Assembly (NCBI GenBank): GCA_902625215.1
Contig: CACOAO010000012.1
Span: forward strand, 1 to 64,000
DNA: 64,000 nucleotides
Direction: 5' to 3'
Origin: an uncultured SAR116 cluster alpha proteobacterium
Lineage (GTDB): Bacteria > Pseudomonadota > Alphaproteobacteria > Puniceispirillales > Marisalimonadaceae
Shown here: positions 1 through 64,000 of the stretch, piece after piece
Position numbering within the stretch: position 1 is the stretch's first letter
How the letters are laid out: each line of letters starts with the position of its first letter
Program-made: the position numbers and the translations under genes
Notes under the pieces: generated by a model
Databases searched by the model: none
The model's input: the letters and a program-made list of their open reading frames with translations, nothing else
What the model was told of the DNA's origin: nothing

Positions 1-2
1 CT

Positions 3-554
3 AAGATAAGAGCTTCTAATCCTCCTATATTATCACCTGAGGAAACCACATCGATACGTTTAAAATATTATGAATATATAAGTGAGAAATTTTCAAAATA
101 TCCTGATGCAACCCCAGTTTGTGTAATCGAGGATCTTGATTGGCCAAATCCCACAGGATCATTTTGGGGGGAGGTTAATGTTGCATTACACAAAGGCTTG
201 GGACTAGCAGGAACAATAACAAGTGGATTACTTAGAGATCTAGACGCAATAGATAAAAGCTATCAGGTTTTAGCTAATGGGATTGGACCAAGCCATGCTT
301 ATGTACATGTTGTTGAATTTGAATCATCAGTTAATATTCACGGTCTTAACATAAATGATGGTGATATTATCCACGCAGATCAACACGGAGCAGTCATAAT
401 ACCAGACCAGGCACTTCCAATGATTCAAAAAGCTATAAATCATATGACTAAAAAGGAAAAACATCTTATTGAAGCGGCAAAAAAAGAAGATTTTAACATG
501 GAAAAACTAAAAGTAGCCTGGGAAAATGCTTCAAATGAAAAATGGGAGGGATAA
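3..554 (+). CDS. RraA-like protein (5' end outside window)
   Basis: The open frame runs in from before the window, so only the C-terminal 183 residues are visible. The segment GEVNVALHKGLGLAGTITSG followed by LLRDLDAI matches the core of the RraA / HMG-aldolase fold (usual form G-E-x-x-x-x-A-x-x-x-G-x-x-G-x-V-x-D-G-x-x-R-D). GDIIHADQHGAVIIP matches the later conserved GDxxxADxDGVxxxP block. Family members are RNase E inhibitors or divalent-metal aldolases acting on oxaloacetate-like or 4-hydroxy-4-methyl-2-oxoglutarate-like acids. In a catabolic setting the aldolase role is likelier than RNase E control, but the substrate cannot be told. It ends 3 bases before the next co-directional gene, so the two are probably one transcript. 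Confidence 0.75.
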   Translation, partial: KIRASNPPILSPEETTSIRLKYYEYISEKFSKYPDATPVCVIEDLDWPNPTGSFWGEVNVALHKGLGLAGTITSGLLRDLDAIDKSYQVLANGIGPSHAYVHVVEFESSVNIHGLNINDGDIIHADQHGAVIIPDQALPMIQKAINHMTKKEKHLIEAAKKEDFNMEKLKVAWENASNEKWEG

Positions 555-557
555 ATT

Positions 558-1373
558 TTGTTTGAAATTGATCAAAATGCAAGAAGACTTACACAAACAG
601 AAAAAGAGCAATATTTAAATGAAGGATATGTAACTGGCTTACCAGTTTTTTCTAAAAGCGCAATAAAGGATCTTCACAATTGGTATGATGAACTTAGTTC
701 AAAATTACCCTCTGACATTGACATCAATAAGACGAACATGTGGCATAAAGCTAGTAAAAAATTTCATGATTTATGTAGAACAAGTACTATTTTAGATTAT
801 GTTGAAGATTTATTGGGTCCTAATTTTGTTCAGTGGGGAGGTCAGTTTTTTAGTAAAGAGCCTAAAGACGGTTCAGTTGTTCCGTGGCATCAAGATGCGC
901 AATATTGGCCACTCAGTCCATCGAATGCTGTCACAGTATGGCTTGCAGTTTTTGATACAGACGAGGAAAATGGGGCTATGAAAGTAGTATCAGGAAGTCA
1001 TAAAATGGGACGATTTGTTCACAAAAAAAATTCTGCAAAAAATTTAGTTCTTGACCAAGAAGTATCTTTTGATCAATTAGATGAAACAAAAATAGTTTCA
1101 CTTAATTTAAAAGCTGGACAAATATCACTACATAACGACGCACTATTACATGGATCAGAAGCAAATAATTCAGATAGGAGAAGATGTGGAGTAACTATGA
1201 GATTTTCACCAACTAATGTTAAAGGTGATTTAAAGATATGGCCTTTTTTTGAAACACAACTTGCCAGAGGTGTTGATGAATTTAAGTTAAATCCTACAGC
1301 GCAAATACCGAGAGGAGAAGCCACACCTAAAAAAATGTTTTCATTTTCAAATGAATTTGAAAAAGAATGGTAA
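558..1373 (+). CDS. Phytanoyl-CoA dioxygenase (PhyH) family protein
   Basis: A 271-residue protein of the PhyH family of Fe(II)/2-oxoglutarate oxygenases, which hydroxylate acyl-CoAs, small acids or natural products. The iron-binding facial triad is visible: H111-x-D113 in VPWHQDAQYW and H198 in LHNDALLHGS. Arg215 in GVTMRF is placed to bind 2-oxoglutarate. The PGSH-like block is VVSGSHKMG. The start is TTG, directly after the purine-rich GGGAGG at the end of the upstream gene; no ATG lies near this N-terminus. It sits 3 bases after the RraA-like gene, suggesting a shared catabolic route. It converges on the signalling cluster, with 2 bases between stop codons. The substrate is unknown. Confidence 0.8.
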   Translation: MFEIDQNARRLTQTEKEQYLNEGYVTGLPVFSKSAIKDLHNWYDELSSKLPSDIDINKTNMWHKASKKFHDLCRTSTILDYVEDLLGPNFVQWGGQFFSKEPKDGSVVPWHQDAQYWPLSPSNAVTVWLAVFDTDEENGAMKVVSGSHKMGRFVHKKNSAKNLVLDQEVSFDQLDETKIVSLNLKAGQISLHNDALLHGSEANNSDRRRCGVTMRFSPTNVKGDLKIWPFFETQLARGVDEFKLNPTAQIPRGEATPKKMFSFSNEFEKEW

Positions 1374-1375
1374 CC

Positions 1376-2416
1376 TTAAACACACTCTAACATTTCAATG
1401 TCCTGACCACTTTTCAATCTTTTTAATCCAATTGATTTTACCTTGATATCATTCCTTGCAGTCATCCACGCATCACTAGAAATCAAGATTTGATTTGAAT
1501 CTGACATATCACATATATTGAACGCCATATTAACTGTTTTTCCTAAAATATCAAATTGAACTGTTTTTGTTCCAACTGTTCCTGCAACAAGAGACCCTGA
1601 GTGAATTCCTAAGTGAAGATCCCAGGGCATTGAAGACGTGTTTGCAATCTCTCGTAATTTGTAACAGCAGTCTACACACGATTTTACAGGAGAAATTGCA
1701 TGGGATGACAAACCAGCAACTGCAACAATAGCATCTCCAACAGTTTTAATTTTTTCTAACCCAAAATCCTCAAAAGCTTTTTCAAATTTTTCGACAAGAT
1801 CCTGTAATGTTTCGACTACTAATTCAGGATCATTTTTTTCGCAAAATGATGTAAATCCAACTAAATCACATATTAAAATTGCTACATCATCATATCTTCT
1901 AGACCTTACCTTTCCAGATGACTGCAATTCATTAGCTACAGAAGTAGGCATCACTGTTTTTAAAATTTGTTGAGACCGTTTTTTGTCTGTTTCGACTCTG
2001 TCCAAATAACTTTCTTCGGTATCTCTTAATCTTTTTTTCTCTAAGCTTGCTCCAACTCTTGCTTTAAGCAAAGTTCCATTAAAAGGTTTAGTTATGAAGT
2101 CGTCAGCACCATTTATAATGCATTCAGCTGCTGTTTCCACTTCATCAGAAGCTGTAACCATTATAACAGGAATAGATCTTTGTAGAGGGTCACCTTTCAA
2201 ATGTTTAAGAACCTCAAGACCACTCATATCTGGCATCATAAGATCTAAAAGTATTAAATCAAATTTGTTTTCTACAGCCATATCAAGAGCTAATTTGCCT
2301 CCCTCTGCTAAAAAGATATTTTTATAACCGTCCCTTTTTAACCTTCTTTCAAGGGTATATCTATTATCTTCAATATCATCAACAATTAGGATATTTGCGT
2401 CTTCTTTGTTAATCAT
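1376..2416 (-). CDS. Response regulator with class III nucleotide cyclase output
   Basis: This 346-residue protein is an N-terminal receiver domain (about 8-125), a helical linker (125-170) and a class III adenylate/guanylate cyclase domain (about 172-340). The receiver has the acidic pair D13/D14, phospho-acceptor D58 (LILLDLMMP), T88 and K110. The cyclase has both metal aspartates, D184 (CDLVGFT) and D228 (KTVGDA), and the purine-selecting pair K224 and D289, which predicts ATP as substrate. The transition-state arginine normally four residues after the conserved Asn is absent: N296-M-A-F-N300 stands where N-x-x-x-R is expected. It may be inactive, slow, or need a heterodimer partner. The start overlaps the upstream receiver gene by 8 bases, so the two are likely translationally coupled. 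It is the last gene of the signalling cassette. Confidence 0.9.
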   Translation of the reverse strand: MINKEDANILIVDDIEDNRYTLERRLKRDGYKNIFLAEGGKLALDMAVENKFDLILLDLMMPDMSGLEVLKHLKGDPLQRSIPVIMVTASDEVETAAECIINGADDFITKPFNGTLLKARVGASLEKKRLRDTEESYLDRVETDKKRSQQILKTVMPTSVANELQSSGKVRSRRYDDVAILICDLVGFTSFCEKNDPELVVETLQDLVEKFEKAFEDFGLEKIKTVGDAIVAVAGLSSHAISPVKSCVDCCYKLREIANTSSMPWDLHLGIHSGSLVAGTVGTKTVQFDILGKTVNMAFNICDMSDSNQILISSDAWMTARNDIKVKSIGLKRLKSGQDIEMLECV

Positions 2417-2783
2417 TTTTAATACCCAACTGCTCTGATATTTTAGATAATAACCTATTAATATCTACTGGTTTTGTATCATAATCATTACATCCACTAT
2501 CAAGTGCTCTTTGCTTATGTTCTTCCATCGCATGAGCTGATAGAGCAATTATTGGGATTGATTTAAGATCCTCGTTACTTTTAATATGTTTAGTAGCAGT
2601 CCATCCATCCATCTTAGGTAAACTTAAATCCATTAGGATAAGATCTGGTTTTTCTGTTGATGCCATCTCAACACCTTGCTCACCGTCTACAGCAATGATT
2701 ATATCAAAACCTTTTCTTTTTAATCGTCTGGATAACATATAAACATTATCCTCATTATCTTCTACGTACAAAATTTTTGTCAT
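2409..2783 (-). CDS. Single-domain response regulator (DivK/CheY-like)
   Basis: A 124-residue stand-alone receiver. It has acidic pocket E8/D9, phospho-acceptor D52 ([13 protein letters not shown]), S82 and K104 (DTKPVD). The LMDLSLPxMDGW pattern and SAHAM segment are typical of DivK-type receivers in alphaproteobacteria, which carry phosphoryl groups or regulate kinases rather than bind DNA. It overlaps the upstream hybrid kinase by 4 bases and the downstream receiver-cyclase by 8, so all three are likely made together. The simplest inference is that it relays phosphate within this cassette. The gene name divK is not assigned, because paralogues of this type are common. Confidence 0.9.
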
Positions 2784-5700
2784 TTGTTACCTCCTTCTTT
2801 TGAAGAAGCTTTAATTACATTACTTACCTCACTTACAATTGATGACAGAGTATCTTCACTTTTTTCAAGAATTTTCTGAACTTCCCCAGATAAAAATGAT
2901 TTTTCCTCCTCACTTAAATCTGCACCAGTTAACACTAAAATTGGAATAGAATTTAGGTTAGTTTCTCTTATTGATTTTAAAAACTCAAAACCGTTCATGA
3001 TAGGCATCATCAAATCCAATAAAATTAAGTCAGGTTTGATTTCTTCCTTTTGTAAAAGTAACATCCCAACTTTTCCATTTTCAGCCTCCATAATTTCTAC
3101 ATTCTGTTTTTCCAAAATTTCTTTTATTGTAAATCGCAGACTTTCATCATCTTCAATAATACAAATTTTTAAATTCTCTTTATCACCTGTCAAATTTCTG
3201 ATTGATTTCATTAGATATTCTTTTTGAATTGGTTTTGATAAAAAATCTGCTGCTCCTAATGAAAAACCTTTGTTTTTTTCATCTAATATCGAAGCCATAA
3301 TTACCGGAATATTTGAAACTTCAGGATCAGCTTTTAAAGTACGTAATACTGACCAACCATCCATTTCCGGCATAAGAATATCTAGAGTAATTGCATCTGG
3401 TTTAAGTTCTCTTGCTAAACGAATTCCGTCCTTACCATTCGGACTAATAATTACCTGGTATCCTTCTTTAGAAAGTTGTCTTTTCATTAACTCACTTACA
3501 GTAGGATCGTCATCAATAATTAAAATTGTTTTTCCAGAACTATTTTCTAGAGAAATAACGTTTTCAATAAGAGAACCTGTTTCTTTATTTAAATTTTTAA
3601 CACCTTCAGACGCACCTATAAAATCTGCCAAGAATGTTGCAGTAAAGGTTGTGCCTTTTCCTAACTCACTATTTACTATAACATCGCCGCCCATAAGTTT
3701 TGCAAGCTGTTTTGAAATAGTAAGTCCTAAACCTGTGCCACCATATTTTCTTGTTGTTGAACTATCAGCTTGTACAAATGAATTAAATAATCTAGACATC
3801 TGCTCATCTGACATACCAATTCCAGTATCACTCACATCTATAGAAATTAAGTCACCACCGTCACGTAAAATTTTGTTTACCCCAACAGTTATTTTTCCTT
3901 TTTCAGTAAATTTACAAGCATTAGAAATTAAGTTTAAAACAACTTGTTTAACCCTTGTTTGATCAGCAGTGACAAAATCAATTTCTGTTTTATAATCAAT
4001 TATTAATTTGTTATCATTCTTTTGAGCTAATGGTAATGATGTTTTCATTACATCATCCAAAATTTGGTTTAACTCGAAAGTTTCATTAAATAATTCAACT
4101 CTTCCTGCTTCAATTTTTGATAAATCTAATACATCGTTTATTAGTGTTAAAAGATGTTTGCCTGCATTAAAAACTCTATCAAGCGGCTCTTCAAAATCGT
4201 CTAAGCCATCATCTGCTGCATCTTCTTTTAACATCTCTGTTAAACCTATTATAGCATTTAGAGGTGTTCTTAATTCATGACTCATGTTTGCAAGAAATTG
4301 ACTTTTAGTCTGGTTCGCAGCATCTGCTTTTTCTCTTGCTACATCTAATTCAGTAATTGTTTTGTTTAATTCTTCTTCGCGTTTTTTTAATTCAGTAATA
4401 TTTGTAAAAATTGTAAAAGTACTATTATCATCTAATCTTGAATAGGTAGCATTCCAAAATGAACCATCATAAAACTCTGGCACATTAATTGTTTTTGTAC
4501 CAGTGAACGATTTCCTATTTTTAAAAGCATTTGAATAGTAATTTTCTTTTTCTTCTTCATTTTTAAACTTCATAAAATTGTACTTTTTATGTCTTTCCAT
4601 TTGCTCTTTAAAGGTAAGTCCAGGACGATAATCTTTAATACCAGCTTTAAAATGAATGTTGTGCGCATATTTATTACACATAACTAATTTATCATTTTTA
4701 TCCCAAAGAGAAATCCCATGAGGCATACTATCAATTGCGTCTTGCAATCTTTTTTCAGCATCTAAAGCTTGTTTTTCTTTTTCTTTTAAATCGGTGATAT
4801 CATCCATAATTTGAGTATAATTACCATCTGAAAGCTTTGTGAAAAAACCAGCGTAAATATTTCCATTAGTGTATTTAGTTTCAAACCGATTTATTCCTTT
4901 TAATTTGTGTATGTCATTTTCACGTTTCTCTATAAATTCGCTTTGTGACATACCCTTCGGCACAACTAATTCACCACTTTTAATAATCGATTTTACGAGT
5001 TGTTTTCTTGTCACTCCATCTTTAAGATCAAAATCGTGTAAATTTTTCATATTTTTAATGGCTGTATTATTAGCGTGAATTAATTTATGATTTTTGTCCC
5101 ACAACATAAAAACATTTGGTATTTCGTCTACAGCATCAATAAGTTGTTGCATGTCTTTTTCTTTTCTTTTCATATCTGAAATATCAGTCCATACCTGAAG
5201 AAACCCTCCATCATCCAGTCTATTAGTAATTCCCAACATAGTAATATCATTTTCAAACATTGTTTCAAATTTTGTTTCTTTCTGAGCTTGAGAATATGAC
5301 TTTAACCTTTCTTTAAGCCATTCATTTGGTTTTACACCTTTTGGTGGAATTATTTTTTTGTTTTTAATAGAGTGACTAACCATTTCTTTTCTGGAGATCC
5401 CTGGTTTTAGATTAAAACCAAGATTTTTTTGAAAGTCTCTTGAGGCTTTATTTGCCATTATCAAATTGTCAGACTGATCCCAAAGATAAATTGAACTTGG
5501 TGTTAATTCAATTGCATCACTAAGTCGTTTCAACGATTTCTCTTGTTCTTTTATTTCAGTTACGTCAGTGTAAAATTGTAATGTACTACCATCAGGCAAA
5601 ACAGCAGTATTGACTAAATAACTATTTCCATCACCAAACAGATTCTCTAGGGTCCTCTGTTCAACCATAAACTTTGGATTATCAAATTCTTTTTGTCTTT

Positions 5701-7459
5701 TGTATAAATATTGTTTTTTGCTCATTCTATTTGGCAATTGAATATATCCCCGTGATATAGAATGTTTAATAATTTCAATTCTTGAGATACCTGATTTAAA
5801 TTGTATGCCATATTTTTTTTCTTTTGATTTCACAACTTTATTTGCCATAAGCAATCTGTGATTTTTATCCCATAATATTACTGGAGCTGGCATGTTATCT
5901 ACTGCATCACTGAGTTGCTTTAACGATTTTTCATTTTCTTTTAATTTTGTAATATCAGTAATAATTTGCAAAGTACCACCATCTGGTAGTCTTGAAGTAG
6001 ACACAAATTCGACACCACCATCATTAATAAAAGTTTCAAAAGATTCTTGACCTTTAAGAGCGTCAAATTTTTTAATCCTATTATCTATGAACTTTTTTGG
6101 AGTAATGCCTTTTGGTGGGTTAACAAGACCTTTTTTTAATACATTTTGTACCATTTTGATCCTTGAAGCTCCAGGGGACATATCAAAACCCCAAGACTTT
6201 TGTTTTTCTTTAGCAATTTTGTTCGCCATTACTAATTTGTGATTTTTATCCCATAACATTACACTATTTGGCAAAAAATCAATCGCTTCTACCAACTGTT
6301 TAAATTGATTTTCTCTTTGCTTTATTTCAGTAATGTTAGTAACAATTTGCAGCGTACCCCCATCTGGAAGTCTCTTAGAAATAGCCAATGAAGAATTTCC
6401 ACTTGAAAATTCTACCTCTCTTCTCTCTTCATCTACTAATTTATCAAATGATTTTTTTCGTTCTAATATAAAGTCTTTCGTAGATTGTCCTTTTTTTGGA
6501 AGAAAAACACCTTTTTTTACACCATTTTTAACCATCTCTAGCCTTGATGATCCAGGTCTTAAATCAAAACCAAGTTTTTTTTGATCATCTCTAGAACTTT
6601 TATTTGCTGTTATGAGGTTGTTATTTTTATCCCATAACATCAGAGTGTTTGGCATTACATCAATGGCGTCTGCTAGTTGTTTTAATTGTTCTTCTTTATT
6701 TTTTAAATCAGTGATTTCACTAAAAATACTTAAAAACGACCCATCATCTAATCTTTTATCAATTACATACCAGGTTTTACCATTCTCCAAAAAAACTTCC
6801 CTATAATTTGATTCAACTTTTTTTCTGTATTTTTTTCTTCTTTTGATTTCACTTTCTATTGTTTCTCCCTCAGGAATTTTAAATATTGAACTTGAAAGTT
6901 GTGCTCTTACCATGTCTTCATATGCTAAACCCTTTGTAAATTTACAATCTACATCCCATTGTTCGTGCAACTCATCAGCTTTTGCATTCGCAAAAATTAA
7001 TTTATCATTTTCATCCCAATATTGTATGATCAAAGGTACATTTTCTATGGCACTAGCCAACCTTTTTCTTTCAAGATCTTGTTCGATAATATCTGTAACA
7101 TTTGTCATTACAGTTAAAATATAACCAGATGGAGTTAGATTATCTCTAATCTGTAACCATCTTCCAGTTGGCCCTTTAATAACGTAATGTGATGCAACTT
7201 TTGTTGTTTTAACTTTTTCATAATTTACTATTCTTTGATTAATTTCGTCTTCTGGAAGAATTTTTAATTTTTTGAATTTTTTCATTCGGTCATATACATT
7301 TTCGCCTATTTCATAATTGACATTCAATCTGTTAAATCTTGTGAACATTGTTTTGTTTGCAAAACAAAGATTATCTTTTTGATCATACAGCAATATTCCT
7401 GTTTCATCGTTATCAAATGCTTCAATTAATACATTGGCAATATCTAAATCTTTAAGCAT
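2780..7459 (-). CDS. Giant soluble hybrid histidine kinase with eight PAS-like units and two receivers
   Basis: A 1559-residue sensor kinase with no membrane segment or signal peptide, so probably cytoplasmic. Residues 1 to about 1030 hold eight tandem PAS-like units (PAS_7-like) with a period near 127-132 residues. Each has a signature like [13 protein letters not shown] near its start and ends in TDITELK plus a helix. A short coiled coil leads to HisKA with phospho-acceptor H1061 ([11 protein letters not shown]). HATPase_c follows, with N box [10 protein letters not shown]1 DTGIGM and G2 YGGTGLGL. Receiver 1 has D1360 ([12 protein letters not shown]) and receiver 2 has D1482 (LILLDLMMP). 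There is no histidine phosphotransfer domain. Stop and start overlap the downstream receiver gene by 4 bases. An AAGGA lies about 10 bases before the ATG. The ligand of the PAS units is unknown. Confidence 0.93.
4390..7430 (-). repeat. Tandem repeat array encoding eight PAS-like units
   Basis: Eight direct repeats of about 380-395 bases lie inside the hybrid kinase gene. On the plus strand they show as a recurring block resembling ATTTTTATCCCATAA (codons for LWDKN) near 4690, 5090, 5480, 5870, 6250, 6630 and 7015, with a more divergent copy near 7380. The middle units (3 to 7) are most alike, sharing LWDKN, ANK, PGxSR, PPKG and DGGTLQxxTDIT motifs, while the first, second and last differ more. 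This pattern suggests expansion of the centre by internal duplication. It is a protein-domain repeat, not a CRISPR array. Confidence 0.85.
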
Positions 7460-7477
7460 GTTGGAGGTCCTTTTATT

Positions 7478-7816
7478 TTACATTTTCTTTTCAACTGATC
7501 TCAATCTGTAAGATAAGGCTTTAAGACAACCTTTTACAAAAACATCTGAATTATTTACTCTTTTATCAAACTCGTCTTTTGTTATTGAAATAATTTCACT
7601 TTCAACCAAGCATCTAGCTGTAGCCATTCTAAGTTCGTTTTCTATAACTCCCATCTCTCCAAAAAGTTCATTCTCTTGAATTATAAAATTTGGTTTATTA
7701 GTTTCGTTTGTTGGTAGAAAAATCCCTACAGATCCCTTAACCAATAAGTACATTTTGTCGGGAAGTTCACCAACCTTGAATACACTTTGATTTTGATTAA
7801 ATTTAGTTTTTTCCAT
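7478..7816 (-). CDS. Stand-alone cyclic nucleotide-binding domain protein
   Basis: A 112-residue protein that is almost entirely one cNMP-binding (CRP-type) domain. The glycine turn VKGSVGIFL is at about 27-34. The phosphate-binding cassette is L-F-G-E-M-G-V-I-E-N-E-L-R-M-A-T-A at 51-67, with E54 (ribose contact) and R63 (phosphate contact) both kept. There is no DNA-binding, kinase or membrane domain, so it must act through a partner. The start shares one base with the stop of the upstream hydrolase gene (TAATG arrangement), and the gene ends 18 bases before the hybrid kinase. Between a hydrolase and a kinase-cyclase set, it probably senses the nucleotide made by a nearby cyclase. That role is inference. 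Confidence 0.85.
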   Translation of the reverse strand: MEKTKFNQNQSVFKVGELPDKMYLLVKGSVGIFLPTNETNKPNFIIQENELFGEMGVIENELRMATARCLVESEIISITKDEFDKRVNNSDVFVKGCLKALSYRLRSVEKKM

Positions 7817-8598
7817 TAAAAATCTATAACCTCATTTTCAGATGCAAATTTAACTTTATTATTAATAATTCTATTTTCTATATCTTTTAATTCTTTATCA
7901 TCTCTTGATGGTGAATGATGAGAAATAAGAAAGTTTTTAACATCAATTTTATCTGCTAAAGCAATACCCTGTTCAATACTAGAATGCCCCCAGCCTCTTT
8001 TTTCTGGTAACTCACTGTCTAAGAACATACCATCCCAGATGATAGTTTCTGAATGATCACAAAAATTAATTAATTTTTCTTCTTGAATACCTTCATATTC
8101 ATTATCTAATAGATAACAAAACTTTTTATTATCACTCTTAATACTATATCCAGAGCAATTTCCAGGATGATTTAGATCAATAGAATTTATATTTAAATCT
8201 TCAAAATCATTCACAACTTTTTCAAAATCCAGGAAATTAAATCTATTGATAATTTCAATAAAATTTACTGGGAAATAAGGATTACTAAAGTAAGAACTTA
8301 AATTGTTGTAGGTAACAGTTTTGTTAGAGTGAGCTGATGTTATAGTAATTTTTTTAGTTGTTTTAGTATCAAAATTATTAAAGGCTAGTCCTTGGATATG
8401 ATCATGATGGAAATGTGAAATAAACAATATAGTTTCAAGGTCGTTTGAAAAATTAACTTTTGAAAACCCAGAACCACAATCGAAAATCAGTTGATATTTT
8501 TGAGTTTTAATTTCTACACAAGGAGTGTTGCCGCCAAAAATTAAATTATTTTGACTTGGATTTGGTGTTGATCCTCTTACCCCATGATTAATAATCAT
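7816..8598 (-). CDS. Metallo-beta-lactamase-fold hydrolase
   Basis: A 260-residue MBL-fold protein without signal peptide. The dinuclear metal site is complete: H62-x-H64-x-D66-H67 (SHFHHDH), H144 (NHPGN), D165 (LLDNE) and H227/H228 (SHHSPSRDD), with the family block GWGHSS at 202-207. The N-terminus GVRGSTPNP and FGGNTPC is typical of the subgroup resembling RNase Z and cyclic-nucleotide phosphodiesterases. The gene directly precedes a lone cNMP-binding domain and is linked to two cyclases, so a cyclic-nucleotide phosphodiesterase role is plausible. The sequence does not prove this; another phosphodiester or thioester substrate is possible. It is the first gene of the five-gene signalling cassette. 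Confidence 0.82.
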   Translation of the reverse strand: MIINHGVRGSTPNPSQNNLIFGGNTPCVEIKTQKYQLIFDCGSGFSKVNFSNDLETILFISHFHHDHIQGLAFNNFDTKTTKKITITSAHSNKTVTYNNLSSYFSNPYFPVNFIEIINRFNFLDFEKVVNDFEDLNINSIDLNHPGNCSGYSIKSDNKKFCYLLDNEYEGIQEEKLINFCDHSETIIWDGMFLDSELPEKRGWGHSSIEQGIALADKIDVKNFLISHHSPSRDDKELKDIENRIINNKVKFASENEVIDF

Positions 8599-8687
8599 TC
8601 AAAACTCATCATCATTCATTAATGATAAAAAAAATCTTTATCATGTAAATATATTTTTTATTTTAGATGAAATTGATAAAAAAAAGA
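8599..8687 (-). promoter_or_regulatory. Gap with inverted repeat before the signalling cassette
   Basis: This 89-base A/T-rich gap lies between the acyl-CoA synthetase stop and the hydrolase start. It contains ATGATAAA at 8622-8629 and TTTATCAT at 8637-8644, an 8-bp inverted repeat around 7 bases. A second repeat, AATTGAT / ATCAATT, lies across the upstream stop codon (about 8671-8693). Neither has a GC stem, so an intrinsic terminator is unlikely. They could be an operator or a weak read-through structure. No clear -35/-10 pair was identified. Confidence 0.35.
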
Positions 8688-10772
8688 TCAATTCAGTGTA
8701 ATTAGACCGTCTACTGCTACAATTCCTTCATATTCTTTTCTTACTATAATTGGATTAATCTCAGCTTCCTTAACTTCTTTAAAGTAAGCAAATTTAGACA
8801 TTTTCACTATTGCAGTAGCAATAATATTTATATCTGCTTCGGGTAGTCCTCTATATCCAGTTATAGTCACAAGACTTTTGACTTCCCTAATCATTTTTTT
8901 AGCTTCAGGGATATCAACCGGTGCCATCCTTATTGATTTATCATTATATATCTCTGATAAAATACCACCAGAACCTATTAAAACAATTGGTCCAACTAAT
9001 TCGTCGACTCTGTAACCTAAAATTATTTCAGCAATTCCTTTTTCCATTTTTTGAATAAGAAATTTTTCGTCACTACTTTTTATTTTTAACTTCTGAAATA
9101 CATTTGATAACTTTTTAAAACTAATTTTCAGCTCTTCTAAATTTTTTATATTTAATTCAACACCTCCGGTTTCTGTTTTATGAAGTACCTGATTTGATAA
9201 AACTTTCATTACTACAGGAAAACCTATTTGAGAACTATACTCTATTGCTTGTTTTTCGTTAAAAATTACTTTGTAATCTACAATTTCAATTCCTATATCT
9301 TTAAATATTTCTAATGCTTCTTCTTCAGACAAATTCTTGGATATGTTTTTGTTTAGTTTTTTGGAAATTTTACTTGAGTGATTGTTTAAAATTGTTGATT
9401 TGACTGGATTTTTGGTATTTAAAAAGGTCTTTACACTCTCCGCACAAGACTCGGGCGTTCTAAAACAAGCAATATTATTTTTATGTAGTAAATTTAGTGC
9501 TTCTGGAGCATCAGGGGCAACATACACAGCCAACGGCTTTGGGTAATTTGCCCACTTTAATAAAGGTTCAACTGCTTGTTCTGGTCTAAATTTAGCAGAC
9601 GAGCCAACAACCATCACAACTACATCACAATTTTTATTTTGCATCATCTGACTAATTACTTCGGTAACGATTTCTGGTTTTGTCCCAGCAATAGTCAAAT
9701 CAACTAATTTATTGTTGTTATATGGAATATTATTGTCTTGCATAATTTTCTGTATTGGCAGACCAGGGTCTACTATTTCAATATCACTGCCTGATAGGTT
9801 TTCTACTACCATAGCACCCCCACCACCAGTTGTAGTAACTATACCCACTCGTTTGGTTTCAGATTTTTTCTTTTTTCTAAATAAATTAGGAATTTCGATT
9901 AATGTTTCAAAAATTTCTACTCTAGCAATACCATGATAATTTATGAATGCGTTGAAAGCATCATCATTTCCTGCAATTGCGCCTGTATGAGATTTAGCTA
10001 ATTGTTTACCTAATTCAGACTTTCCTAGTTTGTAACATATTATTTGTTTTCCAGCTGCATGTGCCATTTTTGACATCTCTGCTACTTCATAACTGTTTCT
10101 TAATGTTTCTAAAAATAATATTATGGTTTCGGTGTTTGGGTCATTTACTAGCATTTTACCAATTTCACCAACGGAAAGATCAGACTCATTTCCTACAGAA
10201 ACCAACTTAGCAAAACCTATACCTCGAGAGTATCCATGCGCCAACAAAGCTCCAATAAGGCTTCCACTTTGAGAAATAACACTAAGACTTCCCTTTTTTA
10301 AATCTTTCAGCTCAAGCATAGCGTTTGCACTTAAAATGACATTATCTGAAATATTTATAAGACCAATACTATTTGGTCCTAATATTCTTAAACCACCTTT
10401 TTTTGCTATTTTAAAAATATGTTTTTCTAACACATTACCTTTAGATCCAGATTCACTGAAACCTCCAGACAGAATTGTTGCGCATCTAACTTTTTTTGAT
10501 ACAGCATCTCTAATAGCTTCAAAAATTTTATTACCATCAACAGCAATAAAGATATAATCAACTTGTTCATTAATTGATTTTAAATTTGGATAACATTTTA
10601 ATCCAAAAATTTCTTCCCTATTTGGATTTACAGGAAATATTTTTCCTTTATAACCATGCGATACTAAAAACCTTTGAGCTCGTGAACCAGTTTTTTTAGG
10701 GTCAGCGGAAGCGCCTATTATTGCAACTGATTTTGGGTTAAAAAAAGATTGAGAAAAAGAAACATCTACCAT
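8688..10772 (-). CDS. Acyl-CoA synthetase, ADP/NDP-forming (acetyl-CoA synthetase type)
   Basis: A 694-residue single-chain enzyme that interconverts an acyl-CoA, ADP and phosphate with the free acid, ATP and CoA. In order: CoA-binding Rossmann domain (FNPKSVAIIGAS, about 10-20), succinyl-CoA-ligase-like domains with the phosphohistidine motif AKSHTGA (H262), and a C-terminal ATP-grasp domain (GFPVVMKVLS, then LIGSGGILSE). The chosen ATG lies 10 bases after the acyl-CoA dehydrogenase stop. An in-frame TTG 60 bases upstream would overlap that gene by 50 bases and add residues not seen in the family. Pairing with an acyl-CoA dehydrogenase suggests breakdown of an organic or branched-chain acid; the substrate is unknown. 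Confidence 0.88.
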   Translation of the reverse strand: MVDVSFSQSFFNPKSVAIIGASADPKKTGSRAQRFLVSHGYKGKIFPVNPNREEIFGLKCYPNLKSINEQVDYIFIAVDGNKIFEAIRDAVSKKVRCATILSGGFSESGSKGNVLEKHIFKIAKKGGLRILGPNSIGLINISDNVILSANAMLELKDLKKGSLSVISQSGSLIGALLAHGYSRGIGFAKLVSVGNESDLSVGEIGKMLVNDPNTETIILFLETLRNSYEVAEMSKMAHAAGKQIICYKLGKSELGKQLAKSHTGAIAGNDDAFNAFINYHGIARVEIFETLIEIPNLFRKKKKSETKRVGIVTTTGGGGAMVVENLSGSDIEIVDPGLPIQKIMQDNNIPYNNNKLVDLTIAGTKPEIVTEVISQMMQNKNCDVVVMVVGSSAKFRPEQAVEPLLKWANYPKPLAVYVAPDAPEALNLLHKNNIACFRTPESCAESVKTFLNTKNPVKSTILNNHSSKISKKLNKNISKNLSEEEALEIFKDIGIEIVDYKVIFNEKQAIEYSSQIGFPVVMKVLSNQVLHKTETGGVELNIKNLEELKISFKKLSNVFQKLKIKSSDEKFLIQKMEKGIAEIILGYRVDELVGPIVLIGSGGILSEIYNDKSIRMAPVDIPEAKKMIREVKSLVTITGYRGLPEADINIIATAIVKMSKFAYFKEVKEAEINPIIVRKEYEGIVAVDGLITLN

Positions 10773-10782
10773 AGTTATAAAA

Positions 10783-11934
10783 TCATTTATTTGACCTTTG
10801 TGAAAATCTCCGTTCAAAGATATCCTCGGCAATTCTATTTTTCATCATTTCAGTTGATCCACCTGCGATTTGCCATCCTCTAGATTTTCTGAAACAATAT
10901 TCAACCAATGACTCTTGTGAATACCCAGTACCACCCATAACTTGCATTGCCTCATTACTTATTTCAAATCCAGCTTTATTACAAAATGCTTTAGCAATTG
11001 ATGTTTCTTGAGAAGAAGGGAACCCACTATCTGCATTTATTGCAGCTCTATATAACAATAATCTTCCAGCTTCAATTTGAATTTTCATTTCTGAAAACTT
11101 CCATTGAATCCCTTGAAATTCGCAAATTTTCTTTCCAAATTGTTCTCTTGTTAATGCATAATCTTTAGCAACATTAAAAGCAAACTCACCAAGCGCAAGT
11201 GATCTAGCGGAGTTTCCAATTCTTTCTGCATTAAATCCTGAAATTTGTTTTTTAAATCCACCAGGTCCTAATAAAACATTTTCTTCAGGAATATAAACAT
11301 TATCAAAATATAATGCACACCATTCTTCACCATTAGTATATTTTGATGATTTTCCTTTTGAAAAACCTTGCATTGATGTATCCATTATGACTGATCCAAT
11401 ACCATTAATTCCTTCATGATATCTTACATAAATCAAAAAGATATCCGCATCTGGTGAGTTACTGGTAAAGACTTTACTGCCGGATACTCTAAATCCTTTG
11501 CCATCTTGAACAGCTTTAGTTGTCAAATCAGTGACTGCTGAACCTGCATTAGGCTCAGTCATACCTAAACCAATTACCATTTCTCCATTTAACAATTTTT
11601 TTAAATATTTTTCCTTTTGATAATCAGTTGCATACTCTGCAAAAGTCCTTATTGGACCAAAACTTCCTGCTTGGATAACGTCAGCACTTCTTGGACAAAT
11701 TAAGGCAACTTGCTCTATTGCAAGAACAGCATCCATTAACTTACCTCCCTGCCCCCCATCTTTCTCAGGAAGTGTAATTCCCATCAAGCCATTATTAGAA
11801 AATAATTTTGCAATTTCTTTTGGAAATAGAGGATCATGGGCACGTCTAAGATTATCCTCTTTTAAATGTTTTTCTGCAAGACTTCTAACGGAGTTTTGAA
11901 ATACTATTTGTTCTTCTGTTAAATTAAATTCCAT
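10783..11934 (-). CDS. Acyl-CoA dehydrogenase family flavoprotein
   Basis: A 383-residue, FAD-dependent acyl-CoA dehydrogenase, the usual length. Seen are the flavin-region motif LGMTEPNAGSAV (123-134), helix motif LTREQFGK (261-268) and QVMGGTGYSQESLVEY (331-346). The medium-chain catalytic Glu position is occupied by small residues in QIAGGSTEMM, but E237 in FNAERIG matches the alternative catalytic Glu used by isovaleryl- and long-chain-type enzymes, so activity is expected. It lies between the cyclase-hydrolase fusion (26 bases upstream) and the acyl-CoA synthetase (10 bases downstream), all on one strand, so co-transcription is likely. Confidence 0.9.
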   Translation of the reverse strand: MEFNLTEEQIVFQNSVRSLAEKHLKEDNLRRAHDPLFPKEIAKLFSNNGLMGITLPEKDGGQGGKLMDAVLAIEQVALICPRSADVIQAGSFGPIRTFAEYATDYQKEKYLKKLLNGEMVIGLGMTEPNAGSAVTDLTTKAVQDGKGFRVSGSKVFTSNSPDADIFLIYVRYHEGINGIGSVIMDTSMQGFSKGKSSKYTNGEEWCALYFDNVYIPEENVLLGPGGFKKQISGFNAERIGNSARSLALGEFAFNVAKDYALTREQFGKKICEFQGIQWKFSEMKIQIEAGRLLLYRAAINADSGFPSSQETSIAKAFCNKAGFEISNEAMQVMGGTGYSQESLVEYCFRKSRGWQIAGGSTEMMKNRIAEDIFERRFSQRSNK

Positions 11935-11960
11935 GTTTATTCCTATTACGTAAAATTAGT

Positions 11961-13355
11961 TTATTTTTTAAGGAAGTTTTTTAACTCCTCTTTGAAGATT
12001 GGCCAACCTTCATCGCCTTCAAGAATTACGTGATTATTACCATTTAATGGTACAAATTTAGAATTTTTAATATTGGCAGCCATAAATTTACTCTCTGAAA
12101 TTGGAACTCTTGAATCATTTTTATTATGAAAAATTAAAGTTGGTATATCTAATAATGGTAATAATTCAGAAACATCTATTTGGTCATTAGTTGATTGAAT
12201 TCTAACTGCATTTTTGGCAGATGTCGAAATTTTCATTATATTATTAAATGAATCCATTTGCTCTTTCGTACCATCTGGAATCATAGTAGATGTAAAAAAT
12301 TGTCTGAATGCAGGATTTTCATTGTCCCATCCATTAAGTATCATATTTTTTTCTAACTCTATTTTTTGATCAAAATCAGCATTTCCCCTTTTTGCTCTTC
12401 CTCTTGCAAAACCTCCAGACAATATTAAGTGCGTAACCTTGTTAGGATTTTTATATGCATAAGCTATTGAAACTGCACATCCTTGTGATACACCAAAAAT
12501 TGGGAATTTATCAATGTTTACTGCATCTACTACTGCTTGCATATCATCTACAAAACAATCAAAATTTATGTTTTCAGGATTAAGATCTGAAACACCATTG
12601 CCTCTTTGGTCAAACCTGTAAAACGTATAGTCTTTTGCTAAATGCCTGTACATATGAGTCCAGACAGGACTTCTCCAGTCATGTTCTAAACTACTCATAA
12701 AATTTGGTGCTTTTAATATTGGTGGTCCATTTCCAATACTTGCATAAGCAATAATAGTTCCATCAAATGAACTACAAAATCTTGTTTTCTGATTAGCCTC
12801 AGTTAATAAAAGATTTTCTTTACTATCTTTTATATCATCTTCATGGACATTAATTTTGAATACTTGAACTTTTTGAGAAATATTTTTTAAGAATTGCTCT
12901 CCTATATTTTCTATATCTAAGGATTTTAAACTTTTGATACTTTGATACACATCATTTGTAATACAAATATTTCCTGCGTCTGCTATTGATTCTAATCTAC
13001 TTGCAATATTAACAGTGTTTCCAAAAATATCGTCATTATCTAGAACAACGTCACCAATGTGAATGCCAATTCTATATCTTATTTTCTTATCATTGGTTTT
13101 CTCTGATTCATTTTCATAAATTCCTTTTTGTATAGATATACTACTATCAACCGCTTCTAATGCACTAGGGAAAATAGCTAAGAATCCATCTCCAGTTGTC
13201 TTTATTATTTCACCATTATAATTTTCTATTTCCGGTTTAATTATTGTATTTAATTGATTTTTTTGTCTTGAAAGTAAATTAATTTCATCTTCTTCAATTA
13301 ATCTTGAAAAACCCACCATGTCTGCAGCCACAACTGCTAATAATTTTCTATCCAC
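11961..13355 (-). CDS. Class III adenylate cyclase fused to an alpha/beta hydrolase
   Basis: A 464-residue two-domain protein. Residues 1-165 form a class III cyclase with metal aspartates D12 (AADMVGFS) and D56 (KTTGDGF), purine-selecting K52 and D109, N116 and the catalytic R120 (TVNIASR), so it looks competent and ATP-specific. Residues about 190-464 form an alpha/beta hydrolase with nucleophile S290 (FGVSQGCA), acid D414 (HNKNDSRVP) and H442 (NGNNHV). No membrane segment or secretion signal is seen. Such fusions occur in other alphaproteobacteria, and their hydrolase substrates are mostly unknown. It heads the minus-strand run; the gene after it is an acyl-CoA dehydrogenase. The hydrolase half may sense or process a small ligand that tunes cAMP production. 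Confidence 0.9.
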   Translation of the reverse strand: MDRKLLAVVAADMVGFSRLIEEDEINLLSRQKNQLNTIIKPEIENYNGEIIKTTGDGFLAIFPSALEAVDSSISIQKGIYENESEKTNDKKIRYRIGIHIGDVVLDNDDIFGNTVNIASRLESIADAGNICITNDVYQSIKSLKSLDIENIGEQFLKNISQKVQVFKINVHEDDIKDSKENLLLTEANQKTRFCSSFDGTIIAYASIGNGPPILKAPNFMSSLEHDWRSPVWTHMYRHLAKDYTFYRFDQRGNGVSDLNPENINFDCFVDDMQAVVDAVNIDKFPIFGVSQGCAVSIAYAYKNPNKVTHLILSGGFARGRAKRGNADFDQKIELEKNMILNGWDNENPAFRQFFTSTMIPDGTKEQMDSFNNIMKISTSAKNAVRIQSTNDQIDVSELLPLLDIPTLIFHNKNDSRVPISESKFMAANIKNSKFVPLNGNNHVILEGDEGWPIFKEELKNFLKK

Positions 13356-13449
13356 AATAAACCTCTTGCAGAATTTTAATTTTTTACTTTACTAATAAAT
13401 TAACCAACCCTATTCAAATTCGTGTAAAAATAAAGACAAAAAAAAATTA

Positions 13450-13455
13450 TATAAT
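13450..13455 (+). promoter_or_regulatory. Possible -10 element ahead of the TPP riboswitch
   Basis: A perfect TATAAT lies about 30 bases before the riboswitch, in the 314-base gap between the cyclase-hydrolase gene (minus) and thiM (plus). No good -35 hexamer sits 17 bases upstream, so this is only a candidate in an A/T-rich stretch. Confidence 0.3.
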
Positions 13456-13481
13456 TTACATTATTATGTTAAACTAATGAT

Positions 13482-13557
13482 GCCAGGGGTGCAAAATTTT
13501 TTGCTGAGAAATAAACCCTTAAAACCTGATCTGGTTAAGACCAGCGGAGGGAGTTGC
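13482..13557 (+). promoter_or_regulatory. TPP riboswitch (THI element)
   Basis: The aptamer hallmarks occur in order: AGGGGTGC, CTGAGA, AACCCTT, AACCTGATCTGGTTAA, ACCAGCGGAGGGA. These match the conserved P2/J2-3/P3 and P4/P5 parts of the thiamine pyrophosphate aptamer. It lies 113 bases before thiM, the expected target. No U-tract terminator follows, so control is probably at translation. The leader contains CCCCTCT (13623-13629), which can pair either with GGAGGG in the aptamer (13546-13551) or with the thiM ribosome-binding GAGG (13658-13661). Confidence 0.93.
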
Positions 13558-13623
13558 TAATTTATTTTTAAACATGATTATATTTAAGCAGTATAATTTA
13601 AATTAAAAAATTTAACTAATGTC

Positions 13624-13661
13624 CCCTCTAAAAATGTGAACTATTATTTTTTAAAATGAGG
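13624..13661 (+). promoter_or_regulatory. Probable ribosome-site-sequestering hairpin before thiM
   Basis: CCTC (13625-13628) followed by AAAAAT (13630-13635) can pair with ATTTTT (13646-13651) and GAGG (13658-13661). GAGG is the ribosome-binding site, 8 bases before the thiM ATG. The same C-rich stretch is complementary to GGAGGG in the aptamer. That is a two-state arrangement expected of a translational riboswitch. It was seen by eye; no folding energy was computed. Confidence 0.5.
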
Positions 13662-13669
13662 AAATAAAT

Positions 13670-14488
13670 ATGTCTAAAGAATTATCCAAAAATGCATCAG
13701 AACTTTTGACGAATATAAGAAATAAAGGTCCTTTAGTATGGAATTTTTCAAATTTTGTCTCTATGGATATTGCTGCCAATGCTTTACTTTCAATTGGTGC
13801 CTCTCCTGCAATGGCACACGCAAGAGAAGAATCAAAAGATTTTATTAAAATCTGCAAAGCCATTAATGGAGCCTTAACAATTAATATAGGAACCTTTGAT
13901 CCATATTGGCAAGAATGCGCATTGGAGGCAGCCAAACATGCAAATGAGAATAATGTTCCTTGGGTTTTAGATCCTGTTGGTGCTGGTGCTAGTAGCTTTA
14001 GAAACAAAAATGTTGAAGAACTTATGAAGTTTAAACCAACAATTCTTAGAGGGAATGGATCAGAAATTATGGCTGTGGCTGGACTTTCTGAAGGAGGCAA
14101 AGGTGTTGACTCAACTTCTACATCTAATGATGCGTTAGATGCTGCAATCTCAATTGCTGACCAAAACAATATTATTGTAGCTGTTACTGGTATAACAGAT
14201 TATGTAACTGATGGTAGTGTCACCTATGCCATTGAGGGTGGACACGAGATGATGACCAAAGTAACTGCAACTGGCTGTGCATTATCTTGTTTAATTGGAG
14301 CGGCTATAGCAGTTGGTGAAAATAAAATTCTTTCAACTGCATCAATAATTGGTATTTATGGTTTAGCAGGAGAAATAGCAAGCAAAATTTCTCAGGGACC
14401 AGGAAGTTTAAGAATGAAACTATTAGACCAATTATATAATATTTCTGCGGACGAAATCATAAGTAATGTAAAAATTAAAAATGTCTAA
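13670..14488 (+). CDS. thiM: Hydroxyethylthiazole kinase
   Basis: A 272-residue kinase that phosphorylates 4-methyl-5-(2-hydroxyethyl)thiazole with ATP, the salvage route to the thiazole half of thiamine. The substrate-binding N-terminus NFVSMDIAANALLSIGASPA (26-45), WVLDPVGAGAS and the C-terminal VTATGCALSC with its catalytic Cys are all present. GAGG is placed 8 bases before the ATG. The gene is led by a TPP riboswitch and overlaps thiE by 8 bases. No thiC, thiG or thiD is in this window, so from what is visible the cell salvages thiazole here. Confidence 0.95.
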   Translation: MSKELSKNASELLTNIRNKGPLVWNFSNFVSMDIAANALLSIGASPAMAHAREESKDFIKICKAINGALTINIGTFDPYWQECALEAAKHANENNVPWVLDPVGAGASSFRNKNVEELMKFKPTILRGNGSEIMAVAGLSEGGKGVDSTSTSNDALDAAISIADQNNIIVAVTGITDYVTDGSVTYAIEGGHEMMTKVTATGCALSCLIGAAIAVGENKILSTASIIGIYGLAGEIASKISQGPGSLRMKLLDQLYNISADEIISNVKIKNV

Positions 14489-15146
14489 TCTTCAATCTTA
14501 TTTTGTAGCAGGCCCTGAAAATTTACTTTCTCATCATATTTCCATAAATGAAAAACCAGGTAAAGCACTGGTAAGAATAGTGAGTGAATTAGCAGAAAAT
14601 GGTCTTGATGTTTTTCAATTGAGAGCCAAATCAATGCAAGAAACTGAGATCATAGATCTTATAAAAGATTTAAAATCTGCAACATCGAACACTAAAATAA
14701 AACTGTGCATAAATGATAATGTAAATGTTGCTTCTAAATGCAACGGGTTAATTCATATACTTCATCTTGGACAGTCTGATATGGATCCAAATGAAGCAAA
14801 AAAATTGATAGATCAAGATATTGAAATTGGTTTATCTATAACAAATGAACATCAATTAGATAATGTACCTAATTGTGTAAATTATCTTGGTGTAGGACCA
14901 ATATTCCCTACCGATTCAAAAAGTGATGCATCGGTACCAATAGGTTTAAATAGATTAAATGAAATCATCAAAAAAACAGATCTTCCAGTTGTTGCAATTG
15001 GTGGTATTACAATAAATGACGTTTATGATTTGTTTAAGATAGGTGTTTCTGGTGTAGCTGTGATATCTGCAATATTAAATGAAAAAAATCCAATCGAAAA
15101 CTTTAATAAAATGAAAGAAAACATAATTAAAGGCTCGGAAAAATGA
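14481..15146 (+). CDS. thiE: Thiamine-phosphate synthase
   Basis: A 221-residue TIM-barrel enzyme joining the thiazole phosphate made by ThiM with HMP pyrophosphate to give thiamine phosphate. Family blocks are FQLRAKS (usual form QLRxK), LHLGQSDM, YLGVGPIFPTDSKSD and PVVAIGGI, the last two being the phosphate-binding loops. Its ATG lies inside the end of thiM (8-base overlap), and its end overlaps the next gene by 4 bases, so it is in the riboswitch-controlled transcript. The N-terminus is slightly longer than usual (SYFVAGPENLLSHHI), with no obvious extra domain. Confidence 0.93.
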   Translation: MSNLQSYFVAGPENLLSHHISINEKPGKALVRIVSELAENGLDVFQLRAKSMQETEIIDLIKDLKSATSNTKIKLCINDNVNVASKCNGLIHILHLGQSDMDPNEAKKLIDQDIEIGLSITNEHQLDNVPNCVNYLGVGPIFPTDSKSDASVPIGLNRLNEIIKKTDLPVVAIGGITINDVYDLFKIGVSGVAVISAILNEKNPIENFNKMKENIIKGSEK

Positions 15147-15988
15147 ATATAGTTCTTACTGGTGGTACAAGTGGACTTGGCTATAGAACAGCTAAGGTTT
15201 TAGGTCAAGAGATAGAAAATAAAATAATTTTAATAGGGAGCAACAAACAAAAGGGTGAATTCTCAGTTGAGAACTTAATAAAACAAACATCAAACAAAAA
15301 TATTAGTTTTTTGCAATGTGACCTTTCATCTATTTCAGAAATTAAATCCTTAGCAGAAAAATTAAAAAACACAAAAATCGATATTCTAATTAATAATGCT
15401 GGTGCATTATTTTTTTCAAGAAAAGAGAGTGTAGACAAAATTGAAAAAACATTTGCTCTAAATCACCTATCATATTTCATCCTAACTAATTTATTATTAA
15501 AATATAAAGTTATAAAAAATGGAGGAAGAGTGGTTAACGTTGCTAGCGGCGCACATAAAGGTGTAAAAATAGATTTTAATAATTTAGAAACGAAAAAAAA
15601 TTATAACGGTTGGATTTCTTATAAAAAATCAAAATTATGTAATATATTGTTTACTAAAAGTTTGAGTGAATTAACTAAAAAAAATAAAATAACTGTTAAT
15701 TGTTTGCATCCTGGTTTTGTTAAAACCCAATTTGGAAAAAATAATAATAGTCTAGCCAGTTTAGCCATAAAATTTCTGATGAGTTTCTTTGCAATATCAG
15801 TAGAAGAAGGTGCTGAAACGATAATTTTTTTAGCTACAGATAATAGTGTTAAAAATATTACTGGAAAATATTTTTATCAATGCAAAATAAAAGCACCTTC
15901 AATATTTGCTCAAAATCAAAAAAATGCTGATCTTTTATGGAAAAAAAGTATGAGTATAATTAAAAACAAAGGTTTGACATTAACATAA
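15143..15988 (+). CDS. Short-chain dehydrogenase/reductase in the thiamine operon
   Basis: A 281-residue classical SDR. It has the nucleotide-binding turn TGGTSGLG (6-13), NNAG (84-87), and the catalytic Ser135 (NVASG), Tyr160 and Lys164 (SYKKSK). The overall pattern, including LNHLSYFILTNLLL, resembles retinol-dehydrogenase-like SDRs. The ATG overlaps the thiE stop by 4 bases, so it is translated from the riboswitch transcript. No SDR step is part of standard thiamine synthesis. It may process a thiamine precursor or degradation product (for example an alcohol/aldehyde side chain), or it may simply have been captured by the operon. Confidence 0.85.
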   Translation: MNIVLTGGTSGLGYRTAKVLGQEIENKIILIGSNKQKGEFSVENLIKQTSNKNISFLQCDLSSISEIKSLAEKLKNTKIDILINNAGALFFSRKESVDKIEKTFALNHLSYFILTNLLLKYKVIKNGGRVVNVASGAHKGVKIDFNNLETKKNYNGWISYKKSKLCNILFTKSLSELTKKNKITVNCLHPGFVKTQFGKNNNSLASLAIKFLMSFFAISVEEGAETIIFLATDNSVKNITGKYFYQCKIKAPSIFAQNQKNADLLWKKSMSIIKNKGLTLT

Positions 15989-16009
15989 TATTCTTTAACA
16001 AGTTAATTT

Positions 16010-17245
16010 ATGAAAAATTATAACAGTTCTTTAATTACTCCAGTATTAATAGCTGGCTCATTAATAATAATTATTACTTTTGGAATAAGAGGTAGCTTTG
16101 GGGTATTTCAAATACCAATTGAACAGGAATTTCAATGGTTAAGGGTAGAATTTTCTTTAGCAATTGCAATACAAAACCTTGGTTGGGGTATTGGTGCCCC
16201 TATTTTTGGGGCTTTAGGCGAAAAATTTGGTGATAGAAAAATGATAATAATTGGAGCCTTTTGCTATGTAATTGGCCTACTGTTGTCAACTATCGCACAA
16301 AATCCACTAACACATCAATTTCTTGAACTGATCATAGGTTTTGGAATAGCTGGAACAGGCATGGGAATGATATTAGCTGTTGTTGGAAGAGCGTCTAGTG
16401 AAAAAAATAGATCAATGGCCTTAGGAATTGTGACTGCTGCAGGTTCAGTTGGTCAAATGATAGGGGCTCCAATCGCTCAAGCTCTTTTAAATTTATATAG
16501 TTGGCAACAGGTTTTTATAATTTTTTCAATGTCAATTGTTTTAATTATTTTTGTAGTTCCGTTTTTAAAATCACCCTCAATTTCTTCTAAAAAAGAAATT
16601 GAAATAAGTTTAAAAAAGGTGTTAGGAGATGCTTTCAGGGATCCTAATTTTTCTATGATATTTTTTGGTTTTTTTGCCTGTGGTTACCAATTAGCATTTT
16701 TAACAGCTCATTTTCCTGCCATGGTCACTGAAATGTGTAATGATATAAATCCATCTAGCTTGTTACATAGTTTTGGTATTTCCTCAACTTCAAGTTTAGG
16801 TGCATTAGCAATAGCATTAATTGCATTTAGTAACATTTTTGGAACAATATACGCAGGTTGGTTAGGACAGAGATACCCTAAAAAATTTGTATTAGCTTTA
16901 GTATATGGCCTTAGAGCTCTGATTGGTCTAATTTTCATTTTACTTCCAATAACACCAATATCGGTGATACTATTTTCTTTATTTATGGGATCTCTGTGGT
17001 TGGCTACAGTTCCATTAACTAGTGGATTGATAGCACATATTTATGGATTACGTTATATGGGCACCTTATATGGAATTGTTTTTTTATCACATCAATTAGG
17101 AAGTTTTCTTGGTGTTTGGATGGGAGGAAAACTTTATGACGCAACAGGTGATTATACTCTGGTTTGGTGGATTGGTATAGGGGTTTCTGTTTTTTCAACA
17201 TTGGTACACTTGCCAATTAAAGAACAAAATTATCAACCTGCTTAA
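16010..17245 (+). CDS. MFS transporter (possible thiamine-precursor carrier)
   Basis: A 411-residue major facilitator with about 12 predicted membrane helices. The cytoplasmic loop GEKFGDRKMI after helix 2 is the family motif A. A central hydrophilic loop lies near 185-200 (SPSISSKKEIEI). General resemblance is to the monocarboxylate / oxalate-formate-type branch. It begins 21 bases after the SDR on the same strand, with no terminator between, so it may be the last gene of the TPP-riboswitch operon. That would make thiazole, HMP or a thiamine breakdown product possible substrates. The function is inferred only from position. It converges on tctA, 66 bases away. Confidence 0.82.
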   Translation: MKNYNSSLITPVLIAGSLIIIITFGIRGSFGVFQIPIEQEFQWLRVEFSLAIAIQNLGWGIGAPIFGALGEKFGDRKMIIIGAFCYVIGLLLSTIAQNPLTHQFLELIIGFGIAGTGMGMILAVVGRASSEKNRSMALGIVTAAGSVGQMIGAPIAQALLNLYSWQQVFIIFSMSIVLIIFVVPFLKSPSISSKKEIEISLKKVLGDAFRDPNFSMIFFGFFACGYQLAFLTAHFPAMVTEMCNDINPSSLLHSFGISSTSSLGALAIALIAFSNIFGTIYAGWLGQRYPKKFVLALVYGLRALIGLIFILLPITPISVILFSLFMGSLWLATVPLTSGLIAHIYGLRYMGTLYGIVFLSHQLGSFLGVWMGGKLYDATGDYTLVWWIGIGVSVFSTLVHLPIKEQNYQPA

Positions 17246-17311
17246 TTATAAACTCCATACACAAAAAATTTCATTAGCATTATTGAAAGCAAAAGGTAAA
17301 TTAAAGAACTT

Positions 17312-18958
17312 TTAGTTAGGATTTAAAGAACTTATTCTTTTATATAAAAAGTAACCTCCGGTTAAAACTAAAATTGTAGCAACAATCATTCTTACTGGAC
17401 TACCCATCAAAAATAATGGAAGCGACAATATGATCATAGAAATAGGAACATAAAGTTTTGAAAATAAGCTGTCCTTCCTTGCATCTTGATAAAATGGGAA
17501 GATCACGGAGATAATTGCCATCAACAAGAAAAACAATGACCATGGCCTTGATATAAATAATAAAATATCATCACTTATACCAGTAGCTCTTGCTAAATTA
17601 AGCTCAGCTAGCTTGCCAAGAACAACACCTAGTATCATGGGTGCGAGAGGGAATCCTAATTTTTTCATAAAATATCCAATTACTCCAAAAAAGAACATTA
17701 CCCATATGTCAAAAACAACGTTGTGTAATGCAAAAACTCCAATAGCACAATAGGCAAGAATCACTGAAGCCAAAACATACATTGGAATTTTTGTAACGAG
17801 CAAAAATATTCTCAGTGAAAAAGCTTGTAACCCAACCATAAAAAAGTGAGCTACGAAAAAAGCAATAAAAACTCCATAAGCTAATAATGGCTCATCTTGA
17901 ATAAATGTTGGGCCAGGAATAATATTATGAATCATCAATGCTCCTAACATAACAGCCGTCACAATATCCCCAGGAATACCAAGCGCCATCATCATAATTA
18001 ATGCACCACCAGCAGTGGCATTGTTTGCTGCTTCTGGTGCAATTACACCATCATATTCACCTTTTCCAAAATTTGACCTATTTGGGGAAGCTTTTTTTGC
18101 CTGATCATAGGCTAAAATATTTGATATTGATCCACCAGCTGCAGGTAAAATGCCAGTAAAAATTCCTATAAAACTTGACCTAAATAAATTCACCCACCTT
18201 TTTAAAATTATTAAAATTGCTTGTCTATGCTCAACTTTAACTATAGCTCCAGATTGAGACATAAGAGGGCTTTTAGCTCTTTTATCATCTTCTACGTCAG
18301 TAAGTAATTGTGAAAATGCAAATAATCCTATTAAAACAGGCAGAAACGCAAATCCTTGCTTAAATTCGTCAAATCCAAAAGTAAATCTTGCAACTCCGTT
18401 GATTTCATCTTCACCAACTGTTGCTGCAAATAATCCAAGTAACCCAGCAATTAAACCTTTAGTTATATTTCCGCCTGATAAACTTACAGTAATTGTAAGA
18501 GCAAAAATAATTAAAGAAAAATAGTCCCAAGGACCAAATTCCAAACCTAAAAATGCTAATTGTGGCGCTAATGCTACTAAAATTACGGCACTAATCATTC
18601 CTCCAAAGAAAGAAGACCATAATCCCAAACCCAATGCGAGACCGGGTCTACCAGACCTTACTAATGGAAAACCATCAAATGTTGTAGCAACGGATGATGG
18701 AGTTCCAGGTATGCCAGTTAACATACATGACATTAGACCTCCAGAAAACCCCCCAACAAATACGCCTAACATAGTTGCTAGACCTTGAACTGCAGTCATA
18801 CCAAAAGTAAATGGAAGAGTTAATATTACACCCATTGCAATAGTAAAACCTGGTATAGCGCCTGCTAAAATACCAGCAAGTGTCCCTATAAACATTAAAC
18901 CTAATGTTACTGGATCTAAAACAATACTGGCAAATGCTTGTAAAATAACATCTATCAT
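17312..18958 (-). CDS. tctA: Tripartite tricarboxylate transporter, large permease
   Basis: A 548-residue inner-membrane protein of the TctA family, with about 10-12 helices. The family motifs IPGFTIAMG near the N-terminus and GIPGTPSSVATTFDG (83-97) are intact. It forms the transport channel with TctB and takes substrate from periplasmic TctC. Known substrates are citrate, other carboxylates and some aromatic acids; none can be assigned here. It is the last gene of tctC-tctB-tctA, 4 bases after tctB. Confidence 0.92.
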   Translation of the reverse strand: MIDVILQAFASIVLDPVTLGLMFIGTLAGILAGAIPGFTIAMGVILTLPFTFGMTAVQGLATMLGVFVGGFSGGLMSCMLTGIPGTPSSVATTFDGFPLVRSGRPGLALGLGLWSSFFGGMISAVILVALAPQLAFLGLEFGPWDYFSLIIFALTITVSLSGGNITKGLIAGLLGLFAATVGEDEINGVARFTFGFDEFKQGFAFLPVLIGLFAFSQLLTDVEDDKRAKSPLMSQSGAIVKVEHRQAILIILKRWVNLFRSSFIGIFTGILPAAGGSISNILAYDQAKKASPNRSNFGKGEYDGVIAPEAANNATAGGALIMMMALGIPGDIVTAVMLGALMIHNIIPGPTFIQDEPLLAYGVFIAFFVAHFFMVGLQAFSLRIFLLVTKIPMYVLASVILAYCAIGVFALHNVVFDIWVMFFFGVIGYFMKKLGFPLAPMILGVVLGKLAELNLARATGISDDILLFISRPWSLFFLLMAIISVIFPFYQDARKDSLFSKLYVPISMIILSLPLFLMGSPVRMIVATILVLTGGYFLYKRISSLNPN

Positions 18959-18962
18959 AATT

Positions 18963-19451
18963 TTACCAAATTCTTAGAATTTCTCCCTCGGGCAAAATCA
19001 CTTTCAAGCCAAAGGTAAAGATTGACCACATAATTCCAATTGTAATAATTGATATAATGAAGTGCTTAATAATCTTTTTTAATTCAAACCCGCCCAACAT
19101 AGTAAGTAATCCAAAAACGAACAATACACCTCCAATTAGCATTCCCAAATAATCTAAAAATGCCAAGAAAATAACAAACATTAAAAAGCATATTAATGCA
19201 TTCTTAAATTTAAAAAAAACATTTGTTAGATTTGTATCATTTGAATTTATATTATTTTCAGCCTCAGTGACCACAGACTTGATTAGCATAACTAGGCACA
19301 TAATTGATAAAAGACATAATACTATGGTTGGCCAAAAACTGGCTTTCATTCCTTGATAGCCTGGGTCTTCAATATCAAAACTACTATTGATCATTATGCC
19401 ACAGAATAATAATAGAAATATTGCTACGATGGTGTCTTTTTTAATATTCAT
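18963..19451 (-). CDS. tctB: Tripartite tricarboxylate transporter, small permease
   Basis: A 162-residue protein with four predicted membrane helices, the TctB (DUF1468) arrangement: the first helix near residues 8-23, the second near 42-62, and a C-terminal pair. Sequence conservation in this family is low, so the call rests on size, topology and its place between tctC and tctA. A long hairpin separates its start from tctC, and the ribosome-binding site is weak, so it is probably made at lower levels than the binding protein. Confidence 0.87.
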   Translation of the reverse strand: MNIKKDTIVAIFLLLFCGIMINSSFDIEDPGYQGMKASFWPTIVLCLLSIMCLVMLIKSVVTEAENNINSNDTNLTNVFFKFKNALICFLMFVIFLAFLDYLGMLIGGVLFVFGLLTMLGGFELKKIIKHFIISIITIGIMWSIFTFGLKVILPEGEILRIW

Positions 19452-19461
19452 AATGATTAAT

Positions 19462-19495
19462 TAAAAGAAGAGATAATAAATTATCTCTTCTTTTA
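19462..19495 (-). terminator. Hairpin between tctC and tctB (attenuator or 3'-end stabiliser)
   Basis: This is a perfect inverted repeat. TAAAAGAAGAGATAAT (19462-19477) faces its complement at 19480-19495, with 2 bases between. It starts 5 bases after the tctC stop and ends 10 bases before the tctB start. In the direction of transcription the stem ends in TTTT then AATTAA, so it may work as a partial terminator, or as a stabiliser of the tctC message. Either would give more binding protein than permease. Confidence 0.65.
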
Positions 19496-19500
19496 TAGCT

Positions 19501-20478
19501 TTAGTCTTTTCTTTTGTATACGCCAACTTGTTTTGCAATTGGCTTCCAGTAATCATAAGTTGCTTGGAAATGTTTTTTATAATCTTCAGGACCTTTATAA
19601 TTAATTAAAATACCTTTTTTATGCATAGCAGCTTTAAAATCTTTATCCATTGCGGCGCCAGCAAACATTTTAGCATAATGATTTACAATTTCTGGAGATG
19701 TTCCTTTTGGGGCAACAACGCCTCTTTCAACAGCAAAAATAACTTTTGCACCCTGTTCCTGTGCTGTTTTTACATCAGGTATTTGGTCCAGTCTTGAATC
19801 ATTAGTAACACCAAGCGCTTTTAACTTACCAGCTTTGATAAATTTTATAGCAGCAGCAAGGTTAATTTCACCTAGTTTTATATTGTCAGCTAATAGCGCA
19901 GTCATTCTTTGTTTTGTTCCGTCGTAGGAGACATGCTTAAATTTTGCACCTGTGGCATCTTCTAAAAGAAGAAAAACAAATTGACTTGTTGAACCAAAAG
20001 TCCCACCTGCTGTAATTGTTCCAGGAGCTTTTTTAGCTGCAGCAACTAGTTCTGATATATTATTGTATGGTGTATTTACATTAGCACCTATGATAGAAGG
20101 TGTTGATGTAACCATTGAAATTGTCTCAAAAGCATCCCAAGTGATATCAATTCTTCCAGTAAAATAACTAGTTATAGCACTTTGGTGAATTGCAAATAAA
20201 GTACAGCCATCAGGTTTTGCTTTGGAGGCTTGTTTAGCACCTTTATTACCACCTTGGCCACCAACATTAACGACTTGAAGTTGTGGTTTAGCTCCATTTT
20301 TGTTAACTTTATCGACCATCTGTCTAAAAATTACATCAGTTCCACCACCTGCTCCCCAAGGAACGATTAGCTTTGCAGTACCACAAGGTATATTAGGTGC
20401 AGCTGAAACTCCCGTGAATGATAAAGCAAGTAAAGCAGCTCCTGCTAAACCTACTTTAAATAAATTTTTTATAGGCAT
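19501..20478 (-). CDS. tctC: Tripartite tricarboxylate transporter, periplasmic binding protein
   Basis: A 325-residue TctC/Bug-family binding protein. An N-terminal signal peptide (MPIKNLF, hydrophobic core LAGAALLALSF, likely cleavage after GVSA) sends it to the periplasm. Family blocks are LIVPWGAGGGTDVIFR and the GGQGGNKGAKQ loop that usually binds the carboxylate. The ATG at 20478 is preferred because GGAG lies 7 bases upstream; an in-frame TTG 12 bases earlier would include that site. It is followed by the hairpin at 19462-19495. The ligand is unknown. Confidence 0.92.
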   Translation of the reverse strand: MPIKNLFKVGLAGAALLALSFTGVSAAPNIPCGTAKLIVPWGAGGGTDVIFRQMVDKVNKNGAKPQLQVVNVGGQGGNKGAKQASKAKPDGCTLFAIHQSAITSYFTGRIDITWDAFETISMVTSTPSIIGANVNTPYNNISELVAAAKKAPGTITAGGTFGSTSQFVFLLLEDATGAKFKHVSYDGTKQRMTALLADNIKLGEINLAAAIKFIKAGKLKALGVTNDSRLDQIPDVKTAQEQGAKVIFAVERGVVAPKGTSPEIVNHYAKMFAGAAMDKDFKAAMHKKGILINYKGPEDYKKHFQATYDYWKPIAKQVGVYKRKD

Positions 20479-20585
20479 TGTTATCTCCAAAAATTAGTTT
20501 AGTTTAGTTTTGAATTAATTTAAGAGTTAATAATTGCTTAGTTGCTTACAAAGAGTCAATTTTTTTATAATATTTTGGAATTAAA

Positions 20586-22394
20586 ATGACAAGATTTACT
20601 ACAAGACCTGAGATTGTTGGCAACTTTGGAGTTGTTACATCCACTCATTGGATTGCGTCTGCTGTGGGGATGTCGATTCTCGAGAAAAATGGCAATGCCT
20701 TTGATGCAGCAGTAGCAACCGGATTTGCACTTCAAGTAGTTGAACCTCACCTTAATGGTCCAGGTGGAGAAGTGCCTTTAATCTTATGCCAAAATGAAGA
20801 AAGCCCTATTGTAATATGTGGCCAAGGTGTTGCTCCAAATCTTGCTACTCTTAAAACTTTTAGCGACCTGAATTTAAATATAGTTCCAGGAAGTGGTCTT
20901 TTACCAGCTGTTGTTCCAGGAGCATTTGATGCTTGGATGCTTCTTTTACAAAATTATGGGACGATGTCATTAAGAACGGTATTAGAACCAGCAGTAAGTA
21001 TTGCGACAAAAGGTTATCCTTTAGTTCCAAACATTATTAACACAATTAAATCTGTAGAAGAACTGTTTAAAACTGAATGGACAAGTTCAGCAGAAATTTA
21101 TCTTCCTAAGGGTGTCCTTCCATCAATTGGTGATTTTTTTAAGAATAAAAAAATGGCTAATACATACTTAAGAATTATCAAGGAAGCAGAAAGCAAATCT
21201 AAAGATCGTGAAGAACAAATAAAACATGCTCGTTTGATATGGAGCCAAGGATTTGTTGCACAAGAAATAGAAGATTTTTGTAAAAATAATGAGTTTATGG
21301 ATACAACTGAAAAAAGACATAAGGGTCTATTAACTGGAGATGATCTCGCAAATTGGGCTGCAACTATAGAGAAACCTTTATCTTATAATTACAAAAACTA
21401 TACTATATGTAAAACTGGTCCATGGGGTCAAGGGCCAACTTTTTTACAGCAATTAGCATTGTTAAAAGAATTTGATTTAGATTCATTAGATGAAAATTCA
21501 CCTGAGTTTGTTCACTTGGTTGTAGAAGCGACTAAATTGGCTTTTGCGGATAGAGAAGCTTTTTATGGAGATACGAATTTTAATGATGTACCCATGAATG
21601 TTTTACTAAGTGAAGATTATAATACTGAACGAAGAAATTTAATATCCAAAGAAGCTTCAATGGAAGTTAGACCAGGAGTTATTCCAGGCTTTGGAGGAAA
21701 TGTGTTGGTAAGACCGAAAGGAAGTACTCCTGAATCATTTTCAAAATTTGACATCGGAGAACCTACAGTAGCAAGATTTGATGAACTTAATCCCACTAAT
21801 CTTGGAGATACAAAAGGAGATACTACTCACTTTGATATAATTGATAGATGGGGAAATATGATTGCTGGCACGCCTAGTGGTGGTTGGCTACAAAGCTCTC
21901 CAATAATTCCTAACCTTGGGTTTTGTTTATCTAATAGAGGACAAATGTTTTGGTTGGATAAAAGCTCTCCTGCATGTATTGGTCCAAAAAGAAGACCTAG
22001 AACTACTTTATCACCAAGTCTTGCTCTTAAAGACGGGCTACCTTATATGGTTTTCGGAACACCAGGAGGTGATCAACAAGATCAGTGGTCATTACATTTA
22101 TTTTTGAGACATGTACATTTTGGTCTTAATCTTCAAGAAGCAATCGATGCCCCAGGTTTTAGCACTGCACATTTTCCAAATTCTTTTTATCCAAGAGAAA
22201 CTGATATCGGCCATTTAGCAGTTGAAGGAAGATTTCCTAAGGAGACTATTGATAAGCTTATAAAAAAAGGGCACAAGGTAATTGTTGATGATGACTGGAG
22301 CCTTGGCAGAATGACGGCAGCATCAAAAGATGGTGCAATATTAAAAGCAGCAGCTAATCCAAGATTTATGCAAGGCTACGCAATTGGAAGATAA
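20586..22394 (+). CDS. Gamma-glutamyltransferase family protein
   Basis: A 602-residue Ntn-hydrolase of the gamma-glutamyltransferase / cephalosporin-acylase family, which self-cleaves to two chains. The nucleophile is T413 in KGDTTHFDIID, corresponding to the TTH motif, and the later GTPGGDQQDQW block matches the usual glycine-rich substrate loop. No signal peptide is visible at the N-terminus, unlike periplasmic GGT, so it may act in the cytoplasm on an imported gamma-glutamyl compound or amide. It is divergent from tctC with a 107-base shared region, and 19 bases precede the aspartate-dehydrogenase-like gene. The true substrate may differ from glutathione. Confidence 0.85.
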   Translation: MTRFTTRPEIVGNFGVVTSTHWIASAVGMSILEKNGNAFDAAVATGFALQVVEPHLNGPGGEVPLILCQNEESPIVICGQGVAPNLATLKTFSDLNLNIVPGSGLLPAVVPGAFDAWMLLLQNYGTMSLRTVLEPAVSIATKGYPLVPNIINTIKSVEELFKTEWTSSAEIYLPKGVLPSIGDFFKNKKMANTYLRIIKEAESKSKDREEQIKHARLIWSQGFVAQEIEDFCKNNEFMDTTEKRHKGLLTGDDLANWAATIEKPLSYNYKNYTICKTGPWGQGPTFLQQLALLKEFDLDSLDENSPEFVHLVVEATKLAFADREAFYGDTNFNDVPMNVLLSEDYNTERRNLISKEASMEVRPGVIPGFGGNVLVRPKGSTPESFSKFDIGEPTVARFDELNPTNLGDTKGDTTHFDIIDRWGNMIAGTPSGGWLQSSPIIPNLGFCLSNRGQMFWLDKSSPACIGPKRRPRTTLSPSLALKDGLPYMVFGTPGGDQQDQWSLHLFLRHVHFGLNLQEAIDAPGFSTAHFPNSFYPRETDIGHLAVEGRFPKETIDKLIKKGHKVIVDDDWSLGRMTAASKDGAILKAAANPRFMQGYAIGR

Positions 22395-22413
22395 AATCAT
22401 AAAGGCAAAAAAA

Positions 22414-23214
22414 ATGAATGTAGGTATCATTGGCTTTGGCTCGATAGGAACAGAAGTAGCTAAAGCACTTATTAAAGGTGTAGAAAATTTTTCTCTATAT
22501 GGAATTACATCTAGAAGCATTGCAAACGCAGAAGCAAGAATTGTAAAATTAAATAAAAATATCAAAATTTATGACCTAGAAACTCTGATAAATAATTGTC
22601 AAATTGTTATAGATTGCGCTCCAAAAGAAGCTTTTAGAGATATAGCAACGAGATGTATTGAAAAAGGTAAAAAATTAATAACTGTTAGTGGCTCTGGTAT
22701 ACTTGATAATTTAGATTTAATTGAATCGCCAAAACACAACAATGCTCAAATAATTTTAGCAACAGGTGCTATATTAGGTTTGGACGCATTGAGGGCTGCT
22801 GCAGAATCCACAATTCATTCTGTTAAAATGACAACTCGAAAACCTCCTAATGCGCTTTCAACTGCACCATATGTCATTAAAAACAATATAGAGCTTGATC
22901 AATTATCAGAATCCAGATTAATCTTTAAAGGTTCTGCTACAGATGGTGCAAAAGCATTTCCAGCAAATGTGAATGTAGCTGCTGCAGTTGGACTAGCAGG
23001 TATAGGTGCCAACAAAACTGAACTTGAAATATGGGCAGACCCTAATTTAGAAAGAAATACACATAAAGTTGAAGTTAAATCTGATAGCGCAGAATTCGAA
23101 ATGTCAATTCAAAATGTTCAAACACCTGAAAATCCAGGAACTGGAAAAATTACTGGATTAAGTGTAATTGCCTGCTTAAGAGGCCTAGAATCTTCACTTA
23201 AAGTTGGATCATAA
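22414..23214 (+). CDS. L-aspartate dehydrogenase-like protein
   Basis: A 266-residue NAD(P)-dependent enzyme of the L-aspartate dehydrogenase family (NadX-like, formerly DUF108), converting L-aspartate to oxaloacetate or iminoaspartate with ammonia. Seen are the Rossmann motif GIIGFGSIG (4-12), TGAILGLDAL (117-126), TRKPP, the FPANVNVAAA block and the proposed catalytic H217 in NTHKVEV. ATG at 22414 is chosen, with AAAGG about 9 bases upstream; an in-frame TTG at 22384 would overlap the upstream gene by 11 bases. It follows the gamma-glutamyltransferase-like gene and probably shares its transcript. It could work in amino-acid breakdown rather than NAD synthesis. Confidence 0.85.
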   Translation: MNVGIIGFGSIGTEVAKALIKGVENFSLYGITSRSIANAEARIVKLNKNIKIYDLETLINNCQIVIDCAPKEAFRDIATRCIEKGKKLITVSGSGILDNLDLIESPKHNNAQIILATGAILGLDALRAAAESTIHSVKMTTRKPPNALSTAPYVIKNNIELDQLSESRLIFKGSATDGAKAFPANVNVAAAVGLAGIGANKTELEIWADPNLERNTHKVEVKSDSAEFEMSIQNVQTPENPGTGKITGLSVIACLRGLESSLKVGS

Positions 23215-23216
23215 AA

Positions 23217-24131
23217 TTATTTAAGGCTATCTTTATAGATCTTCATTCTTAAATAACAAGATTTGAGTATTGGGCAGTCAAAATCAAATTTTTCTGCTTC
23301 TGCTATTAAATCTCCAAATATTTCTTCGTGCTCAGTAGGAGCTTTTTTTTCAATATCTCTAAGCATAGAAGCTTTAATGAGAGATCCCGGTGTCATTATA
23401 TTTTTTAAAACGTTTTTTGTTTCCAAGTCACTTATAGTAAAACCATTAAATTTTGCTATTGATCTACATTCATTATACAAATCAGATAAAGTTTTTTTTC
23501 CTACTTCGTGATTACTTATTTCCCCAAGTGGACAATTAAATAATGTTGTGGCCCCAGCAACAGTTGAAATAAAAACCCATTTTCTCCATAAATCTGCAGT
23601 AATATCTTCTGATATAGCAGCGTCAAATTTAGTTTTTTTACAGATATTATAAAATGATAAAAGATCATTATTTCGGTTTTTATTTCTATTTCCAAAAGTA
23701 ATTTTTTTAAATTCACTAAAATGTTCTATTGCACCATGATTATTTATAGTTGAACTTATGTGAGCTACACCACCAATTACATTTTCACTTCCAAATTCTT
23801 TATCTAGTCTTTTCATGTGAGTAAAACCATTCAAAAAAGGGATAATAACACCCTTACCTTTAATACCTTTTAAATCACGCATCGCTTGATCTAAATCATA
23901 GGTCTTACATGAAACTAAAATCACATCGTAAATTGGTTTTAACTCATTAGATAAAATTAAATTAGGAGTTAAACTTAAATCACCTAATGGACTAAAAATC
24001 TCTAATTTATTTTTTAATAATAATTCTTTTCTTTTTGGTCTAACTAAAAAAGTTATATCAGCACCACTTTCTTGAAGAAAGCCTCCGAAAAAACCACCAA
24101 TTCCCCCTGTGCCTAATACAAGTATTTTCAT
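23217..24131 (-). CDS. Ketopantoate reductase (PanE/ApbA) family protein
   Basis: A 304-residue NADPH-dependent reductase of the PanE/ApbA fold. The N-terminal LVLGTGGIGGFFGG (4-17) binds NADPH, K76 lies in VSCKTYDL, and the catalytic lysine is K184 in DLWRKWVF. Authentic PanE makes pantoate for coenzyme A, but paralogues that reduce other 2-oxo acids are common in catabolic clusters like this one. The neighbourhood (aspartate dehydrogenase, aldo/keto reductase, carboxylate transporter) fits a paralogue as well as the true PanE. It converges on the aspartate-dehydrogenase-like gene with 2 bases between stops. Confidence 0.82.
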   Translation of the reverse strand: MKILVLGTGGIGGFFGGFLQESGADITFLVRPKRKELLLKNKLEIFSPLGDLSLTPNLILSNELKPIYDVILVSCKTYDLDQAMRDLKGIKGKGVIIPFLNGFTHMKRLDKEFGSENVIGGVAHISSTINNHGAIEHFSEFKKITFGNRNKNRNNDLLSFYNICKKTKFDAAISEDITADLWRKWVFISTVAGATTLFNCPLGEISNHEVGKKTLSDLYNECRSIAKFNGFTISDLETKNVLKNIMTPGSLIKASMLRDIEKKAPTEHEEIFGDLIAEAEKFDFDCPILKSCYLRMKIYKDSLK

Positions 24132-24205
24132 ACAGTCCTAACTTTTGAATTAATGATATTTATGCAATTTGTTAGTACCTTACTATCATCTAATTGAATT
24201 CAAAA

Positions 24206-25183
24206 TCAAACAAAATTAGAGTTTTGTAATTCCAGAATTTGTTCTAAAATATCTTTTGGTAATGGTCCCATTTCAAATGCTTGCAGGGCATTCGTTAAAT
24301 GATCTAAAGAGGCTAAACCAAGAACGATACAACTCAAGTCATCATTACTAAGGCCATACCTAAGTGCAAATTGAGCTCTATTTCCATAATTATCACCAAC
24401 TAATTTAAATAATTTTTCAACGCGTCTCTCTTCTTCACTTATATCAATAACGTCAGTTACTGGTATTTCTCTTCCATGCCGGACTTTAGTGGCTAACAAA
24501 CCAGCAGCAAAAATTCTAATACCCATAATGCCCATTTCTTGTTCTTGGCAAGAAGAAATTAAACCAGAGAAATCATGGTCAGTCCATGTACCTTTTTCAT
24601 TAAAACTAGCGCTAGGATTAAGAAGATTATAATAAATTTGAGCAGTGTCAAAATGTCCAGTTCTTATAATTTCCTTTATCGAATTAGCTTCTCCTAAAGC
24701 CGTTAAACCAATATTTTCAACACGTCCATCATCTTTTAATTTTGTCATAAGCTCACAAATATTATTTTTAAAAATTTGATCCGATGTTAAAGTGTCTTTA
24801 CTTTCATTGAGAGTGATTCTGTTATGCAATTGATATAATTCTAATTTATCTATCTTTAACCTTTTAAGACTATTGTCTAATTTTCTGTCTAATTGTGAAC
24901 TAAATGTCTCTGAACTTGTAGGGTCTAATCTTGCTTTCGAAGATATTTTTAATTTTTCCGAAGATGAAAAAGAACTTAATAAGTGACCAATATTATTTTC
25001 TGATTTTCCATCACTGTAAGTCTCAGCAGTATCAACCCAATTGATACCTGCTTTTAGTGAAAGTTCTAAAGCCTTTTCCATTATATCAAACTTAGGATCA
25101 ATGAAAAGTCCACCGACCCAACCCCCACCTAATATAACATGTGATATGTTTAATCCTGTTCTACCCAATTTATTTTTTTTCAT
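24206..25183 (-). CDS. Aldo/keto reductase
   Basis: A 325-residue NADPH-dependent oxidoreductase. The catalytic tetrad is complete: D51 and Y56 (WVDTAETYSDG), K83 (ISSKARLD) and H120 (YQLHNR). The N-terminus LGRTGLNISHVILGGG is the usual first strand. The C-terminal half, with MGIRIFAAG and NALQAFEMGPL, resembles the L-galactose/D-threo-aldose dehydrogenase-type branch, but the substrate cannot be fixed. It sits 74 bases upstream of the PanE-like gene on the same strand. The 107-base gap on its other side, before gatB, shows no clear structure. Confidence 0.88.
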   Translation of the reverse strand: MKKNKLGRTGLNISHVILGGGWVGGLFIDPKFDIMEKALELSLKAGINWVDTAETYSDGKSENNIGHLLSSFSSSEKLKISSKARLDPTSSETFSSQLDRKLDNSLKRLKIDKLELYQLHNRITLNESKDTLTSDQIFKNNICELMTKLKDDGRVENIGLTALGEANSIKEIIRTGHFDTAQIYYNLLNPSASFNEKGTWTDHDFSGLISSCQEQEMGIMGIRIFAAGLLATKVRHGREIPVTDVIDISEEERRVEKLFKLVGDNYGNRAQFALRYGLSNDDLSCIVLGLASLDHLTNALQAFEMGPLPKDILEQILELQNSNFV

Positions 25184-25290
25184 AATATTTTCATTTCTAT
25201 CTATTTTAGTTTATTTAGATTACAAGGTGAATAGATCTAAATTCAACTTATTTAAAATAAAAAGTAATTATTAAAGAAGTAAATATTAAT

Positions 25291-26763
25291 TTACTTAAGT
25301 TTTTCTTTAAGTAGTTTATTAACAATACCTGGATTTGCTTTACCTTGAGACAATTTCATAACCTGTCCTACGAAAAACCCAAATAATTTATCTTTTCCAC
25401 CTAAATATTCAGTCACCTTTTCTTGATTATTTGAAATTACTTGATCTATCAATTTCAAAATTTCTGTATCATCTGAAACTTGCTCTAGTCCCTTTTCTTT
25501 TACAATTTCAGAAGGTGATTTTTTACTTTTCATCATTTCAGAAAATACTTCTTTTGCTATTTTACCTGAAATAGTTCCATTAGATATCAAGGAAACCAAC
25601 TCTCCAAGGTTTTCTGATGTAATTGGAGATTCTAAAAATGATAAGTTGTCTTTTTTTAATGCACCAAATAATTCTGTGATCATCCAATTAGCTGTAAGTT
25701 TCCCATCTCTTCCATTAGCCGCTTGTTGATAAAAATCAACGTAATCTTTTTCCTCAACAAGAATTGAAGCATCGTAAGAAGTAATACCAAAATCTTGTAC
25801 AAGCCTCTTTTTAAGACTATCTGGTAATTCTGGAAGTTTTTCTTTAATACTTTGTACCCAACTTTCTGTAAATTCTAATGGTAACAAATCTGGATCAGGA
25901 AAATATCTGTAATCATGAGCATCTTCCTTACTCCTCATTGATCTTGTTTCACCAGTGGAAGTATCAAAAAGTCTAGTTTCTTGGTCTATTGTTCCACCTG
26001 TCTCCAATATTTCAACTTGTCTTTCTGCTTCAGATTGTATCGCTTGAATAATGAATCTAATTGAATTTAGGTTTTTTATTTCACATCTCGTTCCAAATTC
26101 TTCTCCAGACTTTCTGACAGATACATTACAATCAGCTCTAAGTGATCCTTCTTCCATATTTCCGTCGCAGGCACCAATATATCTTAAAATAGATCTAATT
26201 TTTTTAACATACGAACCTGCTTCTTGAGGTGATCTTATATCTGGTTTGGAAACTATTTCCATTAGCGCAACGCCAGTTCTATTTAAATCTATGTATGATT
26301 TTGTTGGATGTTTATCATGAAGTGATTTTCCTGCATCCTGTTCCAAATGCAATCGCTCAATACCAATTGTAGTTTGTTCACCATCATCTAAATCAACTAT
26401 AACTTCACCTTCTCCAACAATAGGTTTTGTGAATTGACTTATCTGATATCCTTGAGGTAAATCTGCGTAAAAGTAATTTTTTCTATCAAAAACCGAAACA
26501 TTATTTATTTTAGCATTTAGTGCTAAACCTGTTTTAACTGCTTGTTCCACACAGAACTCATTAATAACAGGTAGCATACCAGGCATTGCAGCATCAACTA
26601 AAGATACATTTCTATTAGCTTCAGAACCAAAGGAAGCGGATGCTCCTGAAAACAATTTTGATTTACTTGAAATTTGTGCATGTATTTCAAGTCCAATTAC
26701 CATTTCCCATAAACCAGTTTCACCCTGAATATGTCCTGGCTTCAAAGTAGAAGTTTCACTCAT
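25291..26763 (-). CDS. gatB: Asp/Glu-tRNA amidotransferase subunit B
   Basis: A 490-residue subunit of the GatCAB complex, which turns Glu-tRNA(Gln) and Asp-tRNA(Asn) into the amide forms. GatB binds the misacylated tRNA and activates the side chain with ATP. Seen are [12 protein letters not shown] (19-30), [27 protein letters not shown] and the C-terminal helical YqeY-like tail ending [13 protein letters not shown]. Length is normal. The start overlaps gatA by 4 bases in the C-A-B order. Confidence 0.97.
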
Positions 26764-28223
26764 TTTGCAACTCCATCAGCTATAAAATTAAATCCTATAC
26801 TCCTTTCTAATACTCTAGCTGTACTAATCAACCCGGGTTCATCAAAAGAATTTGCAATCAATTGTATACCAATTGGCAAACCAGATTTATCTAGGCCAAC
26901 TGGCAAAGAAATTCCTGGCAATCCCGCCAAGCTTGCTGGTACTGTAAAAATATCATTTAAATACATAATAAGAGGGTCTTGTTTTTTACCTAATTCGAAA
27001 GAAGTTGTTGGTGTTGAAGGTGTTAAAATATAATCTACTTTTTTATAAACGTTTTCAAAATCTTCTTTTATCAATCTTCTTACTTTTTGGGCTTTTAGAT
27101 AGTATGCATCATAATATCCTGAAGATAACACATAAGTACCAATCATTATCCTTCTCTTAACTTCGTCGCCAAAACCATTTCCACGAGTTAATTCATACAT
27201 TTTGTCTAAACTAGAAGCTTCCTGTCTTGCGCCATATCTAACACCATCATACCGAGCTAAATTACTTGAGGCTTCAGCAGGAGCAATAATATAATAAGCA
27301 GGCAGAGCGTATTTAGTATGAGGCAACGAAACTGGAATTATCTCAGCTCCTTCATCTCTTAACAAATCAATTGATTTATCATAAAATTTTACAATATCTT
27401 CAGAAATACCATCTTGTGTGTATTCTTTTGGTATGCCTATTTTTTTTCCTTTTATGCCTTTATCCAAGTAATTCATTAAGTCTGGCATTATTAAATTTGC
27501 TGATGTTGAGTCTTTTTGGTCATAACCAGCCATAGAATTTAACATTAAAGCAGCATCACTAACTGTTCTCGTTAGTGGACCTGCCTGATCTAAGGAAGAA
27601 GAAAATGCTACAATTCCCCATCTTGAACACCTTCCATACGTAGGCTTTAAACCTGTTATACCACAAAAAGCTGCTGGTTGCCTTATTGACCCACCTGTAT
27701 CAGTACCTGTTGCCGCTAGAGCAGACCTTGCAGCAACCGCTGCAGCTGATCCACCTGATGAACCACCTGGAGACATTTTTTTATTTTTCAACCATGGGTT
27801 GATTACATTACCTTTAGCTGCAGTTTCATTACTAGAACCCATAGCAAATTCATCACACGACAATTTTCCAAGAATAACTGCACCATCATTCCATAGATTC
27901 TGAGTTACTGTACTTTCATAAGTGGGTATAAAGTTTTCTAAAATTTTTGAAGACGCAGTTGTTTTTATATCTTTGGTACAAAACATATCTTTAATTCCTA
28001 TGGGAATTCCCTCTAGGGGTCTTGCTGTACCATCAATCAATTTTTTGTCAGATTCTTTTGCCATTCTTATGGCCTTATCCTCAACTATTTCAAGATAAGC
28101 ACCTAGTGAAGATGTATCACTTATAGATTTTAAATAAGCATTCGTTAATTCTAATGATGATATCTTTTTATTTTTAAGAGCTTTAGAGGCTTCAACTAAA
28201 TTTAAATCAAGCAATTCAGACAT
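26760..28223 (-). CDS. gatA: Asp/Glu-tRNA amidotransferase subunit A
   Basis: A 487-residue amidase-signature subunit that releases ammonia from glutamine or asparagine and passes it to GatB. The Ser-cisSer-Lys triad is present: K78 (GIKDMF), S155 ([10 protein letters not shown]) and nucleophile S179 ([11 protein letters not shown]). The start shares one base with the gatC stop (TAATG), and the end overlaps gatB by 4 bases, so the three subunits are made in step. Confidence 0.97.
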
Positions 28224-28525
28224 TATTCAATAACCTTTGGAACAACAAAAAAGCCACTAGAGCTTTCAGGGGCATTTTTTAAAACTAAATCTTCAATGTT
28301 GCCATCACTTACTTGATCACTTCTAAATGGCAATTTATGACCTGTAACGGAAGCTAACGGTTCTATATTAGAGGTATCTACTTCATCAAGCTGTGCAACA
28401 AAGCCTAAAATATTATTTAAATCATTAGTAAGACTTTGTTTGTTTGCTTCTGGAATATCTAAACGAGAAAGCCGAGCTATTTTATTTACAGTAGGTACAT
28501 CTACGATTGTATCTTTATTAGACAT
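28223..28525 (-). CDS. gatC: Asp/Glu-tRNA amidotransferase subunit C
   Basis: A 100-residue belt protein that wraps GatA and GatB. Characteristic features are [13 protein letters not shown] near the N-terminus, [20 protein letters not shown] in the middle and the C-terminal FFVVPKVIE. It is the first gene of gatCAB, divergent from ruvX with 60 bases between the two starts; promoters for both must lie there. Confidence 0.95.
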
Positions 28526-28585
28526 GTATAACCCTATATTAAATTGATAAATTTTATTTTATATGAAAGTCTGTTAGCATCAATT

Positions 28586-29053
28586 ATGCCTATCTTCAAG
28601 CCTGATGAATTTTTGTTAAATATTTTACCTAAAAAAAGACTGTTAGGAATTGACCATGGTACTAAAACAATTGGCATTGCAATAAGTAATTCTGATATGA
28701 CAGTTGCTTCACCAATAAAAACTATCAAAAGAGACAAACTCATATCCGATATAAGTAAATTGATTTCAATCTTCGATGAGTATGAAATTACAGGATTAGT
28801 AATCGGCTGGCCACTTAACATGGATGGTAGTATAGGTCCTAGATGCGACTCAGTGAGGAATTTTACAAATAGTGTTTTAAAAAACAGAGATCTTCCAGTT
28901 TTATTACATGACGAAAGAATGTCCACAATGGCTGTTGAAAAACCAATGATAATAGCAGATATGACAAGAAAACAAAGAAGTTTAAGAACTGATCAACTGG
29001 CAGCTTGTTGGATTTTGCAAACTGCACTGGACGTATTAAAAAAAAAGATGTAG
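28586..29053 (+). CDS. ruvX: Holliday junction resolvase-like protein RuvX/YqgF
   Basis: A 155-residue RNase H-fold protein (YqgF/RuvX), implicated in resolving recombination junctions and in 16S rRNA 5'-end processing. Conserved are LLGIDHGTKTIGIA with D23, VIGWPLNMDGS and LHDERMST, the acidic residues of which bind metal. ATG at 28586 is preferred over an in-frame TTG 42 bases upstream, because family members start about 15-20 residues before the GIDxG strand. It lies 13 bases before pyrB. Confidence 0.92.
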   Translation: MPIFKPDEFLLNILPKKRLLGIDHGTKTIGIAISNSDMTVASPIKTIKRDKLISDISKLISIFDEYEITGLVIGWPLNMDGSIGPRCDSVRNFTNSVLKNRDLPVLLHDERMSTMAVEKPMIIADMTRKQRSLRTDQLAACWILQTALDVLKKKM

Positions 29054-29066
29054 TAAGATATTTTTA

Positions 29067-30041
29067 ATGAATGAATTATTAAAAAATAATTATGAAGTTA
29101 GTAAATCTTCACCTGTAAAATTATCATCTCACCACCTATTAGCAATAGAAGGTATGCAAAAATCTGAAATTCAGAAACTACTTGATAGAGCTGATTATTT
29201 TGCAAATCTAGATAAACACACCGACACTAAATATCTGTCTGGATATGTGGTTTTGAACGTCTTTTTTGAAAATTCAACTCGTACTAGAGTTTCATTTGAA
29301 CTTGCAGCTAGAAGACTTGGTGCAGAAGTAATTAATATTTCTCTAATTAACTCATCAATAAAAAAAGGAGAAAGCTTATTAGATACCGCTAGTACTCTAA
29401 ACGCAATGAAACCTGATTTATTGATAGTAAGACATCCCCATAGTGGCGCACCACTCCTATTCGCAAAATATTTAAGTTGTAGTATTATCAATGCTGGTGA
29501 CGGAAGACACGAGCACCCTACCCAAGCTTTGTTAGATGCTCTAACAATCAAAAGAAGAATTGGATACCTGGAAGGTTTAAAAATAAGCATATGTGGGGAT
29601 ATTGCTAACAGTAGAGTAGCAAGATCAAACATACATTTATTAACAACTATGGGTGCTGAAGTTAGATGCGTTGCTCCATCAACATTAATGCCTTCGAGCT
29701 TAGAAAAATTAGGTGTGAAATGCTTTAATGATATGAAAGAAGGAATTAAAGATACTGATGTAGTAATGTTATTACGTCTTCAAAATGAAAGAATGTCCGG
29801 AACAGAAAATCCTTCTGAAAGAGAATATTTTAAATTTTTTGGTCTTGATGAAACAAAACTTTCAATGGCTAACTCAAATGCAGTAATCATGCATCCTGGA
29901 CCAATGAATAGAGGTGTGGAAATAGCATCTGCCCTGGCAGATGATACAAATAGGAGTTTAATAAAAACTCAAGTTGAAATGGGTGTTGCTGTAAGGATGT
30001 CAATAATTGAGGCATTAAATCATTCAAAAAATAAAACTTAA
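29067..30041 (+). CDS. pyrB: Aspartate carbamoyltransferase, catalytic subunit
   Basis: A 324-residue enzyme that joins carbamoyl phosphate and aspartate in pyrimidine synthesis. The carbamoyl-phosphate loop FFENSTRTRVSFE, the HPTQALLDA block and the C-terminal HPGPMNRGVEI are all present. No regulatory subunit gene (pyrI) follows; instead a dihydroorotase-like gene starts 8 bases later, the arrangement of class B ATCases that pair with a dihydroorotase-like partner. Confidence 0.96.
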   Translation: MNELLKNNYEVSKSSPVKLSSHHLLAIEGMQKSEIQKLLDRADYFANLDKHTDTKYLSGYVVLNVFFENSTRTRVSFELAARRLGAEVINISLINSSIKKGESLLDTASTLNAMKPDLLIVRHPHSGAPLLFAKYLSCSIINAGDGRHEHPTQALLDALTIKRRIGYLEGLKISICGDIANSRVARSNIHLLTTMGAEVRCVAPSTLMPSSLEKLGVKCFNDMKEGIKDTDVVMLLRLQNERMSGTENPSEREYFKFFGLDETKLSMANSNAVIMHPGPMNRGVEIASALADDTNRSLIKTQVEMGVAVRMSIIEALNHSKNKT

Positions 30042-30049
30042 AGAATTCT

Positions 30050-31375
30050 ATGACTTATTCAATTTTTAAATCTGTAAAATTAATTAATCCTGCTACAAAT
30101 TTTAATCAAAAAACAACTGTGGTAATAAAAAATGATAAAATTATCAAAATATCTAAAGATTTCAATTTAGAACAATTCAAAAAAGATAAACAAACTATAA
30201 TTTATGACTGTGATGGTCTTACAATTTCACCTGGTATATTTGATATGAGGGTAAATATTGGAAAGACTGAAAATCTAAAATCTACTCAAATTACTGCTGC
30301 TGAAAATGGAATTACTTCTATGGCAATTCTCCCTAATCAAACTCCAAAGTTAAATAATCCATCTATAATTGATCATATCAAAAGACAATCAGAAGATATA
30401 AACCTTCCAAAAGTAATGGTCTATGGAGCTGCAACAAAAGATCTAAACAGTCTTGAAATGAGTGAAATTGGGCTCATGTCAGAAATGGGGGCAATAGGTT
30501 TCACTAATGGGAATAAGAGTATTAAAAATAGTCTAGTTATGAGACGATTAATGAGTTATGCAGCAATGATAAATCGTCCTGTAATACAACATGCAGAAGA
30601 CGAAGATTTATCAGGTTTAAATCAAGCTTCAACAACCTCTATAAAAGGTGAAATGAACGAAGGTGAAATATCTACTCGTTTAGGTTTAATTGGAATTCCA
30701 GCCTGTGCTGAAGTTATTATGATTGAAAGAGATATCAGATTGGCTAAGTTGACTGGGGTACACTATCACGTAGCACATGTGTCTACTAGAGATGCAGTTA
30801 ATGTAATCAGGGAAGCTAAAAAATCAGGTTTAAATATTACGTGTGATACTGCTCCACCGTATTTTGCGCTAAACGAAAGTAAATTATTAACTTACAACAC
30901 TGCATTCAAATTGTCTCCTCCTCTCAGAAGCGAAGATGATAGACTAGCAATTATTGAAGGAATTCAAGATGGAACAATTGACGCTATAGCATCTGATCAT
31001 AGAGCTAGATCCAAGGATACAAAAGCTCAACCTTTTTCGGCAGCTTCGGTTGGAGCGTCTGGAATTGAAACTTTGTTTTCAATTACCTTAGATTTAGTAA
31101 ATAAAAACATTGTTGATATTAACAAAGCAATCTCTTTTTTAACTATTAATCCAGCAAAAATTTTTGGAATTGATAGTCCAAGCTTAGAAGAAGAAAAAGT
31201 GGCTGACTTTATAGTTTTTGATGAAAATGAGCTTCATACAATTAAACAAGAAAATTTAAAGACTAGTCCAACTCCGTTTGATGGAAAAGAAATTCATGGT
31301 AAAATCTTAGCAACTTATATAAATGGTCAAGTTGCCTGCATGAATCAGATTTTCAAAAATAAAATAATAAAATGA
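30050..31375 (+). CDS. pyrC: Dihydroorotase-like protein lacking the first HxH metal motif
   Basis: A 441-residue amidohydrolase. The first metal-binding HxH, expected right after the PG at residues 61-62, is replaced: the sequence reads GIFDMRVNIGK, with R67 and N69 where two His should be. Other blocks remain (HAEDEDLSG, YHVAHVSTRDA, IASDHRAR). Similar DMRV-type proteins beside pyrB are known in proteobacteria, some being non-catalytic partners (PyrX-type) required for ATCase assembly. Whether this one hydrolyses dihydroorotate is uncertain, and a second pyrC would settle it. It overlaps plsY by 4 bases. Confidence 0.85.
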   Translation: MTYSIFKSVKLINPATNFNQKTTVVIKNDKIIKISKDFNLEQFKKDKQTIIYDCDGLTISPGIFDMRVNIGKTENLKSTQITAAENGITSMAILPNQTPKLNNPSIIDHIKRQSEDINLPKVMVYGAATKDLNSLEMSEIGLMSEMGAIGFTNGNKSIKNSLVMRRLMSYAAMINRPVIQHAEDEDLSGLNQASTTSIKGEMNEGEISTRLGLIGIPACAEVIMIERDIRLAKLTGVHYHVAHVSTRDAVNVIREAKKSGLNITCDTAPPYFALNESKLLTYNTAFKLSPPLRSEDDRLAIIEGIQDGTIDAIASDHRARSKDTKAQPFSAASVGASGIETLFSITLDLVNKNIVDINKAISFLTINPAKIFGIDSPSLEEEKVADFIVFDENELHTIKQENLKTSPTPFDGKEIHGKILATYINGQVACMNQIFKNKIIK

Positions 31376-31998
31376 CTTATGATTTAAATTATGTGGTTTT
31401 TAGCTCAATCTTTCTTTTTGGATATTTTTTAGGATCAATCCCTTTTGGATTAATACTTACAAAAATATCTGGATTAGGAGATATTAGAAAAATTGGCAGT
31501 GGAAATATTGGCGCCACAAATGTTTTACGAACTGGAAATAAAAAGATAGCCCTCTTCACTCTTCTTCTTGACGGTGGTAAAGGTGCAGTAGCAATCTATC
31601 TAATTACTATTATTTTACCTAAAGTTTTCGATAATAATTTTGATATGGTGAAATTTTATCAATGCATAGTTGCAATTTCAGCTGTCCTAGGCCACTGTTT
31701 CCCAATTTGGCTGAGGTTTAAAGGTGGCAAGGGAGTTGCAACTGGGTTTGGTGTTATTTTATCACTTAATCTATTTATCGGTATAGTTGCACTATTGATA
31801 TGGGTAATTATTGTGAAAATATTTAAAATAAGCTCCATGTCTGCCCTTATTGCGTATTTTTTAATACCTATTCTCATGTTTTATTATGAAACTGAACTCA
31901 TTTATTTTTTAAGTTCCTTCTTAATTTCATTAGTATGTTTTGTTCAGCATCGAGAAAATATTAAACGCTTAATCAATAGATCTGAACCAAAAATATAA
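31372..31998 (+). CDS. plsY: Acyl-phosphate:glycerol-3-phosphate acyltransferase
   Basis: A 208-residue inner-membrane acyltransferase making lysophosphatidate, the first step of phospholipid synthesis. The three family motifs are present: GSIPFGLIL, GSGNIGATNVLR and the glycine-rich FKGGKGVATGFG. Five to seven membrane helices are expected. Its ATG overlaps the dihydroorotase-like stop by 4 bases. In many alphaproteobacteria dprA follows; here 91 bases of A/T-rich DNA lead straight to topA. Confidence 0.95.
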   Translation: MTYDLNYVVFSSIFLFGYFLGSIPFGLILTKISGLGDIRKIGSGNIGATNVLRTGNKKIALFTLLLDGGKGAVAIYLITIILPKVFDNNFDMVKFYQCIVAISAVLGHCFPIWLRFKGGKGVATGFGVILSLNLFIGIVALLIWVIIVKIFKISSMSALIAYFLIPILMFYYETELIYFLSSFLISLVCFVQHRENIKRLINRSEPKI

Positions 31999-32089
31999 AA
32001 ACATTATTATTGTTATTTCATTAAAGTAATGTTATCTGCACTAAAATAGTACATTTAAATATAATAAATTAGTCCAGGATTAAAAGTAA

Positions 32090-34603
32090 ATGAAATTAGT
32101 AATAGTTGAATCTCCAGCGAAAGCTCAGACTATTAATAAATATCTCGGTAATGATTATAAAGTGATGGCTTCTGTGGGTCATATAAGAGATTTACCATCA
32201 AAGGACGGTGCGGTTCTGCCAGATGATAATTTTAAAATGTCCTGGGAAATGCATAAAGATAAAGAAAAAGTTGTTAAAGAAATAATTGGAGAACTTAAAT
32301 CTGCTGAATCATTAATATTAGCTACTGACCCAGATAGAGAAGGTGAGGCAATAAGCTGGCATTTACAAGAAATATTAAATTCAAAAAAAATGATAGAAGA
32401 CAAACCAGTTGAAAGAGTTGTTTTTAACGAAATTACTAAAAATGCTGTTTTAAATGCTATGAAAACACCTCGACAAATTAATTCTGAATTAGTTGAAGCA
32501 TATTTGGCAAGAAGAGCTCTAGATCATCTAATTGGCTTTTCCATTTCTCCAATTTTATGGAGAAAGCTTCCAGGTTCAAAATCTGCTGGCAGAGTTCAAT
32601 CTGTTGCACTAAAACTTATATGCGAAAGAGAAATTGAAATTGAAAAATTCAATATTGAGGAATATTGGTCAGTAACATCTATCTTTTCAAAAAATGATAA
32701 ACAACAATTCCCAGCGAAGTTGTCTGTTCTTGATAAAAACAAATTAGCCAAAATGGATTTAAAAAATGAAAAAGAAACTAATTTAGCATTAGAAAAAATA
32801 AGAAATTCGTCATTTAATATAACTAAAATTTCAACCAAGAGAGTTAAGCGAAATCCATTACCCCCTTTTACAACCTCCACATTACAACAAGAGGCCTCTA
32901 ACAAATTAAGTTTTAGTGCATCAAGAACTATGCGAATAGCTCAAAAATTATATGAAGGTATAAATATTGGTAGCGAGACAACAGGCCTGATAACATATAT
33001 GAGAACCGACGGTGTTCAATTAAGTACTCAGGCGATTGATGAATTAAGAAATGAAATTACAAACCTTCATGGTAAAGAATATATTCCTCAAACACCTAGA
33101 GTTTACAAATCAAAAGCAGCAAATGCGCAAGAGGCGCATGAAGCTATAAGACCAACTGCAATATCTCGTCATCCAGAAAATATGTCTTCCTACTTAGATA
33201 ATGAACAATTTAAACTTTATGAACTTATTTGGAAAAGAACTATATCAAGTCAAATGCAATCAGCTGAATTAGACGAAACATCTGCAGATATTTCAAATAA
33301 TGATAAAACTATCGTTTTTAGAGCAAACGGATCACAAGTACGCTTTCCTGGATTTTTTATTTATAGAGATAGAAGTGATGATAAAATTTTACCCAATTTA
33401 ATTGAAAATGAAAATGTTAATTTAGAAAAAGCAGATGGCGAACAACATTTCACACAACCACCTCCAAGGTATACTGACGCAAGCCTTATAAAGAAAATGG
33501 AGGAACTTGGAATTGGAAGACCATCAACATATGCCTCTATTTTACAAGTTCTTGTCAATAGAAATTATGTTGAGAAAGATAGAGGCAAGCATATTCCTCA
33601 AGAAAGAGGAAGGATTTTGACAGCATTTTTAAATAATTTTTTTGGACAGTATATTGAATATGATTTTACAGCTGACTTGGAAAAAAAGTTAGATAAAGTT
33701 TCAGACGGGAAATTAAACTATAAAAAGCTTTTAGAAGATTTTTGGAATGGCTTTAAACCTCATCTAAACAAAATGTCAAAACTTGAGAGAGAAAAAATTC
33801 TTGAAGCACTAGAAAAAGAATTGGCTGATTTATTCTTTCCTAAAAATGAAGAGGAAACTAATGCTCAACCAAATAGGAAATGTCCAACATGTTCCAATGG
33901 GAATTTAGGTTTGGAACTTGGAAGATATGGTGCTTTTATAGGTTGTTCTAATTATCCAGAATGTAAATTCACAAAGCAAATTGCAAAAAATGAAAATAAA
34001 GAAGAAAATAATGCCAATGAAACTTTTATGCCTGAAAATGACGGTGTCTTGGGAATTGATCCTGAAACAGGTTTGAAAGTTATAATTAAAAAAGGCCCAT
34101 ATGGTATATATCTTCAATTAGGTGAGGAGAAAAAACCAAAAAGGACAAGCATACCAAAGCTAGTAGAGGCATCTGCCATCGACCTGGATAAAGCCCTTTC
34201 ATTTTTATCATTACCAAGATTAATAGGTAAACACCCAGAAACAGGACAGGATATTTCAGCAGGTATAGGAAGATATGGGCCGTATTTAAAATATGATATA
34301 AATTTTATAAGCATACCCGCTGATGAAACTGTAATTAACATTGGTCTTAATCATGCAGTAGTTTTAATTGGTGAAAACAGTGAAAAACTTGGTAAAGTAC
34401 TAGGTGATCATCCTGATGGAAATGGAAAGGTATTAGCTAAATCTGGAAGATTTGGTCCATATGTTGAGTATAATAAAATTAGGGCAACGTTGCCTAAATC
34501 ATTGTCTTTAGAAGAGATTGACTTAAATAAAGCTATAGAGTTAATTATTGCTAAGGCAGCAAAACCTCCCAGATCAAAAAAGAAACAAACCAAAAAAAAA
34601 TAA
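32090..34603 (+). CDS. topA: DNA topoisomerase I
   Basis: An 837-residue type IA topoisomerase relaxing negative supercoils. The Toprim domain is at the N-terminus (VIVESPAKAQTI, then TDPDREGEAISW with the acidic triad). The active-site tyrosine is Y303 in GLITYMRTDG. One C-terminal zinc ribbon (CPTC, then CSNYPEC) is followed by three zinc-free repeats marked by RYGPYL, KKGPYGIYL and RFGPYVEY, and a lysine-rich tail KKKQTKKK. It starts after a CAGGA-containing leader and is followed 18 bases later by rnr. Confidence 0.97.
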   Translation: MKLVIVESPAKAQTINKYLGNDYKVMASVGHIRDLPSKDGAVLPDDNFKMSWEMHKDKEKVVKEIIGELKSAESLILATDPDREGEAISWHLQEILNSKKMIEDKPVERVVFNEITKNAVLNAMKTPRQINSELVEAYLARRALDHLIGFSISPILWRKLPGSKSAGRVQSVALKLICEREIEIEKFNIEEYWSVTSIFSKNDKQQFPAKLSVLDKNKLAKMDLKNEKETNLALEKIRNSSFNITKISTKRVKRNPLPPFTTSTLQQEASNKLSFSASRTMRIAQKLYEGINIGSETTGLITYMRTDGVQLSTQAIDELRNEITNLHGKEYIPQTPRVYKSKAANAQEAHEAIRPTAISRHPENMSSYLDNEQFKLYELIWKRTISSQMQSAELDETSADISNNDKTIVFRANGSQVRFPGFFIYRDRSDDKILPNLIENENVNLEKADGEQHFTQPPPRYTDASLIKKMEELGIGRPSTYASILQVLVNRNYVEKDRGKHIPQERGRILTAFLNNFFGQYIEYDFTADLEKKLDKVSDGKLNYKKLLEDFWNGFKPHLNKMSKLEREKILEALEKELADLFFPKNEEETNAQPNRKCPTCSNGNLGLELGRYGAFIGCSNYPECKFTKQIAKNENKEENNANETFMPENDGVLGIDPETGLKVIIKKGPYGIYLQLGEEKKPKRTSIPKLVEASAIDLDKALSFLSLPRLIGKHPETGQDISAGIGRYGPYLKYDINFISIPADETVINIGLNHAVVLIGENSEKLGKVLGDHPDGNGKVLAKSGRFGPYVEYNKIRATLPKSLSLEEIDLNKAIELIIAKAAKPPRSKKKQTKKK

Positions 34604-34621
34604 ATTTAATCTCAATAACAT

Positions 34622-36724
34622 TTGAATAAAAAAAACGTTGTGCAATCTAATAATAAAATACAAATTTCAAACTTAGAAGTAATTTTTATTGATAATGATG
34701 GTTTTGCTATTGGTCATATTTTGAATAAAAATAGACCAAATCAAGAAATTGAAATTCCATTTGATAAAAAAAATATAGATTTCGATATTGGTGATCATCT
34801 TTTAGTTGAATTAGAATTTGTTGGAAAAAAACAATACAACTTTAAAAAAATTATTAAAAAGATTGAATTTAAAAAAAATTATTTCTTTGCAGAAGTGAAA
34901 TTAACATCAAAAGGGAAATTCTACCTAAATGAATTAGAAAGAGGTTCTCAAAAAAGAACAAAAATTCAGCCAATTCTCATTGATGGTATAAAAATTAACA
35001 AAGGTGACATAGTAAAGGCTCAGAGTGCATCTCGTAAGGTTTTACAAAAACTAAAAATTAAAAAATTAAAAATTAATAAGAACAAGAAATCTAGAAATAA
35101 TGATAATCAATATTACGCAGAAATATTAGAAGTTATAGGTAATGTTCTCGATCCTAATGTATATTCTTACCTGGCGATTAGAGAACACAGTTTAAAAAAC
35201 AACTTCAATCAAGAAATCAAAAATGAAATTAATAATCTTATATATTTTGAAAAGAACGGACGTATAGACTTAAGAGACTTATCGCTTGTTACTATTGATG
35301 GTGATGACGCTAAGGATTTTGACGATGCCGTTTATGCAGAATATGTTAATAAAAAAAAAGAATGGAGAGTGTTGGTTGCCATAGCAGATGTTTCATATTA
35401 TGTGAAACCAAATTCGGCTTTAGACAGAGAAGCTAGAATTAGAGGAAATTCAGTATATCTTCCAAATTTAGTTATTCCAATGCTCCCAGAAGAATTGTCT
35501 AACGATAAATGTTCCCTTAGACCCAATGAAGATAGATTATGTTTAACAGTAGAGATTATATTGGACGAAAAAGGAAAAAAGAAATCACATTCTTTTTTTA
35601 GGTCTGTGATTAACTCAAAAAAACGCCTTACTTATCAACAAGTAGAAGATGTTATTCATAAAAAAACTACAAATGATATTTTTGATAACAAAATTATCAA
35701 AGTTATAAACTCATTGAATGAAGTGTATTTAAATTTAGAAATTTTGAGGAAGAAAAGAGGTGCCTTAAATCTAGAATTGCCCGAAAGAAAAGTTTTATTC
35801 AATGATTCCGGTTGGCCAACTCAAGTCAAAAAAGTTTACGGACTTAGAAGTAATAAAATTATTGAAGAGTTAATGATACTTGCAAATGTGTCCGCTGCAG
35901 AAGAAATAATTAAATTTGATTACCCTGGAATATATCGTGTACATGAGCCTCCTTCTCCTGAAAAATATAAAAGTTTAATTGATATAATTGGCAAACCCCT
36001 AGCTAATATTCTTGTAGGTAAAGTGCCACATCCATTATTAATGAATAAAATTTTAGAGAACACAAAAGAAACAGCTAATTTTGATATGATAAATCAGTCT
36101 ATTTTAAGAAGCCAGTCTCAAGCTAAATACCATAACGAAAATAAATCTCACTTTGGCTTGGCATTAAAAAACTATGTTCATTTTACCTCTCCTATAAGGA
36201 GATATTCAGATTTGATAATTCATAGACAAATTATAGAAATAATAAAAGACAAAAATAAAAGAAAAACTACTCTTACAACTTTAAAAAATAATAATGAAAA
36301 ATTTAAAATAATTAGTGAACACATCTCAAACACCGAACGAATATCAGTAGCCGCTGAAAGAAAAACTATAGATAGACTAATATCACTGTTGTTTAAAGAA
36401 AAAATTAATGAGTTAGTTGATTGTACTGTTATTTCAATTCATAAATTTGGAATTTTTGTATCTATTGAAGACGGAATAGCTGAATCTTTATTACCTTTAA
36501 GAAATTTACCTTATGATTGGTATGACTATGATCAAACAAAACAAATACTCAATGGATTGGATAGTGGTTATAAATTTATAATTGGTATGAAATTTAAAGT
36601 TAAAATTATAGAAGTTGAACCTTTAACAGGAAGTATAATAGTAAAATTTCATGACGAAATGATAATGAGTGAAAAAACTAAAAAAAGAAAAAGTAAACGT
36701 ATAAGAAAAAATAAATTTTCATAA
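34622..36724 (+). CDS. rnr: Ribonuclease R without the N-terminal helix-turn-helix
   Basis: A 700-residue RNB-family 3'-5' exoribonuclease. Cold-shock-like domains (about 10-190) precede the RNB catalytic domain with the metal-binding aspartates in TIDGDDAKDFDDAVYAE. A C-terminal S1 domain (HKFGIFVSIEDGIAES) and a basic tail (KKRKSKRIRKNKFS) follow. Most proteobacterial RNase R proteins carry about 80 further N-terminal residues with a helix-turn-helix. Here the frame is closed by a TAA 6 bases before the start, so that domain is truly missing. The only near start is TTG. It may take the role of RNase II as well as RNase R. Confidence 0.93.
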   Translation: MNKKNVVQSNNKIQISNLEVIFIDNDGFAIGHILNKNRPNQEIEIPFDKKNIDFDIGDHLLVELEFVGKKQYNFKKIIKKIEFKKNYFFAEVKLTSKGKFYLNELERGSQKRTKIQPILIDGIKINKGDIVKAQSASRKVLQKLKIKKLKINKNKKSRNNDNQYYAEILEVIGNVLDPNVYSYLAIREHSLKNNFNQEIKNEINNLIYFEKNGRIDLRDLSLVTIDGDDAKDFDDAVYAEYVNKKKEWRVLVAIADVSYYVKPNSALDREARIRGNSVYLPNLVIPMLPEELSNDKCSLRPNEDRLCLTVEIILDEKGKKKSHSFFRSVINSKKRLTYQQVEDVIHKKTTNDIFDNKIIKVINSLNEVYLNLEILRKKRGALNLELPERKVLFNDSGWPTQVKKVYGLRSNKIIEELMILANVSAAEEIIKFDYPGIYRVHEPPSPEKYKSLIDIIGKPLANILVGKVPHPLLMNKILENTKETANFDMINQSILRSQSQAKYHNENKSHFGLALKNYVHFTSPIRRYSDLIIHRQIIEIIKDKNKRKTTLTTLKNNNEKFKIISEHISNTERISVAAERKTIDRLISLLFKEKINELVDCTVISIHKFGIFVSIEDGIAESLLPLRNLPYDWYDYDQTKQILNGLDSGYKFIIGMKFKVKIIEVEPLTGSIIVKFHDEMIMSEKTKKRKSKRIRKNKFS

Positions 36725-36777
36725 ACTTGACTTTATGAAAAAAAAGAATAACTTATGAAAATTGATCGGAGTTAATT

Positions 36778-36945
36778 ATGGCAAAACCAGCTACTTTACA
36801 AATTAAATTATTAAGTACTGCAGATACGGGTTTCTTTTACGTAACAAAAAAGAACCCAAGAACAAAGCCAGAAAAATTAGAACTTAAAAAATACGATCCG
36901 AAAGTTAGAAAACACGTTTTATTTAAAGAAGCCAAAATTAAGTAA
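36778..36945 (+). CDS. rpmG: 50S ribosomal protein bL33
   Basis: A 55-residue ribosomal protein, recognised by the blocks [36 protein letters not shown] and [13 protein letters not shown]. It has no cysteine, so it is the zinc-free form. GGAG at 36768-36771 sits 6 bases before the ATG, one of the best ribosome sites in the window. The gene follows rnr by 53 bases and converges on the eipB-like gene, with 2 bases between stops. Confidence 0.97.
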
Positions 36946-36947
36946 AA

Positions 36948-37742
36948 TTACTTACAACTTATTTTAGGTAGAACTTCAAATTTTTTTAACAAAGCATTTA
37001 TTTCAAAATTTCCATAATCTACTTTATAAGTGTGGACAACCCCTAGTTTGTCAATTTCTAGATAAATTTCATATTCTGGTTTTGCCTGTTGAGTTTTCTC
37101 TTTATAAAAAGCGACTTTGATTGGCCATACCTGCTTACCTTTCAAATATTGAATATCTTCTGATGTAGATTTTCTATTTTTACCTATAAATGCTGAAACA
37201 ATTTTAATAAATTCCTCATCTTCATTTCCAAAAAATACTTTTTTGGTATAAATTCTCTTTCCACTTTTTGCAGCTTCAATAAGTTTTAATAGGTGTTCTA
37301 TTGGAAATAAAATATCCTTCTTAAAAGTCAACTTTTTTATAGAATTGTCAATTATAGAACCAGAAATAACTCTTTCATTTTTTTCAACAAATCCTTGATA
37401 TGATTTTTCACCATGGAACCTACTTTTTTCATTTAATTCAAAACTATGTTTTGTTCCTAGATAATTTTCAAAGGTAGAATAACTTGAAAAACTATTAGCC
37501 ATCTTTTTGTCCGGTAATTCATAAATAATTACATAATCTTCTTTTATGTTCCAGCCATTACAATTTTCTTTAATCTCAAAAAATGTTTGACCCTGCCCTC
37601 CTTCTAAAAAACTATTGTCTTTAATATTTTCAATATTGAGACTATAAATAGCTTTATGAGATAATAATTGCGAACTAATAGCAAAATTAATATTAGATAT
37701 AAAAATTATTATTGTAATGTAAATATACTTACTGATCGACAT
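36948..37742 (-). CDS. eipB: EipB-family periplasmic cell-envelope protein (DUF1849)
   Basis: A 264-residue secreted protein. The signal peptide is the hydrophobic stretch at 6-21, with likely cleavage near AISS. The mature N-terminus LLSHKAIYSLNI and the ENCNGW segment match EipB (DUF1849), a periplasmic beta-spiral protein of alphaproteobacteria needed for envelope integrity in Brucella. The two cysteines C61 and C263 fit the conserved disulfide of the family. It lies divergent from rnd with a 72-base A/T-rich promoter region. Confidence 0.82.
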   Translation of the reverse strand: MSISKYIYITIIIFISNINFAISSQLLSHKAIYSLNIENIKDNSFLEGGQGQTFFEIKENCNGWNIKEDYVIIYELPDKKMANSFSSYSTFENYLGTKHSFELNEKSRFHGEKSYQGFVEKNERVISGSIIDNSIKKLTFKKDILFPIEHLLKLIEAAKSGKRIYTKKVFFGNEDEEFIKIVSAFIGKNRKSTSEDIQYLKGKQVWPIKVAFYKEKTQQAKPEYEIYLEIDKLGVVHTYKVDYGNFEINALLKKFEVLPKISCK

Positions 37743-37814
37743 ATTTGTACCTCTTCATTAATATTTAAATTTAAAATAAAGTTCTTCTGAAAAATTAAAA
37801 TAAGTTAGTTTAAA

Positions 37815-38966
37815 ATGGATGAAATAAATATAATTAAGGATAATGTTACACTAAAAAGATTTTGTAATAAATGTAATAAGGAAAAAGTTTTAGCAGTTGA
37901 TACTGAATTTGTAAGAGAAAATACTTATTTCCCTGTTTTATGTCTAGTACAAATTGCAAGTGAGACTTTTTCAGCAGTCATTGATCCACTTGCTGAAATA
38001 GACATGAAACCAGTGTGGGAATTACTTTCTAATAAAAAAATTTTAAAAATTTTTCATGCTGGAAGACAAGATATAGAAATTTTTTTCAATCTTACTGGAA
38101 AGATTCCTTCACCAATTTATGATACACAAATAGCTGCTATGTTTTGTGGATTAGGAGATCAAGTAAGCTATTATGGATTAGTTCACAAATTTTTAGGATT
38201 AACAATCACAAAAGAAAGTCAATATTCCAATTGGTTACAAAGGCCACTTACTTATAAGCAATTACATTATGCATTATATGACGTAAAATATTTAATAAAA
38301 GTTTTCCCGTTAATCAACAAATTGATTAGAGATACTAATCGAGAAGATTGGGTAGAAAAAGAAATACAAAGTCTTAAAAATAAAGAATTGTATGCTATTA
38401 ACTCAAATGAAGTTTGGCAAAGAATAAAGATAAAAAATCCTAATAGAGATATTTTAAATACACTAAAATATCTTGCCAAATGGAGAGAAATGGAATGTAA
38501 AAAAAGAAATATTCCTAGAAATAAACTTATTAGAGACGAAATTTTAGTAAATATATCGCAGTTAAAACCTAAAGATATAATGTCTATTAAGAGTATTAGA
38601 GGAATACCTAAGATAGTTAGTGATAACGACTTAAAAAAAATATTAGATGTAATACAAATTTCTCGAAACATTAATATCAACGAATGGCCGAAAATCCCAA
38701 AGCATTTAAAAAAATCAAATATTAATAAAGAAGGTCTAGACCTACTTAAACTGCTTCTATCATATTGTTCAAACAAGAGTGGACTTGCTGAAAAATTAAT
38801 TGCAGATACAGATGATTTAAAATCAATACTTGATGGTCAAAAAGAAAATTTAAAAATTTTTAAAGGGTGGCGTCATGAAATTTTTGGTAAGTTTGTTGAT
38901 TTACTATTAAGTGGTAAGATTGCATTTACTATTAAAAATAACAAAATCAAAAAAATAAAAATTTAA
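37815..38966 (+). CDS. rnd: Ribonuclease D
   Basis: A 383-residue DEDD-family 3'-5' exoribonuclease for tRNA 3'-end processing. Catalytic residues are D29 and E31 (AVDTEFVRE), D86 (HAGRQDIEIF), and Y152/D156 (HYALYDVKYL). An HRDC domain spans about 210-285 (ILNTLKYLAKWREMECKKR). Its last 4 bases overlap the end of the convergent hdaA gene, so the two transcripts must overlap at their 3' ends. Confidence 0.95.
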   Translation: MDEINIIKDNVTLKRFCNKCNKEKVLAVDTEFVRENTYFPVLCLVQIASETFSAVIDPLAEIDMKPVWELLSNKKILKIFHAGRQDIEIFFNLTGKIPSPIYDTQIAAMFCGLGDQVSYYGLVHKFLGLTITKESQYSNWLQRPLTYKQLHYALYDVKYLIKVFPLINKLIRDTNREDWVEKEIQSLKNKELYAINSNEVWQRIKIKNPNRDILNTLKYLAKWREMECKKRNIPRNKLIRDEILVNISQLKPKDIMSIKSIRGIPKIVSDNDLKKILDVIQISRNININEWPKIPKHLKKSNINKEGLDLLKLLLSYCSNKSGLAEKLIADTDDLKSILDGQKENLKIFKGWRHEIFGKFVDLLLSGKIAFTIKNNKIKKIKI

Positions 38967-39688
38967 TTCTCACTTAATTCATTTAAAAAAAATTTAATAT
39001 TTTTGTAAGTTATACTTTTCTTTATTTCTAGTGAGTATAAATCCAATCTATCAATTATCTTTATTACACTGTCGAAACTTCTATTGAGTCTTTCTAGTAT
39101 GTAAATAAGTTTTTTATCACTCATAAATAATTTTTTTTCATTAGAGTATTTTACTAAAAATAAATAGAGAAGCACATCGTCAGGTGATTTAATTTCACTT
39201 GACACTAAACTTCTTATTCTTGAGTTAAGATCACTTATATTCCAATTCATTTGAAAAGGAGACAATCTAGACAAAAATAAAATAGAACCCTCTTTATTTG
39301 TGACTTGATTCACGAAGTGCATAACAATTTCAGGTGGGTAATCTTTTCCTGGAACAAAATCATCTAGTATGAAATTTTTACCATTGGTAACCTGCTCAAG
39401 GCTTTTATTTGTTAAAGAAGTTAGATATTCACAATCAATATTTTGTTTAAAAATTGTGCATAAATGAGTTTTCCCTGAGCCTTTTGGGCCATAAACGATT
39501 GCTCCTGGGATGGAGTTTGTTTTTTTTCTATCTTGCCAATATTTTGAGTTTTCGATTAATTTCACCGCTTCTAAATTGCATTTTGAAACAAGGTAATTTT
39601 CCCTGTTTTTAATTGATTTAAATTTCAGTGGTAAGGCCATTTGTTTATTAATAGCTAATTTGTCAATATTTCTTAATTGTTGATACAT
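38963..39688 (-). CDS. hdaA: DnaA regulatory inactivator HdaA (Hda family)
   Basis: A 241-residue AAA+ protein similar to DnaA domain III. It carries a clamp-binding peptide QMALPL at 16-21, a Walker A motif GPKGSGKT (67-74) and a Walker B FILDDF. With the sliding clamp, Hda proteins promote ATP hydrolysis by DnaA and prevent over-initiation of replication. It starts 7 bases after the AI-2E-family membrane protein, a neighbour pair usual in alphaproteobacteria. The gene overlaps rnd by 4 bases, tail to tail. Confidence 0.88.
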   Translation of the reverse strand: MYQQLRNIDKLAINKQMALPLKFKSIKNRENYLVSKCNLEAVKLIENSKYWQDRKKTNSIPGAIVYGPKGSGKTHLCTIFKQNIDCEYLTSLTNKSLEQVTNGKNFILDDFVPGKDYPPEIVMHFVNQVTNKEGSILFLSRLSPFQMNWNISDLNSRIRSLVSSEIKSPDDVLLYLFLVKYSNEKKLFMSDKKLIYILERLNRSFDSVIKIIDRLDLYSLEIKKSITYKNIKFFLNELSEN

Positions 39689-39695
39689 CTATAGA

Positions 39696-40727
39696 TTACT
39701 CAAAAACCTTTATAAAATAATATCTTACGACAACTCCAACAACAGCAGCTACAGGTAATGAGATTAATACTCCAACAAACCCAGATAAATAAGCGCCTGT
39801 CATTAGAGAAAATATTATCCAAATTGGATTTAATTTTATTGCATCTCCCACTAATTTTGGAGTTAAAAAATAACTTTCTAATAACTGGCCAAAGATGAAA
39901 ATAGAGAATATTAAAAATAATTGAGGTGATATCCCAAATTGTAATAATCCTAATATTACTGTAAGCCCACCACCTATAACAGAACCTAAATAAGGTATAA
40001 ATGAAATTATACCTGCGAAAATTCCTAACAATATTCCAAACTTTAAACCGATTATGAATAAACCTAAACTATAAATCATAGATAATGTCAAACAAACAAG
40101 ACCTTGACCTCTTATAAATTTTGATAAAACTTCATCTATATCTTTTATCAAAATAGGAAAGTCTGTAAAATTAGACTTATCAGCAATGCCATATATAAAA
40201 ACCTTAATTTTGTTAAATTCTAAACTTAAATAAAAACTAATAACAATTATTACTATCATATTAAAAAAACTGTTAATAAATTGAATGCTATTACTTATTA
40301 TTTCATCACTAGTATTTATTAAGCCCTGACTGAAAGGTTTGAATAAAGTTGAATAGTCAACTGTTTTAATTTTTTCAGTAAATAAATATTTAGTATTAAA
40401 GTCTTTAAGGAAGTTTTCAATTTCTGTTAAATACCCTGGTAATAATAAAAATAAATTTTGGATTTGATAAATAATAATTGGCAAAATTAAAATTAAGATA
40501 GATATAATACATATCACAAAAACCAAAATGGATAAAAAACTTGAGAAAGTTTTATTGAAATATTTATCAAAGTAAACCTTAACTGGATTCGTTAAATAAG
40601 CTATTATAAAAGCTATAAAAAAAGGAATAATAACTTCAAACAAATACAAAATAAAAAAAATTATTAAAAGAAAAAAAAGAAATAAATTAAATTTTTTTTC
40701 TGTAAATTTTTTGGTAAAAGCCAACAT
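39696..40727 (-). CDS. AI-2E family transporter (PerM-like)
   Basis: A 343-residue membrane protein of the AI-2 exporter / PerM family, with about eight helices. The N-terminal helices LFLFFLLIIFFILYLFEVII and IIPFFIAFIIAYLTNPV are followed by the family C-terminal block FIPYLGSVIGGG and PKLVGDAIKLNPIWIIFS. Family members export autoinducer-2, sodium/protons or unknown solutes. The position between a DUF2066 gene and hdaA is typical for alphaproteobacteria and suggests a housekeeping role. Confidence 0.88.
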   Translation of the reverse strand: MLAFTKKFTEKKFNLFLFFLLIIFFILYLFEVIIPFFIAFIIAYLTNPVKVYFDKYFNKTFSSFLSILVFVICIISILILILPIIIYQIQNLFLLLPGYLTEIENFLKDFNTKYLFTEKIKTVDYSTLFKPFSQGLINTSDEIISNSIQFINSFFNMIVIIVISFYLSLEFNKIKVFIYGIADKSNFTDFPILIKDIDEVLSKFIRGQGLVCLTLSMIYSLGLFIIGLKFGILLGIFAGIISFIPYLGSVIGGGLTVILGLLQFGISPQLFLIFSIFIFGQLLESYFLTPKLVGDAIKLNPIWIIFSLMTGAYLSGFVGVLISLPVAAVVGVVVRYYFIKVFE

Positions 40728-40753
40728 TAAAACCTCTATTCAAACTCATTCTA

Positions 40754-42097
40754 TTATTTTTTAAGTACATATTGCCAAGAATTTAAATCCATAAAATTTA
40801 ATTTTTTTTCGAAAGCAGCATGAAAAAATGATTTTTTGTTACCCATAAATTTCACTAAGATCCTTCCTTGTGAGTTTGTTATGGAAATAATCTTTACTTC
40901 AATTACAAAAGGTAAGTTTTCTAATATGTGTAAAACATATGGCCAAATACTAGTGTCTTTTTGACTTACAAGAATATTTTTCTCATATTTTAATTTTTTT
41001 ACAGTATTAAAGGAACTTCTACTAATATTCTCAAAACTATTTTTAGTTTTTTTGTCATAGAATATTGTTTCTTTTTGTATTTTTATAAATCCTTTATCTT
41101 TAAATCCAGAAGTTGATTTAACTTTAATTGTTTTATCATTGAATAATAGAACCTTTTCTAATTTGGTAGAATTTATTGTTGTTATTGGAATCATGAGATC
41201 AACTTCATTATAAACACCAGTATCAATTAAATTATCTTTCTTCCAATTTGTTTCAATAGATTTTATAATATTATTTACCTCATTTTCTAAAAGGTTTTTG
41301 TCTAAGTTATAAAATGATGATGTTTTTTTTAGAGAAATTGTCTTCCTATAAATGGTTGACTTAAATTCTCCACTTTTATTATAAAATTTAGAATATGTTG
41401 ATAGGTAAGTTTTACCATCTGTCATTAAAATTGGTTCTGCAACTACCAAAATAAGTGCGTTAGTCTTTTCATTATTTACCAATTTATTAATAAAATCTTT
41501 ATTAGACTTTTTCAAAATATTAGCTGTTAAAATTCTATTTAAGCTAAAATTACCCTTAGCAAGTTTTAATTTAACTAATCCGTCTAACATTTTTAATTTT
41601 TTTTTCCAATTTATATACCAATGATCTTTCTCATCCCACAAAACAATACCTCTTGGTCCTTTAAATATAGGTAGAACCGCTATAGGTTCTCTATATGTTT
41701 CTGCATATCCCAAACTATTTTTTCTAAAAAAATTAATAACCAAATTTCTATTAAAACATATATCAAAGTTTGCTAAAAATCGTTTATCACTGTTAGCTTC
41801 TTTATTTATTTTTAAAAAATCAACTAATGAAGAAATATCTGTTTTATCAAAATTTAAATCTTTATTTTCTACAGTTAACCTATTAATGAGTCTTTTAAAT
41901 CCCATTAATTTAGATTTGTACTCAGCTTCAGATCTGGCTTCGTTAATGGAATCTTTTGTTAAATCAACACTTATGTTTTTAATATAAAATGATGGATTAG
42001 AACAATCTTGATCAGTAAATGCTAACAATTTTGAGCTTAGAAAAAAAATTTTTAAAAATATTAAAAATTTAATTTTTAGGAGTTCAATAAACATCAA
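40754..42097 (-). CDS. DUF2066 domain protein, probably secreted
   Basis: A 447-residue protein with a hydrophobic N-terminus (IELLKIKFLIFLKIFFLSS) that looks like a signal peptide or anchor. The mature part starts YIKNISVDLTKDSINEARSE and continues with AVLPIFKGPRGIVLWDEKD, matching the DUF2066 family of proteobacteria. No enzymatic motif is visible and the function is unknown. Its constant place beside purM and the perM-hdaA pair may simply reflect old synteny. It diverges from purM over a 125-base A/T-rich region. Confidence 0.75.
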   Translation of the reverse strand: MMFIELLKIKFLIFLKIFFLSSKLLAFTDQDCSNPSFYIKNISVDLTKDSINEARSEAEYKSKLMGFKRLINRLTVENKDLNFDKTDISSLVDFLKINKEANSDKRFLANFDICFNRNLVINFFRKNSLGYAETYREPIAVLPIFKGPRGIVLWDEKDHWYINWKKKLKMLDGLVKLKLAKGNFSLNRILTANILKKSNKDFINKLVNNEKTNALILVVAEPILMTDGKTYLSTYSKFYNKSGEFKSTIYRKTISLKKTSSFYNLDKNLLENEVNNIIKSIETNWKKDNLIDTGVYNEVDLMIPITTINSTKLEKVLLFNDKTIKVKSTSGFKDKGFIKIQKETIFYDKKTKNSFENISRSSFNTVKKLKYEKNILVSQKDTSIWPYVLHILENLPFVIEVKIISITNSQGRILVKFMGNKKSFFHAAFEKKLNFMDLNSWQYVLKK

Positions 42098-42222
42098 AAT
42101 TTTACCTACTTTTTTTGATTGATATGTGCTTATAACATCGATATATCAAATATAAATTGTTAAATGTAAACATTATATATAAATCTAATTACAATAACTT
42201 CAAAATTAAGAAAATAACTTAC

Positions 42223-43299
42223 ATGTCAAAAAGTAAAAATAAATCTGCAAAATCAACTATTACTTACAAAGATTCTGGAGTTGACATCGATGAAGGTAAC
42301 AAGTTTATATCAGATATAAATTATATCACGAAATCCACATCTAATGAAGGATCAATTGGAGAATTAGGTGGATTTGGAGGATTATTTGATCTAAAAAAAT
42401 GTGGTTTTATAGATCCTATACTAGTTTCAAGCACTGATGGTGTTGGAACAAAGTTAAAATTAGCTATTGAAACTAAGTCATATTTTAATTTAGGTATTGA
42501 TTTAGTGGCTATGTGTGCAAATGACGTGTTAGCTCAGGGAGCAAGACCTCTTTTTTTTATGGATTATTATGCTACTGGAAAGTTGGACAAATCAGTAGCA
42601 TTGGAGGTTATTAAGGGTATTACAGAAGGTTGTATACAATCAGGTTGTGCACTTATAGGCGGAGAAACTGCTGAGATGCCAGGGCACTATAAGAAAAATG
42701 ATTTTGATATTGCTGGATTTTGTGTGGGAGCAGTAGAAAGACAAAATATTTTTAATAGAAATTCTGTTGTAAAAGGTGACTGCGTTATTGGTTTATCTAG
42801 CAGTGGCGTTCATTCAAATGGTTATTCTTTAATAAGAAAAATATTAGAAGTTAATTGTATAAATATTTTTGAAAGATGCGAATTTGATAAAATTAATAAT
42901 CTCGCAGACATTCTAATGAAACCTACACTCCTTTACACAAAAGCATTTTTAGAAGCAACAAAAAATAATAAAGTAAAATCAATAAGTCATATAACTGGAG
43001 GTGGTTTAATTGATAATCCTCCAAGAGCATTTAACAAAAATCTTACACTTAAGTTTGACATGAAAAACTTTGAACTTCCCCCATTATTTAAATGGCTTAA
43101 AGAAAAAGCTAATATATCACTATTTGAATTAGCAAAAACTTTTAATTGTGGTATTGGTTTTTTAATTTTTGTAGATAGAAAAGATGCTGAAGCAATGATA
43201 AATGATATTAATAAAATAGGTTATAACGCTTTTTTAATTGGATCTATAATTGAAAATGACTTAAATAAAAATGTTGTTTTTGATGGTTGGAACTTTTGA
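42223..43299 (+). CDS. purM: Phosphoribosylformylglycinamidine cyclo-ligase (AIR synthetase)
   Basis: A 358-residue enzyme of purine synthesis that closes the imidazole ring of AIR using ATP. Family blocks are STDGVGTKLKLA, CANDVLAQGARPLFFMDY, GGETAEMPGHY, HSNGYSLIR and HITGGGLIDNPPRAF. ATG at 42223 is chosen; an in-frame TTG 66 bases upstream would add residues unlike the family. In many alphaproteobacteria purN follows; here the next gene is the cytochrome oxidase peptide. Confidence 0.96.
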   Translation: MSKSKNKSAKSTITYKDSGVDIDEGNKFISDINYITKSTSNEGSIGELGGFGGLFDLKKCGFIDPILVSSTDGVGTKLKLAIETKSYFNLGIDLVAMCANDVLAQGARPLFFMDYYATGKLDKSVALEVIKGITEGCIQSGCALIGGETAEMPGHYKKNDFDIAGFCVGAVERQNIFNRNSVVKGDCVIGLSSSGVHSNGYSLIRKILEVNCINIFERCEFDKINNLADILMKPTLLYTKAFLEATKNNKVKSISHITGGGLIDNPPRAFNKNLTLKFDMKNFELPPLFKWLKEKANISLFELAKTFNCGIGFLIFVDRKDAEAMINDINKIGYNAFLIGSIIENDLNKNVVFDGWNF

Positions 43300-43328
43300 C
43301 ACAGTAATTAAATAAAAAAGGATTTAAA

Positions 43329-43457
43329 ATGGCTAATAAAATCGATAAAGAAACCAAAGAACACAAAGAATTTTATGAAAATTTCTTAAAATTTACAACT
43401 TACAGTACCATAATAGTTATAGCAATTGTTGCGCTAATGGCAATCTTTCTTGTTTAA
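43329..43457 (+). CDS. aa3-type cytochrome c oxidase subunit IV
   Basis: A 42-residue peptide with a hydrophilic charged N-terminus (MANKIDKETKEHKEFYENFL) and one C-terminal membrane helix (TIIVIAIVALMAIFLV). The pattern H-x-x-x-Y/F-x-x-F-L-K-x-T-x-x-x-T matches the small alphaproteobacterial aa3-oxidase subunit IV (COX4_pro_2). AGGA at 43319-43322 lies 6 bases before the ATG. It stands apart from any oxidase operon, between purM and ndk, 29 bases after the purM stop. It converges on ndk. Confidence 0.85.
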   Translation: MANKIDKETKEHKEFYENFLKFTTYSTIIVIAIVALMAIFLV

Positions 43458-43464
43458 TAAGAAA

Positions 43465-43884
43465 TTAAATTAATTCTATATTTGCGAAAAAGAATGTAAT
43501 CTCTGCATTAGCATTTTCAAGACTGTCTGATCCATGAACAGAATTTGCCTCAATACTTTCAGCAAACTCATTTCTAATAGTTCCTTCTTCAGCTTCTTCT
43601 GGATTAGTTGCTCCCATGATAATTCTATTTAATTTTACAGCATTTTCACCTTGCAAAACTTGAACAACAACTGGACCTGAAATCATAAAGTCAATCAAAT
43701 CATTGTAAAATGGACGATCTTTATGAACTTCGTAAAATTTTTCTGCCATAGATCTGGTTAGTTGCAGTCTTTTTTGTGCTATTATTTTCAATCCAGATTT
43801 TTCAAATTTAGCATTAATTAAACCAGTTAAATTTCTTTTTGTTGCATCAGGTTTAATAATTGACAATGTTTTTTCAATAGGCAT
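43465..43884 (-). CDS. ndk: Nucleoside diphosphate kinase
   Basis: A 139-residue enzyme that balances nucleoside triphosphate pools by ping-pong transfer through a phosphohistidine. The catalytic H117 is in ANSVHGSDS, with K11 (IIKPDA) and the [14 protein letters not shown] block all present. Length is normal. It lies 40 bases downstream of pepA on the same strand. Confidence 0.97.
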
Positions 43885-43924
43885 GGTTAAAACTCCAATT
43901 TAAGGTTCAATATCTATTAATTAT

Positions 43925-45388
43925 CTAATATTGCTGTATTAAGTGATATAACATTCTTACACCCCACCCTACACCACCAGATGGAATGCAAGGTGTAGAT
44001 TTATTTTGCCAGGTTACACCTGCAATATCTAAATGAGCCCATGGAGTTTTTTCTATGTGTCTTTTTAGAAAACATCCAGCAGTTATAGATCCAGCACCAG
44101 GGCCTCCAATATTTTTCATGTCAGCAATCTCTGTTTTTATCAATTGATCATAGTCATCGTCTAACGGCATTTCCCAAACTTTTTCTCCTGTAATTTCTCC
44201 AGAATTAAAAATAGATTCGGTAATTTCTTTATTATTTGAAAACAGACCTGCCCTAACATTTCCTAATGCTACAATCATTGCCCCAGTTAAGGTTGCAAAA
44301 TTAATTATAAATTTAGGTTTGTATTTTTTTTCAGTCCAGGAGAGTATATCAGCTAGTACAAGTCTACCCTCAGCGTCAGTATTTAAAACTTCTATAGTTT
44401 GACCAGAAAATGATTTCACGACATCTCCCGGTCTTTGTGCATCGCCATCTGGCATGTTTTCAACCAGACCAATAACACCTATTAAATTATACTTTAATTT
44501 AGAAAGCGCCGCAGCTTCAATAATACCTGTTACGGTAGCTGCACCTCCCATGTCCCATTTCATATCTTCCATTGACTTTGCCGGCTTTAAGGAAAGCCCA
44601 CCAGAATCAAAGCATACTCCCTTTCCTATGAATGCCATTGGTTTATTTTCTTTTTTACCACCTAACCATTCCATAACTACAACTTGACTATCTTTTCTAG
44701 ATCCTCGTCCAACTGCAAGTAATGCTTCCATTCCAATTTTTCGAAGCTGGTTTTCATTATAAATTGTTACTTTAACGCCAATTTTCTTCAATTTTTTACA
44801 TTCGTTAGCAAATGAAGATGGATATAATATGTTTGGTGGTTGCCAGACTAAATCTCTAGCAGTAAAAACACCCTTAGCAAGATTTTGAATTTCAGAAATT
44901 TTCTTTAAATTTTTATTTGGTTCATTACAAACAAAAACAATGTTTTTTAAATTTATTGTTTGTTTTATTTTATTCTTTTTATAATTTTCAAATTTATATG
45001 AACTCAAAAGAATACCTAATGCTGTTCTTTCATTAATTAAAATATCATTTTCATATATATTTGCTTGAGAAGAACTTAACGATTTAATCTTATTATAAAT
45101 TTTACCTCCTAATTCTTCTAGATATTTGTGTGTTAAATCTTTATCTAGAGTTTTTCTCTTCACTAAAAGAAAGTTGCCTTTTTCTGATCTTACCAAAATC
45201 ATATCAGAAGTTTCTTTTGTGATAATTTTTTGAAATAAGTTTAATAAATCATTTTTAAAATAAAAATTGTCAGATAATAGAATATTTTTTTCAGAATAAA
45301 ACAAAATATTGATTTCATCATATTTGAATTTTATATCTTCGTTTTGTTTTTTACATTTAAATTTAATGAACCTTTTATCAATCAACAT
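43925..45388 (-). CDS. pepA: Leucyl aminopeptidase (M17 family)
   Basis: A 487-residue cytosolic aminopeptidase removing N-terminal residues from peptides, with two metal ions. The C-terminal catalytic domain has GKGVCFDSGGLSLKPA, the MKWDMGGAA segment and the signature NTDAEGRLVLAD. The N-terminal macro-like domain is divergent and lysine-rich. In other alphaproteobacteria holC is often next to pepA; it is not seen here. It diverges from lptF over 89-104 bases. Confidence 0.95.
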   Translation of the reverse strand: MLIDKRFIKFKCKKQNEDIKFKYDEINILFYSEKNILLSDNFYFKNDLLNLFQKIITKETSDMILVRSEKGNFLLVKRKTLDKDLTHKYLEELGGKIYNKIKSLSSSQANIYENDILINERTALGILLSSYKFENYKKNKIKQTINLKNIVFVCNEPNKNLKKISEIQNLAKGVFTARDLVWQPPNILYPSSFANECKKLKKIGVKVTIYNENQLRKIGMEALLAVGRGSRKDSQVVVMEWLGGKKENKPMAFIGKGVCFDSGGLSLKPAKSMEDMKWDMGGAATVTGIIEAAALSKLKYNLIGVIGLVENMPDGDAQRPGDVVKSFSGQTIEVLNTDAEGRLVLADILSWTEKKYKPKFIINFATLTGAMIVALGNVRAGLFSNNKEITESIFNSGEITGEKVWEMPLDDDYDQLIKTEIADMKNIGGPGAGSITAGCFLKRHIEKTPWAHLDIAGVTWQNKSTPCIPSGGVGWGVRMLYHLIQQY

Positions 45389-45435
45389 AATTTATCCTTT
45401 AATTCAAATAGAATTATTGTATTAATCTAAATAAG

Positions 45436-45450
45436 TTATAGTACTATAAT
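45436..45450 (+). promoter_or_regulatory. Palindrome with perfect -10 hexamer between pepA and lptF
   Basis: TTATAGTACTATAA (45436-45449) is a 14-base perfect palindrome. It overlaps TATAAT (45445-45450), a consensus -10 element facing lptF. A weak -35 match, TTAATC, lies 17 bases upstream (45422-45427). It could be an operator, or a two-way promoter serving both genes. Confidence 0.4.
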
Positions 45451-45492
45451 TATTTAGAAAAAATTCAATATAAATCTTTGAGAAAAACTTTT

Positions 45493-46599
45493 ATGATTTT
45501 GAATTGGTATATCTTTAGACAAACATTTAACAATGTAATAATTTCCATTTTTGTCCTTGTAGGTATTATATGGTTAAGTCAATCTTTTAAAAATATAAAA
45601 TTGATAATAAATAAGGGTGCTGGTCTTTTAGAATTCTTTATATTATCCGCATATAGTCTGCCTAGTTGGCTTTTAATAGCTATACCGTTTGGTGTATTTT
45701 CAGGATGTATGATTTCGTATTTAAAACTTCAAAATGATCAAGAAATTTTAGTTATGAGATCTGCTGGGATAAGTCCTATAAAGCTAAGCATGCCAGCCCT
45801 TTTTATAGCAATATTAGCATCTACTATTTTGTTTATCTTATCTCACTTTATCTTGCCAAAAACTTACAAGAATTTTAAAATATTACAGAATGAAATCAGA
45901 AATAGTTCACAAGATTTTATTGTAAAAGATAATATTTTTATTGATTTAAATAACAAACAAACAATTTTTATAAGAAATATAAACAAAAATAATGAGCTAG
46001 AGGAGATTTTTATTCAAGATAAAAGTGACCCTGAAGCAGTCGTTGAGTTTTTTTCAAAAAGAGGATACTTAATTAGAAAAGATACAATTATTTTGAATAT
46101 GCAAGATGGAACAAGAATTTCAACTGACTTAAAAAAAAGGTCAACAATATTAAACTTTAAAAGCTATGATATTGGACTACAGCAGAAAAATAAAAAAGTA
46201 TCACAAAGAGTTATAGAGTATAATGAATATAGTTTTTTTGAACTACTAAAAAAATCACAAAATGCTAGTAAAAACAGGGGTAAATTATTGGCAGAAGCAC
46301 ATAGTAGAAATACTGTAACATTCATGCCGTTAGTGTTTTGTTTGATTGTAATGGTAATTATATTAAAAGATAACTATTCAAAGAAATTTTTAATTTATAA
46401 AAAAACATTAGGCATTGGGCTAATCGTAATAATTCAAACTTTTGTTTTAATAATAAAAAATTCTGCACATTCTAATATAACATTCATGCCATTAATGTAT
46501 ATTTTTCCAATCTTGATCTTAATATCTTGTTTAATTTTACTTAAAACTAGTAATAAGTATTCAAAGCTTTCATTTTTCCCTAAAAAAGTTATCAGATAA
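45493..46599 (+). CDS. lptF: LPS export permease LptF
   Basis: A 368-residue YjgP/YjgQ-family inner-membrane protein of the LptB2FG lipopolysaccharide extractor: membrane helices at both ends flank a periplasmic beta-jellyroll. The N-terminus WYIFRQTFNNVIISIFVLV and the block QNDQEILVMRSAGISP are typical. ATG at 45493 is preferred over an in-frame TTG 15 bases earlier, as family members begin close to this helix. The stop shares one base with the lptG start (TAATG). Confidence 0.92.
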   Translation: MILNWYIFRQTFNNVIISIFVLVGIIWLSQSFKNIKLIINKGAGLLEFFILSAYSLPSWLLIAIPFGVFSGCMISYLKLQNDQEILVMRSAGISPIKLSMPALFIAILASTILFILSHFILPKTYKNFKILQNEIRNSSQDFIVKDNIFIDLNNKQTIFIRNINKNNELEEIFIQDKSDPEAVVEFFSKRGYLIRKDTIILNMQDGTRISTDLKKRSTILNFKSYDIGLQQKNKKVSQRVIEYNEYSFFELLKKSQNASKNRGKLLAEAHSRNTVTFMPLVFCLIVMVIILKDNYSKKFLIYKKTLGIGLIVIIQTFVLIIKNSAHSNITFMPLMYIFPILILISCLILLKTSNKYSKLSFFPKKVIR

Positions 46600-47738
46600 T
46601 GCTGAAGATTATAAATTATCCAATTATACTTTATAAATATTTGACTAAAGACTTATTTAAATTTTTTCTTTTTGCTTTGCTTTTTTTGATAATTTTAATT
46701 TTCTTTATTGATTTAATTGAATTGTTTAGAAGATCTTCTAACAAAGTAGGTGTTAATCATCTTTTCAAAGCCAATTTTTTTGATTTAGTTGGAATGGCTG
46801 CATTAAAAATAATAAGTAATATTCAAAAAATCTTACCATTTGCAGCTCTTATTGGATCAATAGCTTGTTTTAATCAATGGAGAAGAAAAAATTATTATGT
46901 AGTATGCAAAACATCCGGCATTTCTTTATGGAAAATTCTTTCACCAATTTTAGTTTCATTTTTTTTTATTGGACTTTTTTCAATAATAATTTTGAATCCA
47001 TTTTCAACATTATTGAACAAAAAATATCAGACTTTGCAAACATTATTTTTTGGCAAAGCAAATTTGCAAGAATTTTCATTTGATACTAAAGGATTTTGGA
47101 TAAAACATAAATCTGGGAAAAATAATTTAATAATTAATGCAAACAAAATAGATGAAAAAACAAATACATTATTTGACCTAAATATTTTTGAATATAATAT
47201 TCATAATACTTTCGAAAGAAGAGTTAGGGCAAAAAAGGGGGTTTTTACTTCTAAAGAATTATTTCTCTTCAACGTTAACTCAATAGATAAGGATTCCAAA
47301 GTCATAAATGTGAAAGAATATTCTTATTTAATAAATTTTGGTTCCAGTCAATTAAATGTTGCTACAAAACAACCCGACAAAATATTTTTACTTGATTTTC
47401 CATATTACTTGATAAAGATGAAATCGTATGGTCTTAATATTTCGAAACATCAGATACATTTTTTTAAATTGATTTGTCAACCATTTTTAATTATATCAAT
47501 GATTTTACTTTCTGCAGCCTTAATGTTAAGGAGTACTGACAGGAAGGTTAAGGTTGGTATAGTTTCACTTTCATTAATTGTTGGTTTTAGTTTGTACTTT
47601 ATTGGAGATTTTATTTTTGCTCTAGGTTTTTTAGAGAAGATACCTCCATTATTAGCTGGATTTGGCCCAACACTTATTGGATTATTTTCAGGTTGTTATT
47701 TAATAAGCGATATTGATGAAATTAAAAATGTAAAGTAA
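46599..47738 (+). CDS. lptG: LPS export permease LptG
   Basis: A 379-residue partner of LptF with the same architecture: helices at 15-40, 62-82 and 100-125, a periplasmic domain, and three helices near the C-terminus (LLSAALMLRS, then IVGFSLYFIGDFIFALGFL). The TSGISLWKILSPIL coupling segment is family-typical. It follows lptF by a one-base overlap. The usual next gene, lptD, is not present here; surA follows after 18 bases. Confidence 0.92.
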   Translation: MLKIINYPIILYKYLTKDLFKFFLFALLFLIILIFFIDLIELFRRSSNKVGVNHLFKANFFDLVGMAALKIISNIQKILPFAALIGSIACFNQWRRKNYYVVCKTSGISLWKILSPILVSFFFIGLFSIIILNPFSTLLNKKYQTLQTLFFGKANLQEFSFDTKGFWIKHKSGKNNLIINANKIDEKTNTLFDLNIFEYNIHNTFERRVRAKKGVFTSKELFLFNVNSIDKDSKVINVKEYSYLINFGSSQLNVATKQPDKIFLLDFPYYLIKMKSYGLNISKHQIHFFKLICQPFLIISMILLSAALMLRSTDRKVKVGIVSLSLIVGFSLYFIGDFIFALGFLEKIPPLLAGFGPTLIGLFSGCYLISDIDEIKNVK

Positions 47739-47756
47739 GCAGGTATTTTATTTGAG

Positions 47757-49019
47757 ATGGCTATAAAACATATGCATTTAAAGTTATTAATATTTTTTAT
47801 TATTTTTTTGGCAATTAATTCGTCTAAGTATTTGTATGGAGAAGATAACTACATTGTTACCATCGTAAATAAAATTCCTATTACAAAAGTTGATGTAATA
47901 AACAGAGCTAAATTAATTGCAATTTCAGTTGAGAAAAACCACAATATTAAAAATTTAGAAAATTATTATAATCAATCTCTGAAGATACTCATAAATGAAA
48001 AAATAATTTTTTCAGCAGGAAATAAAATAAATGAAAATTTGAGCTCTATTATTTTAGAAGAAGCAAAAAAATTACTTTTGGCTGAATTTGGAAATTCAAA
48101 AACAAAATTAAACAAATTCAAAAAAAAATATTCAATTTCAGAAGAAATTTTACTAGAAAAATACAAAGCTCAATTAATTTGGAGGGTAGTATTAAGAAAT
48201 AAGTATAAAAAGCAATTTTTAAGTATTGAAAAAAATATTGATAAATCACTTGAAGAAACTAAAAAAAGAAATAATGAAGATTTATTTGAATTAGCTGAAA
48301 TAGTCATATATAAAAAAAATAATGATATACTATTAGAAAAAATTACCTCTGCTTTGAAAGGTGGTGCTAGCTTTCTTGATATTGCCAAACAAATTTCAAT
48401 TAGTAGCTCTTCTAAATTTAATGGAAAAATTGGATGGAGTAATTTTGAAGACTTACCAAAATTTATAAAGGGCAAGAAAATAATAGTTAACGAAGGAGAT
48501 ATTTTTAGTTTTCCCGAAAAAGATAAAATCAAAATAATAAAAATATTAGTTAAACGCCTGAAAGGAAAATTAAGTGATAAAGAAGATATGATTTTACTTG
48601 CTCAAGTAAAGTTTCCAATTAATTTTAAAAAAAAAGATTTAGCTTATGAAAACATAAAACGTTATTTAGACAATTTTTTCTTAAGCAAGAGTAACTGTAA
48701 TTCTTTAAAAATATTAGATAAGCAAAATAATAAAAATATAGACTTAAAAGTAATAAGATCTAGAATTGCCGATTTAAGTCCAAAGATACAAAATACAATA
48801 AAAACCATAAATTTCTTTGAGATATCTAAACCAATTTTTCTTGGAAATAATGGATACACTTTTATAAAATGCGATAAGAAAAAAGCTAAATTAAAAGATA
48901 TTAATTTTAAAAAATTAAAAGAAAAGATCATGAATAAATATTTTTTAATATATAGTGAAAAACTACTTGAACGTCTCAATAACGAAGCAAATATTTCAAT
49001 TATTGAAAAAATAAAATGA
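47757..49019 (+). CDS. surA: SurA-like periplasmic peptidyl-prolyl isomerase/chaperone
   Basis: A 420-residue secreted chaperone for outer-membrane proteins. The hydrophobic stretch at 8-22 is a signal sequence. The mature start DNYIVTIVNKIPITKVDVINRA is the usual SurA N-domain. A parvulin-like domain near 178-270 has LFELAEIVI, GASFLDIAKQIS and GKIGWSNFEDLP; a second one after 275 is degenerate. The protein is unusually lysine-rich and divergent. Its position between lptG and pdxA supports the call. It overlaps pdxA by 4 bases. Confidence 0.82.
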   Translation: MAIKHMHLKLLIFFIIFLAINSSKYLYGEDNYIVTIVNKIPITKVDVINRAKLIAISVEKNHNIKNLENYYNQSLKILINEKIIFSAGNKINENLSSIILEEAKKLLLAEFGNSKTKLNKFKKKYSISEEILLEKYKAQLIWRVVLRNKYKKQFLSIEKNIDKSLEETKKRNNEDLFELAEIVIYKKNNDILLEKITSALKGGASFLDIAKQISISSSSKFNGKIGWSNFEDLPKFIKGKKIIVNEGDIFSFPEKDKIKIIKILVKRLKGKLSDKEDMILLAQVKFPINFKKKDLAYENIKRYLDNFFLSKSNCNSLKILDKQNNKNIDLKVIRSRIADLSPKIQNTIKTINFFEISKPIFLGNNGYTFIKCDKKKAKLKDINFKKLKEKIMNKYFLIYSEKLLERLNNEANISIIEKIK

Positions 49020-50038
49020 GCGTATATAAAGAAGTTATATTAATTACTGCTGGTGATCCAGCTAGTATTTCTACAGAAATTACCATTAAAGCTATTGAAA
49101 CTAAAAAAATTAATAGAAATATCAAACCAATTGTTATTACTGATATAAATTTAGTTCAAGAATATAAGATTTTAATTAATAGCAATATAAAAGTTAATGA
49201 AATAAAGGATAAAATTAAATTTTCTGATTATAAAAATAATCATTTAAATATTATTCCTATAAAACTTAATAATAAAATCGAGTATGGGAAACCAGATGTA
49301 AAGAATCAATCTTTCATAAAACTTTCAATAATAAAAACTATCGAGATTTACAAAAATAGTATTGCTTCTGCAATTGTAACTAACCCTATTAACAAATATA
49401 TCATGCATAAGTCTGGATTTAATTTTGAAGGTCACACTGATTTTCTGTCGTCATTGTCAAAAAAAAAGAAAGTTCCAGTTATGATGTTGGTAACTAATGA
49501 GCTGAAAACATTACCCTTAACAATTCATGTACCATTAAATAAAGTACCCAAATTAATTACGAAAGATCTTATTCATAGTAAAATAAAAATTGCAATTAAA
49601 GATCTTAAAACCTTTTTTGATATAAAAAAACCATCTTTGATAGTAACTGGTTTAAATCCCCATGCTGGAGAGAATGGAGATTTAGGTGATGAAGAAATAA
49701 AAGTGATTAAACCTGCAGTAGATGAGTTAAAAAAAATTACAAATTTATCTATTACAGGACCAGTATCGGCAGATATTGCGTTCTCACCTGATAAAAGATG
49801 TAATTATGATCTAGCAGTTTGCATGTATCATGATCAAGCGCTTATTCCAATTAAAACCCTAGATTTTCATAATGGAGTAAACGTTACATTAGGATTAGAC
49901 TTCATTAGAACATCACCTGATCATGGTACTGGATTTGAAATAGTTGGTAAAAATATAGCTAAACCACAGAGTTTAATTTCAGCAATTAATCTCGCACACG
50001 AAATGAGTAAAAATAAAAAAAATGCAAAATCAATTTAA
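49016..50038 (+). CDS. pdxA: 4-hydroxythreonine-4-phosphate dehydrogenase
   Basis: A 340-residue NAD-dependent enzyme of vitamin B6 synthesis. The metal-binding histidines occur in FEGHTDFL, GLNPHAGENGDLG and MYHDQALIPIKTL. The N-terminal phosphate loop, normally GDPAGIGPE, is GDPASISTE here, with both glycines and the proline replaced. The rest of the protein looks intact, so function is likely but the loop is unusual. It overlaps surA by 4 bases and rsmA by 17. Confidence 0.92.
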   Translation: MSVYKEVILITAGDPASISTEITIKAIETKKINRNIKPIVITDINLVQEYKILINSNIKVNEIKDKIKFSDYKNNHLNIIPIKLNNKIEYGKPDVKNQSFIKLSIIKTIEIYKNSIASAIVTNPINKYIMHKSGFNFEGHTDFLSSLSKKKKVPVMMLVTNELKTLPLTIHVPLNKVPKLITKDLIHSKIKIAIKDLKTFFDIKKPSLIVTGLNPHAGENGDLGDEEIKVIKPAVDELKKITNLSITGPVSADIAFSPDKRCNYDLAVCMYHDQALIPIKTLDFHNGVNVTLGLDFIRTSPDHGTGFEIVGKNIAKPQSLISAINLAHEMSKNKKNAKSI

Positions 50039-50849
50039 AAATTTACCAACAATACAGGAGACTTTAAAAAAAAATAATGTAAAAATTAATAGAGGCTTAG
50101 GTCAAAATTTTATATTCGATCTAAACCTAACAGATAAAATTGTGAAACAATCAAAACCATTTGCTTCAACCGTTATAGAAATTGGTTCTGGCCCAGGAGC
50201 TTTAACAAGATCTATCTTAAAAAATAAATCTGCAATTGTTTATGCTATAGATAAAGATATTCAATCAAAAAACATGCTCTCTGAACTTAAAACAATATAT
50301 CAAGATAGACTTGAAATAATTACAGATGACGCCTTAAATTATCCTATTTGGAAATTAGGTGAATCTCCAAGACAAGTCATAGCAAACCTTCCATACAATG
50401 TTGGTACTAAAATGTTAATAACATGGTTGAAATATATTCAGAACTTTGATTTACTCACTTTAATGTTCCAAAAAGAGGTTGCTGAAAGAATAATTGCTGT
50501 ACCTGGTTCCCGAAACTATGGCAGATTGTCTATTTTAACAAACTGGTTAACTCAAAGTTCAAAGTTATTTGATATTCCTAGTGATGCATTTGTACCTAAA
50601 CCTAAGGTCACTTCAACAGTAATACAATTAAAGCCACTATCGAAACCACTCTATAACGTTTCATTTGAATCTCTAGAAAAAATAACTCACCTTGCCTTTA
50701 GTCAAAAAAGGAAAATGCTTAAAAGTAGTTTAAAAGAAATAAATGGCGAAAAAATTTTAAAAGAGTTGAACATCTCTCCAAATTTAAGACCCGAAAAATT
50801 GTCAGTAATAGAGTTTTGTAAAATAGCTGAAAAATCATTTAAAGTTTAA
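50022..50849 (+). CDS. rsmA: 16S rRNA dimethyladenosine transferase (RsmA/KsgA)
   Basis: A 275-residue SAM-dependent methyltransferase that dimethylates two adenines in the 3' loop of 16S rRNA. Seen are GLGQNFIFD near the N-terminus, SAM motif IEIGSGPGALTR and catalytic motif NLPYNVGT, with the C-terminal FSQKRKMLKSSLK. The ATG lies inside pdxA, overlapping it by 17 bases. Its end is 2 bases from the convergent gmk stop. Confidence 0.95.
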   Translation: MQNQFKNLPTIQETLKKNNVKINRGLGQNFIFDLNLTDKIVKQSKPFASTVIEIGSGPGALTRSILKNKSAIVYAIDKDIQSKNMLSELKTIYQDRLEIITDDALNYPIWKLGESPRQVIANLPYNVGTKMLITWLKYIQNFDLLTLMFQKEVAERIIAVPGSRNYGRLSILTNWLTQSSKLFDIPSDAFVPKPKVTSTVIQLKPLSKPLYNVSFESLEKITHLAFSQKRKMLKSSLKEINGEKILKELNISPNLRPEKLSVIEFCKIAEKSFKV

Positions 50850-50851
50850 AA

Positions 50852-51478
50852 TTAAATAATCTTTTCTATGGTTTTGTTTAATGTTAAATGCCGATTTATT
50901 CTTAGTCTTTCAGAAAATAAAATAAGCTTAATTTGATCTACAGCTAGTTGTAGATCATTATTTACTATAACAAAATCATATTCTTTATAATGACTTATCT
51001 CTTTTTTTGCCTCAGACATTCTTTTTTTAAAATTCTCTTTATTTTCACTTGCTCTTTTGCCAAGTCTATTTTCTAATTCTCTCATTGAAGGAGGTAATAT
51101 AAAAACCTTTACAATATCTTTTGGTAATTGTTTTGCAATTTGTCTTGTTCCTTGCCAATCAATATCCACAATCACATCAGTTCCTCTATCAATTTTTGAA
51201 ACAACTTCATTTTTTAATGTTCCATAAAGACAACCAAAAACATTTGCGTATTCCAAGAATTGATTTTCTTTTAATAATTTTCTAAATTTCTCCTTATTTG
51301 TGAAAAAGTAATGTTTTCCATCAATCTCATCTTTTCTTTTTTTTCGTGTGGTTACTGAGACTGATAAATCAATACCATCAACTTGATCAATTAATTTTTT
51401 ACATATAGTTGTTTTACCTGCACCGGAAGGTGATGAAATAACAAGAACTAACCCTTTGTTATCATTTTTAGTCATCAT
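50852..51478 (-). CDS. gmk: Guanylate kinase
   Basis: A 208-residue kinase converting GMP to GDP. The P-loop VISSPSGAGKTT (13-24) and the GMP-binding segments SVSVTTRKKRKDEIDGKHY and EYANVFGCLYGT are present. It is the last gene of the fabF-mltG-gmk overlap chain, overlapping mltG by 4 bases. Confidence 0.97.
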   Translation of the reverse strand: MMTKNDNKGLVLVISSPSGAGKTTICKKLIDQVDGIDLSVSVTTRKKRKDEIDGKHYFFTNKEKFRKLLKENQFLEYANVFGCLYGTLKNEVVSKIDRGTDVIVDIDWQGTRQIAKQLPKDIVKVFILPPSMRELENRLGKRASENKENFKKRMSEAKKEISHYKEYDFVIVNNDLQLAVDQIKLILFSERLRINRHLTLNKTIEKII

Positions 51479-52434
51479 TTATCCTTATTAATTTTATCTT
51501 TCCATAACTTAATATTTTTCTTGTGTAAACTATATGTTTCAGAAAATCTATGTCCACCATCTCCATCGCTAACAAAATATAAATAGTCTGTTTTTTTTAT
51601 TAGTTTTAAGGCATTTAATGCATTCTGTCCTGGGTAAGAAATTGGTGTTGGTGGCAAACCATAAAATTTATAGGTATTATATGGATTATTTGACCTTAGC
51701 ATTTTCTTTGTAATTTGCTGACCGTTAATTTTGAAACCATAAGCAAGAGTTACATCTGATTGAAGTTTCATATTTCTATTCAGTCTATTTATAAAAACAC
51801 TTGCTACTAATTTACTATCATTAGGAATTTTGGATTCCATCTGAATAATTGAGGCTAGTATCAATAATTCGTTTTTATTCTTTAAAATAAAATCTTTTTG
51901 TTTATTTTCCCAAATATTATTTAAGAGATTTTCTTGAGCAGTTTTCATTTGACTTAAAAGTTTACTTCTAGGATAGCCTAATTTAAAAAAATAGGTATCT
52001 GGTTTATAAATACCTTCTTCTAAATCAGTAATTTCTCCTGTCAAATATTTGTTTTGTAGTAAACTTTTTTTTAAATCTTCAGCCGTAGATCCTTCAATAA
52101 GTGTAAAATTTCTAGTAATTGTTTGACCTATTTGTAAAATTTTTTGCATTTCAAAAATCGTTGAATTTTTAGGAATTAAATATTCACCTGCCTTAGGAAT
52201 AAATTGCATATTGTGAATTAGCGATACCAATTTCCAATTGATTGGAGAAATATTTATATCTTTAGATTTAAGTTCAGCTAAAATTTTCTTTTGGCTTGTA
52301 TTTTTTTTCAATAAATAATAAGTATCGTCAAATACTACAACTGCATTTATTATTACAAAAGAATAAGTATAAATTATTGATAATAATAATAACAAAAGAG
52401 TTACTAATAAAACAAACTTAATTTTAAAACTCAA
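51475..52434 (-). CDS. mltG: Endolytic peptidoglycan transglycosylase MltG
   Basis: A 319-residue inner-membrane protein of the YceG/MltG family, which cuts nascent glycan strands. One N-terminal helix (FVLLVTLLLLLLSIIYTYSF) is followed by a LysM-like region and the catalytic domain, with the active-site Glu in LASIIQMESKI. The later blocks SDVTLAYGF, NPYNTYKFYGLPPTPISYPG and YFVSDGDGGHRFS are family hallmarks. It overlaps fabF and gmk by 4 bases each. Confidence 0.94.
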   Translation of the reverse strand: MSFKIKFVLLVTLLLLLLSIIYTYSFVIINAVVVFDDTYYLLKKNTSQKKILAELKSKDINISPINWKLVSLIHNMQFIPKAGEYLIPKNSTIFEMQKILQIGQTITRNFTLIEGSTAEDLKKSLLQNKYLTGEITDLEEGIYKPDTYFFKLGYPRSKLLSQMKTAQENLLNNIWENKQKDFILKNKNELLILASIIQMESKIPNDSKLVASVFINRLNRNMKLQSDVTLAYGFKINGQQITKKMLRSNNPYNTYKFYGLPPTPISYPGQNALNALKLIKKTDYLYFVSDGDGGHRFSETYSLHKKNIKLWKDKINKDK

Positions 52435-53699
52435 TCTAAACTTCCAATCACTAGACTTGCATTTGTACCACCAAAGCCAAAAGAATTTGAAAGAACATTT
52501 TTAATAATTCTTTTTTTTGAATTAATAGGTACCAAGTCGAATTCTAAAGATTCCTTGTCTGGATTTATTAAATTGTTTGTAGGGGGAACAGTTTGATTTA
52601 TAATCGATAATATTGAGTAGATAGCCTCTATAGCACCGGCTGCACCTAAAAGATGACCGGTTGCAGATTTGGTAGAGCTAATACTAGTATTCTTTATTTT
52701 TTGTTCGAGAAGCCTACTGATCGCCTTTAATTCAATTATGTCGCCAAGAGGAGTAGAAGTACCATGTGCATTGATGTAGTCTAAATCAAAAGCACTTATA
52801 CCTGCATCTTTAATTGCTGATAACATTGCTCTAAAACCACCATCTCCATTTTCAGCTGGAGCAGTTATATGATGAGCATCACCACTCATACCATAACCTT
52901 TTATTTCCGCATATATTTTGGCGCCCCTTGCAATGGCATGTTCTTTTTCTTCAAGCACAAGTACACCAGCTCCTTCACCCATTACAAATCCATCCCTATC
53001 TTGATCCCAAGGTCTTGAACTATGTTTAGGGTCATCATTAAAATTAGTGCTTAATGCTCTTGCAGCAGCAAATCCTGCCATTCCAATTCTGCAACAAGCA
53101 GCTTCAGCACCTCCTGCAATCATTACATCTGCGTCTCCGTAACGAATTATTCTAGATGCATCTCCTATAGAGTGTGCACCTGTTGAGCATGCAGTAACTA
53201 CAGAATGATTTGGTCCTTTAAAACCATACTTTATACTTACTTGCCCAGATAACAAATTTATAAGAGCAGATGGTATGAAAAAAGGACTTACTTTTCTTGG
53301 ACCCTTGGAATTCAAAAGTTCTGTTGTATTTGAAATAGTTTCAAGACCTCCAATACCAGAGCCTAAAATCACACCTGTTCTATTTTTTTGATTTTCATTT
53401 TTTGGTTTCCAGGCTGAATCTTCTACAGCTTGAGCGGCTGAAATTAAACCATATGCTATAAAACGATCAATCCTTTTGTATTCTCTATGGTCTAGCCAAT
53501 CATCAATGTTTAATCCACCCTCAGGATCATTAGTTTTGTTTGGAATTTGTCCTGCTATTTTACAAGGTAAGTCTGATACATCAAAATTATCAATCTTATT
53601 AATGCCAACTTTTCCAGAAACAAGTCTTTTCCAATTGATGTTGATACCTAAACCTAAAGGGGTTAGCAATCCTAATCCCGTAACAACAACTCGACGCAT
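52431..53699 (-). CDS. fabF: 3-oxoacyl-ACP synthase II
   Basis: A 422-residue condensing enzyme extending acyl-ACP with malonyl-ACP. The Cys-His-His triad is C171 (VVTACSTGAHS), H312 (NAHGTSTPLGD) and H349 (SATGHLLGAAG). Length is normal. It starts 40 bases after acpP and overlaps mltG by 4 bases. Confidence 0.97.
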   Translation of the reverse strand: MRRVVVTGLGLLTPLGLGININWKRLVSGKVGINKIDNFDVSDLPCKIAGQIPNKTNDPEGGLNIDDWLDHREYKRIDRFIAYGLISAAQAVEDSAWKPKNENQKNRTGVILGSGIGGLETISNTTELLNSKGPRKVSPFFIPSALINLLSGQVSIKYGFKGPNHSVVTACSTGAHSIGDASRIIRYGDADVMIAGGAEAACCRIGMAGFAAARALSTNFNDDPKHSSRPWDQDRDGFVMGEGAGVLVLEEKEHAIARGAKIYAEIKGYGMSGDAHHITAPAENGDGGFRAMLSAIKDAGISAFDLDYINAHGTSTPLGDIIELKAISRLLEQKIKNTSISSTKSATGHLLGAAGAIEAIYSILSIINQTVPPTNNLINPDKESLEFDLVPINSKKRIIKNVLSNSFGFGGTNASLVIGSLD

Positions 53700-53739
53700 A
53701 AAATACTCCTAATTATAACTCGAGCAAATCTTAGGTATG

Positions 53740-53973
53740 TTAACTCTTTGAAGATATAAAGTCTATTGCATCTTTAACAGTTTGTATCTTTTCAGCTGCA
53801 TCGTCAGGAATCTCACATTCAAACTCTTCTTCGAAAGCCATAACCAATTCTACAGTATCTAAACTATCAGCACCTAGATCATCTATAAAACTAGCACTTT
53901 CGACTACCTTTGAATCTTCTACACCTAGATGCTCAACTACAATCTTTGTAACTCTGCTAGCTATATCACTCAT
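53740..53973 (-). CDS. acpP: Acyl carrier protein
   Basis: A 77-residue acidic four-helix protein carrying the growing acyl chain. S37 in [12 protein letters not shown] is the phosphopantetheine site. It lies between fabG (96 bases upstream) and fabF (40 bases downstream), the classic order. The upstream gap is A/T-rich with a small ATGC-TTG-GCAT hairpin and may hold its own promoter, which would allow higher expression than fabG. Confidence 0.98.
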
Positions 53974-54069
53974 AAAATACCCCTTAAATTAATGTAAAAA
54001 CTTTTTTGAAATCGAGTAACATAAATATATAAACATGCCAAGCATATTATGTTATCTTTCAAAAAAAAA

Positions 54070-54807
54070 CTAAATCATGCTCATTCCACCATTAATGTGC
54101 AATGTAGTGCCTGTTATGAAACTAGCTTCATCACTTGCTAAATAAATGCAACCATTGGATATATCTTCGGGTTTTCCCAACCTATTAGCTGGGATATTTA
54201 CAATTATTTTGTTTTGTTGTTCAACCGTTAGCTTATCTGTCATTGGAGTAGATATAAACCCAGGTGCAATTAAATTACAAGTTATGCCTCTGCCAGCAAC
54301 TTCTAAAGCAACTGATTTTGTAAGACCTGATAAAGCTGATTTGGAAGCTGAATAGTTGGCTTGGCCTGCGTTTCCAATAAATCCTACAATAGAACTTATA
54401 AAAATGATTCTACCATATCTTCTTTTTAACATACCTTTAATAACCTGTCGTGTTAATCTCATGCTCGCAGACAAATTAATATTAATAACATTTTCCCATT
54501 CTTCATCTTTCATTCTTATAAAAAGATTATCTGCTGTTATACCAGCATTATTAATGAGAACATCAATATGACCAAAAATAGTTTCCGCTTCTTTCGCCAA
54601 GCTTAATATACTTTCTTTGCTGGTTAAGTCAGTTGCAATTGCCTTAGTATCTTCTCCTAATTCTGAAGAAAGTTCATCAAGAACGTTTTGTCTTGTGCCA
54701 GAGAGAATGATTCTGGCACCTTTTTTTTTCATTTTTTTTGCTATAGATCTTCCAATACCACCTGTGGCTCCAGTTAATAACACTACCTTTCCTGCTATAT
54801 CAAACAT
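54070..54807 (-). CDS. fabG: 3-oxoacyl-ACP reductase
   Basis: A 245-residue NADPH-dependent SDR for the first reduction of the elongation cycle. It has TGATGGIG (12-19), NNAG (86-89), catalytic S138/S139, Y152 and K156 (NYSASKSA), and the C-terminal FITGTTLHINGGM. Neighbours fabD (18 bases upstream) and acpP fix its role. Confidence 0.97.
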   Translation of the reverse strand: MFDIAGKVVLLTGATGGIGRSIAKKMKKKGARIILSGTRQNVLDELSSELGEDTKAIATDLTSKESILSLAKEAETIFGHIDVLINNAGITADNLFIRMKDEEWENVININLSASMRLTRQVIKGMLKRRYGRIIFISSIVGFIGNAGQANYSASKSALSGLTKSVALEVAGRGITCNLIAPGFISTPMTDKLTVEQQNKIIVNIPANRLGKPEDISNGCIYLASDEASFITGTTLHINGGMSMI

Positions 54808-54825
54808 GACTGTACTCCATTAAAA

Positions 54826-55755
54826 TTAAAGCAAAATATCAAAATCTTCTGGATTTTCAAAACTTTCGTTTGCAATACCTTTTATCATTCTCTTTGCGAT
54901 TCCTGTTAGAACTTTTCCACTTCCTAGTTCAGTTAATGTTTTCACTCCTCGATTTTTCGCCAGTTCCATTGTTTCTCGCCATCGCACTGTTCCGGTAACT
55001 TGATCAATTAAATTATTTTTTAATATTGTAGTATCTGTATGAGGTAGTGCAGTTATGTTTGAAATTATTGGTATTAATGGTGTATTGAATTTTAAATTAT
55101 TTAGAGCCTCTTCCATAATTACACGAGCAGGCTCCATCAATCTGCAATGGAAGGGAGCACTAACCGGAAGTAATATTGCTCTTTTAGCACCATTATTTTT
55201 TGCAATATCAATTGCCTTTTTAACCGCTTTTACATCCCCACTTATTACCACTTGACCTTCTGAGTTATCGTTACCAATGTCACAAATTCCATGAATTTGA
55301 GCTTTTTTTACAATTTCATTTGTTTGATTGATAGTAATACCGATTAATGCCGCCATAGCTCCTTTACCTACAGGCACCGCTTTTTGCATAGCTTCACCTC
55401 TTAATCTTAACAAAATAGCGCATTCTTTAAGAGAAAAAACTTCTGCGACTGTCATAGCTGTATATTCACCCAATGAGTGACCACAGCTAAAGTCAGCTAA
55501 CTGACTTAAACTTTTGTTTTTTATTGTGCTTAATACTCTAAATGCTGCAACTCCACATGCCATAAGAGCAGGTTGCGCATTAGTAGTTAGAGAAATTTCA
55601 CTATCAGACCCTTCCCACATAATTTTTGTTAAATTTAATTTTAAAGCATCATTAACCTCATCAAAAACATGCTTTGCTTCAGAAAAATTTTCTGATAGCT
55701 TTTTACCCATCCCAATTTTCTGCGAACCTTGACCAGGAAAAACAATAAACTTCAT
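54826..55755 (-). CDS. fabD: Malonyl-CoA:ACP transacylase
   Basis: A 309-residue enzyme loading malonyl groups onto ACP. PGQGSQKIGMG is at the N-terminus, the nucleophile is S94 in CGHSLGEYTA, and the catalytic His lies in VSAPFHCRLM. It is the first gene of the fab operon, divergent from rpsF over 180 bases that must contain both promoters. Confidence 0.97.
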   Translation of the reverse strand: MKFIVFPGQGSQKIGMGKKLSENFSEAKHVFDEVNDALKLNLTKIMWEGSDSEISLTTNAQPALMACGVAAFRVLSTIKNKSLSQLADFSCGHSLGEYTAMTVAEVFSLKECAILLRLRGEAMQKAVPVGKGAMAALIGITINQTNEIVKKAQIHGICDIGNDNSEGQVVISGDVKAVKKAIDIAKNNGAKRAILLPVSAPFHCRLMEPARVIMEEALNNLKFNTPLIPIISNITALPHTDTTILKNNLIDQVTGTVRWRETMELAKNRGVKTLTELGSGKVLTGIAKRMIKGIANESFENPEDFDILL

Positions 55756-55880
55756 TTTTATCCCTCATTAATTATTAAAAATTAAAATTATTTATTGCAT
55801 AATTAAAATAAACATTTATGTTCCACAAATAAACAAATTACTAGCATAATTTAAAATTAAATTTGTATGTTCCTTTCTAA

Positions 55881-55914
55881 CAACCTGATTGTTGGATAAC
55901 CTGGGTATTACCCA
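55881..55914 (+). promoter_or_regulatory. Leader hairpins upstream of rpsF
   Basis: Two small inverted repeats lie just before the rpsF ribosome site: CAAC/GTTG (55881-55884 with 55891-55894) and TGGGTA/TACCCA (55902-55907 with 55909-55914). The surrounding 180 bases are otherwise A/T-rich, so this GC-bearing structured block stands out. S6-S18 complexes autoregulate their mRNA in several bacteria, and this could be such a leader. I could not match it to the known S6-S18 consensus. AAGGAG follows at 55924-55929. Confidence 0.4.
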
Positions 55915-55935
55915 TAGAGCCATAAGGAGATCAAA

Positions 55936-56322
55936 ATGGCATTATACGAAAGTGTAATTATTGGAAGACAAGACCTAACAGAAGGTCAGTTTGAAACATT
56001 AATCGAAAAATTTATAGCAGTTATTCAATCTTTTAACGGTGAAGTTAAGAAGAGGGAAAATTGGGGAATTAGAAATCTTGCATACAAGATTAATAAAAAT
56101 AGAAAGGGTCATTATATTCTCTTGAATATTGATGCTCCACCGGAAGCCTTAACTGAATATGAACGTTTAATGAGGATAGATGAAGACATAATTAGGTTTC
56201 TTAATATGAAAATTAAAGCTATTGATGAAAAACCTTCACCATTATTAGCTAACAAACCAGATAAATTAAAAAATGAAACCCAATTAGACGAAAACTTTTC
56301 TATATTAGAAAATGAAAAATAG
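55936..56322 (+). CDS. rpsF: 30S ribosomal protein bS6
   Basis: A 128-residue ribosomal protein. The N-terminus ALYESVIIGRQDLTEGQFET and the block GIRNLAYKINKNRKGHYILL are typical. A C-terminal acidic extension of about 30 residues exceeds the E. coli core, as is common in this class. A strong AAGGAG lies 6 bases before the ATG. It is first in rpsF-rpsR-rplI, 12 bases before rpsR. Confidence 0.97.
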   Translation: MALYESVIIGRQDLTEGQFETLIEKFIAVIQSFNGEVKKRENWGIRNLAYKINKNRKGHYILLNIDAPPEALTEYERLMRIDEDIIRFLNMKIKAIDEKPSPLLANKPDKLKNETQLDENFSILENEK

Positions 56323-56334
56323 AGGGATAAAAAC

Positions 56335-56589
56335 ATGACACAGCTAAATATTACTAGAGAAGCATTAAGAAGGCCAAATCAAAAAAGAAGAAAAACTTGT
56401 CCTTTTGCTGCACCTAATACTCCCGAAATAGACTATAAGGATTTAAAGGTACTTACAAAATACGTTTCTGAACGAGGCAAAATTATACCATCTAGAATTT
56501 CTGCTGTTTCAGCGAAAAGGCAAAGAGAGCTATCAAAAGCAATCAAAAGAGCAAGATTTTTAGCTTTAATGCCATATGTTGTTGGTTAG
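56335..56589 (+). CDS. rpsR: 30S ribosomal protein bS18
   Basis: An 84-residue basic protein that pairs with S6 on the 30S platform. The blocks [40 protein letters not shown] and [11 protein letters not shown] are diagnostic. The N-terminal segment RRKTCPFA carries its only cysteine. It lies between rpsF and rplI with short gaps and a GAGGGA ribosome site upstream. Confidence 0.97.
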
Positions 56590-56603
56590 GGGAAGAGAAT
56601 TAG

Positions 56604-57260
56604 ATGAATGTTATATTATTAGAGCGTATTGATAAATTAGGTCAGATAGGTGACTTAGTATCCGTTAAATCAGGCTATGCTAGAAATTTTCTTTTACCGC
56701 AAGGTAAAGCAGTATTTGCTTCAAAAGAAAATATTAAAATTTTTGAAGACCAAAAATTACAATTGGAAGGCGAAAATATAAAAAGGAAAAAAGAAGCTGA
56801 AAATTTAGCTAAAGGGGTAAAATTTAAAGAGATAGTTATTATTAGGGCTGCAAGTGAATCAGGTCAATTATATGGTTCCGTATCATCTAAAGATATTGCT
56901 AATGAAATAACAGATTTAGGTTTAACCATAAATAAATCTCAGGTAGTTTTAAACAAAACTCTTAAAACATTATCATTTGAAGATGTATCGATTAAACTTC
57001 ATCCTGAAGTGTATTTTAAATTAAAATTAAATATTGCTAGATCTATAGAAGAATCAAAAGAGCAATCAAGATCAGGTAAGGCTATAATAACAACAGAAAT
57101 TACTGGTGGTGACATTAGATCGGAGAGAGCACAAAAAGATGCAAAACGTTTCGAAAGCAAAAATAATAAAAGAAACACTGATAAAGGTGTAGAAGTGGAT
57201 CCCAAGACAATCGTTAACGATGATTCAATTATTACCGTAAAAGAAGAAACAAAAGAGTAA
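56604..57260 (+). CDS. rplI: 50S ribosomal protein bL9
   Basis: A 218-residue protein. The N-terminal rRNA-binding domain MNVILLERIDKLGQIGDLV and SGYARNFLLPQGKAVFA is standard, followed by the long helix and the C-domain. A charged C-terminal tail from about residue 155 (RSERAQKDAKRFESKNNK) extends well past the roughly 150-residue E. coli form; such tails occur in other alphaproteobacteria. A run of purines (GGGGAAGAGAA) precedes the ATG. Confidence 0.96.
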   Translation: MNVILLERIDKLGQIGDLVSVKSGYARNFLLPQGKAVFASKENIKIFEDQKLQLEGENIKRKKEAENLAKGVKFKEIVIIRAASESGQLYGSVSSKDIANEITDLGLTINKSQVVLNKTLKTLSFEDVSIKLHPEVYFKLKLNIARSIEESKEQSRSGKAIITTEITGGDIRSERAQKDAKRFESKNNKRNTDKGVEVDPKTIVNDDSIITVKEETKE

Positions 57261-57347
57261 AGTTAAAAAATACAACGAAAAAAATAATTCATTACGATCT
57301 TATTTTTTTTATTATAAAATAAATTCCTTTCTATACAGGATAATGTT

Positions 57348-58841
57348 ATGGATGATAATCTAGTTGATGATTATATTAATTCTAACGAAATAAATAAAAA
57401 CCAAAATATGATGCCTCAAAACTTAGAGGCTGAGCAAAGTCTTTTAGGTTCAATACTATTTGATAATAAAATTTTAGAAGAACTCCCTACAAACTTTAGT
57501 TCAAATTATTTTTTTGATCCGTTACATTCTAGTATTTATGACGCATGTATCTCTTTAATAGACAGTGGTCGCTTAGCTGATCCTTTAACTTTAAAAAATT
57601 ATCTGAATGACAATAAACATAATTTAGATATAGATATTGAAGAATATCTTATTGATCTGAGAGATGGTGTTTTATCATTGAAAAAGGCTAGATTTTATGC
57701 TGAAGAAATAAGAAATTGTTACATTCGAAGGTCATTGATTATAATTGCAGACGAATTGATTTTTAAAGCTAAACACCCAAATGTTGAAACTAGTCCTGAT
57801 AAAGAAATATCAAATACAGAAGAAAAATTATATAATCTAGCAGAAAAGGATCAGATCAACTCTGGACCATCTGATTTTAAAACAGTCCTTGCTAGTACTA
57901 CTAAACAAATAAATTCTGCTTATAATAGAAAGGGAAAATTGTCTGGCATTGATACTGGATTTTCTGGTATTAATCGTCATTTGGGGGGATTGAACAAGTC
58001 TGACCTAATTGTCTTAGCTGGTAGACCAGCAATGGGAAAGACAGCTTTAGCAACTAATATTGGCTTCAATGCAGCTAAGAACAGCAAATTAGAAAAAAAT
58101 GAAGCTATTTTAATATTTTCTTTAGAAATGTCAGCTGAACAGTTAGCTCAAAGAATATTAGCAGAACAATCTACGATAGACTCGCACAGATTAAGAAATG
58201 GTGACATCGATGATGAAGAATTTTCAAAACTAGTGGTTACACAAAATAATATCCATAGTTTGCCTTTTTTTATTGATGACACTCCAGCAATATCAGTGGG
58301 TCAAATTGCATCAAGAGCAAGAAGATTAAAAAGAACAAATGGTTTAGGTCTAATTATAATTGATTATATTCAATTAATTCAGGGCTCAAAAGCGAGCGAA
58401 AGTCAAGGTAGAGTTCAAGAAATATCTAACATTACGAGGGGATTAAAATCATTAGCAAAAGAGTTAAATCTTCCTATCTTAGCTTTATCTCAGTTAAGTA
58501 GAGCAGTTGAACAAAGAGAAGATAAAAGACCAATACTAGCTGATTTACGAGAATCTGGATCTATTGAACAAGATGCAGATGTAGTTATGTTTGTATATAG
58601 AGAAGAGTATTATCTTGATAAGAGTGAACCAACGCAGAGAGAAAACGAAAGTCAAGAAAATTTTAATGAGCGATTTGCAAAATGGCAAGACAGACGAAGC
58701 GCCGCAGAAGGTAAAGCAGAAATTATAGTTTCTAAACAGCGTCATGGACCAACAGGTGTTATTCAAGTTCAATTTGAAGCTAAATTAACAAGGTTTATGG
58801 ATTTGGTAAAAAATGAAAGATTACCAGACCAAATTAATTAG
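57348..58841 (+). CDS. dnaB: Replicative DNA helicase DnaB
   Basis: A 497-residue hexameric helicase at the replication fork. The N-terminal domain opens with PQNLEAEQSLLGSILFD. The RecA-like motor has Walker A AGRPAMGKTALA, Walker B GLIIIDYIQLI and the SQLSRAVEQREDKRP arginine-finger region. No intein interrupts it. The 87-base gap after rplI contains TATAAA-like elements that could form its own promoter. Confidence 0.97.
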   Translation: MDDNLVDDYINSNEINKNQNMMPQNLEAEQSLLGSILFDNKILEELPTNFSSNYFFDPLHSSIYDACISLIDSGRLADPLTLKNYLNDNKHNLDIDIEEYLIDLRDGVLSLKKARFYAEEIRNCYIRRSLIIIADELIFKAKHPNVETSPDKEISNTEEKLYNLAEKDQINSGPSDFKTVLASTTKQINSAYNRKGKLSGIDTGFSGINRHLGGLNKSDLIVLAGRPAMGKTALATNIGFNAAKNSKLEKNEAILIFSLEMSAEQLAQRILAEQSTIDSHRLRNGDIDDEEFSKLVVTQNNIHSLPFFIDDTPAISVGQIASRARRLKRTNGLGLIIIDYIQLIQGSKASESQGRVQEISNITRGLKSLAKELNLPILALSQLSRAVEQREDKRPILADLRESGSIEQDADVVMFVYREEYYLDKSEPTQRENESQENFNERFAKWQDRRSAAEGKAEIIVSKQRHGPTGVIQVQFEAKLTRFMDLVKNERLPDQIN

Positions 58842-58872
58842 TAAAATTATTTAGTTTATAAAATATTTATTT

Positions 58873-59955
58873 ATGAAATCAATCCTAAAAATTTCTCTTG
58901 ATGATATTAAATTTAATTATAAATTATTAAATAGAGCTTCTAAAGGAAAAGCAGCGGCTGTAATTAAGGCTAATGCTTACGGTATGGGCGTTATTAATGT
59001 AGCAGAAGCATTATTAGATACAGGTTGCTATTATTTTTATGTTGCAAATATTTATGAAGGAATAGAATTAAGAAAAAGATTTAATTCTAAAAAAATATCA
59101 ATTGCTATTTTTGAAGGTTATCTAGAAGGTAATCAAAAAATTTATACTGAATATAATTTAATACCCATATTAAATAACCTTGAACAAGTATTTAGATTGA
59201 AAAAATACACAATAGAAGGACAAGGGACTAAAGCAATACTAAATATTGACACTGGAATGAATAGATTAGGCCTAATTAAAAATGAAAGTGATATATTAGT
59301 TAATAGTAGAGAAATTATGAACGGTATTGAGATTGATTACATAATGTCTCATCTAGCGTATGCAGAACAAAATGAAGATGAAAATAATTTAAAACAATTA
59401 AATAAGATAATAGATTTTTCTAAATATTTTCCTAATATTAAAATAAGCCTCGCAAACAGTAGTGGCATAAAACTTGGACCAAAATTTTGTCTTGATCAAA
59501 CTAGACCTGGTATAGGATTGTATGGAATAGATAATTTTGGTAAAAGTTTTTATTTATACTCAAAAAAACTAAAGTTTCCTCTAAAATTATTGGCCCCTAT
59601 AATCCAAATTAAAAATGCTAAAGCTGGGGAGTCAATATCATATGGTGGAGTTGACACATTAAAAAGAAATTCTAAATTAGCTACTATTGGAATTGGTTAT
59701 GCTGATGGTTGGCTAAGATTATTAAAACCAAATTGTACATTTTTAGTTGAAAAAGAACATTGTAAAATTCTTGGTAATATAACAATGGATAGTTTTGTAT
59801 TAGATATTACGGATATTAAAGAAAAAAAATTTAAAGAGGGTGATTATATTTGTTTATTAGATAATTCTAATATTGAAAATATACTTAGAAACAATAGTAT
59901 TATTAGCTATGAACTTTTAACTCTATTGGGTGACCGTTTGTTAAGAAATTATTAA
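58873..59955 (+). CDS. alr: Alanine racemase
   Basis: A 360-residue PLP enzyme making D-alanine for peptidoglycan. The PLP lysine is K32 in AVIKANAYGMG, and the opposite catalytic tyrosine is Y257 in ISYGGVDTL. The blocks NIDTGMNRLGL, RPGIGLYGI and GNITMDSFVLDITD are present. It is 31 bases after dnaB and 9 bases before mlaE. Confidence 0.95.
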   Translation: MKSILKISLDDIKFNYKLLNRASKGKAAAVIKANAYGMGVINVAEALLDTGCYYFYVANIYEGIELRKRFNSKKISIAIFEGYLEGNQKIYTEYNLIPILNNLEQVFRLKKYTIEGQGTKAILNIDTGMNRLGLIKNESDILVNSREIMNGIEIDYIMSHLAYAEQNEDENNLKQLNKIIDFSKYFPNIKISLANSSGIKLGPKFCLDQTRPGIGLYGIDNFGKSFYLYSKKLKFPLKLLAPIIQIKNAKAGESISYGGVDTLKRNSKLATIGIGYADGWLRLLKPNCTFLVEKEHCKILGNITMDSFVLDITDIKEKKFKEGDYICLLDNSNIENILRNNSIISYELLTLLGDRLLRNY

Positions 59956-59964
59956 TTATTATCA

Positions 59965-60771
59965 ATGAATAAAAAGGTATTGGATTTGCTAGATTTTTTT
60001 TTAAATTTTCTAGGTACAACAGGAAAAAAATTTATTACTTTTGTTTCAAATATTGGACATTTCTTTATTTTTTTTGCTAATACAATATATTGGATCATTA
60101 GACCACCCTGGTACTTCAAAAGAATCTTACAACAAATCATAGATATTGGTTATTTTTCATTGCCTGTAGTTGGTCTTACAACTTTTTTTTCAGGTATGGT
60201 ATTAGCTCTCCAAACTTATAACGGTTTTAACGAAATTAATTCAGAAACTACTGTTGCAAGAATTGTATTAACTTCAATTATTCGAGAATTAGGTCCAGTT
60301 TTAACAGGGTTGATGGTAGCAGGACGCATTGGAGCTAAAATGGCTGCAGAAATAGCTACTATGAAGGTTACGGAACAAATAGACGCGTTAGAGACATTAG
60401 GGACTAGACCTATGCAATATTTGATAGCGCCTAAAATAATCGCTGCATTAATATGTATTCCTCTTTTGGTTCTAATTGGCAATACTATTGGTATTTTAGG
60501 AGGCTATGTAATAGCCATTTATAAATTAAATTTCAATCCTAGCATGTACATATATGCTACAATGGAATATTTACAATTAATTGATATTATTCAAGGTACT
60601 GTTAAGGCAGCCGTATTTGGTATAATAATCTCAATGGTGAGTTGTTATTTTGGTTTTAATGCAACCAAAGGAGCTGAGGGTGTTGGTTTTGCAACAACTT
60701 CTTCAGTAGTAATCTCATCAGTAATGATTTTAACAAGCACTTATGTAATTACAGCTTTATTCTTCGGTTAA
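59965..60771 (+). CDS. mlaE: MlaE-type ABC permease
   Basis: A 268-residue inner-membrane permease of the Mla phospholipid transport system, which moves lipids between the outer and inner membranes. The conserved blocks MVLALQTYNGF, GLMVAGRIGAKMAAEIATM and VTEQIDALETLGTRPMQYL are intact. Its ATPase follows after 2 bases. The MCE-domain partner (mlaD) is not in this window. Confidence 0.93.
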   Translation: MNKKVLDLLDFFLNFLGTTGKKFITFVSNIGHFFIFFANTIYWIIRPPWYFKRILQQIIDIGYFSLPVVGLTTFFSGMVLALQTYNGFNEINSETTVARIVLTSIIRELGPVLTGLMVAGRIGAKMAAEIATMKVTEQIDALETLGTRPMQYLIAPKIIAALICIPLLVLIGNTIGILGGYVIAIYKLNFNPSMYIYATMEYLQLIDIIQGTVKAAVFGIIISMVSCYFGFNATKGAEGVGFATTSSVVISSVMILTSTYVITALFFG

Positions 60772-60773
60772 AA

Positions 60774-61550
60774 ATGGAAAAAAAATTAGAAAAAAAAATA
60801 ATCATTAAAGTAAGTGAAGTTTCTAAAAGTTTTAACAATAATGTTGTCCTAAAAGATATAAATTTCCAATTGCTTGAGGGAGAGTCTTTAGCAATTATTG
60901 GTGAATCTGGTTCTGGAAAATCTGTGCTTCTAAAAAATATAATTGGGTTATTATTACCAGATAAAGGATCAATTCAAATTAATGATAATGAAATGGTTCA
61001 CTTAAATAAAAAATTAAAAGAAAAAATATTATTAGATCTTGGGATTACATTTCAACATGGTGCTTTGTTTGATTCTCTTAAAGTCTGGGAAAATATAATT
61101 TTCAAAATTGCAAACAAAGAAAAAATTAATACTAAACAAGGTAAACAAATAGCACTTTCCATAATAGAAGATTTAGGATTACAACCTAATATATTAGATC
61201 TTTACCCTTCTGAAATTTCAGGAGGAATGCAAAAACGTGTTGCAATAGCAAGGGCAATATGTGGAAACCCCAAAATTTTATTGTTTGATGAACCAACTTC
61301 TGGTTTAGATCCAGTAACAGGAAGTTTAATAGATAAATTAATTAAAAAAGCTGTAAGTAGAATTGGTGGAAGCGCTATTACTATTACACATGACATGGCT
61401 TCTGTTTGTAGAATAGCAGATAAAGTCATATTAATTGATAAACAAACTATTTCGTGGTCAGGAACACCAAAACAAATGTTTGATTCGGAAAATGAAAAAA
61501 TTCAAAAATTTATAAAAACAATTAATTCTGATTTTTTTTTAAATGATTAA
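60774..61550 (+). CDS. mlaF: MlaF-type ABC ATPase
   Basis: A 258-residue ATPase powering MlaE. It has Walker A GESGSGKSV, Q-loop ITFQHGALFDSL, signature SGGMQKRVAIARAI, Walker B ILLFDEPTSGLDP and the H-loop ITHDM. The FQxGALFDSLxVWEN segment is typical of Mla-family ATPases. It overlaps radA by 8 bases. Confidence 0.94.
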   Translation: MEKKLEKKIIIKVSEVSKSFNNNVVLKDINFQLLEGESLAIIGESGSGKSVLLKNIIGLLLPDKGSIQINDNEMVHLNKKLKEKILLDLGITFQHGALFDSLKVWENIIFKIANKEKINTKQGKQIALSIIEDLGLQPNILDLYPSEISGGMQKRVAIARAICGNPKILLFDEPTSGLDPVTGSLIDKLIKKAVSRIGGSAITITHDMASVCRIADKVILIDKQTISWSGTPKQMFDSENEKIQKFIKTINSDFFLND

Positions 61551-62910
61551 ATCTAAAAAACAATTTACTTGTCAATCTTGTGGAAGTATTTACTCAAGAT
61601 GGATTGGTAAATGTGAACAATGTAATCAATGGAATACTTTAGTAGAAGATCACAACTTAAGGCCATCTGGTATACTATCTAAGTCAACAGGTAAGAAAAT
61701 CTACTTTGAAAAATTGAATGATGTACGTTACGAATACTCAAGAGTTAAAACTAATCTGAATGAGCTAGATAGAGTTATCGGAGGTGGATTTGTGCCTGGC
61801 TCAGTCACACTGATTGGTGGAGATCCTGGTATTGGAAAATCCACATTATTATTACAACTTGTTGGAAATCTTTCTTATCACAAAGAGAAATGTATTTATG
61901 TTTCAGGTGAAGAAAGTTTGTCACAAATTAAAATGAGAGCTGAAAGATTAGGTGTTGAGAATAATGAAATAGAATTTGCATCAGTCACTAATGCTTCAGA
62001 TATTGCCATCACAATAAATTCCGAAAAAAAGAGATGTGTATTAGTAATTGATTCTATACAAACTATGTATTTACCCCAATTAGATAGTGCACCTGGAACA
62101 GTATCACAAGTAAAAGCTAGTGCGCACGAACTAATATTAGCTGCAAAAAGTACAAACACGATTCTAATTTTAATTGGTCATCTAACAAAAGATGGGGCAA
62201 TAGCAGGCCCAAAAGTTTTAGAACATATGGTTGATACTGTTTTATACTTTGAAGGCGACAATAATTTCCAATATAGGATTTTAAGAAGTTTTAAAAATAG
62301 ATTTGGTGCTAATAATGAAATTGGAGTTTTTGAAATGAATCATAACGGTTTAAAAGAAATTTTAAATCCCTCCGAAATCTTTTTATCTGACAGACAAAAA
62401 AATATTTCAGGTACCGCAATTTTTGCTGGATTAGAAGGAACCAGACCTATCCTAGTCGAAATTCAAGCATTGGTGACCCCATCTACATTTGCAACTCCCA
62501 GAAGAGTAATAGTAGGTTGGGACATTTCAAGGCTCTCAATGTTATGCGCAGTGTTAGAGGCAAGGTGTAAAATACATCTTTCCAACATGGACATATTTTT
62601 GAATATTGCAGGAGGTATAAGACTATTTGAACCAGCAGCAGATTTGGCAGTAGCTGCAGCAATAATTTCTTCTGTTAAAAATATTCCATTATCTTTTACT
62701 AGTGTATTTTTTGGAGAAATTGGACTTTCTGGAGAAATTAGAAAGGTTAATCAGCCTGAATTAAGAATTAAAGAAGCATCTAAATTAGGATTTAATAAAA
62801 TTAATCTCCCTACTAAACAAAAGGTTATAATTAATAAAAATATGAGTTATAACAATTTAAGCTTACTAAGTGATCTAATAGATTTAATAGATAAAGACAA
62901 TAAAGACTGA
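61543..62910 (+). CDS. radA: DNA repair protein RadA
   Basis: A 455-residue RecA-like branch-migration helicase. The N-terminal zinc finger CQSCGSIYSRWIGKCEQC (9-26), Walker A GGDPGIGKST, the RadA-specific KNRFG motif and a C-terminal Lon-protease-like domain (FLNIAGGIRLFEPAADLAV) are present. The ATG overlaps mlaF by 8 bases, and the final base is shared with the cvpA start. Confidence 0.96.
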   Translation: MIKSKKQFTCQSCGSIYSRWIGKCEQCNQWNTLVEDHNLRPSGILSKSTGKKIYFEKLNDVRYEYSRVKTNLNELDRVIGGGFVPGSVTLIGGDPGIGKSTLLLQLVGNLSYHKEKCIYVSGEESLSQIKMRAERLGVENNEIEFASVTNASDIAITINSEKKRCVLVIDSIQTMYLPQLDSAPGTVSQVKASAHELILAAKSTNTILILIGHLTKDGAIAGPKVLEHMVDTVLYFEGDNNFQYRILRSFKNRFGANNEIGVFEMNHNGLKEILNPSEIFLSDRQKNISGTAIFAGLEGTRPILVEIQALVTPSTFATPRRVIVGWDISRLSMLCAVLEARCKIHLSNMDIFLNIAGGIRLFEPAADLAVAAAIISSVKNIPLSFTSVFFGEIGLSGEIRKVNQPELRIKEASKLGFNKINLPTKQKVIINKNMSYNNLSLLSDLIDLIDKDNKD

Positions 62911-63446
62911 TGGAATTTTTTGGCAATTTATATTTTAATATTATTGATATTGTAGTTTTTGCGGTGGTTCTTACATCATGCATTATAGCTACTTTAAGAG
63001 GTTTTATTAAAGAGTTATTTAGTATTATTTCCTGGATTTTATCTCTGATTGTAGCTTTTAATTTCTTTGAAAAATTTAAAATAAGATTGTTAGATCACAT
63101 ATCGCAGGAAATAATTACAGACATTCTTGCATTTGGTTTTCCATTTTTTGCGACTTTAATTATTTCTAGTATTATCTCAAGTTGGTTATCCCCTAAATTT
63201 AATGTTAATGGAGTAATAGTTTTTGACAAAATTTGTGGGTTTTTTTTTGGTGCTTTTAGAGGTTTTTTAATAATCATATTATTTCATTTAGGATTTTTAT
63301 ACTTAATAGGAAAAGATAAAAAAATACCTGACACACTACTTGAGGCATATTCTTATGAGTATATAAATTTTTCCGCTGAATTGTTGATAAAAATTTTTAA
63401 TAAACCAGAATTAAAATTTGATAATGATGAGGTAAAAGAGTCCTAA
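62910..63446 (+). CDS. cvpA: CvpA family membrane protein
   Basis: A 178-residue inner-membrane protein with four predicted helices. The N-terminal IIDIVVFAVVLTSCIIATLR and FIKELFSIISWILSLIVAF are characteristic of CvpA, named for colicin V production, whose molecular role is poorly known. It lies directly before purF, the association for which the family is known. The start shares one base with the radA stop. Confidence 0.92.
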   Translation: MEFFGNLYFNIIDIVVFAVVLTSCIIATLRGFIKELFSIISWILSLIVAFNFFEKFKIRLLDHISQEIITDILAFGFPFFATLIISSIISSWLSPKFNVNGVIVFDKICGFFFGAFRGFLIIILFHLGFLYLIGKDKKIPDTLLEAYSYEYINFSAELLIKIFNKPELKFDNDEVKES

Positions 63447-63471
63447 AATAATAAAATTATTGGAAAGTGTA

Positions 63472-64000
63472 ATGTATTGTAAAGCTACTGATAAGTTTAG
63501 AGAAGAATGTGGGGTATTTGGAATATTTGGTACAGAAGAAGCTTCTGTGCTAACTACTCTAGGACTGCATTCTCTTCAACATAGAGGTCAAGAAGGTGCA
63601 GGGATTGTTAGCTTTGACGGAAAATCTTTTCATTCAGTTCGTAAACAAGGTTTAGTGGGAGATAATTTCAACAATAAAAATATTCTATCTCAGCTTCCTG
63701 GTAAAACAGCAATTGGTCATGTAAGATATTCCACAACTGGAGAGTCTAAGCCTGAAAATCTACAACCACTATTTGCAAATTTAGCTATTGGTGGCTTTGC
63801 ATGCGCACATAATGGAAATTTGACTAATACTTATTCTATAAAAAAAAAATTAGTTGAAAGTGGATCAATTTTTCAAACTTCGTCTGATACTGAAATAATT
63901 CTTCAGTTAGTTGCTCGATCAAAAAAGAAAAAAATAATTGATAAGCTAATTGATACACTCATTCAAATAAAAGGAGCTTATTCACTCGTAATCTTAACAA
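63472..64000 (+). CDS. purF: Amidophosphoribosyltransferase (3' end outside window)
   Basis: The first 176 residues of PurF, the committed step of purine synthesis. They form the N-terminal glutaminase domain: likely nucleophile C13 in REECGVFGIF (released by removal of the propeptide), HSLQHRGQEGAGI, the GHVRYSTTGES loop and CAHNGNLTN, with SSDTEIILQL near the cut. GGAAAG lies a few bases before the ATG. The frame is open to the window edge. It follows cvpA by 25 bases. Confidence 0.96.
   Translation, partial: MYCKATDKFREECGVFGIFGTEEASVLTTLGLHSLQHRGQEGAGIVSFDGKSFHSVRKQGLVGDNFNNKNILSQLPGKTAIGHVRYSTTGESKPENLQPLFANLAIGGFACAHNGNLTNTYSIKKKLVESGSIFQTSSDTEIILQLVARSKKKKIIDKLIDTLIQIKGAYSLVILT

Follow-up and report, generated by a model that had tools for sequence, protein, structure and literature searches.

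Five adjacent genes on the minus strand of the window, by which we mean the whole stretch of 64,000 nucleotides from a SAR116 cluster alphaproteobacterium that was analysed here, raise the question whether they act together as one system for the turnover of a cyclic nucleotide and, if so, how such a system is composed. Open reading frame and Pfam analysis confirmed the genes, which encode, in order of transcription, an MBL-fold hydrolase of 260 residues (positions 7816..8598; Lactamase_B_2), a lone cyclic-nucleotide-binding domain (CNBD) of 112 residues (7478..7816; cNMP_binding), a hybrid histidine kinase of 1559 residues with eight PAS units (2780..7459; PAS_7, HisKA, HATPase and two receivers), a single-domain receiver of 124 residues (2409..2783; Response_reg) and a receiver fused to a class III cyclase, of 346 residues (1376..2416; Response_reg and Guanylate_cyc). 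All these domains score above the curated Pfam cut-offs. The junctions measure -1 (MBL/CNBD), +18 (CNBD/kinase), -4 (kinase/receiver) and -8 bases (receiver/receiver-cyclase), the same values as in a preliminary description of this locus, where they had been ordered from the 3' end. As other genomes show this gene order again, with junctions that are identical or similarly short, the adjacency goes beyond chance.

Conservation and modularity of the gene set

Gene neighbourhoods were compared for 60 dereplicated MBL proteins with at least 38% identity, including that of the window, using profiles built for this analysis. The full five-gene set was found at 18 of these 60 loci, again counting the window. 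The preliminary description had held that absence of the set from related genomes would speak against a common pathway; since the set recurs in 18 representatives, that objection falls away. A CNBD gene is present at most 100 bp downstream of the MBL gene in 45 of the 60 cases, 47 have a class III cyclase no more than 8 kb away, and one or the other accompanies 56, leaving four members of the subfamily with neither. The class III cyclases beside the MBL-CNBD pair vary, and the kinase may be present or absent; in one locus (G030) the pair stands alone, and in another (G029) the modules are in the opposite order. Relatives of the receiver-cyclase elsewhere have the full kinase triad in five of eight cases, and no MBL or CNBD gene was found near them in any of the eight stretches (9.7–19.5 kb each). 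The five-gene set is made up of two separable modules, i.e. MBL with CNBD, and kinase with receiver and receiver-cyclase. The original view of the five genes as one system therefore stands in so far as the set recurs as a whole, and has to be qualified in that it splits in two.

The receiver-cyclase and the MBL-CNBD pair

In class III cyclases we take two Asp residues to bind metal, a Lys/Asp pair to bind adenine, and an Arg following an Asn to stabilize the transition state. The cassette cyclase keeps both metal Asp residues, the adenine pair (with the Lys in a KIKTVGD motif) and the Asn, but the presumed Arg position is occupied by a second Asn (N300, codon at 1517..1519). This replacement is present in all 18 cassette copies, one of which is in two pieces, whereas the other cyclases with a residue at this alignment position, 62 in number, carry Arg or Lys, and Arg is kept in all 11 receiver-cyclases from elsewhere that were compared. 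The missing Arg weakens the cyclase step proposed earlier; judging from these alignments, the enzyme may be weak or partner-dependent. A possible outside partner is the product of a gene upstream on the same strand (11961..13355), a Pfam-identified class III cyclase with an alpha/beta-hydrolase domain (464 residues), which has the canonical Arg.

A more radical reading, which we consider a serious contender albeit the less probable one, is that the cassette cyclase has degenerated or shifted to another product and serves as a phosphorylation-controlled regulator, with the nucleotide supplied by the upstream cyclase or by the third of the three cyclases matched in the genome. Besides the opposition of Asn in the cassettes to Arg in other receiver-cyclases, the availability of these further cyclases would fit such a role, as would locus L089, in which a cyclase similar in size to the upstream one sits directly before the MBL gene. 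Against it stand the retention of all the other catalytic residues named above, and an identity to the window's receiver-cyclase of 91–98% in 16 of the 20 loci compared and 74–79% in the other four, unlike what is expected of a decaying pseudoenzyme.

The MBL protein matches Lactamase_B_2 (PF12706) with 40.4 bits against a cut-off of 27, and its SHFHHDH motif (residues 61–67) fits the pattern [T/S]HXHXDH. Residues H62, H64, D66, H67, H144, D165 and H227, which from knowledge of the superfamily we take to be the metal ligands, are invariant in an alignment of 100 sequences, bearing out the full metal site noted before. The protein also matches 1zkp and YhfI in sequence (E about 1e-9), and the Foldseek neighbours of its AF2 model (pLDDT 97.3) include ELAC1 (a tRNase Z, the top match), 1zkp, YhfI, PhnP, Apyc1 and yeast PDE1. 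In the excerpted text of PMC9293780, PF12706 and [T/S]HXHXDH are given as features of atypical class-II phosphodiesterases, with X mostly hydrophobic or small; the second X of the present protein differs from this in being His. The NCBIfam model for cNMP-degrading phosphodiesterases (NF041851) reaches only 20.7 bits, its cut-off being 400, indicating that the protein is related but not assignable to that equivalog. By motif, domain, predicted fold and gene context it is a candidate atypical class-II cNMP phosphodiesterase, presumably acting on 3',5'-cNMPs, in keeping with the degrading role suggested earlier.

It seems unlikely to us that the protein instead processes RNA or other diesters, on the RNase Z/PhnP side of the superfamily, and lies beside signalling genes for other reasons. 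ELAC1 is indeed the best structural match, and RNase Z models are the top NCBIfam hits, scoring above NF041851 although also below their cut-offs; however, the same excerpts (PMC9293780) place atypical class-II phosphodiesterases themselves near RNase Z, and a CNBD and/or differently built cyclases are near 56 of the 60 subfamily members. In a further sample with one locus from each of 60 other families, a cyclase lies within 8 kb of the MBL gene in 11 loci, versus none of 40 control regions (p=0.003); the other 49 MBL genes have no cyclase within this distance, with some stretches ending at contig ends. Among 63 MBL proteins outside the subfamily, 19 have a same-strand receiver at most 2 kb upstream, including two REC-MBL fusions, which also argue against an RNA-processing role; a CNBD is found at most 300 bp downstream in one (L137) and just upstream in another (L151).

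The CNBD partner of this candidate phosphodiesterase is recognized by Pfam cNMP_binding over residues 4–87 (56.4 bits). What we take to be the phosphate-binding cassette motif of such domains, G-E ... R-x-A, is intact, with Gly, Glu and Arg kept in 45 of 45 relatives and Ala in 44 of 45, which supports its description as a putative nucleotide binder. No HTH or effector domain, nor any other Pfam domain, was found in its 112 residues, and a CRP/FNR-type regulator was rejected on the missing HTH match. A CRP-type transcription factor as output was also discarded, as the single HTH_Crp_2 match in the genome is below the cut-off. Four open frames with a CNBD occur in the genome (117, 146, 158 and 271 residues). 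Plasmid relatives of the lone CNBD were considered and dropped, with just two distant Azospirillum matches.

Mosaic PAS arrays of the kinase

The kinase core (2810..4306, from Pfam residue ranges) contains HisKA at about 4103–4306, HATPase at 3632–3964, and receivers at 3200–3526 and, estimated by eye, 2810–3160. In the kinase modules of other alphaproteobacteria the lone receiver is placed likewise. A search of the 89%-complete genome gave no HPt (PF01627) and no ChpT-type protein (PF10090), and the cassette itself has neither. A classical HK-REC-HPt-REC phosphorelay of four steps is therefore unlikely, which weakens the relay as first proposed.

The PAS array (4361..7429) was resolved with our own profile into eight units of about 127 residues, approximately at 7058–7429, 6674–7060, 6293–6676, 5912–6295, 5522–5914, 5141–5524, 4766–5143 and 4361–4747, in agreement with the number given before; Pfam PAS_7 alone yields six stretches. 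Across loci the arrays range from 6 to 12 units, and the 200 units of 21 arrays fall into 56 types at 70% identity or more. No two units within one protein reach this level, excluding recent tandem duplication as the source of array length, and with all seven PAS_7 matches of the genome falling in this kinase, a donor array at another site was likewise excluded. An AF2 model of one unit shows a PAS fold (pLDDT 93), and its ten best PDB matches are heme-binding PAS proteins (DosP, FixL, Aer2 and FG214). Heme is not claimed as a ligand, because identity is only 12–17%, scores to other PAS domains (PYP, NifL, BvgS and others) are close to these, and no His is conserved among the unit positions.

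Blocks of PAS units with 77–86% silent-site identity are common to species whose flanking genes are at 53–63%. The clearest pairs are L052 and L037, with silent-site identities of 0.82 in the PAS units (n=211) and 0.55 in the flanks (n=251; p=1e-10), and L045 and L035, with 0.86 and 0.63 (p=2e-8). The reverse is seen in L050 and L048, which have flanks at 0.89 but no unit in common at 80% or more. Identity switches close to the unit borders. Of 109 genome pairs with a common unit, which are not independent of each other, 11 pass Bonferroni correction, five with an excess and six with a deficit of PAS identity. The window's best case, against L051, is 0.56 in PAS versus 0.42 in flanks (p=0.016, uncorrected), while the units in common with L098 are saturated at silent sites (0.37 versus 0.41), implying that those exchanges are old rather than recent. 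The tree of flanking genes is well supported at 9 of 18 inner branches.

These patterns point to an exchange of sensor blocks between species inside one kinase gene, probably by recombination at unit edges. That each lineage lost different units of one large ancestral array, with no transfer, appears quite improbable as a substitute. Types common between arrays mostly keep the same order, and some common units are silent-site saturated, as would be expected from loss; on the other hand, loss accounts poorly for the five pairs with common units significantly more identical at silent sites than their flanks, for the fact that first and last unit types occur in all four possible combinations whether units are typed at 70% or at 80%, and for very close relatives with no unit in common at 80% or more. 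We lean, if only slightly, towards the full proposal of exchange, in which the kinase gene acts as a natural site of sensor swapping, with PAS units from a shared, anciently diverged pool passing in blocks between SAR116 species by recombination at conserved unit edges, within a fixed circuit leading from phosphorylation to cNMP synthesis and hydrolysis. On this view, new input specificities would arise when ready-made sensors are recombined and selection favours diversity, in place of point mutation or the transfer of whole genes.

Proposed circuit and comparison with known systems

With somewhat more confidence, though still guardedly, we propose that the operon is a two-module cyclic-nucleotide two-component circuit with block-exchangeable PAS input. 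In the first module, the MBL protein would hydrolyse a cyclic mononucleotide. Binding of the same nucleotide by the lone CNBD would, in trans, gate the hydrolase or report the nucleotide level, in a manner similar to that of the fused domains in Dictyostelium GbpA/GbpB. In the second, the multi-PAS kinase would add up several inputs and hand phosphate on, probably directly and not via HPt, both to the lone receiver and to the receiver-cyclase, which would set the cyclase output. Synthesis, reading and destruction of the nucleotide would thus be encoded together in one operon, and block replacement of PAS units between SAR116 species would give one output circuit different inputs. That the five genes are a Pycsar-like anti-phage defence system is very improbable: PADLOC matches the cyclase to PycC models (48 bits) and the CNBD to TIR-CNBD effector models (29 bits), both weakly, but it gives no MBL match, the CNBD has no detected effector domain where in Pycsar a TIR or membrane effector is attached to it, the set includes a hydrolase and two-component input, and its place in the genome is fixed across the genus.

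Among the open PMC papers matched in our literature searches (as distinct from subscription literature), none describes this gene set or PAS-array exchange, going by title and the beginning of the abstract. If the proposal is correct, the MBL-CNBD pair represents a conserved bacterial counterpart resembling a split form of the Dictyostelium cNMP-gated phosphodiesterases, and, for some of the alphaproteobacterial families that were sampled, gene context ties the MBL family to class III cyclases. The kinases would amount to a naturally occurring collection of interchangeable PAS arrays built on a single core, which would allow tests of how multi-PAS kinases sum their inputs and how a marine lineage replaces its sensory specificity.

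Among known systems, the atypical class-II cNMP phosphodiesterases Rv1339, YhfI and C. glutamicum CpdA, as well as Apyc1, share PF12706 and [T/S]HXHXDH with the MBL protein, the predicted fold of which is near YhfI and Apyc1 despite only 14–17% identity to their structures; here the activity is predicted, and the MBL gene is paired with a CNBD gene. GbpA/GbpB, likened here without sequence comparison, are described in the excerpted text of PMC11988041 as MBL-type phosphodiesterases activated by their cNMP-binding domains. In that type two such domains share a chain with the MBL domain, whereas the present locus has two overlapping genes and one CNBD. The same excerpts (PMC11988041) present Dictyostelium RegA and the kinase-linked cyclase ACB as two-component control of cNMP turnover, as is proposed here; yet RegA is a class I phosphodiesterase reached via the phosphotransfer protein RdeA, in contrast to the genome studied, in which no HPt was found. 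In the Rhodospirillum centenum cluster RC1_3785-gcyB-gcyC-cgrA, according to excerpts of PMC4681086, genes related to cyclases are likewise linked in an alphaproteobacterium to one for a cNMP-binding protein. The receptor there, a homologue of CRP, is a transcription factor, where the present set has an MBL protein and a CNBD standing alone. The word phosphodiesterase is absent from the text of that paper. Closest to the second module are the kinase/lone receiver/receiver-cyclase modules of other alphaproteobacteria, with the same three-gene architecture and a receiver-cyclase 40–46% identical over its length, but with the canonical Arg and no MBL or CNBD gene within 9.7–19.5 kb, as opposed to Asn and an MBL-CNBD pair. 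Finally, a published study of gain and loss of input domains in two-component kinases calls domain shuffling rare in its excerpted text, whereas in this kinase whole array blocks seem to have been exchanged between species.

Layout and conservation of the cassette

The cassette at 1376–8598 consists of ordinary parts of known families in a conserved and unusual combination, and the mosaic of PAS units within its kinase is, in our judgement, the feature most worth following. It comprises five minus-strand genes, encoding in transcription order an MBL-fold hydrolase (MBL, 7816–8598), a lone cyclic-nucleotide-binding domain (CNBD, 7478–7816), a hybrid kinase (2780–7459), a receiver (2409–2783) and a receiver-cyclase (1376–2416), with the short junctions that the preliminary description had noted (-1, +18, -4 and -8 bases). 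A convergent PhyH gene (558–1373) lies past the last gene, and a gap of 89 bases separates the first gene from the stop of an acyl-CoA-synthetase-like gene (8688–10832, annotated by eye only); this layout suggests a single transcription unit for all five. The contig that carries the window measures 69 kb, in a genome of 2.0 Mb with an estimated completeness of 88.8%, and the window's nearest named relatives are SAR116-cluster alphaproteobacteria. Elsewhere in the window, a TPP riboswitch aptamer at 13475–13569 (plus strand), above the Rfam gathering score, precedes plus-strand genes from 13670, and G+C is low at 40000–52000 (0.23–0.28 per 2 kb, versus about 0.29–0.36 in the first 36 kb); no rRNA was found in the window with Rfam at gathering scores.

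An MBL match was found in 23 of 36 same-genus genomes besides the window's own, with fragments only in G033 and G031. Since about nine misses are expected from the summed listed incompleteness of these 36 genomes, and 13 were seen, the MBL locus is nearly universal across the genus. In eight of the genomes (G003, G008, G013, G014, G016, G021, G022 and G026) contigs stop about 8.6 kb upstream of the MBL gene, a pattern that would fit the presence of a repeat or a variable element at that point.

Besides the window's own, 41 match rows in the genus were available; neighbourhoods were examined for 36 of them (the five omitted being fragments) and for 69 named loci. Counts refer to MBL matches longer than 600 bases, dereplicated at 95% because many named loci represent the same genomes as the same-genus matches (123 in all). 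Neighbour genes were detected with profiles built here from these loci, and the detections are therefore not independent of Pfam's models; a Pfam check of ten neighbour proteins confirmed the seven cyclases and the single CNBD protein among them. Among the 60 representatives with at least 38% identity to the window's MBL (window included), a same-strand CNBD follows within 100 bp in 45, a class III cyclase lies no more than 8 kb away in 47, and 56 have one or the other; loci L064, L065, L066 and L132 have neither, L066 and L132 being at contig edges. The five-gene set, with the lone receiver also checked, occurs in 18 of these 60, as anticipated from the proposal that the five families are kept together in relatives. 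For representatives below 66% identity the counts are 28 of 43 (CNBD), 30 of 43 (cyclase) and 39 of 43 (either). Among five-gene sets at 52–56% identity, PhyH (74%) still adjoins those of L094 and L095, whose upstream side is different, and L096 and L098 differ from the window on both sides.

Partial gene sets, phosphate route and cyclases

The cassette divides into two modules, MBL-CNBD and kinase-receiver-cyclase, which also occur separately. The same-genus genome G030 (100% complete) has MBL-CNBD followed by PhyH, with kinase, receiver and receiver-cyclase absent, and the gene order in G029 is kinase-receiver-cyclase-MBL-CNBD. In records of other SAR116 and Rhodobacteraceae, the MBL-CNBD pair or MBL alone adjoins differently built cyclases (about 294, 429, 564–610 and 720–817 residues, some with GAF/PAS or TPR domains). 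Other alphaproteobacterial families also have receiver-cyclases like that of the window, which at E<=1e-30 were matched in 27 of 385 genomes, partial matches counted. The full kinase triad is present in five of eight larger stretches around them (L251, L252, L253, L255 and L256); L254 has an additional lone receiver, L258 is cut and L257 is without an adjacent kinase, and neither MBL nor CNBD was found near the receiver-cyclase in any of the eight. In a further arrangement, at 10–19 kb of locus L110, an MBL gene has two cyclases and a long CNBD protein in its vicinity, and L122, L123 and L125 are similar. The CNBD protein of L110 is fused to HlyD domains, which suggests a link to secretion.

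The cassette kinase contains two receivers and no HPt domain, and neither PF01627 (HPt) nor PF10090 (ChpT-type) had a match in the window's genome (89% complete); both models matched control genomes. A phosphotransferase could be encoded in the missing 11% of the genome; the simplest reading is that phosphate passes directly from the kinase to the separate receivers.

The cassette receiver-cyclase keeps the metal-binding Asp residues, the adenine-associated Lys and Asp, and the Asn, and four residues after the latter has another Asn (N300) where Arg is expected. This replacement is found in 18 of 18 cassette receiver-cyclases (the L093 copy being in two pieces and partly unread), versus R in 56 and K in 6 of the 62 further cyclase domains in which this column is occupied, and R in 11 of 11 receiver-cyclases fetched elsewhere. 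Identity to the window's receiver-cyclase is 91–98% in 16 of 20 loci compared and 74–79% in the other four. Given the Asn for Arg, cyclic-nucleotide synthesis by this protein is not to be assumed and must be shown. Upstream of the cassette, a class III cyclase fused to an alpha/beta-hydrolase (11961–13355, minus strand) has the Arg kept, and in L089 a cyclase of this size adjoins MBL. The cyclase-hydrolase gene is syntenic in many loci of the genus, L071 and L076 having other genes in its place.

Composition and probable exchange of PAS units

The array of PAS units (4361–7429, about 127 residues each) numbers eight in the window, against 6, 8, 9, 10, 11 or 12 in other cassettes, as counted with a profile built here. 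We compared 200 units from 21 arrays whose kinase genes are unbroken, leaving out L034, L036, L039, L054, L055 and L093, which are cut, interrupted or partly unread, as well as L042, which is near L041 and was not chosen, and named loci repeating same-genus genomes. The interruptions of the kinase gene in two genomes (L039 and L055) could reflect sequencing error or decay. The units form 56 types at >=70% identity (25 singletons) and 83 at >=80% (42 singletons), and no two units inside one protein of the 21 arrays are >=70% identical.

Written as unit types at 70%, the arrays read KHOV.PYL (window), CHMBIVPYL (L051), CHM.AQWE (L050), CJRBIFADZN (L048), KJH.B.IAQWE (L047), KJSBTUFADGE (L041 and L052), KJSBTUFADGN (L046 and L037) and X....OV.P.L (L098). 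Unit order is largely conserved, but content does not follow kinship. Pairing two first-unit with two last-unit types, one finds all four combinations both at 70% (K/C with E/N) and at 80% (E/L with H/M); for first and second units (K/C with H/J) all four are seen at 70% only. Unit sharing rises weakly with flank identity (Spearman 0.22, 120 pairs of 16 closer loci).

Silent sites point to exchange of units. Pairs with nearly the same arrays provide a built-in control, with fractions identical of 0.86 in PAS and 0.85 in flanks (kinase core included) for L046-L037, and of 0.81 and 0.82 for L046-L041. Compared with L037, L046 and L041, locus L052 has eight shared units at 0.77–0.82, versus 0.53–0.56 for the MBL, CNBD, REC, REC-cyclase and PhyH genes and 0.43–0.44 for the kinase core. 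Similarly, PAS is at 0.86 versus flanks at 0.63 in L045-L035, and one shared unit at 0.77 (n=30) versus 0.36 in L044-L047. In the reverse case, L050-L048 (flanks 0.89) and L048-L047 (0.85) have no unit in common at >=80% amino acid identity, their best unit pairs being 74–77%. Among 109 pairs with shared units, which share genomes and are not independent, 11 pass Bonferroni correction, five by excess and six by deficit; in the deficit pairs, the shared types are older than the flanks. The best pair of the window is with L051 (five units, 0.56 versus 0.42, p=0.016 before correction), and the units shared with L098 are saturated at silent sites (0.37 versus 0.41).

In windowed comparisons, L052 is 92–100% identical to L041 up to about residue 1024 and 53–94% thereafter, and low or gapped against L043 up to about residue 1400, then 89–97%; these switches fall near unit borders. 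A mosaic in single genomes may result from chimeric assembly, but the same unit types recur in records of different projects, and units of one protein are too different for assembler collapse. The units have a variable middle between conserved edges, marked by L-W-D towards the start and by D-G and I-T-x-x-K towards the end, and such edges would be candidate pairing places for recombination between units. The kinase core is exchanged as well in some pairs, such as L040-L041 (flanks 0.89, kinase core 0.64). For one modelled PAS unit (pLDDT 93) the ten best matches are all heme-binding PAS proteins, with other PAS domains close behind (8–18% identity); no His is conserved across the PAS units.

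The MBL family and the nucleotide-binding domain

The window MBL has a PF12706 domain and the motif S-H-F-H-H-D-H, and H144, D165, H205 and H227 are invariant in the alignment of relatives. Atypical class-II phosphodiesterases are defined by [T/S]HXHXDH and placed in PF12706 in one study (PMC9293780). Among solved structures, 1zkp (1.5e-9) and YhfI (2.2e-9) lead by sequence, followed by RNase Z, with Apyc1 at 0.004, and the AlphaFold2 model (pLDDT 97.3) gave Foldseek matches to ELAC1, 1zkp, YhfI, RNase Z, PhnP, Apyc1 and yeast PDE1 (11–18% identity). YhfI prefers cAMP/cGMP and Apyc1 is broader, according to PMC9117128. By domain, motif, sequence relatives and predicted fold, the MBL is well supported as a putative phosphodiesterase; with three further PF12706 matches (one below cut-off), it is not the genome's sole such protein.

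A profile search at E<=1e-10 detected the family in 182 of the 385 genomes searched in the class. From these, 60 matches were sampled, one each from 60 families and the strongest among the matches listed. As controls, 40 genomes with matches supplied 40 regions on long contigs, at a distance of about 45 kb. A cyclase lies within 8 kb of 11 of the 60 sampled MBLs, versus 0 of 40 control regions (Fisher p=0.003), and is lacking near the other 49, so the MBL-cyclase association is real, though not general, among the matches listed. A same-strand receiver lies within 2 kb upstream in 19 of 63 non-subfamily representatives, including two receiver-MBL fusions; of the 40 control regions, 7 have a receiver at any position, 1 has a CNBD and 1 another MBL. 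The fusions, from two other alphaproteobacterial families (L179 and L188, open frames of 416 and 421 residues), are a form in which phosphorylation may act directly on the hydrolase. In L178 (7043–11145), a receiver, an MBL, a Methyltransf_24 protein and a cyclase stand in a row; the middle genes of L148 and L193 resemble these by eye.

The CNBD protein has 112 residues, on which Pfam found no HTH or effector domain. All 45 of 45 relatives keep Gly-Glu and Arg, and the position that follows R-x-A is variable, with T in 29, D in 6, N in 5, G in 3, S in 1 and E in 1. The window's genome (89% complete) has four CNBD open frames (117–271 residues) and no CRP-type HTH over cut-off, and thus gives no evident sign of a transcription factor as output. 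The closest parallel to the MBL-CNBD pair is found in GbpA and GbpB of Dictyostelium, described in PMC11988041 as MBL-type phosphodiesterases activated by their own cNMP-binding domains.
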